The position numbers were made by a program, and so were the translations under genes. Below the pieces are notes generated by a model that was not told where the DNA came from, did no database searches, and worked only from the letters and a program-made list of their open reading frames with translations. Below are positions 1-64,000 of a stretch of 64,000 bases of DNA, piece after piece. Numbering within the stretch: position 1 is the first letter of the stretch; each line of letters begins with the position of its first letter. The DNA comes from Owenia fusiformis (taxonomy: Eukaryota > Annelida > Polychaeta > Sabellida > Oweniidae), in contig CAIIXF020000007.1 of NCBI GenBank assembly GCA_903813345.2, forward strand, positions 15,296,714 through 15,360,713, read 5' to 3'.

Positions 1-239
1 CGGGCTACCATTTTTTGACTGGGTTTGGTAATCCCCGGGTAACCGGGGCTAATGCCCTCCCCGGGTTTTGCACTTGTTCCCAAAATATCCGTATGATATC
101 TGAAATATCCCCCGCGCATTGCGCATGCGCCAGAAAATTCGAAAATCAATATTTGTCGGTCCTCTAGCGTGTAAACACAGCATATCTCCCGTACCGACAA
201 TTTATTTGTCGGTCCTCTAGCGTGCCACCACATCAGAGT

Positions 240-269
240 CTAGAGTACCGACAATTGTCGGTACTCTAG
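240..269. repeat. 30-nt perfect palindrome within a cluster of related motifs
   Basis: Bases 240-269 read the same on both strands, centred on CGACAATTGTCG. The half-site TTGTCGGTCCTCTAGCGTG also occurs at about 156 and 207, and GTACCGACAA at about 200. The arms look like subterminal repeats of a DNA transposon or a dyad binding site. Confidence 0.6.
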
Positions 270-599
270 CCTTTATGTAACATTTAATGTTCCAAACTCC
301 CACAAACTGCAGAAAAGTATACCCCATAAATCATATTTACCAAAATGAGTGTCTCCAAGGCTTCACACCAGCGTATGCATAATGCATTTGTCACGAGTTT
401 GAGCTGAAATTTCGCCAAAATGGAGTAGGCTAAGGGTAGTCTCTGCCAGGTTTGTTTATTGTGGTAAGCTTGTAAGTGCTCAGAAGCAAATAATTCATGT
501 GCGCAAAATAATCAAATAATCTGATTGGTCTAAACTTTGCTGCACATGCGCACAATGTGTGCCATGTTTTTTCTAGTGATTTCGTTTCGTTTCATGGAG

Positions 600-657
600 T
601 TTGCGTTTCAGTGTAACTTCCGCAAAAATGGCGGACCATGGACAGAATTAACAGGTA
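600..657 (+). promoter_or_regulatory. Possible promoter and first exon of an unidentified gene
   Basis: The stretch has CTTCCG (ETS-like), AAAATGGCGG (YY1-like), then an ATG at 638 in strong context (ACCATGG) followed after six codons by a GT donor (ACAG/GTAAAAT near 655). The first ATG (629) hits a stop after seven codons; the ATG at 638 stays open to the donor. No matching downstream exon was recognised before METTL5, so this may be a noncoding leader or chance. Confidence 0.25.
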
Positions 658-2035
658 AAATCACTCCGAAATTTCAAGAGAACTTTTTACTTTTTAAATA
701 AAACTTTTGTTTTATTTGTGCATTCTATCTATCAGATAAGAGTCTCAGGGGTATGTAGTCCAACAACATTAGACCTAGCCTGGGCCTCGTTTCTTATCTG
801 ACATGTCTTATGGCCCCGGCTAGGTCTAACTTCCATGATGATTTTGCCCTTGATGCGATCATTTAATCGTTCAGCAGGTTTCGACATGCGGAACTAATTA
901 AACCGTAATAATATGGTATCGTTACAGAAATAATGTGATCAACGCATGCATACATACCTTATGAATAAATACAAATCATCACATACCCCCCTGTAACCTC
1001 ATCGATGTATAATTATGAAAATGTTGGGAGAAGGCTTTTTCTTAGTTTAGAAAACTCTGTTCTGGTTCCGGTAACATCGAAATGGCAAATCCTTTTAGGA
1101 ATAAACCGCCGTTAGCAACACTGAACGAAACAAGTTCATAAAAGGAAACGAACCCCGGTTATCCTATATATAAGTACAAAATATTGTAATACTGTAGGAG
1201 GCTTGCGATAAACATGATTAAGTTTCCTACTTTTTTTCCTGTTTTATTTTCAGAATTATGGTAAATTTCTGGCTAAAATGCTAAAGCTTTCAACATCTTT
1301 GGACAGACGCAAGCATGTGATACTGAATAATTAGATATTTTTCTTAACAATAACATGTTTAAATATATATTGTGCCAAAGTTTTCTCTCCCAGAAAGTCA
1401 GTGATTTCCCATTGTAATAACTCAGATGCGAGTAGGTAGTTACCAGTTTCACCACCAGGTGGCTCATTCAGGTCACATAGCATGACATAGTTATGCAAAT
1501 TAAAATAATGTAAAAGAAAATATTATCTGTCCAATACAAGAAAACATATTTCACTTTTTGTGACTTTATATGTTGAATCTCCCCGTAGTAGCATTTACAT
1601 TTTCCAAAACAAATTTTTTTCAAAATTGATCAACAATATTTGAAGCAATATTTCTTGATGTAGTTTTACATGTACATTTCAAATACTAGATAGTATGACA
1701 TCATTTTGACTGAATGTTTAATGACGATCAAGTAAGGTTTTTTAACATTAGAGTAATGAGATCGAAAAAAGCTGAAAAGTGTTGATTTGAAAAAATCAGA
1801 TTTGGAGATATCGAGATAAATCAGGTGTGAAGTATAGGTTAAAAGTACATTTACTTGCTCCAATATCGTGATAAAACACATGTGTTTAACTTTTCTCTCA
1901 TTGAGTAAATTTATAAATGAAATATCATTGTAGAAAAATATGTTTTATAAAATAGCATAAACAAAACTTCTGTTTAATTTTATTAAGAACATCATACATT
2001 TAAGAGCTAGGAATAAAACAACCATGCTTATACAT

Positions 2036-2251
2036 CAGTGTTCTCCCCAAAAAAAAATTTCAACTGGGTGCAAGATTTCAAGTCTAAAAAAATCAGCACT
2101 CGCTACGCTCACAATATCTCAGTGTAGGTGCTTACTTCACTCATTCTTTAAATCAGAAGTTGAAGTGCAGATGCCAACTGGGTGCCAACTGGGGGGCCTT
2201 TGGTTTCAAGTAGGGGGAGCCCCCGGTAAAAGTGACATGGGGAGATCACTG
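2036..2251 (+). mobile_element. Short inverted-repeat element, CAGTG-TCTCC family, copy a
   Basis: Starts CAGTGTTCTCC and ends GGAGATCACTG, imperfect inverted termini. The interior shares the CAACTGGGTGCAA motif with the copies at 33444, 55057, 59833 and 61665. Non-autonomous, no coding capacity. Confidence 0.55.
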
Positions 2252-2905
2252 TACATGTAATCTTATCACAATACATCACCACATTGAAGTTATTAAAATG
2301 TAACAATTGTTACAAAGCATGTATGCTGAGTAAAATACATGATCCCAGTTATAAACAATTGAGTGTATTCCTAGGTACGTTTTTGCAAGCAGAAAACCAT
2401 GAACAATTACCATAATTTAATATTTAGGCACAATTATTCAACACAATCACAATCTAGCACAATCAATGACATCTATATTTCTTTGAGCTGAAATTACCAG
2501 TAATCAAATGCATCAATAATGTTGCGAGTATTGCTTTTTAAAGTTTTTATAAATAACAATAGAGTAAACTTGGGTGAATACACGCGCTGTTTGAATAAAG
2601 CAAAGATTCGTGTCATACTGGATGGTTATAATAAATATCAATATTGAAGAACAATTTCGTTTCGCTGACCAAGTTTACTTTGGCGACGCACAGACAGACA
2701 TTGCCGGTTGAAATATTCGTCTCATAAATTGGTAAGAATAAGACTCATTTTACGATTAAAAATGAACATTTAACACAATAATATTATGTGAAATTGCCTG
2801 ATGAAATGTGGTTTTATATTATTGTTAAGTATCAGTGTCATATTAGCGAGGAAAAGTGGTTTCGATAGATCCACAACTTGCATCAAAGGAAAGAATAGCA
2901 TGGAG

Positions 2906-2969
2906 GTTAAACTCAATAATGGCCCCAAGAAAATTCCTAATAATAAAGAACGCCGTTATTGAGTTTAAC
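2906..2969. repeat. 64-nt hairpin with 14-nt perfect arms
   Basis: GTTAAACTCAATAA at 2906-2919 is exactly complementary to TTATTGAGTTTAAC ending at 2969. Possibly a decayed inverted-repeat transposon. Confidence 0.5.
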
Positions 2970-3780
2970 GACGTTGAACTAAGGGGTATGTAGGCAAATT
3001 CATTTTGATAGGAGCACTCTGTTCAGTTTGAAAACGCACCCTTAATTATTATATATCAGCATTGTAGAGATTTACCATATTCTATGGCCACTGAGTGTGG
3101 AATTGGCTAGAGACTCGAGTAAGTAGAGATCTACTTTCCCATATTCTATGGAATTGGCAAGAGACTCGAGTAAGATCTACTAAAGAAAATGTGATGTCAT
3201 ATGTACCTGAGACCGAGATGATGTCAATCAATGATTATAGTTTAGTGAGAAATTTTATTGAGTCAAAAGTCAAATAATTTTTTGAGTTTTGACTTTGCCA
3301 GTTTTAGATCTTCGAGTTAGAATTACTAAGTTTATTCTGAACTTACTTGCGGTTCCCTTTACTTGGATGTCATTCGAATTACAATCTACATTCGCATTGT
3401 TTCACTTCGATAATTCATTGGGTAGATCTATTTGAACTACGTGCGAAATAATCGTCGACCTCTTGAAAAACTGAAAAACCAGTCTCCGAGCCTTTCGTCC
3501 AGTGCCATCCGTACCTCTGTGAAGGTACGCAACGAACGAAATGAATTTTGAGAATGCTGAAAAACACACCTTTCAACTTTCTGTTTCGCATATCCGGTTT
3601 GGATATGTAAACGAAACAACTAGAATTTTTACTAATTAAGTAAATAAGAAATTTTTTGACGGAGTAAAAACGAATTTTATTGTAAACTTGGGTTTTGTTT
3701 TAAATTTCTATATGATTATATTGCGTTTGAATGGTTTTGCTTTAAGATTTCGTTTCATAAAAAATGTGTTTGTGAAATCC

Positions 3781-3821
3781 AACATGGCTGCCCCCATCAA
3801 CATGTTTTTGAAATCAAAATA
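3781..3821 (+). promoter_or_regulatory. YY1-like motif and short upstream ORF before METTL5
   Basis: AACATGGCTGC at 3781-3791 resembles the YY1 motif often found at start sites of housekeeping genes. Its ATG opens a 12-codon reading frame (MAAPINMFLKSK, stop at 3819-3821) that ends 20 bases before the METTL5 start. If transcription starts upstream of it, this would be an upstream ORF. If it starts at the motif itself, the motif is the core promoter. Inference from motif only. Confidence 0.35.
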
Positions 3822-3841
3822 AACTTAGTATTTCTGATAAT

Positions 3842-6800
3842 ATGGCGTGTATGAAACTTCAAAAGCTACAAGGTTACTTAGAAGATGTTGATATATTTGA
3901 GAATCCCAAAATATTACTAGAGCAATACCACACATCACCGGAAATTGCAGGTATAGCTGAATCTATGATGTGAAAATAATGTTTGATTTTATTATGGATT
4001 TTATTTGTTTGTTTATTATATAGATTACATGTTTAGCATACTGATACATGTTTTATTTCATGCTTGTCTACTAAGGTAGATCTCGTCTTTATATTAAGTG
4101 TAGTCTATCATAACTAGGCCTTAAAAGACTCTGAATTTGTCGTTATTGGATTTGAGATTTGGAATCAAATTGAGAGGCGATCAATTTGATTTGAAATCTG
4201 AAATCAAATAACGACAATTTGAGAGTACTTTATAGGGCTAATTATCCCAACGAACAAAGTTTGGTAGGGATATAGTGAAGCCTCCCTCCGTCTGTTAGTC
4301 CGGAAGATAACTCAATTACTGGTGAACAGATTTGCTTCTTATTTAGTGGAAAGGTAATGGCCGCTGAATATGGGATTTTGCAATAATTTGCAGTAATTAA
4401 TTCAATTATTTCCCACTTCAATAAACTAGACGTGAGTTGAAATAATCTTGATTTATGTCATTGAAAATTCAGTCAAAGTGATATCATATTTGAAATCAAT
4501 GTACATGTAAAATTATGCCTTGAAATGTTGTTTTGAAAAACTTCTAGGTTGGGGAGATTCCCCATAGACACAATGTAATGAAATCACAAAAAGTGAAATA
4601 TCTATTCTTATATTTAACAGATAATATTTTCTTTTACTGGACATAATTTTATTTGTGTGACTATCAGATATTGGATTTGAGATTTGGAATCAAATCGAGA
4701 GGTGGTCAATTTGATTTGAAATCTGAAATCAAATAAAGACAAATTGAGAGTCCGTTATAGGGCTAATTATCCCAACGAATGAAGTTCGGTAGGGATATAG
4801 TGAAGCCCTCCGTCCGTCTGGAAGATAACTCGATTACTGGTGAACTGATTTGCCTCATATTTGGTGGAAAGGTTAATGGGCGCTTAATGTGGGATTTCGC
4901 AATAATTTTCTGATCTCTTCAAAGTATGGCTACATTGTACTCAAATTGAAGGGAATTTAGAGTAGATCACAATGATGGTGTTGTTTTTCTGATTCATGCT
5001 TCAGAAAAATCAAAATAGCTGCCTGTAGAGCAAGAATTAGCTATTATGTAGAGAGCTCTTCAAAGTATGGTTATTCGTTACATTATGCTATATTAGATCT
5101 CAATTTGTATTGACTTTGTGATTTGTACCTTTGAAACTCTTAAATGGTCACCCTAATGCTTAATTTGGAAATTCTGATATACAATTTATCTCTAATGTTT
5201 GTCTTTTAATACATGTATATGCCAATTTAACCAAGGGTAGAGTAGATGGTGATTATTACATCGTGACATAAACAGATTCATGAATATAGGGTTTGTTGGG
5301 ATTTGCTACTCTGTGGAGTTGTCAATTTCTAGTTATAACATTTCGTGATGGTAAACCTTACCTCTTTCAAAGGCTGATCAATTTTTTTTAAAGTCAATAC
5401 TACAATGTGTTTACAACGATACCTAACAAAAACAAATAATTATGATCTCTCACCTTTATTTGAATCGTAAATAAGGCTCAACATGTTGAATATTTACAAA
5501 TAATAATGATTCTCTCGAATTTTTCGACTTTGTTTATTTTTAGATTTGAAACCATGACACGACACAGTTTTTCCTATTCAGAAACAAATATTGGTTATTC
5601 ATGAAATAAAATGTATTCATTGTCGAATGAACGAACATGCATTTATTCAGTCCGTACTTAACGTTAACTTCCGTTTTAAATTCGCGGCAAAAAAAGTTAT
5701 ACCTCAAAACAGGCTAGAAATAGGGGACACACTTTTTTTTCAAAGGACACACTTTTTAAAAAATATTGCGTCCTTGGGACTCACAAATTTTCTAACCTAA
5801 TGCAAGCGCTGATAACAGATATTACCTTGTATCCCATTTATTGCCTAAACACACTTGACAAACATTTTACAAAACACGAAATGCAATGGAGTCTCAGGTA
5901 ATGAAAAATTTTACAAATCCCGGGAATTTAATTGACAATTCCGCGAAGATTTATTTTCGCGATTTTACCACTTTCGCGAAAAGCTTGAAACTACATCACA
6001 CGCGAAAAATACCAGGAGGACAGTATTCTGCTCAAGAAATTCTGTATTGGAAGTTGGAACGAGACGAAGTTGAGTGCCAATACACAATATCGAGAGCAGA
6101 ATATATCCTGTATTGCACTTCAAATCATTCTATAACGTTTTTTTATCGTGTGATCCTCTGTATTGCTACTGAGAATGTCCCCTCCGTACCAATATTTTCT
6201 GTATTGCAACGCAGATGATCAATGGGGACAATTTCAGTAGCAATACAGATTGATACAGCACAAGAACTGACCAATCAGAAGGCTTCATTTTACAGATCAT
6301 ACGATAAATGCATATACAAACTTCTCTTTAGGAGAGGTTTCTACCTTGCTGCCATCTTTATTATATTGGCCCAAAATTGTGGCATTCCATATCGATAATT
6401 AATTTCAATTGTGTGAAATATTTATTTTTCAGCTCAGATGATATATCTCATAGCATTTAATGATGACAACATACAAGACAAGTGTATTGCTGACTTGGGC
6501 TGTGGATGTGGCATGTTGGGAATAGCTGCTTGTATGATGGAATGTGGGTCAGTACTTTACCACTTCAATTGGTTTAACTATGATTTTTTTTATCAAATCA
6601 TCATGTTTTTCTCCGATGGATGTTCTTAACTATGTTTATGATGTTAATCACTAGTAATTATCTCCAATTCATTTTTATGTCACCACCGTGGTGACATATT
6701 GTTATGGTCTCCGTTTTTTTTTTATGTCACCACCGTGGTGACATATTGTTATGGTCTCCGTTTTTTTTCGACGGCGTCCGGCGGTTGGTGGTTGGCGTCC

Positions 6801-9800
6801 GGCGGTTGGCGTCCGGCGTCTGTAACAATTTCTTACAACTTCCTATAACTTAACAAATACTGTTAAGACTGACTTCAATTTTTTTCTAAATCATCTACAT
6901 GTTCTCAGAAGTTCAAATCTGACTTTAGATTTGACATTTGACCTTCAATGACCTTCTCAAGATCAAAAAGGTCTTTTTTCAACTTGCTTCACATTGACTA
7001 AATTTTTTTTCAAAATCATCTACATGTTCTCAGAAATTCAAATCTGACTTTAGATTTGACATTTGACCTTCAAATCTGACTTTAGATTTGACATTTGACC
7101 TTCAATGACCTTCTCAAGGTCAAAAAAGGTAAAAAAGGTCTGTTTTCAACTTGCTTCGAATTGACTAAATTTTTTTTTCAAAATCATCTACGTGTTCTCA
7201 GAAATTCAAATCTGACTTAAGATTTGACTTAAGATTTGACATTTGACCTTCAATGACCTTGTCAAGGTCAAAAAAGGTCAAAAAGGTCTGTTTTCAACTT
7301 GCTTCAAATTGACTAAAAAAAAAATTTTCAAAATCATCTATGTGTTCTCAGAAATTCAAATCTGACTTTAGATTTGACTTAAGATTTGACATTTGACCTT
7401 CAATGACCTTCTCAAAGTCAAAAAAGGTCAAAAAGGTCTTTTTTCAACTTGCTTCAATTTGACTAAATTTTTTTTTCAAAATCATCTACATGTTCTCAGA
7501 AATTCAAATTTGACTTTAGATTTGACATTTGACCTTCAGTGACCTTCTCAAGGTCAAAAAAGGTCAAAAAGGTCTGTTTTCAACTTGCTTCAAATTGACT
7601 AAATTTTTTTTTCAAAATCATCTACGTGTTCTCAGAAATTCAAATCTGACTTAAGATTTGACATTTGACCTTCAATGACCTTCTCAAGGTCAAAAAAGGT
7701 CAAAAAGGTCTGTTTTCAACTTGCTTCAAATTGACTAAAAAAAATTTTCAAAATCATCTACGTGTTCTCAGAAATTCAAATCTGACTTTAGATTTGACTT
7801 AAGATTTGACATTTGACCTTCAATGACCTTCTCAAAGTCAAAAAAGGTCAAAAAGGTCTTTTTTCAACTTGCTTCAAATTGACTAATTTTTTTTTTCAAA
7901 ATCATCTACATGTTCTCAGAAATTCAAATCTGACTTTAGATTTGACATTTGACCTTCAATGACCTTCTCAATGTCAAAAAAGGTCAAAAAGGTATTTTTT
8001 CATCTTGCTTCAAATTTACTAAATTTTTTTTCAAAATCATCTACATGTTCTCAGAAATTCAAATATGACTTTAGATTTGACATTTGACCTTCAATGACCT
8101 TCTCAAGGTCAAAAAAGGTCAAAAAGGTCTTTTTTCAACTTGCTTCAAATTGACTAATTTTTTTTTTCAAAATCATCAACATGTTCTCAGAAATTCAAAT
8201 CTGACTTTAGATTTGACATTTGACCTTTAATGACCTTCTCAAGGTCAAAAAAGGTCTGTTTTCAACTTGCTTCAAATTGACTAAAAAAAATTTCAAAATC
8301 ATCTACGTGTTCTCAGAAATTCAAATCTGACTTTAGATTTGACTTAAGATTTGACATTTGACCTTCAATGACCTTCTCAAAGTCAAAAAAGGTCATAAAG
8401 GTCTTTTTTAAACTTGCTTCAAATTGACTAAATTTTTTTTTCAAAATCATCTACATGTTCTCAGAAATTCAAATCTGACTTTAGATTTGACATTTGACCT
8501 TCAATGACCTTCTCAATGTCAAAAAAGGTCAAAAGGGTATTTTTTCATCTTGCTTCAAATTGACTAAATTTTTTTTCAAAATCATCTACATGTTCTCAGA
8601 AATTCAAATATGACTTTAGATTTGACTTTAGATTTGACATTTGACCTTCAATGACCTTCTCAAGGTCTAAAAAGGTCAAAAAGGTCTTTTTTCAACTTGC
8701 TTCAAATTGACTAATTTTTTTTTCAAAATCATCTACATGTTCTCAGAAATTCAAATCTGACTTTAGATTTGACATTTGACCTTTAATGACCTACTCAAGG
8801 TCAAAAAAGGTCAAAAAGGTCTGTTTTCAACTTGCTTCAAATTGACTAAAAAAAAATTTCAAAATCATCTACGTGTTCTCAGAAATTCAAATCTGACTTT
8901 AGATTTGACTTAAGATTTGACATTTGACCTTCAATGACCTTCTCAAGGTCAAAAAAGGTAAAAAAGGTCTGTTTTCAACTTGCTTCGAATTGACTAAATT
9001 TTTTTTTCAAAATCATCTACGTGTTCTCAGAAATTCAAATCTGACTTAAGATTTGACTTAAGATTTGACATTTGACCTTCAATGACCTTGTCAAGGTCAA
9101 AAAAGGTCAAAAAGGTCTGTTTTCAACTTGCTTCAAATTGACTAAAAAAAAAATTTTCAAAATCATCTATGTGTTCTCAGAAATTCAAATCTGACTTTAG
9201 ATTTGACTTAAGATTTGACATTTGACCTTCAATGACCTTCTCAAAGTCAAAAAAGGTCAAAAAGGTCTTTTTTCAACTTGCTTCAATTTGACTAAATTTT
9301 TTTTTCAAAATCATCTACATGTTCTCAGAAATTCAAATTTGACTTTAGATTTGACATTTGACCTTCAGTGACCTTCTCAAGGTCAAAAAAGGTCAAAAAG
9401 GTCTGTTTTCAACTTGCTTCAAATTGACTAAATTTTTTTTTCAAAATCATCTACGTGTTCTCAGAAATTCAAATCTGACTTAAGATTTGACATTTGACCT
9501 TCAATGACCTTCTCAAGGTCAAAAAAGGTCAAAAAGGTCTGTTTTCAACTTGCTTCAAATTGACTAAAAAAAATTTTCAAAATCATCTACGTGTTCTCAG
9601 AAATTCAAATCTGACTTTAGATTTGACTTAAGATTTGACATTTGACCTTCAATGACCTTCTCAAAGTCAAAAAAGGTCAAAAAGGTCTTTTTTCAACTTG
9701 CTTCAAATTGACTAATTTTTTTTTTCAAAATCATCTACATGTTCTCAGAAATTCAAATCTGACTTTAGATTTGACATTTGACCTTCAATGACCTTCTCAA

Positions 9801-12800
9801 TGTCAAAAAAGGTCAAAAAGGTATTTTTTCATCTTGCTTCAAATTTACTAAATTTTTTTTCAAAATCATCTACATGTTCTCAGAAATTCAAATATGACTT
9901 TAGATTTGACATTTGACCTTCAATGACCTTCTCAAGGTCAAAAAAGGTCAAAAAGGTCTTTTTTCAACTTGCTTCAAATTGACTAATTTTTTTTTTCAAA
10001 ATCATCAACATGTTCTCAGAAATTCAAATCTGACTTTAGATTTGACATTTGACCTTTAATGACCTTCTCAAGGTCAAAAAAGGTCAAAAAGGTCTGTTTT
10101 CAACTTGCTTCAAATTGACTAAAAAAAATTTCAAAATCATCTACGTGTTCTCAGAAATTCAAATCTGACTTTAGATTTGACTTAAGATTTGACATTTGAC
10201 CTTCAATGACCTTCTCAAAGTCAAAAAAGGTCATAAAGGTCTTTTTTAAACTTGCTTCAAATTGACTAAATTTTTTTTTCAAAATCATCTACATGTTCTC
10301 AGAAATTCAAATCTGACTTTAGATTTGACATTTGACCTTCAATGACCTTCTCAATGTCAAAAAAGGTCAAAAGGGTATTTTTCATCTTGCTTCAAATTGA
10401 CTAAATTTTTTTTCAAAATCATCTACATGTTCTCAGAAATTCAAATATGACTTTAGATTTGACTTTAGATTTGACATTTGACCTTCAATGACCTTCTCAA
10501 GGTCTAAAAAGGTCAAAAAGGTCTTTTTTCAACTTGCTTCAAATTGACTAATTTTTTTTTCAAAATCATCTACATGTTCTCAGAAATTCAAATCTGACTT
10601 TAGATTTGACATTTGACCTTTAATGACCTACTCAAGGTCAAAAAAGGTCAAAAAGGTCTGTTTTCAACTTGCTTCAAATTGACTAAAAAAAAATTTCAAA
10701 ATCATCTACGTGTTCTCAGAAATTCAAATCTGACTTTAGATTTGACTTAAGATTTGACATTTGACCTTCAATGACCTTCTCAAAGTCAAAAAAGGTCAAA
10801 AAGGTCTTTTTTCAACTTGCTTCAAATTGACTAATTTTTTTTTTCAAAATCATCTACATGTTCTCAGAAATTCAAATCTGACTTTAGATTTGACATTTGA
10901 CCTTCAATGACCTTCTCAATGTCAAAAAAGGTCAAAAAGGTATTTTTTCATCTTGCTTCAAATTTACTAATTTTTTTTTCAAAATCATCTACATGTTCTC
11001 AGAAATTCAAATATGACTTTAGATTTGACATTTGACCTTCAATGACCTTCTCAAGGTCAAAAAAGGTCAAAAAGGTCTTTTTTCAACTTGCTTCAAATTG
11101 ACTAATTTTTTTTTTCAAAATCATCTACATGTTCTCAGAAATTCAAATCTGACCTTAGATTTGACATTTGACCTTCAATGACCTTCTCAATGTCAAAAAA
11201 GGTCAAAAGGGTATTTTTTCATCTTGCTTCAAATTGACTAAAATTTTTTTCAAAATCATCTACATGTTCTCAGAAATTCAAATATGACTTTAGATTTGAC
11301 TTTAGATTTGACATTTGACCTTCAATGACCTTCTCAAGGTCTAAAAAGGTCAAAAAGGTCTTTTTTCAACTTGCTTCAAATTGACTAATTTTTTTTTTCA
11401 AAATCATCTACATGTTCTAAGAAATTCAAATCTGACTTTAGATTTGACATTTGACCTTTAATGACCTTCTCAAGGTCAAAAAAGGTCAAAAAGGTCTGTT
11501 TTCAACTTGCTTCAAATTGACCAAATTTTTTTTTCAAAATTATCTACATCTTTTAAGAAGTTCAAATTTGACTTTACAGGTTCTCAGAAATTCAAATCTG
11601 ACTTAATATTGTGAGCAACTAGGTGGTGACATTTTGTCATGTTAATGCCTTGTTTATCTGTGTATCTAACTCTAAAAGTGAATTTATGTTATAGTAATGC
11701 CTGGGTCACATTTTCTGTTTTCTGAGTGTTTTGTTCAATATTGTATTCAATTTTGAACAAAATACTCAATTGCCCGGGTGCCGCAGTGAAAATCGGAGCA
11801 AATGTGACCAAGGCATAAGTTAGAAGAAAAAGGATTAAAAACACACATTACCCTTTTCAGGAATATTGAAATGCAAAACTTGTCATTGTGAGACAAGTCT
11901 CAACTCAAAACTCAAAGACTAGAAATAACATATATTCCAGGCAGTGTGTAGGGTTTGATATAGACGAAGATGCGTTAGCCATTTGTCGGTATAATCTGGA
12001 GGAGAAAGAGATTGAGAACATGGAGCTGGTACAGTGTGATGTCACCAAGATGGAGCTAGGGACAAAGTGGAATGAGAAGTTTGATACTGTAATCATGAAT
12101 CCACCTTTTGGAACTAAAAAGAATGCAGGTAAGGCTGTATACAGTAAAACCTGTCTAAGGTGAACACTTTTTGTACGTTCAAAAAGTGTTCCACTTGGGA
12201 GGTGTTCCACTTATAGAGGTACTCTAAACATCGCGTCAGTTGGTCTTGGGATTCTGAAGTGTTCCACTAACAAATCTGTTCCAATTCTGGAGGTGTTCCA
12301 CTTAACAGGTTTCACTGTACTTTGAAATGCTGCTTAAGACTTACTGAGCTAAGGGCTGGACATGTTATCTTCATCCTCAATATAACATTAACTTTCCCAT
12401 TGTTAACCTTAGTTGAGATGTGATGTTCTTGAGACATGTCATTGCCATGGCGGCAACAATGGCATTGTTTGTATCAGGTCTATGCCTTGAAATAAAATCG
12501 ATTGGAATGCTATCTCCAATGTGTATCTTGGTTCATTGTTATATGTGGAGAATATTGCCATTACAGCAGGGTCATTGCTTATTTCAGGGCTAGATTTGTT
12601 GTTCCTGAGACAAGCCATTGCTATGACAACTAGTACTGGTGCTGTATATTCCCTACATAAGACTTCTACAAGAAAGGTAAAGAATTATATTCTGTATTGA
12701 TCATTACTACTCCATCAACATAAATTGAACATTATGCACCATCAATAGACTTTGAAGTGCTAAAGCTTGATATGAATTGCTTGCCTCAGTTACAGTAGTG

Positions 12801-13224
12801 GCATCACAAATGCAAAGAGTCAAAGACATCATCCACTCTAGTAATTTTGAAAGGTTCCTTGTAGGGAATTATTTCAAACTAATATTTACAGAAAAGAAGG
12901 TTTATATCAAAGCATATTGATGATGTAAGTTACGGGCCCAGATTGTTCTGATTTTTTTTCAATTTTGGTGTGTTCAGGATCAGAAATTAATGCTAAACAT
13001 TTATGACTTGTACTCTTTATTTGCAGCATATTGAAAAAGTTGTGAGAGATAGTTGGGAACTGGACATTACAGTTGTTGCAGAACTTCACTTCGAACTGCC
13101 AAAGAAATATATGTGTCACAAGAAGGCCTCAGTAGATATTTATGTGGATTTGATAAAAGTTACAAAACCAGAAAAGAAAAGATCAAAAGAGAAAGTGACA
13201 AAAAAGCATTTGATGAGTAGCTGA
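3842..13224 (+). CDS. METTL5: METTL5, 18S rRNA adenine-N6 methyltransferase (5 exons, 232 aa)
   Basis: Coding exons are 3842-3950, 6433-6547, 11941-12128, 12588-12676 and 13027-13224. All introns are GT..AG and the 699 nt join in frame. In known animals METTL5 with TRMT112 places m6A on 18S rRNA. Exon 1 has the family N-terminus ending in LLEQYHTSPEIA. Exon 2 carries the SAM-binding motif ADLGCGCG. Exon 3 carries VGFDIDEDAL and the catalytic NPPF of N6-adenine methyltransferases (about residue 127). Exon 4 has AVYSLHK and exon 5 has the FHKKxSVDI-like motif (CHKKASVDI). The family is usually about 210 aa; this copy ends in an extra Lys-rich tail (EKKRSKEKVTKK). The start at 3842 has no splice acceptor before it; a second ATG lies at 3851. 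Intron 2 (6548-11940) is mostly a tandem-repeat element. The gene is convergent with the zinc-finger gene. Orthology is clear; the exact start is less so. Confidence 0.93.
3951..6432. repeat. METTL5 intron 1 with a ~250-bp duplicated repeat
   Basis: A block at about 4144-4400 recurs in the same orientation at about 4671-4920. It begins GATTTGAGATTTGGAATCAA and continues through TTATCCCAACGAA and TAGGGATATAGTGAAGCC. The shared block and its CCGTCTG tract look like the end of a dispersed transposon. Further on, 6030-6260 repeats TCTGTATTG four times plus once inverted. The long frame at 5886-6218 has no recognisable protein features. Confidence 0.5.
6676..11653 (+). mobile_element. ~5-kb non-autonomous element with a ~140-bp tandem-repeat core
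   Basis: The left end is a hairpin, TATGTCACCACCGTGGTGAC at 6676, followed by ATTGTTATGGTCTCCG. This end is itself duplicated, with a second copy 47 bases on at 6723. A GC-rich CGGCGTCCGGCG tract leads into a core of roughly 34 tandem monomers (about 6850-11600). The right end is AGGTGGTGACATTTTGTCAT then GTTAATGCCTTGTT. The same ends flank shorter versions at 19501-21656, 15800-15916 and 56955-57018, so ends and core move as one element. A tandem core between conserved ends, one a hairpin, is known from Helentron-derived HINE/pearl elements of bivalves. That assignment is an inference, as no helicase or diagnostic terminus is present. Confidence 0.7.
6850..11600 (+). repeat. Tandem array, ~140-bp monomer, with ~1.83-kb higher-order duplication
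   Basis: Each monomer contains CATCTACATGTTCTCAGAAA, TTCAAATCTGACTTTAGATT, TGACCTTCAATGACCTTCTC and AAGGTCAAAAAAGGTC. Variant monomers recur in order. The rare TTGCTTCGAATTGAC occurs at about 7151 and again about 1829 bases later, and the rare GACCTACTCAAGG at about 8788 and again about 1837 bases later. About 7.1-8.9 kb was therefore copied recently as a block of about 13 monomers to 8.9-10.7 kb. The array lies wholly in METTL5 intron 2. Confidence 0.85.
11697..11816. mobile_element. 120-bp inverted-repeat element in METTL5 intron 2
   Basis: Begins ATGCCTGGGTCACATTT and ends AAATGTGACCAAGGCAT, inverted ends differing at one or two bases. The interior also has complementary TTGTTCAATATTG and TTTTGAACAAAATA-type arms. 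Fits a small MITE. Confidence 0.55.
12140..12319. mobile_element. TACAGTAAAACCTGT MITE, copy 1
   Basis: Inverted ends TACAGTAAAACCTGT and ACAGGTTTCACTGTA enclose repeats of GGTGTTCCACTT. It starts 12 bases after the METTL5 exon 3 boundary. Related copies are at 32586-32823 and 55301-55480, with a fragment at 52692-52740. Ends and possible TA target suggest a Tc1/mariner-type MITE. Confidence 0.65.
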
Positions 13225-16028
13225 TATTATTCATAATAATTGCCAGTTTGGAGATATGATGTGTTCAGTGTGTATGCCAATGAGTCCTACATGTCCAGAG
13301 TGATCTTGCAGACAAATGTAATTTACTCTAGATCAATGGAAATGCAGTGTTCAAAGATGCAATATTAGCACCCAGCATACATGTTTGGACTGTAATTGAG
13401 AATTGTGGTACTGTAGATACACTTATAGGAATGAAGGTCTTTACTACTTCTTCATTTCTGAAGACGCCATTTTAATTAGACAATTTCGCAGTTTCCATGC
13501 ATCGTCTATTGCCAATATGAATCAATACCCAATAAATGATTCAATCAATTCAGCAGCTATAAAAGTTTTATACAACATTTCAGAACTCAGAAAATAAGTA
13601 TTGTCAAAATTGAAATTTTCTATTTTATTTGATATTTGTTGACCTATTTATTTAATAATTTGGACACTAGGCTTTTGAAGCAAACGCATTCCTCTTGGGT
13701 GTCTCCCAATTGACATTTTCCTCATTAAAGCATGTTATGGGTTTAAGAAAGTTTTCCACACCTGTGAAGGAATATAAAGTTGATGTGCATGCAAGCCTAA
13801 GATATGTCTAAATTATTGCTTTTAAAAAGCATTTAGTGATGTTATTAAATACACCACAAATATTCTGTCCACCAAGTCCCCTTTCAACTGCTCTGTGGAG
13901 TGTTTTAAAGAATTGATCAACTATTTGATGTTGTATAAAAATTTCATGAAATCGTGGCCATGAGGTTTGTCTTTGTTTTAGATTTTCTATTCAGTTAGGG
14001 CACTGTGGACGAAGTGGCATAATTCTTGGGATTGTTGGATCCTCTTTCCAATCATCTCTCCAACAGTGACACTAAAGTGTTGATGTCTTCTTGTACTCCG
14101 TAAACAGAAATATTCTATTTCCCTATTAAGAACCACACGTTGAACTGGAGTCCTACCAACGTATGAACAGTCTCACACTTCCTTTAAAGGTGCAACAATA
14201 AGTGCAAAGGGGCCATTCAACGATCAGCGACCAGTGTCAAAATATATTTAAGTTTGGATATTTCATCAAGACTAACATATATTTTCATTATCTACAAACA
14301 AACCCCCTGGATGAACATTATTTCAGCTGATATTCCTCTTGAAACACGGTGCATCTTAAAAATCTATAAGTGGGACTCCCTTTATAGAACCTTTGAACTG
14401 AATTTACACTTCTTAATGCTGAAATAGATAGTTAATACATTACATTTCAAGAAAATAGGCATGTCAAAGAAGGTGTTAAGCCAAATATTGACCTGATGGC
14501 TTAGAAAAAACAAAAAAATTTGAATTTTCTCTACAGTCCTTGTTGCGCCTTTAACAAATTTTTCTTTCAAAATTACAACAAATTGTTCCCCAGAAATACA
14601 ATTTATGTTCAAATCATATTTTTGTAGTGAATGCCCAGATTGGGTAAGAGTGATTAAATTGCTGATTTTATAGAAACATATAACACATTAATTATTTTCT
14701 TACATATATTTCTAGAAGTTCTATGGTTCATGCAATATTCAAAGTAAAATTCTGATTTTAAACCAATGTATGCAGCAATGCCTCAATACACACTACTGTA
14801 ATATGTATGCAATAACATAATCATTACTAATATTAGCCAAATGGGTTGCTCATGAACACCAAATGCAAGGTACTGTATAATAAAGTGATACAGTTCAGCA
14901 AAAAATGTTTCCAATCAGTAAATTAATGTTTACTTACTAGTAAATATTTTCAAAAAACTCTTACATAATAAACTTTACTCACAGAAAGGAGGAGGTGAGC
15001 TAATTTTAAATTAAATGTCTGAAAATTTCAACATTGCCCACAATCATGCATTTCGTCAAGGGACTTAAAAGTTACTTATCCTTGTAAAGTTAGGTTATGG
15101 TTCAGGGGATAATTAACAGAAACTTAAAGTACAGTTTTTGGTTCGTTAGCTGTGATGTCATCATATCCATGGTTACTACAATTGATTTACGCATTCATAA
15201 CTTTACAACGTTTTTGTTAATGACCCCCTGGTTCCCACTCAAGTCTTAGGTGTTTGTACCAGTCTCATAATATATATCTGCTCAAGAGACAATATTCTAT
15301 TTATATGTCTCTGATATACCAATACTATTATAGTATAGTTTCATAAAATGTACAATTTAAATTGTACATGAATATCTAATACAGTACATTGTACCATGTA
15401 TATTGTACACAAAATGTGTCATAAAATAATGCATGTATGTGAAATATTGAAATACTATAAAATAAATGCTAAAAATACTATAAATTCAAGTGTTTAAAAA
15501 TTCTTTCCTATAAACTGTTTTTCAACCCAAACCACAACATTTGTCAAAAAGGACATTATCAAATGTTATCCATCTTTTACAATAATTTTGACTTTCTTTT
15601 TACTCCATTTTCATCACTTTCACTTCGGTCCCTCAGGAGATATAAATATATCCCTAGGGATATACCCTATATCCAAGACCTCCCAGTACAAAATATGAAC
15701 TAAAACTGTGTTTAAATTCAACAGATGAAAATATATCCATATGATAGGTTCACCTATTAACTCCATGAACTCCCTGTGGTCATTATATTATATACAGTAC
15801 AAGACATTAACATGCAAAATGTCACCACCTGTCATTTGTAACAGACACCGAACACCAACCACTAAACACCATCCACAAAAAAGCTATAACAATATGTCAC
15901 CACTTGTGGTGACATAAAAACTAGTGCCAAGCCATGGTATTTATTCAATGAGCCATTTTTTATCAAGATAGCCATTTTCTCCCAGGAAGAATTAAAATAC
16001 AGAATGATCAATTGAATAGAATGGATCT
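13225..16028. other. Intergenic region between convergent METTL5 and zinc-finger gene
   Basis: Should contain both 3' UTRs. An AATAAA lies at about 13531 on the + strand. For the zinc-finger gene, TTTATT near 15944 gives AATAAA on the - strand. The remainder is AT-rich without supported exons, apart from the small element at 15800-15916. Confidence 0.5.
15800..15916 (-). mobile_element. Core-less copy of the hairpin-ended element (copy 3)
   Basis: On the - strand it has hairpin end TATGTCACCACAAGTGGTGA, then ATTGTTAT. Its other end, on the + strand, is AAGACATTAACATGCAAAAT followed by GTCACCACCT. Only about 60 bases separate the ends and there is no tandem core. It may lie in the 3' UTR of the zinc-finger gene. 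Confidence 0.6.
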
Positions 16029-16982
16029 TCAATATCTGAAACCATGCATGAGAACATTAACAGCTGTTGCTACATTATAACCATGTGCTCCATATGGATC
16101 TATGGGTGAGGGGTCACTCCCACCTTCTGTAGAGTGAACCTCTGTGTGACCCCCTGGGGAGGCATTATGTTGAATACTGGGAGTGGAAGACAATACTAGA
16201 TTGCTCCCTGAAGAAACACATAATGACTTCTGCCCCTGATCATCTAGGGGACTTGTCATATTCTGTCCAGATGGGTTTTTAAATGCACCAGGTGATTGTG
16301 TTGTAATAGTTGAGATTGATTCCTGAGAATGTATACTCTGAGGTGACATCACCTCTCGTTGGTCACTGCTGCTAAATGCAGATTGATTTGACATCATATT
16401 GCCAAGGGGACCTGTCATTGTGTCTTGGGAGCCCTGGTTGTTGTCCCGCTGGTATGTATCTGTCATGTACATTGCAGGAGGTGAGATTAACTGGGTAGTT
16501 GAATGCATGAGAATAGGGTAAGGTTGCTGTATGGGATGAGGTTGCAGCACTGAGAATAAGGGAGAAACCTGGACAGGACTGGGCTCTACATTTAGTGACC
16601 CTGTAGCTGAAACTGTGTGTGAGGAGATACCCAGGCCAGTATCAGATCCAAGATAGGATGCTTCCCCACTACTACAAAACATAGACACACTTGGCAGTTT
16701 CTCAGGTTCCATATATTCCACTGACATCTTCCTATCTGTGTCAAGATACTCTTTATCCTTCAAATCCTGATTGGTTATTGTTTTCTTGATAGCTCTTGAT
16801 TCATCAAGTTTGTTGTGTTCATTGCCTTTGTTGCCATCTATAGATTTGTTGTGTTTGTTGCCTTGGTTACAATGTGGAGATTTGTTGTCTTGGTGACTAT
16901 GAAGAGACTTGATGTGTTTACCAAGGTTACCTTTCATGGCACATCTGTAGTCACAATGTGGACACTGGAAGTTCTTCACTCC
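16029..16982 (-). CDS. BTB-ZF last exon: finger 10 and low-complexity tail
   Basis: The acceptor CTTGTAG precedes GGAGTGAAG. The exon opens with finger 10 (CPHC...KHIKSLH), continues into an Asn/Lys/His-rich stretch, then a Ser/Gln/Pro/Thr-rich tail with no known fold, and stops at 16029-16031. Such tails often act in transcriptional regulation; that is inference. Confidence 0.8.
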   Translation of the reverse strand, partial: GVKNFQCPHCDYRCAMKGNLGKHIKSLHSHQDNKSPHCNQGNKHNKSIDGNKGNEHNKLDESRAIKKTITNQDLKDKEYLDTDRKMSVEYMEPEKLPSVSMFCSSGEASYLGSDTGLGISSHTVSATGSLNVEPSPVQVSPLFSVLQPHPIQQPYPILMHSTTQLISPPAMYMTDTYQRDNNQGSQDTMTGPLGNMMSNQSAFSSSDQREVMSPQSIHSQESISTITTQSPGAFKNPSGQNMTSPLDDQGQKSLCVSSGSNLVLSSTPSIQHNASPGGHTEVHSTEGGSDPSPIDPYGAHGYNVATAVNVLMHGFRY

Positions 16983-19900
16983 CTACAAGTACATGTAAAC
17001 TGGTAAGTACATAGATGGGACTCTCGAGGAAAGACTTTTATATTAACTCATTCGCTACTAAGGACTTGATATGACGTCATAAAGCACATACGTCGACTAC
17101 TAAGGACGTGATATCAAGTCCAAGCACAAACCCAATGTATTTTTGGGAATCTTGTAACCATGACAACTTATAAAATGTAACTTAAAAAACTATTCATTCT
17201 GAAAGAGTATATCATATGCTTTAAAATGATATATAACACTATATATGTATGCCCATGTATATACAATTAATTATTTCAGAGGTACCATATATGGCAATTT
17301 TCAAAATATCGTCAGTATTATAGTGCTTTTTGCCCCAGTATTGAATGAGTTAAGTTTGTATATGATGCCACTGTCATAAAATAAATTGTCTTGAGTGACA
17401 TCATCTCCACTGGTTTAATGACCACAATTAAGCTAAAATGAAAGATCTCCATTCTGACCAAGTTTATTCCTTTTATTTTGATTGATGGAAAACTGGTTCC
17501 AACAACTCATAGTTACTTGATCTCTGTTACTGTTTTGATTGGTCTTCATCATTTTGATCCAAAGTGTCTACTAAGCTGAATCAACTCACAGTGTTCTTGA
17601 AAGGAGAGCAAACTGATTGAAGTCTGCATCTTATTGTAACAATATCAGACAATGCTTACCACTTCTGTGTGTTTGACTCTCACATGTTGCTTTAATTTGC
17701 CTGTGTCAACAAACCCCATGCCACAGTGTTCACACTTCTCTGGTCTTTCACCTTGAAATAAAGGAAGTTATTCGTAAAATAATAAACTTTTGATAATACA
17801 GACCTTTTATCCCATGGTTAGAAGGATATCATATAACATCCACTCATGGATATAAATGATATTTTTTCAAAACCATAGGATATTCCTATAATATATTGTC
17901 AAAAATGTGATATTTCGATGACAAAAAAAGCTGATTCCTCCGAATAGGAAAAGTAGAAGCAGGGAACAATAGTGTAAAAACCAGAATGACCCCCATAGAA
18001 TGGATATTGAGCATTAATTCAGATGAATGACATGCACAATTTTCGTATGTCCAAAAATTATTGATGGATGGTAAGATGGTAAGATGGAAGGATAAATGGA
18101 CAGACAAGTGGGCGATTTCATAAGCTCATCATGTAAGCTAATACAAATGAACCACTCATATACATGTATTTATCCCCCTTTCAGTAATCGTAACTGTCAC
18201 AACATAGTAACATATGGAATACATATATGTTTATACTAAGATGCAAAGTAATGTGTTAATACATAATGCATACACATACCTGTATGTGAGTATCTGATAT
18301 GAACCCTCAAACTGGTCCTATTAGCCAATCTCTGACCGCAATATGTGCACATGAAGAGTTTCTCCCCTACAACAAAGACTGATGCACATGTAAATCCAAA
18401 CCATGCAATGTCTCTTTCATGAATCATAAATACCACACTGTGCATACATATTTCAATGGTCAAAAGTCAGAGCCAACATTATCACATTGTATACTGCACA
18501 TGGAAATAATCTCATGCTTTCAAAACATTTTGTGTCACGCTTTGCAGTCAAATAAAAAATGTACAGATGGCATTTTCTCAGAGAGAGACTAACTGCTCGT
18601 ATCTTCATTGTCTTACATGATGGCAAAACTATTTTATTTGAAGTGTAGTTCCCCTGAGATTAAAGCGTCCTTACCTTTGAAGCTTATTTATGTATCATTT
18701 TAAAGCATTCAGTATCAGGAACTATGGACCATGTTATCAATGTTTGTCATTGTCAACCAATTTTTCTGTACTTACCAGTGTGTGTTATTTTATGTTGTTT
18801 CATAGCAACAGGCCTGAAACAAGTGTAGGAACACTGGTCACATGTTAGGCTGAAAGAACAAATCATATTTTCACTATATCTAATTAGCCCAGTCAATAAT
18901 GGCCCGATAGTTCGCGATCATATATATTCTTAGATTTTCGGCACATATACTAATGTGGACATTCTAAAAATTTTGATCCGCATTGCCAAGCACGAATCGC
19001 ACTCCTTCATGGTGAAAATTCAAGATGGCCGCCAAAATTGTCGACAATTTTATAATATTCATTTGATAATTTTTTTAATTCCCTTATCTCAATAAAATGT
19101 GGTTAGTTAGTGTTTTCCAATATCAATTGATAATATTTCTACCCTGAAAAATATTTAAATTATCTAAAAAGAAGATTTTGGTTGTTCAGTACCACCCATT
19201 GTTAAGATTTCGTCAAAATTTTCGGTAAATCATTATATATATAGTACTGTACCTATCATATCTCTATCCTTTTTTCATCACAATATACTTAAGTATTAGG
19301 TTTGTATGTTTTAGTAGAAACTGATTCCTTTCCAAACAATATTAGATAAACACATAATGAAGAATGTCTCCGATAGCACCACCTATTGGTGAAATTGTTC
19401 AAAATCAAAACTGTGTTTTATAATATATTGAACTGTTGAACTAAGCGTGTAATAGTTTGGAGAGCCAAGATTTGATCTGCATCATGTACAATGCATAATG
19501 AACAAGGCATTAACATGACAAAATTTCACCACCTAAAACAATTTGGTCAATTTAAAGCAAGTTGGAAAATACCTTTTGACCTTGAGAAGGTCATTGAAGG
19601 TCAAAGGTCAAATCTAAAGTCAGATTTGAACTTCTGAGAACTTGTAAAGTCAAATTTGAACTTCTGAAAAGATGTAGATGATTTTGAAAAAAAAATTTGG
19701 TCAATTTGAAGCAAGTTGAAAACAGACCTTTTTGACCTTTTTTGAACTTGAGAAGGTCATTAAAGGTCAAATGTCAAATCTAAAGTCAGATTTGAATTTC
19801 TGAGAACATGTAGATGATTTTGAAAAAAAAAATTAGTCAATTTGAAGCAAGTTGAAAAAAGACCTTTTTGACCTTTTTTGACATTGAGAAGGTCATTGAA

Positions 19901-22900
19901 GGTCAAATGTCAAATCTAAAGTCATATTTGAATTTCTGAGAACATGTAGATGATTTTGAAAAAAAAAATTTAGTCAATTTGAAGCAAGATGAAAAAATAC
20001 CTTTTTGACCTTTTTGACATTGAGAAGGTCATTGAAGGTCAAATGTCAAATCTAAAGTCATATTTGAATTTCTGAGAACATGTAGATGATTTTGAAAAAG
20101 AATTTAGTCAATTTGAAGCAAGTTGAAAAAAGACCTTTTTGACCTTTTTTGACTTTGAGAAGGTCATTGAAGGTCAAATGTCAAATCTAAAGTCAGATTT
20201 GAATTTTTGAGAACATGTAGATGATTTTGAAAAAAAAATTTAGTCAATTTGAAGCAAGTTGAAAAAGACCTTTTTGACCTTTTTTGACTTTGAGAAGGTC
20301 ATTGAAGGTCAAATGTCAAATCTAAAGTCAGATTTGAATTTCTGAGAACATGTAGATGATTTTGAAAAAAAATTTAGTCAATTTGAAGCAAGTTGAAAAA
20401 AGACCTTTTTGACCTTTTTTGACTTTGAGAAGGTCATTGAAGGTCAAATGTCAAATCTAAAGTCAGATTTGAATTTCTGAGTACATGTAGATGATTTTGA
20501 AAAAAAATTTAGTCAATTTGAAGCAAGTTGAAAAAAGACCTTTTTGACCTTTTTTGACTTTGAGAAGGTCATTGAAGGTCAAATGTCAAATCTAAAGTCA
20601 GATTTGAATTTCTGAGAACATGTAGATGATTTTGAAAAAAAAAATTTAGTCAATTTGAAGCAAGTTGAAAAAAGACCTTTTTGACCTTTTTTGACTTTGA
20701 GAAGGTCATTGAAGGTCAAATGTCAAATCTAAAGTCAGATTTGAATTTCTGAGAACATGTAGATGATTTTGAAAAAAAAATTTAGTCAATTTGAAGCAAG
20801 TTGAAAAAAGACCTTTTTGACCTTTTTTGACTTTGAGAAGGTCATTGAAGGTCAAATGTCAAATCTAAAGTCAGATTTGAATTTCTGAGAACATGTAGAT
20901 GATTTTGAAAAAAATTTTAGTCAATTTGAAGCAAGTTGAAAAAAGACCTTTTTGACCTTTTTTGACCTTGAGAAGGTCATTGAAGGTCAAATGTCAAATC
21001 TTAAGTCAGATTTGAATTTCTGAGAACACGTATATTATTTTGAAAAATTTTTTAGTCAATTTGAAGAAGGGTTGAAAACAGACCTTTTTGACCTTTTTTG
21101 ACCTTGAGAAGGTCATTGAAGGTCAAATGTCAAATCTTAAGTCAGATTTGAATTTCTGAGAACACGTAGATGATTTTGAAAAAAAAATTAGTCAATTTGA
21201 AGCAAGTTGAAAACAGACCTTTTTTTGACCTTGAGAAGGTCATTGAAGGTCAAATGTCAAATCTAAAGTCAGATTTGAAGGTCAAATGTCAAATCTAAAG
21301 TCAAATCTAAAGTCAGATTTGAATTTCTGAGAACATGTAGATGATTTTGAAAAAAAATTTAGTCAATGTGAAGCAAGTTGAAAAAAGACCTTTTTGACCT
21401 TGAGAAGGTCATTGAAGGTCAAATGTCAAATCTAAAGTCAGATTTGAACTTCTGAGAACATGTAGATGATTTAGAAAAAAATTGAAGTCAGTCTAAACAG
21501 TATTTGTTAAGTTATAGGAAGTTGTAAGAAATTGTTACAGACGCCGGACGCCGGACGCCAACCTCCAACCTCCAACCACCAACCTCCAACCACCAACCGC
21601 CGTCGCAAAAAAAACGGAGACCATAACAATATGTCACCACTTTTGGTGGTGACATAATAAAAAACTATAGTATTATTTTACAGTAGAATGCCAACTCTAA
21701 GATGTCAACCATATTTTTTTTGGGGGGGGGGGGTAAATAGGGGGTATCTTGCAGTTTATATAGTATTGTCATATCTGAACCCTTACTTTAGTTATTCTTA
21801 TGAACACTCTCCATTACAGGCACACAATGATGTGCATACTAGAGCAGCCTTCAAGCTGGTACATCTTGATGGGAAACCCTGCTTCTGACAACCACACTTT
21901 ACCAATGGTTGACTAGCATCGGCCATCTGCTTTAATGTAGTCCTGTATAGCTTTTAAGTTGTCTCTTGGCTCTGTTCTCCAGCCCTAGTTCTTTGGAGAT
22001 AGAATGATTCCCGGGGAATGATAGGACTTGGTTTGTTAAGCTGACCCCAGATATGTACACCTTGGGACAATGCTCCCTTGCAGTTTTGCATTAAGGCGTC
22101 AGCTGTTGGAGGAATGTGTTCAATTTGCTGAATTTATCATACAGCAACATAACATTAACAGTTTAAAGGATCATCTATTGGACCGAGGAGTGCATTCATC
22201 AGTTGTGAAAATGAGTTCCATCTGTCCCATGCTATAATTCTGCCCCTGCTTCCATGGAATCCAGGTGTGGTATCACAACTTGTCAATGAGTGGAATAATG
22301 CCAGACATAGACTTTTTGAGGCCCGATGGAATTCGCCATTTCATGTGCTGCCAAATACCTGAACTGTCTCCCCTTGTCAAATCTAACTCATATTTGTTCA
22401 CTCAGAACAAATGTGTTGATTGTGTGCAAGGTTACTTGTCTTTGGTGGATTGTTTTTGTGGATTAACAAATGACATTCTGACCAAAGGTTGCGAGAAGTC
22501 TTTTTCGTTCAGGAATAATTATATTGCTCACATTTGCAGTAAGGATTTGAAACAGTAATCTCTTGTTTTACTCCAAGCACAAACAATCTTGCCAGTTTCT
22601 AGGTAGGGAATTTTCGGGATAAATATGCTTCCTTTTACTGTTTCCTCTCTTATTATTTATACCAGACTCTAAACTGTTACATGTAGTTTCATAACTGTCC
22701 ATAACAATATCTACATGTAGATGGCATGATTTTGTTCATGTCATGTACCTTGTTGTTTTAATCACTGTTTAGTTTCCCTGAATTCACCAAGCACTGATTG
22801 GTGTGTTGTGTTAAATTGGTTCATGTCACGGATATGAACTGGTAGCCATCTTAACTAGTTGGTGTGATTGAGCATAAAAAGGCATGGCAACAACTCAGAA

Positions 22901-24473
22901 AGGGTATCTTTGTATAGGCTGAAGTTGCCCTTTTAAAAGTCTAAGATCCATTACCATTCACCAGAACTTAAATTGGGAAGAGCCATTCAGCTGGGACTGT
23001 TTTTTCACCCAGATAAAGGAATCCGCTGTATCAGATGTGGCTATGGCAGCTTGAGAGAGGGATATTGCCCAAGATGTGAAATGCTCCCATCTCAGTGTGC
23101 ATTCCACCAAGTATCCTTATCAGCTTCGTTTTTTCTCTTATCTCCTCTGGGCATTGTCCACTATTACAGTGCAAAGAGCAGCAAGTACAGGTATTTGGCT
23201 GGGTTGATATAATTTGTTGACTTTATACACATCAACATGAGAGACAATGAATATTAGACTATAAACTGACTTCAATATAACTAAAATAAAATGAAGAAAA
23301 TTGTAATACAGTTCTGTTATACTTCAAAGTGCAGAAACACTCAGGAAATCAAGATGGGTGACATGCCTCAATATTTACACCCAAAAACCTTATCCCCACT
23401 AATACATACCCCTTCCCCCTTCATATAACTCTCATTTCTACTTTCTACAACTTACATGTTGTTGAATCTAGAAACGCTAATATTTTTATTCCAGATAACA
23501 GTTACTTAAGAATTGGCAAATTGGGTCAGTATGAATAAAATAACAATTATCAATTTATGTTTCAGAGCAGTTTAATGCATATACCTATAGGGGGGGGGGG
23601 GGGGCTGCACAACACTCTTCTTTATTGGTTATAGTGAAATATTTTGACAGATAAATGTTGAATGTTATCACAGCATTGATAAAATATAAACTTGTCAAAT
23701 TTTATGGAAAAGAAGAAGTGAATAAGGGAATTGTTTATTATTTTGACGTTAATTTTGGTATAATTTTATCAAAAGGTGGCGCTATAAAAGTAATTTCTTA
23801 TACTTAATAAAAAATTGTTTGGTGGGAATATTGTTAAATAATATCTGAAGACACTAATTTATCACATTTTATTGAAATAAAGGCAGAAAAAAAATTATCA
23901 AAAAAATATTCTTATTTTGACGATTATTTTGGTGGCCATCTTGAATTTTCACCATGAAGGAGTGAGAATCGCGCTTGGCAATGCGGAACAAAATCTTTAA
24001 AATATCCATTTTAGTCTCTGTGCCGAAAATCTAACATTTTCATTACAGATAACAGTTATCTAAGAATAAGCAAATTGGGTCAGCATGAATAAAATAATAA
24101 TCATTAATTTATGTTTCAGAGAAGTTCAATGCATATACCTATAGGTGGGGCTGCACAACACTCTTCTTTATTGGTTATAATGAAATATTGATGGATACAG
24201 GCCTGTCAACTGTCCCGCAATTTGCGTATTTGTCACGCATTTGCTGAAGAATTTGAAGTCACGCCAGTTTTTTTTGCGTGACACAAAATGTCACGCAAAT
24301 ACGCATTTTACCTGGTAATTGTCACGCCAATATGTTTCTGTAAAAAATTTTTCAAAATATGTTTATGATACGGTAAAAATACGAACGTCGGAAAAAAAAC
24401 GAACGCAATTTGTTCGGATTTGTCACGCGAATCCCGTATATGTCACGCATGTTCATTGGAAATTTTCGTACCT

Positions 24474-24525
<52 letters not shown>

Positions 24526-27500
24526 TTGACGAAACCGCGAGCGTAGCGAGCGCGAAAAATTTGAGGTGATAAAAGTTTAGCAAAGGTGCTCAAACTTTGG
24601 CCAAAGGTGTTTAAAAGTTGGCCAAAGGTGTTCAAAATTTGGACAAAAGTGTTCAGATTTGGACTTCGGTGTCCAACATTTGTAAGTCACTCATATTAGG
24701 TGGTCCCAAGTTGACAGCCCTGTGGATATATCTTGAATATTATTAGTAAGCATTGATAAAATATAAACTTGTCAAATTTTATTGAAAAGAAGTAGTGAAT
24801 AAGAGAAATATTTGTTATTTTGACGTCAATTTTGGTATAATTTTATCAAAAGATGGTGCTATTAAAGCAATTTCTTATGCTTATACTTAATAAAAAATTT
24901 ATTTTGTAGGAATATTATTAAATAATGCCTAAAGACACTAATTTATCACATTTTATTGAAATAAAGGCAGTAAAAAAAATTATCAAAAAATATACATATT
25001 TGACGATAATTTTGGCGGCCATCTTGAATTTTCACCGTGAAGGAGTGGGATTCGCGCTTGGCAATGGGGATCAAAATTTAATGTCTATATTAGTCTGTGT
25101 GCCGAAAATCTAAGAATATATGTGATCGTGAACTATCACCATGTTAGAAACCCATTAGTGATTTGACTAAATGGAGTAAGACCACAATTCTATGATTTAG
25201 TATGGTGTAACATATGAGTGAAATCAAATATTCATGATGACAAGTTCATTATTTCATTACATCTAAACATGACATTTCAAAAATCTATATTACTTTGTTT
25301 TGGGCCAAACAGTGTAGTATTATTACACATCCCACCTCTCAATTATATGCCTTAGATTCCTTTAGCAATCTCTGTATGGAGTCCTAACACCCCTCTGGTT
25401 TTACTGATGACATTAACTTAGACGCGTCCACTATTGAATAAAGTAGTTTGTACACGTGCCAACGCCCTCAATTTCCCCATACATTAGTGCAATCAACACG
25501 CCGTTTTTGTTTGAAACAAAAATTTTATATGGAGAACAACAAGTCGTCAGTTGTAAAGGATATCAACCTTAATTCAACAATGAACTACAATGTCAATGAA
25601 CAACTGGAAGATGGACAAATTCCTGACTTTTCAAGTCAACTTCAAAGGGATAGTTCAAATTTGCTGCAAGGGAACATTTTCTCTGGCGAGGAAAATCCAA
25701 CTCCGGGTAGCATGCCATCCCACACCATCACCAGCGGCATAGACATTGACAACAACATCAACAGTGACTTCATGAATCGTGGGCTCATTCCACCAGGAAA
25801 TGAGGGGCATGATATGAACTCACAAGGGAAGGACTTGACTTGCCAGTCAAATTTCAACCCTACTTTGGATACTCGTGATTCTGGGCTCACCTCCCTACCC
25901 GGGACTGAGGTGCAGGACACATCCAACTTTCAACATCAGCACCCTACAACAGGGAGAGACTTCATACAGTCTAATAGTCTGAATTCAATAGGATTCAGAG
26001 CAACAAACACTTTACCATCTAAGAGGTTTTCAAAATCTCAACAACAACAACACTCCGAACTGCGGACCTATCAAAATCAACAACCAGGGCTAGCCTCAAG
26101 TATATCGCCAGATATGGTCCAAGATATTATCAAAGGACTGACTCCAACTCTTGAATTGCTCGTAGCAAACAAACAACTTGACGTTGAACTTCTAGGTGAA
26201 ACAACCAACAGAAGCAGGTCCGCTAAAAGAAGGGAGGTACAAAGAGCGAAAAAGCGAACTGTTTCGCCGTCTAGTCTACAGTATGTTTCCCCGGACCGGG
26301 CATCTAGCCCCAAACGGGCAAGAAGTGATCATCCCTACAGCGAAGTGGACTCACCCGTGACCTCTCCTGCGCACATGCGCCGTGACAGCAATAACCCGGA
26401 AGACTCGGATTCTTCCAATTCCGACAACGATCATGACTTAATTTGTTGGAAGAACTGTGTTAAACTAATTAAAAATGCCTTTCCGAGTCATTTTAAAACA
26501 ACTACAGACTATAACACAGAAACACAAACGGAAAATAAACCGCTAGGACTTCAAACTTTGGGTAAGAAATCTACTTCTTCAGACACAACAAAAGGCTTAC
26601 CGATCGGGCCTTCAGTGCTACAGAATTTCGCCAACATTAACCAGGAATTAGCCAACAAGAAAAACATGAATGACACTAACTTCCTGTTAAGACCAAAACG
26701 ATCGTTCACGTCCCTCAAAGAAGATGAACACTTCTATAAAAAATCCATTTTGAATGGGACAACTAAGGAACTTGTTCCACATTCCATGAAACTATCAGAT
26801 TTGGCTTCAACTTCTTACCAGCTTCCAGCCAAACATCACAAACTGTTGGAAGAATCAGCAAGAGCTCCTCTTCGTCATCTGTCTCACACTGAATGGATTC
26901 TAGGGACAACAGGGAAAATCATTGCGGAGAATTTCCCTGAAAATGAGGATCTCGTCAATCTTATTACAACAGCTTCAACTATGGTAAATAAGGCTACAAG
27001 GGACACCATTTCAAATGTCACAAACGTCATACTGATTTAAAGGGACAGGGTAAGCTCCAAGTTCAGGAAGTCAGACGCTGAAGCCCTTAGGAATCTCCCC
27101 ATCGACATAAAATTTTTATTTCCTGAAGAGGATTTAAAGAATATCTGTGAAGGGTCGGATAAATCTAAAACATCAAAAGCGCTACAAGATTTAGCTTCAA
27201 ACTGGAAAAATCGAAAACAGAATTATGATAAATCCAGTAATAACAACTCCAACAGAAGTAGTAATCAACATTCCAACTTTAACAGGAACAACTTCAACAA
27301 CAACAACAACAACAGAAACAACAACAGAAACAACAACAGAAACAACAACAGAGGAAACTTCTCTGACCGTTCTACTTCTACAAAATCCAACAACAATAAC
27401 AACAAATCAGGCTTTAAGAAGTGTAAATGACACTTCAATAACATCAATGTCCCAGCCCCGCCTCCCCCCGTTCTCACCTATGTCCCAGCTGGGACCAGTG

Positions 27501-30500
27501 GGAGGCAGGATTCAACTACACTTAAAAAACTGGGAACTCATCACAAAGGACCAATGGATTTTAAATGTGATAAAACATGGCTACATGCCACAACTAGTGA
27601 ACAATCCACCTATGACAAAAAACTTCAACAACTTCGAATCGGCATCAAAAACAAAAGCTCTACTGCTTCAAAATATAGTAGATCTCCTAATTCAAAAACA
27701 AGCTGTGGAGGAAACAGACTACAACACACCGGGCCACTACAGCATCATATTCTTACGCCAAAAGCCAAACGGAGATTACAGACCCATAATAGACCTGTCT
27801 CTCCTCAACAAACACATAATATGCCCAAAGTTCAAAATGGAAACTTCAGCCAAAATATCAAACTCTCTACAAAAGGGCGAATGGGCCACATCCATCGATT
27901 ATCGGGATGCTTACTACCATATACCGATAGCCAAACCATTCAGGAAGTTTCTTCGCTTCGTGATCAACAACAAAGTGTACCAATTCAAAACACTTCCATT
28001 CGGAATGTCAACCAGCCCTTATGTTTTCACAAGAGTGACATTAGCAATCGGTGCCTTCCTACACTTCCAAGGGATATTAACACACCAATATCTCGGTTTT
28101 GTGATCAACAGAGAAAAATCCGAACTGATCCCAACACAGATTTTCAAGTACATAGGCACCCAATACAACCTAATACTAGGCCTAACATATCCTCCGCAAG
28201 ACAGGATCCAGAAAATCTTAGAAATCGCACAATTATTCACCAATACCCTTTCTCAACCAACAAGGCAGTGGATGAAACTACTAGGCCTACTAGCCTCAGC
28301 AGAGAAAATATACCCTGGGGCAGACTATACATGAGACCAATTCAACAGTGTCTAGCCAGCCAGATGTCTCCTACAAAATCACTAGAGACACCAATCTACA
28401 TCAACCAAGAAGTAATAAACACACTGAAATGGTGGATGGACGAGCAGAATCTACTCATGGGTCAACCTCTGGGAATGTTTGTCCCAGATCACACAATCTT
28501 CACGGATGCATCGGAGACTATGTGGGGTGCACACATGGACTCTGTGGAAATCAATGGATTCTGGTCCCCATCGGAAATGAAAAACCACATCAACTGGCTA
28601 GAACTAGCGGCAGTATTGAAAGTTCTACACAAACTGAACCATCTACTGGTACCTCAAGCAAACATTCTAGTTTGCCTGGACAACACAACAGCCCTAAGCT
28701 ACATAAACAAACAAGGCGGGACAAAATCGAAAAGTCTTCTGACCCTAAGCCAGGAAATCCTAATCTGGTGCAAAAACCACCAAATAAACATAAGAGCTCA
28801 ACATATAGCAGGATCCCTAAACCGATGGGCAGACGCACTATCTCGGGGCAGGATAGTGAACACAGAATGGTCTCTACTCCCACAAATAGTGAAACGACTG
28901 TGGCAAATATGGGAGACTCCTCAGTTAGATTTGATGGCGACATGTCACAACAACAAACTACCACTATATGTATCCCCAGTACCAGACCAAAACAGCTGGG
29001 GAACAGACGCAATGTCAATCCCGTGGGACAATCTCAACTTCTACATATTCCCACCAACAAGCATGATCGACAAAGTTCTAACAAAAATGAGAACACACAA
29101 TTGCGAAGCCATAATGATAGCTCCAAAGTGGCCAAATCAACCTTGGTTCACACAAATTCTGGAACTTCTAACGGACTACCCAAGAACGCTTCCAGTGTCT
29201 CAAAAACTACTAAAAATGCCAAAGACAAGCATATTTCACCAGACTCCGGAAATATTTGCCCTTCACGCCTGCAAATTGTCAACGACACCCTCAAAAAACA
29301 AGGCTTTTCTACAGAAGTGTCTCTTCGAATCTCAGAATCATCAAGGAGGAAATCCACAAATAAACTCTATGATTCCAGGTGGAACACCTTCACTGTTTGG
29401 TGTTATGAACGGAATTCAGATCCATGCCAAGCAGATATTCCTCTAGTGGCAGAGTTTCTACTATATCTTCACCAGACTAAGAAACTTTCAATTCCTACCA
29501 TTGAAGGATACAGAACTGCCATTAATACAGTACTGAAAAAATCATCTGATATCGACCTGACTGATAATTCCCTCATAGGCGATCTTATCAGATCTTTTAA
29601 ACTGGAAAACCTGACACCAAGGAACATGGTACCTAAATGGAATCTTGTATTTGTTCTTAATGCTTTATCCAAAGCACCCTTCGAACCTATGGCCACAGCG
29701 GAACTTAAATTCACATCATGGAAAACACTCTTTCTTTTACTCATGGCTTCAGGGAAGAGAAGAAGCGATATACATGCACTCGACTTCAGACATTTAAAAT
29801 GGTCAGAATCCAGGGACCAAGTAACTATGTATCCCTTCATAGGATTTCTACCAAAGTCACTATCAGCTGCAGAAGGAGAATCTCGCTTTCAACCAATCCT
29901 CATTAAAGCTCTCACCACACTGGTGAATAGAGACTCTCCAGACAGGACACTTTGCCCCCTCAGAGCTCTACGTTACTACCTTCAAGCCACAGTCTCAACA
30001 AGGGGCAACCGAAATAGACTGTTTATACCATACAAAGCCGGATATACTGAAGATATACACGTAAACACTATATCTTCTTGGGTGAAAAATCTGATCTTGT
30101 ATACTTACAAAAATTCACAAGAAACAGATTACCAAATCAACTCTATTAAAACCCACGAAACCAGGGCCTTATCTGCAAGCCTTGCTGTTCAAGCAAATCT
30201 GTCAGTTACTGCAGTTCTCAAAGCCTGCTCATGGGCAAATCACAACACATTCACCAGCTTCTACCTACGTGATACATCAGTGATTGAGGGAGAACTGCGG
30301 AAACTAGGCCCTATGATGGTTGCAGGCTCACTATACAACATATAGCATCTTCAACAGCCTTGTGGTGAGTCATCATCATTAAACATTCTTATGATTTTAT
30401 AATGTAAATTATTTAGAATGTTCTACTTGTTGGTTTGTGGGTCCCTCTGGTTTAACTGAATTCACCCACCTCCTTTTCGGCTACATTCAGGCATATAATT

Positions 30501-33500
30501 GAGAGGTGGGATGTGTAATAATACTGGGAAAATCCTTTTTTAATTGATTTTCCTATTTATAAACATACCCACCTCTCAATTACCAAAGTCCCACCCGACC
30601 TCCCCACTATTCATTAGGGGGAATAGGGAAATTGAGGACGTTGGCACGTGTACAAACTACTTTATTCAATAGTGGACGCGTCCAAGTTAATGTCATCAGT
30701 AAAACCAGAGGGGTGTTAGGACTCCATACAGAGATTGCTAAAGGAATCTAAGGCATATAATTGAGAGGTGGGTATGTTTATAAACAGGAAAATCAATTAA
30801 AAAAGGATTTTCCCAATTTCAGCACAGAATGCAGCACGACTTCAAAATGAGCTGTTTTTGCATCATTATCAATTTCAACTGTCTTTGACTGTTTGCTGGT
30901 GTGTAATGCAAATGCATGTACAAATTTTATTCAATGTGAATCATGTATGAATTCAAAAGAATTTTCCTGACATGGCCATATATGGATTTCATGTGAAAGT
31001 AATTTGAGTTTTCCTAAAAAGTAGCAGACTCACATTTTGTCAACATAGTTATTTGGCAATGGCACTTTATGATGATTGAACATGTGGAATGCAAACTCCT
31101 TTCTTCCCAAACTACCATATGGGCACTGGTCACACATGAATTTCTTCCCTTTCTGATGACTCGCTGCAACATGACTCTGGAAATATATGTACCTCAGGTA
31201 TTAAAGGACAACTAAATACAAACTTTACACCTTTCTTCCCAAATTTTAACTACCATATACACACTGGTCACACACCAGACACACACATGAATTTCTTCAG
31301 ATGAATCTCGATAACATGACTCTGAATTTAGATACATGAAATGCAATCTTGTTTCTACTTTTACAAACATATTCTTTTGGCAACTTGCACAACTAGCAAC
31401 ATTTACATGGTGCACATTAGTGTTGTCGCGATGTGCCATAATCGTACATCGATGCATCGGCAATTTTCAGTAGTAAACATCGATGCACATCGCGATGTAC
31501 ATCGAGAAAAAGTTAGAGAAAAGTGCACTGAAATACCGAATGCTAATGCACTAAAATATCGAACAGAACAAATTAATAAGAGTACCCTGGTACATCCGGG
31601 AACATAGTAACGGTGAAATGAAAGTAAAGTAATTTTTTTAGATTAATGGTTCATTTCGACTAGCTAAAACAGTTTTAAAGCGAAAGAATATCAGAAAACA
31701 TTTGAAGATGAAATAAGACATGAAAAAAGGTAAGCAATTTGCGTCAAAATAAGATAAGAAGGGGCAATTTTTTTTAAAAACATCGATGTTTTGTTTCAGA
31801 CATCGATGCATCGCCAGAACCAGCTTTGGCGATGTATATCGCGATGTATCGATTAATCGCGACAACACTAGTGCACATTCTTATTCATATCTTTACTTAG
31901 GCCTCCTGAATAATACTGTGCCCCATTTGGGACCATATCACCTCAATCCAGAGAACCATCCATGCCAAATATATTAATATAAAGGCAGGGGTTCTTTAGA
32001 ATTCCTTTAAAAGGAGGTATAATGAATGTACTCTAATATAGCACATTTTAGGCTGATTACCTGTAGGTTTGATGCCTGTGTGAATGACTTATCACAATCA
32101 GGACATTTGAAAGGCCTGGAATCTATATGGAGTCTCTGGTGAACATCTAAAGCACCCTTTCTCTTAAATGTCTTCTCACAAACCTACAATTATAGGGTAT
32201 ACATATATGTGCATGAACATGTAATACAGAATATCTACTTACATTATACACAGGGGAGAGTTAGTCACCCCCCACCCCCTTATATCAAAATGCTAACATA
32301 TAGCCTAGAATATAAGAAGGAGGGGTCACTTACCCCCCATCAAGGTAAAACTCAAGAAAAATTCACAAAACTTCCTCCAATTAAACAGAATTCCTCCACC
32401 TTTGAGAAGTAGAGTGCTTGACAAAGTAAAAGGGTTCAGTTCTGCTCCATGCCAGCTGAAGATACATTTGTTTAACTGAAATCATCAGTTATGTGAATGA
32501 TTATCTATGGTCATTTAAATTACACAGGCTCTTGCAAGTCGCAAAGCTTATCACTTCATCAATGATGCATTTCCCTACACATCAATCAGTAAAACCTGTG
32601 TAGCTACACACCCTTTGTTCCACTTAAAAGTGTTCCACTTAGAAGGTGTTCCACTTCCAGAGGTTGAAGTTAATTAAGTCAATGGGTTATGGGACTGTGA
32701 AAGTGTTATACATACACAGGTGTTCCACTTACAGGTGTTCTACTTGACAGGTGTTCCACTTACAGGTGTTCCACTTACAGGTGTTCTATTTGACAGGTGT
32801 TTCACTTGACAAGTTTTACTGTACTGTCATGGATACAAATATTAATACCCTGGCACAGAGATTATTAATAGACAGCAGCACCAGGATTTACATAAAACAT
32901 TTTGTACTAATTTTCTATATGACAGTGACTATTTGTTTACCTTGCATTTGAAAGGCTCTTCTTTTTTGTGTGATGTTTGATGACTCTTGAATACATGGAT
33001 ATCTATTGTCTGGTATTTACAATTCTCCACCTATACCATGAAAAAGCAACAAACTTAGAATTAACATACAAGGAATTTTTTAATTCATAACATTCTACAG
33101 GCAGTTAAATATTCATAAATATTAATAATATTGATAAAAGTCCATCAAGTGAATGATCGAAGAAGAGAACTTACCTGACCCTTGCGTGCTATAGTTAGGG
33201 ATTTAAGCACAAGACAAAATGCAAATGTTTATAAAATTCATGACTTGTGGATTGTAGCTTTTTAAAACCAAGGTCAACAATTTTGTAATCTTAGTATAAA
33301 TCAAAATATAAGACTACTTTAAATGAGGCAACCATTTAAGAAATTCATTATTGAGCAGAGATTCTATGCCTTGAAGGCAGACTATAAAATCTGCCAACAA
33401 GTATTTGAGTTATCGCCCAAATAGACAGATACACTAGAGGATGCAGTGATCTCAGCACCATTAAAGCAAGTGGGCACAGCACCCACATGAGCTTTTTGAA

Positions 33501-34963
33501 AACAGCCTTGCACCCACCTGAAAATCAATTTGCGCCCACTTTAAAGTGAGAGAAATCATGAAAATTTGGCATATTTTGACTAATTTTGGTCTGAATTGTG
33601 AAAATGAAAATTTTGCACTCACTTGAGAAAAATCCTGGGGAGATCACTGGGATGGACAAAACTTGCAATGAGAAAATAAGATAAGGTTTCTTACCTCACA
33701 TTTCAGGATAACATATTTCTCTTTATCAAATGGGACACCATGCTTATGGAACTTGTGCCTATCCAATCCCAGCTTCCGTCTATCTTTGAATGAACACAAA
33801 TTACATTTATACCGCGAGTTCCAATTTCCAACTAGATGTTCTTTTCTGTGCTGTACTAGTTGAGAATGTGTATCAAACGTTTGCGAACATTTCCTACATT
33901 TACGATGTTGAAACTTGGTCGGTGATGGATTATTCTTCTCTGATTCTTCTTCACAATTTACCCCAAGTTTTGTTGAAGAAATATTTGGTGAACTATTATC
34001 ACCAATTGTAGAAGTTTTTGATTTTTGGTGTTGAGCTTCGATATCTTGTGGGATAGATGTCTTTGATTTTTTGGAAGATTCGCTATCATTTATGAATGGG
34101 GTTTCATTTGATGATTTAACATTTGGCACAGGGTTTTCCACAACCTGAGAAGTTTTTTCTTGAAGTTGACCTCCTTCACTTGTGGCAATTTCGGCATGTC
34201 TCCTTTTACGTGAAGCATTTACAGCATCTTTAGTTGAACCCACCTGTGTCTCTTTTTCCCTTTGAGTGGCTTTCCTTGTGTGATAATGTTTCACTGATGT
34301 GCCATAAGGTTCATCAATATTTTTATCACTTGACGTTTCTATATTTTTGATTGGATCTTTACAAGTTGAAGTTTCATAAATCTGTGGTCGGCCTCGTTTT
34401 CTTTTTGGAGTGTCCACACCTTTGGCTTTGATGATGCTGCCATCACATTCTATTCCTTTTGAAACTGATGTCTTAGGTTTCTTATTTTTGGACTTAACAA
34501 TTGTTGAGTTTTTAGTTGAATGATCTTTAATTCTTTTAGTTTGTATTGTTTCTTGTTTACTAGTTTCCGATTGAGATGTCATATCACTTATAAGGTCCTT
34601 ACATAAAGCTATACCTTCGGATAATTCAAGAGCTTTAAAATAGTTTAAATAATCCTGAACTTTGGAATTTTGAATCATTAAACATCCTGTATACAAAAAT
34701 CGAACTATTTTGCTTAACTCATCTTGGTTAAGATTCAAATGATCAATATTCCAAACTCTTTTAGTCTTCCATGATTTCTCAGCTTGAAATTTCTCCAAAG
34801 TTGCTGCTAAGACGAGTCTGTGTACCGGGATGATCAAACTGTCACACTTTATGTTTATATCACATGCTTTATGTGACTGTTGTAATGTATACAAGCAATC
34901 CAAGAGCTTGGATCTATGTTGCTTGGACGTCAGAGTGACAGGAGTGTCACCTTGTAAGTCCAT
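16029..34963 (-). CDS. BTB domain, AT-hook, ten C2H2 zinc-finger protein (8 exons, 943 aa)
   Basis: Exons in transcript order: 34963-33695, 33030-32941, 32183-32061, 31176-31034, 18849-18776, 18366-18280, 17751-17660, 16982-16029. Their 2832 nt join in frame, and several fingers are completed across splice junctions. A BTB fold covers about residues 20-125 (CDIN..., PVHRLVLAA, FLYTGCL). An AT-hook (KRKRGRP) lies near residue 190. Ten C2H2 fingers lie between about 350 and 650, followed by a ~290-residue Ser/Gln/Pro-rich tail. BTB domains dimerise and recruit corepressors, while fingers and AT-hook bind DNA, so a nuclear transcription factor is likely. BTB plus AT-hook plus many fingers resembles ZBTB24 or PATZ1, but I cannot assign orthology. 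Intron 4 is about 12.2 kb and holds the DIRS element and a tandem-repeat element. Confidence 0.85.
17043..17353. mobile_element. piggyBac-like MITE in BTB-ZF intron 7
   Basis: Exact inverted ends TTAACTCATTC (17043-17053) and GAATGAGTTAA (17343-17353), each including TTAA, the piggyBac target. Subterminal inverted motifs AAGGACTTGATATGACGTC and GGACGTGATATCAAGTCC are typical of piggyBac MITEs. Non-coding. Confidence 0.6.
18908..19270 (-). repeat. Inverted partner of the repeat at 24750-25137
   Basis: Contains TTCTTAGATTTTCGGCACA, CATTGCCAAGC, CTCCTTCATGGTGAAAATTC and AAGATGGCCGCCAAAATT. The reverse complements of all four recur, slightly diverged, at 24750-25137. The two arms lie about 6.2 kb apart in one intron and may be long terminal inverted repeats of a decayed DNA transposon, or two unrelated insertions of one family. 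Confidence 0.55.
19501..21656 (-). mobile_element. Second tandem-repeat element, ~14 monomers (copy 2)
   Basis: Inverted relative to copy 1. Its left end (AACAAGGCATTAACATGACA) is the reverse complement of copy 1's right end. Its right end is the hairpin ATGTCACCAC-TTTT-GGTGGTGACATA preceded by CGGAGACCATAACAAT. The core is the same ~140-bp monomer. It sits in BTB-ZF intron 4 and is oriented with that gene's transcription. Confidence 0.75.
21657..23492. other. BTB-ZF intron 4 sequence without supported features
   Basis: A 12-G run lies at about 21720. Frames at 22265-22558 and 22973-23212 (+) contain scattered Cys and His but no complete zinc finger or recognisable domain, and lack usable splice support. 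I regard this stretch as intronic. Confidence 0.4.
23493..25137 (+). repeat. ~550-bp direct duplication interrupted by a MITE
   Basis: Block 23493-24041 is repeated from 24041 to about 25115. Shared segments include AGATAACAGTTA, GGGTCAG-ATGAATAAAATAA, CTGCACAACACTCTTCTTTA and AAATATAAACTTGTCAAATT. The second unit is longer because a 525-bp element inserted at 24198-24722 split it. Poly-G (about 13) lies at 23591. Confidence 0.65.
24198..24722. mobile_element. 525-bp inverted-repeat MITE with a 50-nt poly-C tract
   Basis: Ends CAGGCCTGTCAACT and AGTTGACAGCCCTG are inverted with one mismatch. TGGATA flanks both sides (24192-24197 and 24723-24728), a probable target duplication. The interior has repeated TGTCACGCA and an uninterrupted run of 50 C at 24475-24524. 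The CAGG start and short duplication fit hAT-like non-autonomous elements. Confidence 0.65.
25331..25478. repeat. DIRS left inverted terminal repeat
   Basis: CCCACCTCTCAATTATATGC through CCTCAATTTCCC. Its reverse complement appears at 30626-30772 with only a few differences (for example TTAGACGCG against TTGGACGCG), implying a fairly recent insertion. Confidence 0.88.
25529..27430 (+). pseudogene. DIRS Gag-like ORF, broken by an in-frame stop
   Basis: The likely start is ATG 25529 (MENNKSS). The frame has Gln/Asn/Ser-rich and basic segments (RSRSAKRREV, KRARSDH), and then Gag-like helical sequence. It meets TAA at 27038-27040 after NVTNVILI. The same frame continues at once with RDRVSSKFRKSDAEALRNLP, typical of the DIRS Gag C-terminus, through an Asn-rich stretch to a stop at 27428-27430. 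The TAA therefore looks like a single nonsense change. The last ~200 nt overlap the RT frame. Confidence 0.75.
27447..29446 (+). pseudogene. DIRS reverse transcriptase/RNase H, deleted catalytic box and frameshift
   Basis: Frame 1 (first ATG 27447, to stop 28334) carries RT motifs: IFLRQKPNGDYRPIIDLSLL, ATSIDYRDAYYHIPI and FKTLPFGMSTSPYVFTR. After ILTHQYL at about 28093 it jumps directly to GFVINREKSEL. The YxDD active-site block and following residues are missing in an in-frame deletion. Near 28310-28330 (a CTGGGG run) the homology moves to another frame, which runs to 29446. That frame carries RNase H motifs TIFTDASETMWGAHMD, WLELAAVL, CLDNTTALSYINKQGG and GSLNRWADALSR, then the conserved DIRS post-RNase H region (IAPKWPNQPWF). 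The protein cannot be active as it stands. Confidence 0.85.
28348..30345 (+). CDS. DIRS tyrosine recombinase (YR) ORF
   Basis: The open frame runs 665 codons from 28348, but its first ~270 codons lie over RNase H in another frame and are probably not all translated. The recombinase proper starts near 29170 (SRLQIVNDTLKKQGFS). It shows the core-binding region (DSRWNTFTVWCYE, IPLVAEFLLYLH) and the catalytic residues of the family: Arg in ASGKRRSDI, His-x-x-Arg in KTHETRALSASL, His/Trp in CSWANHNTF and Tyr in TSFYLRD. It would insert the circular DNA without target duplication. No break is visible in this part. Confidence 0.85.
   Translation: MSSQPDVSYKITRDTNLHQPRSNKHTEMVDGRAESTHGSTSGNVCPRSHNLHGCIGDYVGCTHGLCGNQWILVPIGNEKPHQLARTSGSIESSTQTEPSTGTSSKHSSLPGQHNSPKLHKQTRRDKIEKSSDPKPGNPNLVQKPPNKHKSSTYSRIPKPMGRRTISGQDSEHRMVSTPTNSETTVANMGDSSVRFDGDMSQQQTTTICIPSTRPKQLGNRRNVNPVGQSQLLHIPTNKHDRQSSNKNENTQLRSHNDSSKVAKSTLVHTNSGTSNGLPKNASSVSKTTKNAKDKHISPDSGNICPSRLQIVNDTLKKQGFSTEVSLRISESSRRKSTNKLYDSRWNTFTVWCYERNSDPCQADIPLVAEFLLYLHQTKKLSIPTIEGYRTAINTVLKKSSDIDLTDNSLIGDLIRSFKLENLTPRNMVPKWNLVFVLNALSKAPFEPMATAELKFTSWKTLFLLLMASGKRRSDIHALDFRHLKWSESRDQVTMYPFIGFLPKSLSAAEGESRFQPILIKALTTLVNRDSPDRTLCPLRALRYYLQATVSTRGNRNRLFIPYKAGYTEDIHVNTISSWVKNLILYTYKNSQETDYQINSIKTHETRALSASLAVQANLSVTAVLKACSWANHNTFTSFYLRDTSVIEGELRKLGPMMVAGSLYNI
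30490..30582. repeat. DIRS internal complementary region
   Basis: The junction ATACT/GGGAAAATCC at 30525/30526 joins the reverse complements of the two element tips. GGCATATAATTGAGAGGTGG on its left side mirrors the left tip. On its right side the sequence mirrors 30756-30814 with one visible change. This is the template for completing the ends during replication in DIRS1. Confidence 0.82.
30626..30772. repeat. DIRS right inverted terminal repeat
   Basis: Reverse complement of the left terminal repeat. It continues into a right extension (30773-30814, containing AAAAAAGGATTTTCCC) that is absent from the left repeat but present in the internal complementary region. Confidence 0.88.
31418..31870. 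mobile_element. 453-bp hAT-type MITE with 8-bp target duplication
   Basis: Inverted ends TAGTGTTGTCGCGAT and ATCGCGACAACACTA. GTGCACAT flanks both sides (31410-31417 and 31871-31878), the 8-bp duplication expected of hAT elements. The interior has subterminal CATCGATG and CGATGTA motifs. It lies in BTB-ZF intron 3. Confidence 0.8.
32586..32823. mobile_element. TACAGTAAAACCTGT MITE, copy 2
   Basis: CAGTAAAACCTGTG at the left and ACAAGTTTTACTGTA at the right. The interior is expanded by repeats of CAGGTGTTCCACTTA. It lies in BTB-ZF intron 2, just before the acceptor-side exon at 32941. Confidence 0.6.
33444..33649. mobile_element. CAGTG-TCTCC family element, copy b
   Basis: Starts CAGTGATCTC and ends GGGGAGATCACTG, with GTGGGCACAGCACCCAC and TTTTGCACTCACTTGAG inside. 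It ends 45 bases from the BTB-ZF exon 1 donor, within intron 1. Confidence 0.65.
33695..34963 (-). CDS. BTB-ZF exon 1: BTB domain, AT-hook, first two fingers
   Basis: This 423-codon exon starts at ATG 34963 (MDLQGDTPV) and ends on a codon boundary at ATLKCE-type sequence (VILKCE/GTAAGA). It supplies the BTB domain, a Lys/Ser/Thr-rich linker with the AT-hook, fingers 1 (CRKC...H) and 2 (CNLC...H), and the first Cys of finger 3. The second Cys of finger 3 comes from the next exon (VENCKYQ). The frame runs past the donor to a stop at 33644, which would give a truncated protein if the intron were retained. Confidence 0.85.
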
Positions 34964-35944
34964 TATTATTATGATGGTTTAATGCCTCTAGCTCTTCATC
35001 TGAAATACATGTATTTAAGTAATAACAAAAAATTAACATATTATTCTTATTTTGGTTTCACATTTCTTGAAAGCTTCCTGCAGGATGTATCTATTTCTTT
35101 CAAGAGTTTTAAAACAATCACATGTTGCTTTAGACTTACTAATTGCGTTCAATTATCAAGAAATGTGTCTGGGCGAAAACAAAAAATAAAATATATGTTG
35201 CATTGGCTTATGTTGCCCAACAATTTACTGTAGGCTTGACAATATTATGTAGATTTATAAATCTCTTGCTCTTGATTTTAAACTACACAAAAGCTGAAAA
35301 CAAAGACATAACAATCAATTAATAATAATAACCAAAACCAGGATACTCTGAAAGTACATCTATCCAGATTTAAGATTACAGCCGACAAACAAGCTTTTAG
35401 CAAGGTGGAAATCGGGAATTAAAGAGGTACCTGTATAGTTACAGTATTTATATTGCACATATTCTAATACATTGAGCGCCAGCGCCATTGCTATTCTTGC
35501 CTGTATATTTCTACGGCTGCAAGGAGAATGGCCAATATTCTTGATTTTGAATCTAACATGACAATGTGATACCCATATATGGAAGAATATCAAGTTGCGT
35601 CCCTGGGAGCCAATCCTCCATGACATTGAGCCAAGTATGTTTATAGTTTGCACCAGCAGATCTAGACGGGGGCGTGGGGGGCGCAAAATTCGTGTTTTGC
35701 CTCATCGCTTTTCACCAAATTTGACTCTTCGCTCACTTTTATTATGACACGCCCCCCCTAACACAAAATCCTGGATCTGCCCGTGGTTTGTACTATAACA
35801 AGAAAATCAAGTGAAAATGACACTAGAAAAATACGAAGGCCATAATGCTATTTTGACAAAACTGATCCACTTTTTATTGAAATACCACAGAGAAAGACAA
35901 TGAACAAACTGCATTTTACTGCTTGTTTTCTGTTGGCTAGGTAA

Positions 35945-36165
35945 CATGTTGATGACGTCACAAATTAAAATATAATAAACACTGTGATGTGTGACGTTTA
36001 GCTTTCTTGTCTGTTTAGTTGATAGGGCAATAAATAACTGATGTCATAGTTTATGTTATATTACGTCATATCTTCATCACAAACACAACATATGACGTCG
36101 TGATCGTTGCTTTGATGATTTGCCATATAAGGTAATAATGGCGGACTTTTGGTCACGTGACTGGT
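35945..36165. promoter_or_regulatory. Cluster of CRE, YY1 and E-box motifs
   Basis: TGATGACGTCAC near 35951, TTACGTCATA near 36061, ATGACGTCGTGA near 36091, AATGGCGG near 36137 and the palindrome GTCACGTGAC near 36153. The mix of CRE, YY1-like and CACGTG sites is promoter-like. It could serve the BTB-ZF gene on the - strand. Inference from motifs. Confidence 0.35.
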
Positions 36166-37119
36166 GGACAGTCGGTCCATAGAACGAATGGCTCCGCTCA
36201 CTTCGTGGAGGGCCTTCATAAAAAAAACTACCAAAATTGCCCGTGTTGTACATACCCAGCCTACCAAAATGTTTTAGACTTAGAGTGGGGGTCAAACAAA
36301 CAGGGTCCTCTGTGACCATTCCATGGGTGCAAAGATGCGCATGTAGGCTTTTATATATCTGAGATTTTCTATGACTACAAAACTTCAATAGTGCAACTTA
36401 TCAGAACCGTGGAAACCCCGTCTATTCCTTGATTAACACACAAATGTAAAATTCATAAAATAATTTCGAAAATTTTCTGAAGTAGGTCAATAGTCTCTAC
36501 TCTCTATGGCCTACTTGTTTTTAAAATAATTAGTAACTTACGGGGTATATGGTGATCAAATAAAAGTAACATGGAAACAAGTAATATATTATTAGTTCTC
36601 GATTGATTTATTATGCTAAATAAGTGGGTTAATGTCGGTGAGTGATGACATAATTATTGGTTTAGAGACTAGATATAAAGGGGATTCCCCTTTTGAAATT
36701 TTTTGAAAATGATGATGAAAGGGATTTCAAAGTGAAGCTGTATAGATGCCAAGATTGTAAGTGTTACACTAACTTGTGGTAGCTTCCTTCATATTACAAC
36801 ATCATCCATTCATATAGTTTTATAGTTTGCGAAAATTCCATCAGAAACTAGTGCATTCTTATTGAGTCATTGGGCTGTGAACTAAAAAATCAACTGAGAA
36901 TGAGATTTCCATGTTCTAAAATAGCAGAGACATAAAACAGAGCTCTGTTTTATATGTCCCTGGCCTTGCCAATCAAATAAATTCTGTCTTTGACAATCGT
37001 ACTACTGTACTAAGAAAAAAATATTCTGAATTTATTTTTGAACTATGATCATGGACTTCAAATAACCAATTAATTGCGTCAGTAAAACCTAAAGAATAAG
37101 AAATCAAAACATCATTATA

Positions 37120-38555
37120 CCCAATTGAAAAAAGCCTATGGAAAATCATCTCCAATTATCACCTAACTTACTATTGATAATTAGTTGAAAGTTAGGTGTA
37201 AAAATTCACATGCAAATGAGCTAATTATCAACTTAATTAACGCTTAATTTGCAACTTAATTAACGATTAACTACCATCAATATGCAAATGAGCTATTTAC
37301 GTAAATTAGTTGAAAGTTAGTTGTAAGTTTGATGTAAGTTAATCTCTAATTATCACCTAACTTACTATTGATAATTAGTTGAAAGTTAGGTTTAAGTCAG
37401 ATTTGTGACATCTCAAAAATGACTTGCTTCTTTTTTGCTTCTCTTCACTCGGAGATTTTTGCTTCATCTTGAACCATTTTGTGACGGAATATTCATCTTA
37501 ATTAGGATCTTTCAGAACAGACAACATTGAACTTGAACTATTGAAATTTCACAGCAACAGGAGGGAAAACCACATGATTCAATTGATGACATACGATTTC
37601 CTCCTTCGCACACCTCCTTTTGTCGAAAACGTACCCTCCATCTTGGTTTTCAAAGTTTTCAAATTGACCTAGTTTTAAACCAATCAACGATCGACTCGCT
37701 AAACCAATCGGCGACGATGTCATCTCAATACAGATTTACGTTATAAGCGTATGTCATCTTTGAACCCTGGGGTTTCTCCCCCTCTTTTTTAAAGCTATTC
37801 TATTTTGCAAATTTTTAAGATTCATGAAAAGCATGTGAAAACATCATTATTGCCATCAACAACTAAAATCAGAACACAAACATTAGACTATAATGTTACA
37901 TAAAAAGGACATAACAGATATAATCAAAAATATGTTTTGAAATGTCTTTGATCTAACCCATGTTAGTACCTAATTTGCATTCTAGGATTAATATTAAATG
38001 ATCTGATTCAATAAGAATTTTTAATTCATAAACATTTCAGACAAAAGTGTGAATAAGATTTAACATACATTGTATTCATGTTCTACATACCCTTATAATA
38101 ATGTTGACCAAATTTCATGGTAGTATACGCACCATTCACATTGTAATTCTCAATTTTATGAGAGAAATATCTCTCACATGTTTTCTTTTTCCACCATCTT
38201 GAAATTAAATTTAGGGGGTTTGTATTTCTAAATCATGGGCCTAATTTACGACTAATTATCATTATAATCATCCTATATGTTAACTATCAACCAATAATCT
38301 ACTTCAGAACAAAAACGTTTTAATTTACCACTTACTATCACCCTCAAACATTTCATATCTTAATTATCAACTAAAAATCATAAATCAGCATTATTGTAAG
38401 TTAATTTACGTTGAACTTGCTACTGATAATTAGGCCATAATTATCATTGATTTAATTAACGCTTAACTTTAATTCCAATTGCCAGCAGAATTGTTGATAA
38501 TTAGTTGTAAATTAGTTGGTAATAAGTTGGTCATTAGTTTTATTTTTCAATTGGG
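37120..38555. mobile_element. 1.4-kb AT-rich inverted-repeat element
   Basis: CCCAATTGAAAAAA at 37120 is inverted at the right end (TTTTTCAATTGGG, to 38555). Both flanks inside carry repeated GATAATTAGTTGAAAGTTAG and AACTTAATTAACG motifs; TGCAAATGAGCTA also occurs twice. No coding capacity; superfamily not assigned. Confidence 0.55.
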
Positions 38556-38574
38556 GCAAGAATATATGGGATCG

Positions 38575-38650
38575 ACCAGGTGTCCGTCCATCCGTTGGTC
38601 CGTCCGTCCGTTGGTCCGTCCTCCGTTGGTCCGTCCGTCCATCCGTCAAC
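38575..38650 (+). repeat. GTCCGTCC/GTTGGTCCGTCC microsatellite
   Basis: Short imperfect repeats of TCCGTTGGTCCG and GTCCGTCC, followed by CAACATTGGCCGCACAA. Such tracts often sit near ends of invertebrate transposons. Confidence 0.6.
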
Positions 38651-39269
38651 ATTGGCCGCACAAATTAAAACTGCTATTCGAATTGAGTCTTATCCACAGT
38701 CATTTTATGCATATCCATAATGCCTATTTGACCTATCATCGCCATTTCCCAAGTTCGCCCAGTTTCCGAGAAATTACTTTTTTTGATGTCAAAAGGTCAA
38801 ATTTTCTGTAAATACTAGACACTTTGTTGAAGTAGAACTTTCAAATAACTTGCAGTAGTTGCTGTATATGCAACTTATGTCCTCTGAAGATTTCAAAGCT
38901 CTTGGAATTACAGTTTTTGGTGTTTACTCTATAAAATTTGACAAAAGGTAGGACTTGGTCATTTTCAGGAAACTTTCTCTTGTATAAAGTCAATGGCAGG
39001 TTTTCTGATTGACAAGTTTCTCAAAGTTTGCCTTATACTTGATCATTTCTTGCAATGAATTACATCATATCTAGATTTAACCATTCCCTACATATTGCTC
39101 AATATATGTCAGCATCAAATTTTTATCATTTTTTACCCTGCGCGCAGAGTCTAGTTAAACTACACTCTGCCTAGTATAAACCATATTACAGTTTAGTAGC
39201 CCCGCCCCCACGACGGATACCGGTGACAGTTTTGGAAATAAATCACTTCTGACCTACGCGCTGACGTAA

Positions 39270-39416
39270 TCAGCAGCTTGAAGAAACATACGCTAAATGC
39301 GTGCTAATTAAATATGCGCATGTCATTGGCCGATTCCGGGCTCAAGGATGACGTCAGAAGGAATGACTATATATAGAACGTCGGTCAAATTTGGCCGACG
39401 AACACTGATTGGCGCG
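39270..39416 (+). promoter_or_regulatory. TATA-box promoter, probably of the Ubl-Death gene
   Basis: CGCTGACGTAATC (about 39270), an inverted CCAAT box (CATTGGCC, about 39325), a CRE (GATGACGTCAG, about 39348) and TATA box CTATATATAG (39368-39377). These predict a start near 39400. A possible donor (GCG/GTGAGT) follows at 39417, which would give a very short noncoding leader spliced to the acceptor at 42093. GTCGGTCAAATTTGGCCGAC between TATA and start is a near-palindrome. The link to the gene is inference. Confidence 0.5.
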
Positions 39417-39547
39417 GTGAGTTCACAGGTTTATTTTAGTTTGAAAGAGTGAAGACGAAGCTCTCTTTTAAGAAGTGAAGTCAAACGAATGCAAAGGGTA
39501 GTCATTTTTGAGATATTTGACATCAAAAAACAGTAAAAATAAGTCAT

Positions 39548-39690
39548 TTTTCAACTTGCTTCAATTTGACCAAATATTTTTTTGAAAATCATCTACAAGT
39601 TACCAGGAGTTCAAATCTGACATTAGTTTTAGGATTTGACCTTTCCTTGACCTTCAGTGACCTTTGAAAGGTCAAAAAAGTTGATTTTTC
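39548..39690 (+). repeat. Single diverged monomer of the ~140-bp tandem repeat
   Basis: TTTTCAACTTGCTTCAATTTG, AAAATCATCTACAAG, TTCAAATCTGACATTAG, CCTTCAGTGACC and AAAGGTCAAAAAAG follow the same order as in the 6.7-11.6 kb array. Hairpin ends are not present. It is an old relic or a related progenitor sequence, on the same strand as the downstream gene. Confidence 0.6.
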
Positions 39691-41467
39691 AAATTGATTT
39701 TTGGATGTAAATTTTGGTCAGCTTAATCACAAAAGACCTTACTGAGCTCAATAAGTATAATTTTCAAGGTCAAAGGTCATCAAACTAGGTCACACAACTG
39801 TGCTGTCTAAGTTTCTCAAAGTTCGAGACTACAAATCCAAATAAATATTTTTGTTTGAAAGTCAGGATATACATTCCTCTGAAGGTTCCAAACTATGTGA
39901 GCACAGGACCGTGGGTCCTATTTTTTATGTTAGTCTCAGCATTCATGCTTCCACGAACTAATCATTATAATCTTAGGGAAGTAATATAATTTTTATATAT
40001 GTCCATGGGTTGAAAAGACCATGTGCAGTATGGCAAGTGATTTTAGATGGTCAAATCTTTCACCATGAGTGCTTTCTGGGCATAAATACAGTGGTTCTTA
40101 TTAAAACAATATGTTTTCTTTCAAGTAAAGTACCCACGCTGATAAAAATATTGATCGAACAATTCGAAAAATTATGAATTAATTTTATGTCAACATTTTT
40201 TTCAAAATATTGAACCTTTTTACTCAAAAGAGGATCTTCTTTTTCTGATTTTTATTGCATGAAAAGATTATTCAACAAGGGGTTTAAAACATCTTCAAAA
40301 AAAGAATGGTATTGAAAGTCTAGTTTTGAAGATATCAATTTTTGATGACCAAAATTATGCTGAAAACAATGGATAGCACGAGTTTTCCCTATGGGAAAAT
40401 AACATATGGGATATGTGTTTTAACTTAAACGCATTTCAATACCTATCACCTTTTCAGAAATTGTTAATATAGTGTAGATGAGACTTTCGATATGTTTAAA
40501 TTGAGAAAAACAAGATCCTCTTTTTAGAAAATGAGCCAAACATTTTTTGAAAAGTGCCAAGGTGGGGCCTAATCCATAATTTTTCAAAGAGTTGGATTGA
40601 TATTTCACTATCATGGGGACTTCAAGAAAGATATGAGTGTCTAAAATCACTTTCCATACTGCACTTGGACCTTTGAATGTGTTGTCGGAGTACCAACCCT
40701 GTTCAAAGAGATACCCAGCCATATCTACTGGAGAAAGAATATTTACCCTGACTCCAAAAATCAAATGCCCCGCCCCTGGCACTGCTTGTAAAAAAAACTC
40801 TTTGATTTTACACAATTGAATTGTTATCCCTCCTACTTTGTAAAGTGAGATAACAATGGAGCTGTAGTGTAGAATTGCATAAGTCCATTCATTTGTTCAT
40901 CCATCAATTTATTTGGTTGTCCTGATGCCGGGGGGGGAGGGTACTGTTCACCCACATCACATATTATTTTTCGCTAATTTTTAGATTTTTAAATTTCGCG
41001 GCTTTGTGACTTCTCAAAATGTGTAATACTTCGATTCTTTTTATATGTTTTTTAGAGTTAGTGGATTTGTCTTGTAATAAATTACACCCTTTCTACTTCA
41101 ATATCAGCCTCAGAGATTTTGGCTTCATCTTTATGGCCATTTTGTGACAATGTTCCTTTAATTATGATATTTCAGAGCCCAAATGTAAAATTACAGTAAT
41201 TTCCCTACCTTTTATCACCAACACTTGATGGAAATTGTCATCATTGAGTGAAATAAATTTTGTGACTATTATATTTTGTGAATTAAAACTTTTTGAATTT
41301 TCGCGACTTTTATAATTCGCAAATTTTCAAAAAACATGAAATAAAGTAGGACACAAAATTTACTGAGAGTGCAGTATAGTTTAATTGAAAAAAATATTTC
41401 AGGGATTCATTTATGGGGTCAGCCTGTACATTTATTGATCCAAATACAATATGATCTTTTTATAGCT

Positions 41468-42069
41468 TAAAGGAATATTCCTTGCCAGACTCTTTCTCTC
41501 TTGATATGGTAGCTATAATCATATATATAGTTTCCATATTTAGCAAAACATGGGAAAATGTTTTAATATGGTCAATATTGATCATTTAAAAATCTAGTGC
41601 TTATTTCCAGTGAGCTGCCATCTTTTAAGATTTCTTGCAGGAAGTGATGTCATCAACTCCTATAACCTTGCCCATAACAGTATAGGGAAGTAGCACAAAA
41701 TCACTTCTAGACAAGTGATCATTACTTTCTGGGCAAAAATATATTTAAGGCTTGTTAACTTAGAATAAAAGAAGAGATTTTCAGAAGGATTAAATAAGAT
41801 TCAAAGTTGAAAAAGAATATTTAGCTGGTTTTGTAATTCTTAATAGCTCCTCACCTAATGCTATATGCAAAGTTGAGAGTCGATGACATCACTTCCTGTG
41901 TGAAATTTTAAAAGATGGCAGCTTACTGGAATTGAGCATCACATTTCTAAGTGATCAAATTTGACCATATCAAAACATTTTTGAGTGTTTTTCTAAACAT
42001 GGCAAGCATATATATGGTTATAGCTACCATATGAGGAGAGAGATGGTTTGGCAAGGAATATTCCTTTAA
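41468..42069. mobile_element. ~600-bp fold-back element with ~190-bp arms
   Basis: TAAAGGAATATTCCTTGCCA at the left and TGGCAAGGAATATTCCTTTA at the right begin long imperfect inverted arms. These also pair TAGCTATAATCATATATATA with TATATATGGTTATAGCTA and GGAAGTGATGTCATC with GATGACATCACTTCC. The right end stops 24 bases before the splice acceptor of the Ubl-Death coding exon. Confidence 0.7.
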
Positions 42070-42105
42070 TGTAACAGATTAACTCATTTTCAGGTATGTT
42101 TGAAC

Positions 42106-45100
42106 ATGGAACAAGATAGAAAAGAGAATATGGAGTCTGATGTGGTCGAGAGTGATGACTTAATTCTAAGCAATGAAGAAGATGAAGAAACTGATGAGGA
42201 GGTTGAAAGACTCACAAGTCCATCTCCTTCAAGGCCCAGAGACAAGATGGAAAGCCAACCTGACCCACAGGCTGCTTTGATGGCTGGTCTCAAGCCAAAA
42301 TATGTTGAGCTACCACCAGAAAAACATGATAACCATATAGAGGCTGATGCCTTATCTAGCCGTATGTATTATTAGTTGGTTTTAATCTATATATACTATC
42401 AAAAACCTTATTGGAACTCATTTCAAAATACACACTTTAACAAGGACCAGAAACTCAGAGCAAAACAGACCTTAGTGAAGACCAAGCAAGGTGCCAATCC
42501 GATTCACATTTAGATCAAATAAGCAATACATGTAGGAGATTCACCATTTGAAAACTATTTAGAACAAGAATTTTATTGCATGTAAATAAGGAATAAGAAA
42601 CTGTTGAACTGTTGGCCAGTAATTAAATGAATAGCTGATTTTATAATTTTGTTATTTAAAAATATACTCTGCTCCAGTTATTCACCAATAATCCATTCAA
42701 TCTCACTTGGATTTGAGAAAGTTTCGGGCTCATTTATTTGAAAATTTATCTTCTATATGGTTGGGGTTTTCATATTTCAATTGCTCAAACTTGCAGTCCA
42801 TTTTGAAATGTTTTGCTGGGTAATAAGTTGGGTCTACAATTATTTCAAAACTATTGAATCTACAACTATGATAAATTACATGTATGTTCAGATATAAACT
42901 ATCAAATGGGTCTATAGGAGACTTATTATAGACTTTACTATGTTAATGACAATTATAAACTGTCCCCTACTTTACTTTTTAATTCTATTTTTATTTATTT
43001 ATTCCTATATATTTCAACAACAAATGTACAGTAAACGGGTGACACTACTCGTGTATATTCCCGTGATTTATCAAAATAAAAATCAATTGTACTTATTTTG
43101 TTTTCAGGTCCTTCTGATTCTAATACTGTAGTGCATCAAATGGATTTATCAATAAATGGCAATGGTTTAGGATATCAGTTCATGGACTCATCACCAGAGA
43201 GACTGTTCAATCCAATACATGTATCTGCAACAAGTTCTTTGGCAGGAACCCCTGTGTTTGATATTGAACACCCAAGGCGCCAAAAACGTATCTCTGAATC
43301 AACATCAACATCTGGTGTAATGTTGGATATGAATAGAATGGTCCTCGAACGACTTCGAAATGAGGAGCACTCTTCATTGTTACCTGTGCACATTGAATTA
43401 TTTGATCTAAGAACCTCTGATTTCTGCCAAAGAAAGTCTTTAAAATTAGATTACAAAATTCCTGGCACAATAACAGAGTATAATTCTGAACATGAAATTG
43501 ATATTGCACAAATTATTCTTGAGAAGTATGGAGACAAGGAAAAAGATGTTGTGTGGACAGAGCCAAAACTTGTCAAATATCGAGACATTGTACAGGTACA
43601 ATACCAGCACTTCGGCATGATAAAGGCAATCATCTGCAGAAAAACTTCTGGAGAAGAACATTTTAAAGATGTTGCTTTTATAAGGTTCATCCAAGATTCT
43701 GAGGCTGTGTATCCAAGAGAGATTTATGCAGGTATTTTGGACTCAAATTTTGCACCATCTGACCTGATTGAGTGGTCCTTCAAGAAGCAACAGGGACTCT
43801 TGCAGAAAGCTGAATATCAATCAATAAAAGACACTGAATTCAAAGTCTTCGTTCAGCATGAAAACTCTACTGAACTAAAACAGATGAAAACATTGAGCAG
43901 TCTTGTCAAGTTGAGTACAATCTGGATTGTCAACAAGATCCCATTAACTGCAACATTGTTGTATTTCATGTCTGACAATGCCAAAATGGAACTTTTCTAC
44001 AAGGGTTACTTAACTGATACCCTCTGTGAAATTCAACAAGGGATCATTCGAGAGTTCTCTGCTGCCATGGGAATAGATAAGAGTTCTCAACATATCTGGC
44101 TTTGTAAAGTTACGAATGACTCAATGACGGGTCCTCCATTAAGAGATGCAGATTGTGCCGCCTTCCTTCACCTACAAGTCATGCCTCAGAGATTCTTTGA
44201 TGTTGGTTATAACCATAGTGTTTTCGATAGTCATTTTGTACAAATGATCAAGAAATTTGTTATGGATGTAGAAGATCCAAGGTCTATGTATGTTGAGGTG
44301 ACCTACAGGAGAAGCAAGACACCTACAGGACGACGACGTTTAGCTGTCAGTACAAGTGGATATAACTCGGAAGATTTGGTGATCATTCCCCCAGATTGCT
44401 CAGTGGCATACCTGAAAAGAAAGCTTGCCAAGCGTTTTGGCATTCCGCCATGTCGCCAGAAGTTGCAGCTGGATAAGACTAAATTGAGGGATGACAAAGT
44501 TCTCCAAACTTACTCCCACTTCAAAGAGGGATGTATGATTATTATGTTGGAAGCAACACCGCTGAAAATTATTCTGATGTGCAGCGATGAGAAATATTTT
44601 TCAATGGAGGTGTTCAAGTCGCAAACTGTGCAATCAGTGAAAGCCAACCTTGGGCAATATTGTGGAAATATAAGTCCCTACAATATTTCACTAAGTATGT
44701 CTGATTCTGGTGAATATATGGAAAGTGAAAGCTACCTTTACCAGTACAACATATCCAGATCATTGGACACCAAAATCAGGGCTTTGTACTTCCCTAAACG
44801 TGCTGACATCATCATTATACACAGGCACAGGAAATTTGCTTGCACAGTGGATGAAACTGATAGCTGTACTATTAAGAAATTGAAAGAACATCTTGAAGGT
44901 TCCACCAAGCTTGCCAGTAAGGACCAGATACTTATCAGTAGGGACCGTTGTCTAGATGATGATGTTGTCATTGAAGGGCACAGTGTTATCATTGTTGCCG
45001 AGAGGAGCAAGACATGGTGGTACATGGAAAAGACTGAGGCCAAAGAGGTTAAGGAGCATAGAGAACTGAGGATTGTTTGCCAATCAGGATACAAAGATAA

Positions 45101-47085
45101 CATTCTGGTAGATAACGAACTTTATGAGGCCCCAGTGGTGAAAGGAAAGATGTATCTTGGTAAGTGTGAAGTCAACGAAGGGATCTTTCTATTGCACCAT
45201 TGGTTGCTATATACTAGTATTGTGATCAGGTTGGATGGGTGTGAGGTGGATATCAAGTTTCCTGTTTTCCTGTCTGTCAAACTATTTAATGGATTGACTC
45301 GAAATTCTCAGGAAATTGAGGACTGTTTGATTTTTGGTTTTATCTGACCTACTATCTAACCTGTTTCCGCACTAATGAATGATTTTAGGATCACTCATTA
45401 CTATATCACGACACCTACCATTTAAGAAATGTCATCAGAAAATATTATTGAAAATATACAGTTTAGGAAAAAAACAAAACTTCATTCAAGACCACTGATT
45501 TTTGACATGCAGACATAGCCCCCATATTGTAAGTTCCCCTGAATTTACAGTTCTTATGGTGTACTCGAATGTCAAATGTCAAGAACTCTGTTACAAACCA
45601 TGACTTGTATGCTTACTCATATTCTAATAAGTATTCTTGTATTCTTTCTTTTACATACAACACATTGACACTCCTAATTATTGGCTTACATGTATCTTCC
45701 TTAAAAAGAATTCATACGGTAGCTTGTGCATTGTAACTTTTGTTTGGTCTTTTACTTCTAGACAAAACTCCATTAGATCCTGCTGCTAATACAGATACTG
45801 CTGAGGAGGTTAGTCTCAACCAGCATGGTTCCTGCTGCGGCATAACAATCAGGGCTGCCACACGGGGCAGCCATATCTCAAATGCCTCCCATCAGAAAAT
45901 TGCAAAAAGCACATCACATAGTTCAGTGCATGATATTGACACTTTAGATAGCATATCATCAACAAGATCAAGTGAAGTAAAAACAGCTGATACAATAGCC
46001 ATCGGTGAACCTTCTGAAATCCCTATTGGACTTCATGATGCTCCTGCAGCAACATGTCCTGCACTGGAAGTAGAAAGTGACCCTGACAGCTTTTGCAGTA
46101 TGAATAGTATAAAGGAAACTGAGATTGCTCCCAAAGATGATGATCAATCTAAAGAAATCTGCAAGCCCAACTCGCATGATTTCCCACCTGAGATGTTTCA
46201 CCAAAGGGAAATCAAGAATTTTCTCAGAGAAATATCTCCTTCTCATCCACAGCGTGTGACAGTAGAAGTGAAACAGAAGAAAACGGCTGATGAATGGACC
46301 CAGAGCATAATTTACAGTAGTGACACCAATCCTGACCCAGACACTGATTCTGGCCTGAGTATCCTTGAAAGGTCAGGTAGCATCCAGCCACTGGATTTGG
46401 GGCCTGATTGTGAGTATAGAAAAAGACTCGTCACCTATCTTGACAGTAACTGGAAGTTTTGAAGATAAACATCTGATTTCTTATTGTCTGTAGCATCATA
46501 AAATATACAGTTCTTGTAAAAAATGTTGAATCTATGACACAAAGATTGGAGATTAATTATATCATGGGCTTTCAATCGTTGAAAGCCCATGATTATATGA
46601 AAAATGAAATTGATACCATGTTTAGTTTTGAAGTTATTTCAGACAATTGCCATGTCCTTATTCATTCATAACATACTTTTCAAGTCTCTATTGAAAAAAT
46701 AGAATGTGCATGGGTTCATCATTATTGTCTCACTTTTAACAATTGATGTTGCTTTTGAAGTAAGATAATTGTCAGATTACAGTTGCCAATACTTTCAGGT
46801 ATGTCTGACAGAGAGGTTCGTGCTGTTGCTGAGCAGATGGGTAAAGATTGCAAGCAGTTAGGGAGAGCATTAGATATTGACGAAAATGCTCTTTCATACA
46901 TTGAACGTAACTTTAAAGATGATCAACATGAGCAAAATATCCAAGTTTTAATAAAATGGAAGAAGAAAGGCAGAGCTGCAACAAAAGATGTACTGGTTGA
47001 GGCTCTCAAAGCTGTAGGAAGACAAGACATAATTGACAAGTTTCCATTTTTGCATCAACTTGAAATGAATGACAGTGTCAGTTAA
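42106..47085 (+). CDS. Multi-ubiquitin-like and Death domain protein (4 coding exons, 1080 aa)
   Basis: Coding exons 42106-42361, 43108-45159, 45762-46409 and 46799-47085 total 3243 nt; all three junctions are phase 1, GT..AG, and join in frame. The first exon begins after an acceptor at 42093, so a leader exon lies upstream. The acidic N-terminus (SNEEDEETDEEVE) is followed by a long folded region. This region contains at least three beta-grasp/ubiquitin-like stretches at about residues 479-566 (YVEVTYRR...IIMLEA), 570-648 (LKIILMCSDEK) and 650-720 (ADIIIIHRHRKF...HSVIIVA), and perhaps one at 355-446. A Ser/Thr/Asp-rich linker leads to a Death domain at about 987-1075 (VAEQMGKDCKQLGRALDI...LIKWKKKGRAATKDVLVEAL). 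Death domains assemble apoptosis and immune signalling complexes, so this is probably a cytoplasmic adaptor. I know no named family with this order. Confidence 0.8.
43108..45159 (+). CDS. Large exon with the ubiquitin-like array
   Basis: The acceptor TTTTCAG precedes GTCCTTCTG. The exon encodes about 684 residues (87-770) in one uninterrupted frame, ending at the donor CTTG/GTAAGTG. The frame stays open past the donor to a stop at 45345-45347. Ubl assignments rest on repeated beta-strand/helix spacing and on motifs such as ILISRDRCLDDDVVIEGHSV, which resembles the second half of a ubiquitin fold; sequence identity to ubiquitin is low. Confidence 0.8.
46561..46593. repeat. 33-nt hairpin in the last intron of the Ubl-Death gene
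   Basis: ATCATGGGCTTTCAA, a 3-base loop TCG, then the exact complement TTGAAAGCCCATGAT. Located 152 bases after the upstream donor and about 205 bases before the Death exon. Confidence 0.8.
46799..47085 (+). CDS. Death-domain exon
   Basis: The acceptor ACTTTCAG joins GT to the T left by the preceding exon, making Cys, then MSDREVRAVAEQMGKDCKQL. The 95 residues cover a whole Death domain with the usual Trp (IKWKKKG) and final helix (RQDIIDKF). One exon for one domain in symmetric phase 1 is typical of shuffled modules. Confidence 0.88.
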
Positions 47086-47307
47086 GGGAAAATGGAGGTA
47101 AATTTTGGTCTTGGAAGAGATTTCTGTTTAACTGTGAAAGGAGGTTCAAAAAGGTTCACATGCAAATACATGTATAAGGTCCCATCAAGTCTTTGCTCAA
47201 CATTTTGATAGTGATGGTTTTTGATAATCACTTCTGGCTTTGTATAACCAGAAGAATATCACATCGAAGATTTAGTACACATATAGATGTGACGTAATCA
47301 TGTAATC

Positions 47308-49126
47308 CATACCTGCCAACCTAAGACCAAAATTTTGCGGTAGATTTTTTTAAAATTGCTGTATTTTTGCGGTAGATTTTTTCAAAATACGGTAGTTTTT
47401 GCGGTATTTTTCAACAAAATTGCGGTAGTTTTTGCGGTAGATTTTAGAAAAAACTGTAGTTTTTACGGTAGATTTTTTAAAAAACGGTAGTTTTTGCGGT
47501 AGATTTAAAAAATATGGTAGTTTTTGCGGTAAATTTTAAAAAAATACTGTTGTCTCAGAGGTTTGGTGGAGATTTTTGAAAAAAGTGTAATTTTGCGGTA
47601 GAAATTTGAAAAAAGCAGTAGTTTTGCGGAAGATTTAGAAAAAATGCGGTAGTTTTACGGTAGATTTTTAAAAATGCGGTAGTTTTTACGGAAGTTTTTT
47701 GAAAAACCGGTAGTTTTGCGAAAGATTCTGAAAAAATGCGGTAGTTTTACGGTAGATTTTGAAAAAATGCGGTAGTTTTTACGGTAGTTTTTTGAAAAAC
47801 CGGTAGTTTTGCGGAAAATTTTGAAAAAATGCGGTATTTTTACGGATACGGTAGATTTTGAAAATTGGTTCTTTCTAAATCTAGATTGATTCAAAATACG
47901 AACACAATATTCATATCTCCACTTTTATTCACCTTCTAACCAGTTTTTTAGATATCAGGATGTTTGGAAATACCATGAATGAAACATTTACTGAAATACA
48001 AAATATGGATTTTACACGTTTTTACTCACATCTTAGATGATCTATCACTTTAACGAATTGAAATGACAGACATAATGTTCATATAACATTGGAATCATAT
48101 GGTATTAAATATTGATTTGTTCACTCGCAAGTTACATTGATTTTAATAAAAAAAAAAAAAGATATCAGTATGTTTGTCTGGCACAAATAGAAAATAAGTA
48201 CAGATCAATTGTCTTTCAAAAATAATCTGTTATGAGCATTTGCTGAAACCTTTCCCCTGAGACATCGTTCAGAATCGGATATCACAATATTTTTATAATA
48301 AACCAGAACTCAATGCTTTATTTTTTAATTATGTATTTGTTACTGATAATGTGTTCTGATGAAAAATACAACATTTATCGTTCTGTAAACAAATTGATTA
48401 AACTATGTATAATGTATATGTGGCGTTCATTACTGATCATAACAAATAAAACTACGCATATTTCATACGCTAAATATGCATACGCATTTCCACTCATTTA
48501 TTTAGATGAAGCGCAACTAAAATCATATTTTTGTTGCATTCGGAAAAAAGATCTGTGTACAAAAGGGTTTGGTTAACTACAAAAATCATGGCAGAAAGAA
48601 TTCTTTCTAGCTAGTGGTAGTTGGTGTTTGGACTGATTACACGCAAGCTTACTTAGATAAATGCGCAATAACCTGATAACCACAGACCTGCCGATACCTA
48701 TTTATATTCGGGTTGGTGAAGGAATATTACAGGGACAGTACAGGAAGACTTCAATTTTTCAGCATTTCCCAATAACAATAACGGGAACTTTTACGGTAGT
48801 TTGAACAAAAATACTGTTGATTTTAGCAGAAATGCGGTAGATTTTCGAAAATTTACGTTAGATTTTCAAAAATTTACGGTAGATTTTCAAAAATTTACGG
48901 TAGATTTTCAAAAATTTACGGTAGATTTTACAGCCTTTCTCATGGAATAAAAGAGTTTTTTAAAAAGAAAATTTACGGTAGATTTCGAAAAAATACGGTA
49001 GATTTTTTTACGGGCGTTTTTACGGGAAAAAAATGGTATTTTTTTACGGTAGTTTGTCATTTTTTTACGGAAAAACGAAAAATTTACGGTAGATTCCCGT
49101 AAAAATACGGTAGGTTGGCAGGTATG
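47308..49126. mobile_element. 1.8-kb element with perfect 16-bp inverted ends and GGTAG repeats
   Basis: CATACCTGCCAACCTA at 47308 and its exact complement ending at 49126. TAATC flanks both sides (47303-47307, 49127-49131); ATGTAATC could be read as an 8-bp duplication if the ends are three bases shorter on the left. Direct degenerate repeats of GCGGTAGTTTTTGCGGTAG fill 47335-47860 and 48790-49110. The unique centre (about 47900-48780) has no recognised gene. Confidence 0.7.
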
Positions 49127-50659
49127 TAATCTGTAGTGCGAAAAAGCACTTTCAATCAATTACTTTGATCTCTCTTAAATTTAGCTACATACAACTTGAT
49201 AGAATGAATGCAACCTAAAATGCTCATGGTACATTTAGGTCTGATTATTCCCCTTGGACATCATTGTAAGTTTGAACAGCCTTTTGGCAATATCTGTTAC
49301 CATCATGGCAATGAATTATGGGACTTAAGGACATGTAACAGTACTGTAACATTGGATTAATGAGATATAACTGAATCAGTTAAGCTTAGGGTACTCAAAC
49401 TTAAAATTCATACAATGAGTATCAATGTGGAGATGTTATAAGAGTTAATACTTTAGGCAATATCTGTTACCATGGCAATGAGCTATATAAAATTTTCAGC
49501 CAATTGTTACTGCAGTCATTGGAATTCAAGCACTTGAACAAGAATGATAATTGGAGCTGGAAAAGTCATGGTACATCAGATAAACTTTAATCAACAAAAT
49601 GAATGTTAGAGGCTTCTTCGGATTTTTGGGCAGTATTGCAGTATTGATTGCCATAGTAACAAATATATTAATCTCTTAACTGCATTCTTGTACATGTAAA
49701 TGCCTTTAGTTTGAGCAAATAAATTACATTGATATCAATATACATGTACAAGTTCAACTAGACTAATAGTATAAGTATAATGTACATGATTAAATTTATT
49801 AACTCACATGGTTGAGCTATTGTTATCACCTACTTACTCGTTTGTTCCTCCGTTCAAACATTGATTTTATGTATCCTTCAATAGGCCTACAACTCAATTC
49901 AAATTGGTTGCACTTACAAATTATGTAAATTGCATTAATTAGTCGTCTCAAAAATATTGTCAAGTGTTGTCTCATTTGACCTCATTTCAAAATGATGGGA
50001 GTTTTTTTATTGTTGAAAAATCAATTTCATGCTTTTATTTAACTTCCACTATACTAATTGGCTTAAAATATTGTTTTTTTGTATTGCACTAATTTGCTTA
50101 AAATTGTCTATTTAGCTTATGCGTTGAAAGACAAACAATAATGTCTAGAAATTTGTCAAATGTCTTCCAAAAATTCAAAATGACCAGCACATTTTTGTTT
50201 CACTACTGCATTGATTTGCTTGAAATTTTAAAAGGTAGACCAGCTTTTAGATTAATGGTTTTATTCTTGCTAAAATGACAGGTGCTGTTGTTGAAAATAC
50301 ATTTCTGTGTGAGCCAAATACTACCCATGGTACTATTTTTATTTTTTTTACGTGGCAATTTATTGCCAAATTTTGCACATTCCTGATACCAGGAAAAGGT
50401 AAAAATATTTTATGGTGCATGTATTTTTATATGCAAGTATTACATACCTAGCAAAGCATTTGTATGGAAATCAATGGGAAAGTTAGTGGGTGCCCGATTA
50501 CTCCGATATAGCCCCTGTACCTCATTTTGATATTAGATTTCTTTAATAACCATGACAAAATCACAATGTCATGTATGATTTCGATCAAATTTTACTCACA
50601 CACATATGTGTGATGTCACTGATACAAAGTAGCCATGGGAATAGGTATGTAATACATCA

Positions 50660-50771
50660 GTTATGTCACTATGACGTGAAATATGCCTTCGTTCTTGCCA
50701 AAATATAGAGCCTCCCAAGGTCGGCCTATATTGGGAGAACTCAGGCATATTTCACGTCATCGTGACATAAC
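50660..50771. repeat. 112-nt long hairpin with 29-nt arms
   Basis: The 29 bases from 50660 (GTTATGTCACTATGACGTGA...) pair with those ending at 50771 with one mismatch. Pairing resumes further in between GTTCTTGCCAAAATATAG and CTATATTGGGAGAAC. Could be a small foldback transposon or, if transcribed, a structured RNA. Confidence 0.7.
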
Positions 50772-51920
50772 CTCTAAATATATATTGGTGAAATCAGGTT
50801 GAATGACAATAAGTAATTTTATGCATCTTGGGTTAGAGCACTATTTAATTTGTTTTTGACATTCATTTAATTGATGACCATTTAATTTAGCATGTTCAAT
50901 TTTAATCAGAGTTTTCTTCTGAATAAGACCGTTTTGTGTTGACAACAATCACAAGTACCACAAAACTTGCCTCTGTTGTTTTCAGCCAATTTACAATATA
51001 GGGCATGGTTTCTTAAATGTTTTTAGTGAGAAAAGAACAAATTCCCAGAAAATATCTTAAAGAATCAGATCTATAGGGGCTGGGAATATTGTAAGCAACA
51101 TGTACAACTGACCTGCCAATACATTTTTACCATCTCAAATACTGTATAATTAAAGATCATCAGTTGGTGAAGTAATTCAAGATTCAAACTGTGGGGAATT
51201 CATCCAAGCTATTGTAACCAATGCTGTTTGCCCTGTTCACCTCCTGATCATTAGTGTAGTAAAAATGCTTTTAAAAGCTTATGTAAGTCTTCTCCAAAAG
51301 CTAAAATTAAAAACCCTTTTAAAAAATGCTAGGATGTATGTGTACTCCTTTTTATCTTAATAACTTTGTGATCAAATAATGCGAGACGTTTTTATAAACT
51401 TGGATGACATTTTCTGTAAATATCAAAGTTTTAAAGTTCAAAAGTTCCTCACCTAGTGAAAAAGTATTACAAGTTCAGAATTGAATAATCTACACACACT
51501 TCCCTCAATTTTGAAAGGGATTTAATTGACTTTCAATTTTTATACTTTGATAATTACAGAAAAGAAGGTTTATCTCCAAGTCTATTGATTGTGTAAGTTA
51601 TACTTCATTATAAATTGAAAATATTATTCAGAAGGAGAATTTCAGCTATGAGCTCTTCAAACTGAAAGTAAATAGAAGCATATCTGTTGTATATTTGATT
51701 GATTTAAGTGATTGTTCCATTGTGTTAGCACAACCAATAATTGCTGTCAATAGGTGTCACCAGTATCAGCCTGGTTTTGAAATATAGATTGAATACAGAA
51801 TATGAAAGTTGTGTTCATTTCTTACTTTGGATATTAATAGACATTTGCATCTATAATTGACATATCCTACAATATCCTTAGTATTAATATGAAAAAGGCT
51901 AGAAGCTTGCCAAATCATTA

Positions 51921-52216
51921 ACAGGGTGACCCAAAAACTGCAACCTGTAATATTTCAGTTACAACTTACAGTTAATCTTTGTGATTTTTCTAAACCTCAA
52001 ATCATTGACGTTGTGTTTAAGTACCGGCTGTTTAATGCACTGAACGATTATTTACATTAAAAAATTCACAGATTCCACCAAAATATAACCTAATAAATCC
52101 CTTTTGAAAAATGAAAGATACTAGAGTAGATTTTTGCAGGCAATAGTGTTTGTCTTAATTGGTCTAATAGGAAACTTATTTCAAATTTAGAGGATTGCTA
52201 ATTTGGGTCACCCTGT
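51921..52216. mobile_element. ~296-bp ACAGGGTGACCCAAA MITE
   Basis: ACAGGGTGACCCAAA at the left and TTTGGGTCACCCTGT at the right are exact inverted ends. A related single end (ACAGGGTGATACAAAAATGC) is seen at about 63506. Non-coding. Confidence 0.6.
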
Positions 52217-52691
52217 ATATAGCACAGAATGTTTAAACAATGTAGAATCTACATAACTTGTCTGGTTTTATCATTCTCGAATAAAACATAATATCATAGT
52301 TATCATTAAATATTTATTTACGACTATTATGTTGAACATTGTTAAACATTGAATATTGTTAAAAATGAGGTGATGAATGGTTATTCTGACTATTGCACAA
52401 AGTATACACCATGCATAAAAACAGAACTTCCTTAATTAAGTAAATTGGGACAGAACTTATATTTCTAGTGAGTTGAAGAGAAAACCATATATTTGTCAAA
52501 CCTTACTAAGTATGTGATAAAAATAATGATCAGTATAAGATATCAGACCCATCCTTCATTAAATAAATATTCCTCAGGATAAACCAAATATCATCTCACA
52601 TATAACACTATCAATGTTTCCCCTTAAATCAAATGCTTAGCAGAAGTAACAACTGTATGCTTCTCTAGCATAACTGTCACTCAGAAACCTA

Positions 52692-52740
52692 ATACAGAAA
52701 AACCTGTAAAGTGGAACACCTCTTAAAGTGGAACACTTAA
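52692..52740. mobile_element. Fragment of the TACAGTAAAACCTGT MITE
   Basis: ATACAGAAAAACCTGTAAAG followed by GTGGAACACCTCTTAAAGTG matches the start of the copy at 55301. The other end is missing. Confidence 0.45.
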
Positions 52741-53834
52741 ACATCCAGTTTATATATCAGTCATATCTATGGTTCACTGCAGAAAACTTCAGTACATTTT
52801 ATGGGTGTGGACACCATGTAGATGCATTACATTTTATGGGTGTGGAATGTACATATAATGTTGACACATTTCATTTTAATATTGGCCTAATAAAGAATAG
52901 TTTGAAGTGATACTGCACAACCTCAAATAATGCCTAGAAGAGCCCTGGTCAGTGAGTATTGTAGGGTTACTATAGTCTTGAATGCTGAAAAATAAAGTTA
53001 TCTAATGACCAATTAAAATATATATTAGAATTCATTTGTTGACTTATCCAGTAATGTTGCAGCTTGATCAATTGTCGAAATGGTAGAGAAATGTTGATTT
53101 CAGATGAAGATGTCCATCTAGCTTGTATTCCGTAAGTTTGTTTTAGGTTTTAAAACAAGATATCTCATGATCAATGCATTTCTTAGTCTTTCAAATAAAT
53201 ATAGTCACATTCTTTTCATATGAAGATAATTCAGGTAATAACATATATCAGTCAGAAATAAAAGAGATGATATATATAGAGTTATTATTATACATGTTGG
53301 CTCTCGAGTCAATCTTTTGATGTATATGATGTCATAGGACCATGGGGATGAATTACTAAGCAACAATATGAGGAAATAAAACATGTGAATTCTGATAAAA
53401 ACATTTCTCTACAATGCAATCCTCGTTACCTTATCCAAAGTAATAAAAAATACAATTAATTTGTATATCAGCATATCATTACAATATAGCTATCATATAC
53501 TACATAATAGTAGTAATATACATCTACTAACTAAATACCCTAAGTGGGTAAAATACAATTGAATATAATCAACCAACTTCCAAGAAAAAATTAAAACATC
53601 ACATATAAAAACATTCAACAACTTTTTAAAAGTCTATTATGACAGTATGCCGTATGGCTTACAATCATTTGGTCAGTAGTTACTACTTACTGATACTATA
53701 TAAAATTGCTGAAAATCAACAAAAAATTGTATTACATCAAAATCTACAGTATAACAAGCATTCTTTCCATAAATAAATTAAAATAAAATTCAAGTCACTA
53801 CAGACAATATTGAAATTCATATAAAAAGTGTTTA

Positions 53835-56800
53835 TTAATGCTTGCCTGCTTCTTCAATAACTTGTTGTTTTATTCCAGAAGCATTTTCTTCTATTTTGAT
53901 TTTAGGAATATTCTCATTTGTGTCCAATATTGCCATTACCAGAGTATCACAGACTTTCTCATTCTCTTGGAATGTCTCTTTAACTGGTTCATTTTCAAAT
54001 ACTGCATCATTCTCTGGAATGTTCTTTTCATTAATGCTGTCATTTGGAGGTTCTATTGCTTCAACAGTGTTAATATTAACATTAACATTAGTCATATTAT
54101 TACCAGCCTCATCTTCATTATAATCCTCACTATGATCATGAGCCTCATTTTCAGTATCAGCCTCATTATGGGGTATATTATCCAATATATTACTGAGTGA
54201 TGTGTTTGAAGATACACCAATGCTTTCTAAGCCATCCTGTGATGTCATATGTGAGACTGAAGTGCTTGGTGACGGGCCAGCTGACGCTCCAGCTGGCAAT
54301 GGCAAGTAATCATGGTCAGATATTTGACCTTCACCAACAGAATTTTTCTGACGGTCTTCACACACTGGACATGGGCAGTTCTCAGGGTCATCTACAAAAC
54401 ATGGAATAATTTGTTTAGAATACAGTTCCTGTTGATCATTCTCAATGCTATTTTGTGCAAGAAAATCAATGAAATCCATATTAAATTCCAGCTTGCAGTT
54501 AAAGCAAAAAAGAAATTAATTTTAAAATCCAAAAACGTTTTTGTTAAACAATTCACCAGAAGTCTTTAAAAACAATTTGCCAACAATGATTTTGCAAGTG
54601 AATATGTGACCCTACACCGTGTTACCAGCTGATTTACCTCAAAAGCATGAACAAGTATTGCTGTCATATATGCCTGTTATATGCAAGGGTATTAAGAGTC
54701 AATTTACTCTCTATGGGCATTGATTCAAAAAAACTATCATCTTAATACAAATATCAATTTAGGCTAATATCAATTCAGCAATACCATTTAACAAATATAA
54801 GAGTTTAAGACATTGAAGGTGTCTGTAACTTTATTTTGCTTAAGTCTAGCAATAAATGTCTGTAACTCACTATTTTTGTTTTAAACACAGTACATATATA
54901 GTCTAATAGTACAGTATATGTTACAGAAGTATGTTCTCCATGCATTGCAGTGTAATGTGTCATATGTATTTTGTATTCCATCATCACCATTCTAAGCTGA
55001 TGTCCCATGGCAACCAAGTATATGTACAATACCAGTATAAAGCATTATATACAATGTAGTGTTCTCCCAAGGATTTTTTCTCAACTAGGTACACAATTGA
55101 ACACTTTAAAGATGTCTAAATATACAATTTTCATAATTCAGACTCAGAGTCTTAAGAAGGAACATTGAGGTGCAAAGTGACAATCATATTTTAAAACTGG
55201 TGCTGCACCGTCCCTGTTGATTTAATGCTAAGGAGAACACTGGGATGTGGTGAGAACCACAATTTGATATAAAATACTTCATTTCTCAAAAAGAATACAA
55301 TACAGTAAAACCTGTCTGAATGGAACACCTATGGTAACTCTTTAAAGTGTTCCACTTTGGAGATGTTCCACTTAGAGAGGATCGTTTAACATCAGTTGCT
55401 CTTGGGACTCTCAAAAGAGTTTCGCTAACAACAGATGTGTTTTATTTTCAGAGGTGTTCCGCTGAACAGGTTTCACTGTATTTCAATGATTTTGCTAGAT
55501 GGATGTACATACATATTAGCAGAATAAAGCTACCAGAGTGAATTGTTTGTTACATGTTGGGATTGTAGGGTTCGTAAGTGTACAGTACTACAGTGTACAT
55601 TATTCATCCCGGGATCTTGTGCCATGGTATCAGGCAAGTTGTCAAAGTGATGTAACATACAAGGACTGGACATTTCACCATGAGGATATCTTAAAGCTAC
55701 CGTAGCAACAGAAATCATTGTCGTTGTTAGCTACCACAGCAACCGATAATTATTGGAGCTAGCAAGCATACACCACTGATCATTGGCTTTAGACAACATA
55801 GTATCAATGATCGTGGATGTGAGCTGCCATAGCAACCAATTGTTATTTGTGTTAAACATGAAATGGGAATTGAGCATATATGTTATGTATAGCTGTAAAA
55901 CCACCTTCCCAATGTTAACATTCATAGTTCATTGCAAATATTCTGACCACAGTCCCAAGTAAACTCTACTCCAAAATAAAAAATATATCGATTGTTTATT
56001 TGAATTGAAACAAATTGTTAAAAGTCAGAGTTTTTTATAGCCTTGCTTCATTAGACAGTAGACCCCCCCCCCCACACTTATCTACTTCACCAACACTTGT
56101 AGCTAGACTAGGTTCTATAGTGATAAGTCACTATATATATAAACAGGTCAGAGTGTTTGCAAAAGAACATCTAAACTGAATCGAGCATGGATGGAAAAGC
56201 CGATAAGTCCGGACATAAGCGCTGTGTTTTAGTACCTGAATGATCTAGCGCATAAAACAAATGAAAAAATGAACTTGGACTCTTGGTCAGCGCGTCTTCA
56301 ACCTCTGGATAAAACAGCATAAAAATCAATGCAAAACAACACATAAAGCACACAACATTGCATGATAATTGAAAGCATGATAGCTAAATAATCAATTTAG
56401 ATAAATAAATTAAAATAGCATGTTATGATTAATGGATTAAATTATATTAAATAATTATAAAATTAATATATGGCAAGGGGGCTTGTAATACTACTACTAA
56501 TAATAATACTTGGAATAATACTACACAAGGCGGCAATTTTTGACAAAATGCGACATTACAAATAAATAAATAAAATATATAACATACACAAAAATAGAAA
56601 TAAATATATATATACTACTTTAAATAGAGGTAAATCACTTGTCTGCATGTTATGTTCAAACTCAATCTTGCTCTATCTACATAAATCTACAAATGAATTT
56701 TTACCTTCAGTAAATAGTGAGCTTCTCTTGGTTGGAAGACCATCTATGGAGTCTAAGCCAGATAAACTTGCATTGAGAGAGTCTGTTGTGCCAGTATTAC

Positions 56801-59724
56801 TCTTAGTTGGTTCGCTACATAGGTCTCCATCGAAATCTGTAATGAATAATGAACCAATAAGCTAATGGTATGATAATGGTTAAAAAATCCCAATACAAAA
56901 TATATATAATTGTGAATTTTTTTCATACTTCATTTTTTTACAAACAACAATCACCGAAAACTGTCAACAAAAAAGTTTGAGACTATAACAATATGTCCCC
57001 ACTTCTGATGGTGACATAATTACAGCAAAGATACTGTATAAAATGGAGAATATAAAATATAAATGTATGGCATATACAATAAACTAACAATAAACCAACA
57101 TACCTAAACCTAAATTATCTATATTGAATTCATATATATCAGACATATCATCGCTATCTGCCCCGACACCTGGAGTGCGTGCCTCTCGCCACACCTTGCT
57201 CTGTCTCTTCTCATGAATCTGTTCAGATATAGTTTCCAAGCATTGTAAAACAGATGAGTATCTTTTCTTGGCCTCGTTGACAGACTTCTGCAGCACTTCT
57301 ACATTTTTCTTTTGTTCCTGTAAAAAGTTTATCAAGGTACAATATTGTATATTATCAAGTGCCTTACCTTACCATTGACTAAAAAGAACCTCATACGTGT
57401 ATGCCTGATTTCTGTTTTCGGAAAATCCAACTTTTTGTGGTTTAGCATATTCAGTATTTCAAAGAACCAAGACATTCTCCATCATAGAATGGGATTTTCT
57501 CCATTTGATAGGTATAATATAGTACTACAATATTTGAAATGACATTGTTCACACATGAATTAATGTTTCTCACATTATTTTCTCCCCATCTATGTCAGAT
57601 TCTACATTCAAATTTCCAAGATAAACCATTCAAGTAATATCTTTTAATATTTATAAGCAAAAAGTTGTAGCTGTCCAATGAAGTTCTTGAACCAAATCAG
57701 AAAACAATTATTGAACGGTGGTTCAATGAATAATTTAGCTTTTCATTTGTTTATGTTCTTACCTCTAATTTTCCTTCAACTGCAAACTTCATGTCAAAAT
57801 AGGCCCTGAAATTGAAAGGGAAGTTCATTGATATCTTTTCTTGCACTTTTTGGAATGATTCGATAAATGTATGGGCTTTCTCATTGAATTGTAATATAGG
57901 CCATCTTTCAAATGACCAACCAAAAACTATTTACTATTATTTCATATTTCATTCCTGTACTACTGAATACTGCACATGTACTAATCCAAGAAATTGATTG
58001 ATCAATGATCACAATCACGCAAACACAAAAATTCCAATATCTCTTACTTTTCATCCAAGAACCTCCATACCTCATCATTCCTTAAAATTGTTTGATCAAT
58101 AATCACAATCATGCAAATACAAAATCACATCAAATCTTACTTTGATTTCCTTATGTTATTCTTATGACTTCTCTCAAGTATAAGCACTTGGTGTTGGACC
58201 TGACTGAGGTGCATGGACTTGGAAAGATGGTCCCTTTCACTCTGTGTCTTTTCCTTCTCTGAATCCATAAACTACAATAAAATGAGAGGAGTCTTTAAAT
58301 TGTTTGCTTAGTTCTAAGTTGTTATTTTTCAGATTCTTGGAACCATGATATATTTGTTATTTGGGATATTCCAAAAGTTTTTACAAATTAAATAATCTTC
58401 CTTCCATGAGAATCTTTATTCACCCTTTCTTACCTTGATAGTTGCATGATTAAGCATCTCTTGCCAGGCAGGATCAAACTCCCTATTCTCCTTCAATGTG
58501 GCCCTCATACGTTCCTCAGCCAGGGAGACTGTCTCCTTGGCTGCCCTGTACACACCAACTGCTCTCTGATAGCGTCTCGCAGCTTCCTGGGTTGCAGTCT
58601 GTGCCTGGAAATATAATACGAGAATATATAGCACCTGATCAAAAACATCACATCAATCCCAATATTTAAGTGTTACATAGTCTTACTTGTCACTCCAAGC
58701 CCATATGCCTCCTCTCCTATTCTCTCTCTAACAAAAGTTGTGGTATTAGATATTTGGGAAGATGGAGATGGTTTGTTACAAGGCTAACTGTGAGTTTTAC
58801 ATTGTAAATTCCTTCACAGATGCTATCAAGCATTGCTCAATTAACGTTATCTGCTTGAACCTAGTAAAACTATCTGATGGGATCTTTGGCAAACATAATT
58901 TCTGGACTAGCAGGGAGAATATTTTGATCCTCTGGAGCAGAACGTACTGCCCATATTCATGGTGAGGCAGAATAAGACTATATAATGACTTTAGGTAAAT
59001 GCATTTAAACATCCTAAATGTTTTGTGCTAAATACCACAAACAAATTAACAATTGTAGACTGCAGTTTTAATTATGAACAAGCTAGATACCAAGTTGACA
59101 ATTTCCGAAAACACTTGAGTAATAAAGTAATTATTTGACATTTGCTATAACTCATTATTTTTCCATGTAGTTAATGCTATTGGATATCTAGTTCAGTCCT
59201 GATTAAATATCTATTGTGTACCTCTTTTGCTGTTTTAACACTGTCATAATAAGGTCTTGACTTCTCAATGTTTCGTTTAGAGCTCTTGTAGATCTGGTTG
59301 AGCTTCTGGGTTGAGTCTTCGAGTGTGGTCTTGAACTTATTCCGAGCTTCCTTTACAAAAGGAAAAAATACATGTTTATCAACATGTTTCTTCAAAATTT
59401 TTAGTAATATTCAACTCTACACATATTTCAAGTTTATTGTAAAAAGTTCTAAACTTCATGTCATTTCAACATAATCTTTTTTTAATATTTTGATTTTGAA
59501 CCAGGTATTCTGTAATAATGTGTAAAGATAAAAAAAATGAAAAATATTATTCATTTCATTGGACATTGGAAATTGTTATCATGAAAATTATATATCCTGT
59601 GTTGGAACAAACATAGCTTTAACAAATGAATGCATAAGAAAAGGAAGAAGCAAACACTTACATCCAGCTGAATCTCTAGTTTGTTTATCTCATCTGATGA
59701 ACAGTTTAATTTCTCCAGCTCATC
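53835..59724 (-). CDS. SH3BP5: SH3BP5 (SAB / RAB11 guanine-nucleotide exchange factor), 5'-incomplete
   Basis: Exons in transcript order: 59724-59662, 59350-59222, 58604-58434, 58271-58141, 57805-57763, 57317-57104, 56836-56705, 56304-56236 (optional), 54391-53835. Together 1509 nt join in frame (502 codons plus stop). The coiled-coil N-terminal half matches the family: DELEKLN, EARNKFKTTLEDSTQKLNQI, RPYYDSVKTAKE, AQTATQEAARRYQRA, FDPAWQEMLNHATIK, AYFDMKFAVEGKLE, RSSVLQ-type KRYSSVLQCLETISEQIHEKR. The C-terminal half is acidic and disordered, with a Cys cluster CPCPVC near its start. Known roles are RAB11 activation and, in the mitochondrial paralogue SAB, JNK docking. The initiator exon is not found and probably lies beyond the right edge or in 59725-64000. 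AATAAA overlaps the stop codon region. Confidence 0.92.
55057..55242. mobile_element. CAGTG-TCTCC family element, copy c
   Basis: TAGTGTTCTCCCAAGGATTT at the left and AAGGAGAACACTG at the right; interior AATTTTCATAATTCAGACT matches copies b and e. Located in an SH3BP5 intron. Confidence 0.5.
55301..55480. mobile_element. TACAGTAAAACCTGT MITE, copy 3
   Basis: TACAGTAAAACCTGTCTGAA at the left and GAACAGGTTTCACTGTA at the right. Same length (180 bp) and interior as copy 1 (TTGGGACTCTCAAAAG against TTGGGATTCTGAAG). In an SH3BP5 intron. Confidence 0.7.
56236..56304 (-). CDS. SH3BP5: Possible 69-bp cassette exon of SH3BP5
   Basis: Acceptor TTTATCCAG and donor CATTCAG/GTACTAA bound an open 69-nt segment encoding EVEDALTKSPSSFFHLFYAL plus DHS. 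Phase is 1 on both sides, so the flanking exons join in frame with or without it (FTE-DDPENC when skipped). It has no counterpart that I recall in vertebrate proteins. Support is splice signals and frame only. Confidence 0.45.
56955..57018 (-). mobile_element. Hairpin-end fragment of the tandem-repeat element (copy 4)
   Basis: On the - strand it reads TATGTCACCATCAGAAGTGG, GGACATATTGTTATAGTCTC, then AAACTTTTTTGTTGACAG, matching the hairpin end of copies 1-3. There is no core and no opposite end. It lies in the SH3BP5 intron between exons 57104 and 56836. Confidence 0.5.
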
Positions 59725-59832
59725 CTGCAAGTAGAAATACATGTATGATGAACATTCAATGCGTTGCAAAATTTGATAAGATGTATGTACAGTTTCTCAT
59801 TCTGATTTAGAGTTCCTGTTTATCTACACTTG

Positions 59833-60065
59833 CAGTGTTCTCTGCAGGATATTTTTTCAAGTTGGTGCAAAATTCTTATTTTCACAATTTGCACCAAATT
59901 TGGTCAAAATATGCCTAATTTTCATGACTTTCTTCATATTCAAATGGTTACATATGGATTCTCGTGTGGATGCAAGCCTATTATTAAAACATCATGTTGG
60001 TACAGCACCCACCCCAGTGCAACACCCACCATTTGCTTAAATACTTTTGAGACTGGAGAACACTG
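59833..60065. mobile_element. CAGTG-TCTCC family element, copy d
   Basis: CAGTGTTCTCTGCAGGATAT at the left and GGAGAACACTG at the right, with AAGTTGGTGCAAAATTCTTA and GCACCCACCCCAGTGC inside. Imperfect inverted ends as in the other copies. Confidence 0.55.
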
Positions 60066-61664
60066 ATTGGTGAGATGCCAGCTCTCTTCTAAAAGATACA
60101 AGAGAGACTGGAACCAACAATGCTGGTTATTTGTAACTGTGCAGTGGTCATTAGGTTTAAATTCACATTATACAAAATTTCCAATATACAGGAAATTTTC
60201 TTTGCAGGCTAATTCATAATTTCAGGTTCATCAATCTAATATTTCATTGATTGATTTTGTTAAATCCACTTGTGGCACAAGGTACAACTTGCAGTAAACA
60301 CTTCATATGAATTCTTGCCTCGGACACATTGTCAGAATAAATGATAACGCATGGCATTTAGACTATTAGAGATCTTTCTAATATAACATTCAAAAAATGC
60401 ATGTGCCTTCAAAGTATCCCTACAACTAATGAACTCCAACTCAGTGGCCATATTTTGAAAGATAAGACTGATAAAGCTAAATACCCTCATATTTAAGTAT
60501 TATAATGTGCTTTTAACACTGATCAAACAGAATCATGTATCACATGTGTATTGATTGGTCTGTTGATTGCTAGCAGCATGTACATCACTGTACAATATGT
60601 AAGTGCAATTAAAATATCATTAACCTAATAATAGTTTTATCTGACCTCTTGAATGTCCTTCAACATGTTTATTATATTCCACTTGTTGATATGTTGATGT
60701 AGTTTTCACAAGGCATGTGACAATAATGCTATTAAGGACAGATCACTTGATGCTAAAAATGTGTGATTTATAAGGCTGCAGGGCAATTGGATCTAAAATA
60801 GGCGAGAAAATTAATTTTGTGAGGCAACTTTGAGTTTAAAAAAAATACAGTAATATTATCATCATCATAAATTGAGGCTTTACATGCCTTATGCCAGGCT
60901 TCATTCATGGATTTAACAAGTTGGAGCAATTGAAACCTTGTGAATCAAGATGACTGCACCCAAAATTCCTTCTCTTCAAGATCAAAGCAATGTTATCTAA
61001 TTCAATTTGTTTCCCCCAGGCCCCAGCCCAAAATTCAATGGCCTGCTAAATTGCACGGCCCCTTTGCCTCATACAGTCATCATAATTTTATCTTTAAAAT
61101 TGATGGACCAAATATACTACATATACTGGCACCATTTATTTTATTGTTTTTTGCTTAAAGAAAAATGACATATTCCATCAACATTTTTGCAAGTGATAGG
61201 ATAATAAAATCTAAATGTAAGTAACATGCACTGATCTCATTACCATATACAAAAATATATAGTGTGTATTATATATTCAACAAATTAAGTAACCTGGTTT
61301 TCATGATGGTTGTTCTACTTTGCTAAGATGTAATGCTCAAAAACGATTTGTTCCAAAAGGCATTCACACCAGCCCTGATATTCAAGGTTAAAAGACAGGT
61401 TAGGAAGCTATCTATTAAATTGCTTCATACTGATAGCACAGAGCCACTTACAATTGTTATTATATTTGTTCAGTACTTAACTGGCTGATAAAGACAATAC
61501 CTTACTAGAGCTCCTCATGTACGCATACTTCATTATCTAGAGTAATAGAATATTTAGAAGAATGTGCAATGAAGATAGAACATTCTGATTTATGGTAACC
61601 TCTCTTAGCTATGTATCTAGAAAGAGCTTAAAATGTCACAATGTTAGAACTACCATATAGCTTA

Positions 61665-61874
61665 CAGTGATCTCCCCAGCATTAAAGCAAGTGGCCACAG
61701 CACCAAAATGAGATTTTATGAATTCGGTTGCATACCCCTGAAAATCCATTTGCACCCACTTGAAAATGAGAAAATCATGAAAAATGGGTATACTGTATGT
61801 TAATCAATTTCAGTCTGAATTGTGAAAATGAGAATTTTGCACCCACTTGAGAAACAATCCGATGGATAACACTG
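61665..61874. mobile_element. CAGTG-TCTCC family element, copy e
   Basis: Starts CAGTGATCTCCCCAGCATTA and closely follows copy b (AAGCAAGTGG, TTGCACCCACTT, TCAGTCTGAATTGTGAAAAT). The right end is degraded to GATAACACTG. Confidence 0.6.
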
Positions 61875-64000
61875 GCTTATGTATTATCATTGCTTCAAGT
61901 AAAATGATGTCAATTCATAAAATTGAATTTACATAATAGTAATACTAAAATTGTAACATTTTTTATACAAACATATAAAGTTTGACTTTAAAGTATTGAG
62001 TATTGAAGATATTAACCTCAAAGTTTATCTCAAAAATCTACAATAAAATTATAATTCTACCTATTTTGATAAAACTGTTCAAAATTTAGAAAACATGTTG
62101 GTGTTTTATGTTTTTTCTCAATACGCTTCATAATTATGATCAGTGCAAATAATTTTCAAATTATCTATAGTAGTATGCAGTATCCCATTGCCCCATTTGC
62201 TTCCATTTGGGTTAGAACATTATTTTCTGTCATATCAATGGCTAATAGCTGGAATTCTTATCCAAAACAACCCTAAAATATTTAAAATTCATAAGTGCTT
62301 AATATACAATCAATAGACTTAGACAAAAATTTTCAATCCCAATTTTCCTTTAATGAAAAGAAACTTCCCATTGGATAACATTATGAAGATAATATTTCCG
62401 ACATTTAATTCTCCGAACCTGGCAAAATTTAGGCAATAGGCAAATCAAAATTGACAAAATTACCATTTATACAGTGTGGTCCTTGGCAATCAATCGAAGA
62501 AACCAGGGGATAGTTGGAAACACAGTGGCTTGATGCAAGACTAGTGCCTTCCAGGCTTGCACATTCTAGACATTGTTGAAAAGAACAGATTGCTTGTACC
62601 TTATGACATTATGACCTATTGTAGCCATTACTCATCTCATTGGAGCTCACAAACTTACATTAATGTGACATATAATGATTTATTTTAGTCATGAATATGT
62701 ACAACCTGCCAACATGTATTCATCATCTATTGTTTCTGAAGTTATAAGACTGGAAGTTTCTTATCCATACTGCTTTAACTGGCGGATCCAGAAGCTAACA
62801 AATTTTGAAAATTAAGACTCATTTTTTATAACTTAGGCTTAAATTAAAAATAAGGTCGAAAAAGGCCAAGTCATGCCTCAAAAGGCCCACTTGTTGAGGC
62901 CCTTAATTTTTTCTGGGTCTATCCTAGGGGATGCCCCCAGCCAGGGGATCTACCAGTGACTTTATAATTTATACCTTCTATAGTAATTATATAATTCTCA
63001 ATTATTTTGGCCATAATTTTCTCTTTATGGAAACTAAATCTGCAGTAAAAAGTTGTTATTCAATTGATTGTTATTATTGCACTTGTTGATCACATGTCAA
63101 TCATTAATTGTAAGGTGGTCTTAACATCGTGATAAATATTGTACCTACACCATGTAAAAGATTACAATATACATGTCTATCACAGGTCAAGATTATAATT
63201 TATATCTAACAAAATAGAATCAGAAGACCACCGTGGGAAAATCAAATTACTTTCAATCATTCTTGTTTTTTATAAATTAAATACCAAAAAAGATGCATCA
63301 GACCTTGAGGAAAATGTTAAAATGAAACAACTTGAAAAGATAAGATAAAGACTGAAGCGGCATTAGAGGATCTAAGACTTTCCTATCATATGCATGGTTA
63401 CTTATATGATGTGTTAAGATAGTTGCCTGAGTATCTGAATGAGCAGGTGTTAAATACACAATGTTTGATTTGACTGTATATGCTATATGTTGCTTATTCA
63501 AACTACAGGGTGATACAAAAATGCAACCTGTTAATCTTCTCAAATATGATGCAATCTTCTTGAATATTTTGATTTCTGATTGTTTCACTAGTAAAAAGTG
63601 ATGTGCATGTACAAGTATTTATAAGTTAGCATCAATGACTTGAAGTTAAAGGGAAATCATGCATGAAATCTGCATGAAACCATACAACTACTTACATGTG
63701 TTTAAATCTTGCAGTTGAAAATAAACTGGATTTAGTGGTTTCCTGTTATTGGCTCGTGCTGATCAAGAGCCATATCTCACTTGGATATAGTAGTAAGTGA
63801 TAACGACAATGGACTGAGGTTTAAACGTTAGTTTACTAGTAGAAAACCCGATGGGTTAATATTTGTTGATGAAAATGAGTTAATTCCTCGAGCAAAAGTT
63901 TAATCCTAAGGTGTTAGTTTATAATAAAATTGCGTTAGAGAGGGTTTCAAACGACAATATGCACATTTTACAACAACACCATGAATTCTGCGCACTGATT

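Follow-up and report, generated by a model that had tools for sequence, protein, structure and literature searches.

A predicted gene of four exons within the window (the whole 64,000-nucleotide stretch of Owenia fusiformis DNA analysed here) encodes three tandem ubiquitin-like domains (Ubls) without Gly-Gly, followed by approximately 265 residues without a Pfam match and a C-terminal Death domain (Table 1). We tentatively favour the explanation that its product is a single-copy Death-domain adaptor with a docking scaffold of integral Ubls, produced by the shuffling of a phase-1 Death exon. The presence of a Ubl array and a Death domain in one protein is apparently an unusual pairing of signalling parts. 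In animals, separate ligases and readers usually connect Death-domain complexes with ubiquitin. If one chain possesses both, it would represent a natural fusion pointing to the ubiquitin-fold contacts that matter at Death-domain complexes, and would show how a phase-1 Death exon can be relocated to create new adaptors for immunity or cell death.

Table 1 Features of the predicted Ubl/Death gene, in window coordinates.
Feature	Position	Strand	Residues	Remarks
Exon 1, coding part	42106..42361	+	1-85 plus 1 nt	N-terminus acidic, low-complexity
Exon 2	43108..45159	+	86-769	houses the three Ubls; 755 aa open from stop to stop
Exon 2, N-terminal half	43344..44270	+	~165-473	no recognised domain
Ubl A	44271..44570 (Pfam core 44382-44546)	+	~511-565 (core)	PF00240 E 1.6e-8 alone
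Ubl B	44556..44807	+	~569-652	PF00240 E 0.022 alone; best PDB phmmer E 1.9e-4 (sums repeated units); z 6.6
Ubl C	44802..45029	+	~651-726	PF00240 E 1.1e-4 alone; best PDB phmmer E 9.8e-4; z 2.5
Exon 3	45762..46409	+	770-985	phase 1-1; linker rich in Ser/Thr/Asp; no Pfam match
Exon 4	46799..47085	+	~992-1066 (Death domain)	terminal, with stop; Death domain at 46816-47040

Gene model and coding evidence

The first-pass annotation had proposed that the four exons form a single frame of 1080 residues, and the gene model bears this out. The three introns are all GT-AG and every junction is in phase 1. A leave-one-out codon score (bits per codon, comparing the predicted frame with the best of the other five) favoured the predicted frame in all four exons, with values of 0.61, 0.07, 0.31 and 0.31 for exons 1 to 4 against 0.25, -0.14, 0.13 and 0.12 for the best competing frames. 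Exon 3 is skippable in frame, since it is of phase 1-1. The motif TTTCAG at 42088-42093 suggests a possible upstream 5' exon. Between 35800 and 42100 the two strands hold 40 open reading frames of at least 45 aa; the one scanned with Pfam (40420-40896, minus strand) returned no match at 0.01.

The ubiquitin and Death matches of this gene lie 2.4 kb apart and, among the matches detected, constitute the sole such pair within 100 kb in the genome, the next closest being separated by 168 kb. No paralogue of exon 2 was detected in the same genome, and searches of NCBIfam yielded chance matches only. No relative was found in IMG/VR or in prokaryote genomes, collections ill suited to finding an animal gene, where none was expected. 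Whilst this solitary status would suit a non-functional or decaying copy, such an origin is highly improbable given 1080 codons with neither stop nor frameshift, canonical splice sites and a codon bias that follows the frame.

The ubiquitin-like array

The whole of exon 2 matched the ubiquitin profile PF00240 in three stretches with an E-value of 3.2e-16 (59.3 bits against a Pfam cut-off of 25.4). Together, the three tandem Ubls, which we term A, B and C, span residues ~474-726. The expectation of at least three Ubls ahead of the Death domain within residues 170-770 thus holds for this segment, with none supported at ~165-470. Scanned singly against the same cut-off, A passes (34.6 bits) while B (14.9) and C (22.3) fall short. 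Alignment to ubiquitin from the same genome, with 1000 shuffles, gave z-scores of 10.4, 6.6 and 2.5 for A, B and C; the ubiquitin score was equalled by no shuffle of A or B and by 27 of 1000 for C, which is therefore weak in plain alignment. Residues identical to ubiquitin number 23, 20 and 12 of 76, respectively, and no alignment of the three units with one another rose above shuffles.

Searches of the PDB with phmmer were consistent with these assignments. For B alone, all 30 sequences matched are ubiquitin or engineered ubiquitin by name; the best E-value of 1.9e-4 sums repeated units, single-ubiquitin chains giving 0.16 to 1.9. For C alone, all 34 are ubiquitin-fold proteins by name, led by elongin B (9.8e-4) and including FAT10 (0.0089), ubiquitin variants, weak matches to BAG6 and ubiquilin, and one eS30 chain, whose front part is a Ubl. 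The structure models, predicted by AlphaFold from single sequences, were of low confidence, both for B and C together (pLDDT 37) and for a 605-residue region (pLDDT 32). In a Foldseek search with the low-confidence B-C model, the best 50 of 924 matches were ubiquitin-fold by title, with E-values of at least 0.08, a modelled result that agrees weakly with a ubiquitin fold. A three-row alignment of the Ubls in the window was misaligned and was dropped as input for folding.

The face of ubiquitin usually contacted by readers is formed by Leu8, Ile44 and Val70, and canonical readers require this patch. None of the three units carries it in full, the aligned residues being Pro-Gln-Met in A, Ser-Ser-Pro in B and Arg-Ile-Ile in C, with gaps in the alignments near positions 8 and 70; Ile44 is thus present only in C. 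Leu43 of the core is found in all three. It therefore seems that the ubiquitin fold has been retained and the canonical face has not. The C-terminal Gly-Gly is also absent from A, B and C, where the aligned residues are Lys-Ile, Ile-Ile and Ser-Lys, respectively, and the predicted protein runs on past the Ubls into the Death domain.

These residues bear on the earlier suggestion that the array might mimic or scaffold a ubiquitin chain beside a Death-domain assembly. OASL acts on the sensor RIG-I, whose CARDs belong to the death-fold domains. In passages of PMC6019448, OASL reportedly mimics K63-linked chains through two tandem Ubls, and the OASL-RIG-I interaction is described as Ubl-independent, yet both Ubls are required for the boost. 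By analogy, the three Ubls here could imitate polyubiquitin and recruit NEMO-, TAB- or A20-like readers to a Death-domain assembly. The OASL precedent lends this some weight, as do the alignment of the A core and B with a pair of adjacent units in linear ubiquitin, the Ile at position 44 of C and the Lys at position 63 of A. Nevertheless, the loss of Gly-Gly from every unit and of Ile44 from A (Gln) and B (Ser) makes a plain chain mimic unlikely. Positions 8 and 70 are changed too, in gapped stretches, and the Ubl-independence of OASL binding itself also counts against mimicry. Judged from its residues, the predicted protein is better read as a Death-domain adaptor whose Ubls form a docking array. 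The order of a Ubl array followed by a Death domain is supported and the proposed mimicry is weakened; A keeps Lys63 and all three units keep Lys27, which speaks for the earlier suggestion. The array may still act as a scaffold.

The proteasome is a frequent partner of integral Ubls that lack Gly-Gly, as in Rad23 and ubiquilin. The Ubls might accordingly dock at proteasome receptors, the Death domain delivering a Death-domain client to the proteasome or p97 for degradation such that signalling is damped. The lack of Gly-Gly and the weak matches of C to BAG6 and ubiquilin chains are in keeping with such a shuttle. However, neither UBA nor STI1 was matched by Pfam at E-values up to 10 (four exon pieces scanned apart), and OTU1_UBXL, to which C shows a weak Pfam match (E 0.13 to 0.17), itself has the ubiquitin fold. 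We consider the shuttle improbable.

The Death domain and its exon

The C-terminal Death domain proposed by the first-pass annotation was confirmed by profile search: PF00531 matched with an E-value of 2.3e-14 (53.7 bits against a Pfam cut-off of 22.6), covering profile positions 4-81 of 86. The best PDB matches of exon 4 are the Death domains of PIDD, RIPK1 and CRADD (4.4e-4 to 5.1e-3). The phase-1 acceptor sits 17 nt ahead of the PF00531 match, an arrangement shared by 5 of the 20 further Death exons compared from this genome. These 20 were drawn from the 66 genome matches besides this gene; most begin at profile position 4 or earlier (some such matches being omitted), and one match with an internal stop was replaced by a neighbour starting at profile position 7.

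By a crude acceptor rule, the best-scoring acceptor was of phase 1 in 16 of the 20 other Death exons (one of them, L017, a tie), compared with 1066 of 3000 places picked at random from the window (P 6e-5). Pairs lying close together on C6, C8 and C12 were counted apart, and the control comprised random, non-genic open frames, so that any general bias in intron phase is left in. Counting the four-member C2 cluster once gave 13 of 17 (P 7e-4). Exon 4 therefore resembles the usual phase-1 Death exon of this genome, which suggests exon shuffling as its probable source. Against the model, an AG of phase 2 lying four bases ahead of the Death match in exon 4 outscores the phase-1 acceptor by 12 to 11, and its use would break the frame.

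An unlikely alternative is that the model fuses two neighbours, the first a Ubl gene that stops after exon 2 or exon 3 and the second a short Death gene. An in-frame ATG at 46801, two bases past the acceptor of exon 4, leaves the sequence alone compatible with such a separate Death gene. Moreover, the exon-2 frame continues for 188 bases beyond its donor to a stop at 45347. Conversely, the intron-2 read-through is not coding-like (-0.02 bits per codon by the leave-one-out score, other frames reaching 0.11), the phases agree at all junctions, and exon 4 begins at a phase-1 acceptor, often the start of Death exons in this genome.

For the favoured adaptor with integral Ubls, the following scheme may be envisaged. 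The protein, presumably cytoplasmic, would join a Death-domain oligomer through its C-terminal domain, such as those of PIDD/CRADD, RIPK1, FADD or MyD88, to judge from known Death domains. Dedicated partners that bind the ubiquitin fold (an E3, deubiquitinase, kinase or proteasome receptor) would find their docking sites clustered on the Ubl array, which could thereby bring ubiquitin-system enzymes to the Death-domain complex. As such, the array would act as an integral-Ubl scaffold and not as a substitute polyubiquitin chain, and the gene would have arisen through shuffling that joined a phase-1 Death exon to one encoding the array. The partner and pathway of the protein are pure inference. 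We regard as a shade less probable than any one of mimicry, shuttle or mis-joining the idea that a three-unit array on a Death-domain oligomer replaces or caps the polyubiquitin step of Death-domain signalling, the assembly by itself recruiting downstream ubiquitin-fold readers with no E3 ligase.

Comparable known systems and the N-terminal half of exon 2

The remark that no described family has this order went unrefuted within the titles and abstract openings of open-licence PMC papers: no protein with a Ubl array and a Death domain was named there, most queries having left one of the two terms optional and two listings covering 20 of 42 and 20 of 24 papers. Several known systems share part of the architecture. 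Polyubiquitin, the best PDB match, likewise strings ubiquitin folds together in a single frame; unlike those of polyubiquitin, the units here are dissimilar to each other and lack Gly-Gly. ISG15 and FAT10 also possess tandem ubiquitin folds, and align with the A core plus B (8.3e-5) and with C (0.0089), respectively. They are conjugated via a C-terminal Gly-Gly, which A, B and C do not have. PIDD, RIPK1 and CRADD, similar in their Death domains, carry LRR/ZU5, kinase or CARD domains, for which the four exon pieces gave no Pfam matches at E-values up to 10.

OASL resembles the predicted protein in having tandem Ubls in one polypeptide (two, C-terminal, boosting RIG-I), and differs in its OAS-like domain, for which no Pfam match was found here at E-values up to 10, and in the three Ubls plus Death domain present here. 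The combination of a cell-death adaptor domain with ubiquitin-system domains also recalls TRADD and the marine-invertebrate TRADD-N proteins, several of which are joined with such domains in lineage-specific architectures; passages of that source describe no tandem Ubls with a Death domain (Kaur et al. 2021, PMC8195603).

The N-terminal half of exon 2 (residues ~165-470) offered no supported signal of additional Ubls, and none is claimed. Pfam returned two chance matches at 0.16, and phmmer against the PDB a single chain at 0.51 for 43344-44270. When the region was aligned to ubiquitin in three pieces, shuffles equalled the score 516, 283 and 43 times per 1000. TRADD-N, for which Pfam presumably includes a model, gave no match at E-values up to 10, although such a scan might miss a copy that has diverged within residues 165-470. 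In the low-confidence model of the 605-residue region, a strand-strand-helix order occurs near residues 367-405.

Gene model and its setting

The predicted gene comprises four exons which, when spliced at GT-AG junctions, encode a single frame of 1080 residues. Exon 2 was found to match the ubiquitin family (PF00240) in three stretches (E 3.2e-16) and exon 4 the Death domain (PF00531; E 2.3e-14), bearing out the architecture of ubiquitin-like domains (Ubls) and a C-terminal Death domain claimed in the first-pass annotation. All introns are phase 1, and the predicted frame gave the best codon score of the six compared in every exon; by the same score, read-through into intron 2 after exon 2 carried no coding signal. 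Since exons 2 and 3 are each phase 1-1, skipping of either would leave the frame intact. The TTTCAG directly 5' of the ATG suggests, from sequence, an additional upstream 5' exon.

Features of the predicted gene and other elements in the window
Feature	Window position	Strand	Remarks
Exon 1	42106-42361	+	
Exon 2	43108-45159	+	
Exon 3	45762-46409	+	
Exon 4	46799-47085	+	
Inverted repeat	41467-42069		MITE-like; arms 193 nt, 83% complementary; ends ~24 nt before likely exon 1 acceptor
Minisatellite	47320-47870		~31-nt units; directly downstream of Death exon
Similar minisatellite array	~48720-49160		suggested by ORFs there
Retroelement	25331-30772		150-nt terminal inverted repeats, 98% complementary; presumably DIRS-like
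Retroelement ORF	27195-28334		reverse transcriptase PF00078, E 9.1e-14
Retroelement long ORF	28294-30345		no Pfam match at 0.01
ORF	33644-34978	minus	BTB/POZ domain, 2.8e-10; C2H2-like motifs near end, by eye
ORF	16029-16982	minus	C2H2 zinc finger, slightly under curated cut-off

The assembly spans 498 Mb in 525 contigs, and its gene content is that of an animal. Most of its Death and ubiquitin matches are carried by twelve large contigs (C1 to C12; nine are 31.9-40.8 Mb and C1 is at least 56.9 Mb), with the remainder on small contigs. A search of the assembly with the exon-2 protein at E 0.01 returned, among the matches listed, one besides itself, a polyubiquitin (0.0056). In the window, 2.4 kb separates the ubiquitin match from the Death match; among the matches listed (24 ubiquitin by 67 Death positions), the nearest other pair is separated by 168 kb. 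The 24 positions represent 37 ubiquitin matches, a C2 polyubiquitin array of 16 being entered as three; counts from the genome searches are lower bounds.

The Death exon and its acceptor

Against the PDB, exon 4 matched chains of PIDD, RIPK1, CRADD and ankyrin-3 (E 4.4e-4 to 5.3e-3), matches that do not assign a subfamily. Death matches at E <= 0.001 number 67 or more across the genome, the window's own included; four similar Death-domain frames (loci L009, L011, L013 and L014) occur inside 130 kb at C2:28347787-28474646.

The best-scoring acceptor was taken for each of 20 Death exons other than the window's, near pairs on C6, C8 and C12 being kept as separate counts. In 16 exons this was a phase-1 site, although L017 reached that result only through a tie, and in the other 4 a phase-0 site; the same rule applied at random window places as a control gave phase 1 in 1066 of 3000. 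When four similar C2 genes were collapsed to one, phase 1 was found in 13 of 17 (P 7e-4). An acceptor lies 17 nt 5' of the profile match in five of the 20, and the window's exon 4 starts at this same offset. A phase-2 AG nevertheless outscores the phase-1 acceptor of exon 4 (12 vs 11), and this one-point lead counts against the latter, which was retained because the phase-2 AG would disrupt the frame. Exon 4 may instead be a separate short Death gene, given its in-frame ATG at 46801, 2 bases inside the exon.

Three tandem ubiquitin-like domains

Scanned singly against PF00240, the three Ubls of exon 2 scored 1.6e-8 (A), 0.022 (B) and 1.1e-4 (C), with A alone passing the curated cut-off. Searches of the PDB with phmmer returned 30 sequences for B, every one named as ubiquitin or an engineered form of it (best E 1.9e-4, a sum over repeated units; single-ubiquitin chains 0.16 to 1.9), and 34 for C, all of ubiquitin fold by name and headed by elongin B (9.8e-4). 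The best matches of C were elongin B and FAT10, whereas A and B match ubiquitin itself. When the Ubls were aligned to the genome's own ubiquitin, none of 1000 shuffles equalled A or B and 27 equalled C. No likeness among A, B and C rose above shuffles, which points to old or fast-evolving units rather than recent duplication. Ahead of A, no known domain was found in residues ~165-473 by Pfam, phmmer against the PDB or ubiquitin alignment with shuffles.

AlphaFold, run without relatives, produced two low-confidence models (pLDDT 32.4 and 36.8). In the low-confidence B-C model, B is strand-strand-helix-strand and C follows the same order with a short strand added. Foldseek returned 924 matches; the 50 listed were all ubiquitin-fold by title, none at E < 0.08, and this likeness carries little weight.

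Binding surface and known fusions

Alignment to ubiquitin, gapped near the ends, revealed Leu43 and Lys27 to be retained in all three Ubls and Lys63 in A. At position 44, A has Gln, B Ser and C Ile; at position 8, which lies near a gapped end, they carry Pro, Ser and Arg, respectively. The C-terminal Gly-Gly is missing from all three. By these residues, the domains look like integral Ubls with the core retained and the usual binding face lost in A and B. The earlier proposal that the array mimics a polyubiquitin chain is therefore possible but weakened, and private contacts are favoured; the altered face of A and B argues against a plain polyubiquitin mimic of the OASL type (PMC6019448).

Fusions of cell-death adaptors with the ubiquitin system are a known theme, since TRADD-N of marine invertebrates is joined to variable domains including Ub and Ub ligases (Kaur et al. 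2021, PMC8195603); among the papers listed, these proteins are the closest in kind. The caution of the first-pass annotation on novelty was fair. Among the titles and abstract starts listed from open-licence PMC searches that included Ubl and Death-domain terms, mostly without requiring both, none named a protein combining tandem Ubls with a Death domain, nor did the arrangement seen here turn up. At slightly under an even chance, we regard the protein as a Death-domain adaptor with an integral-Ubl array, which would act as a docking site making private contacts.
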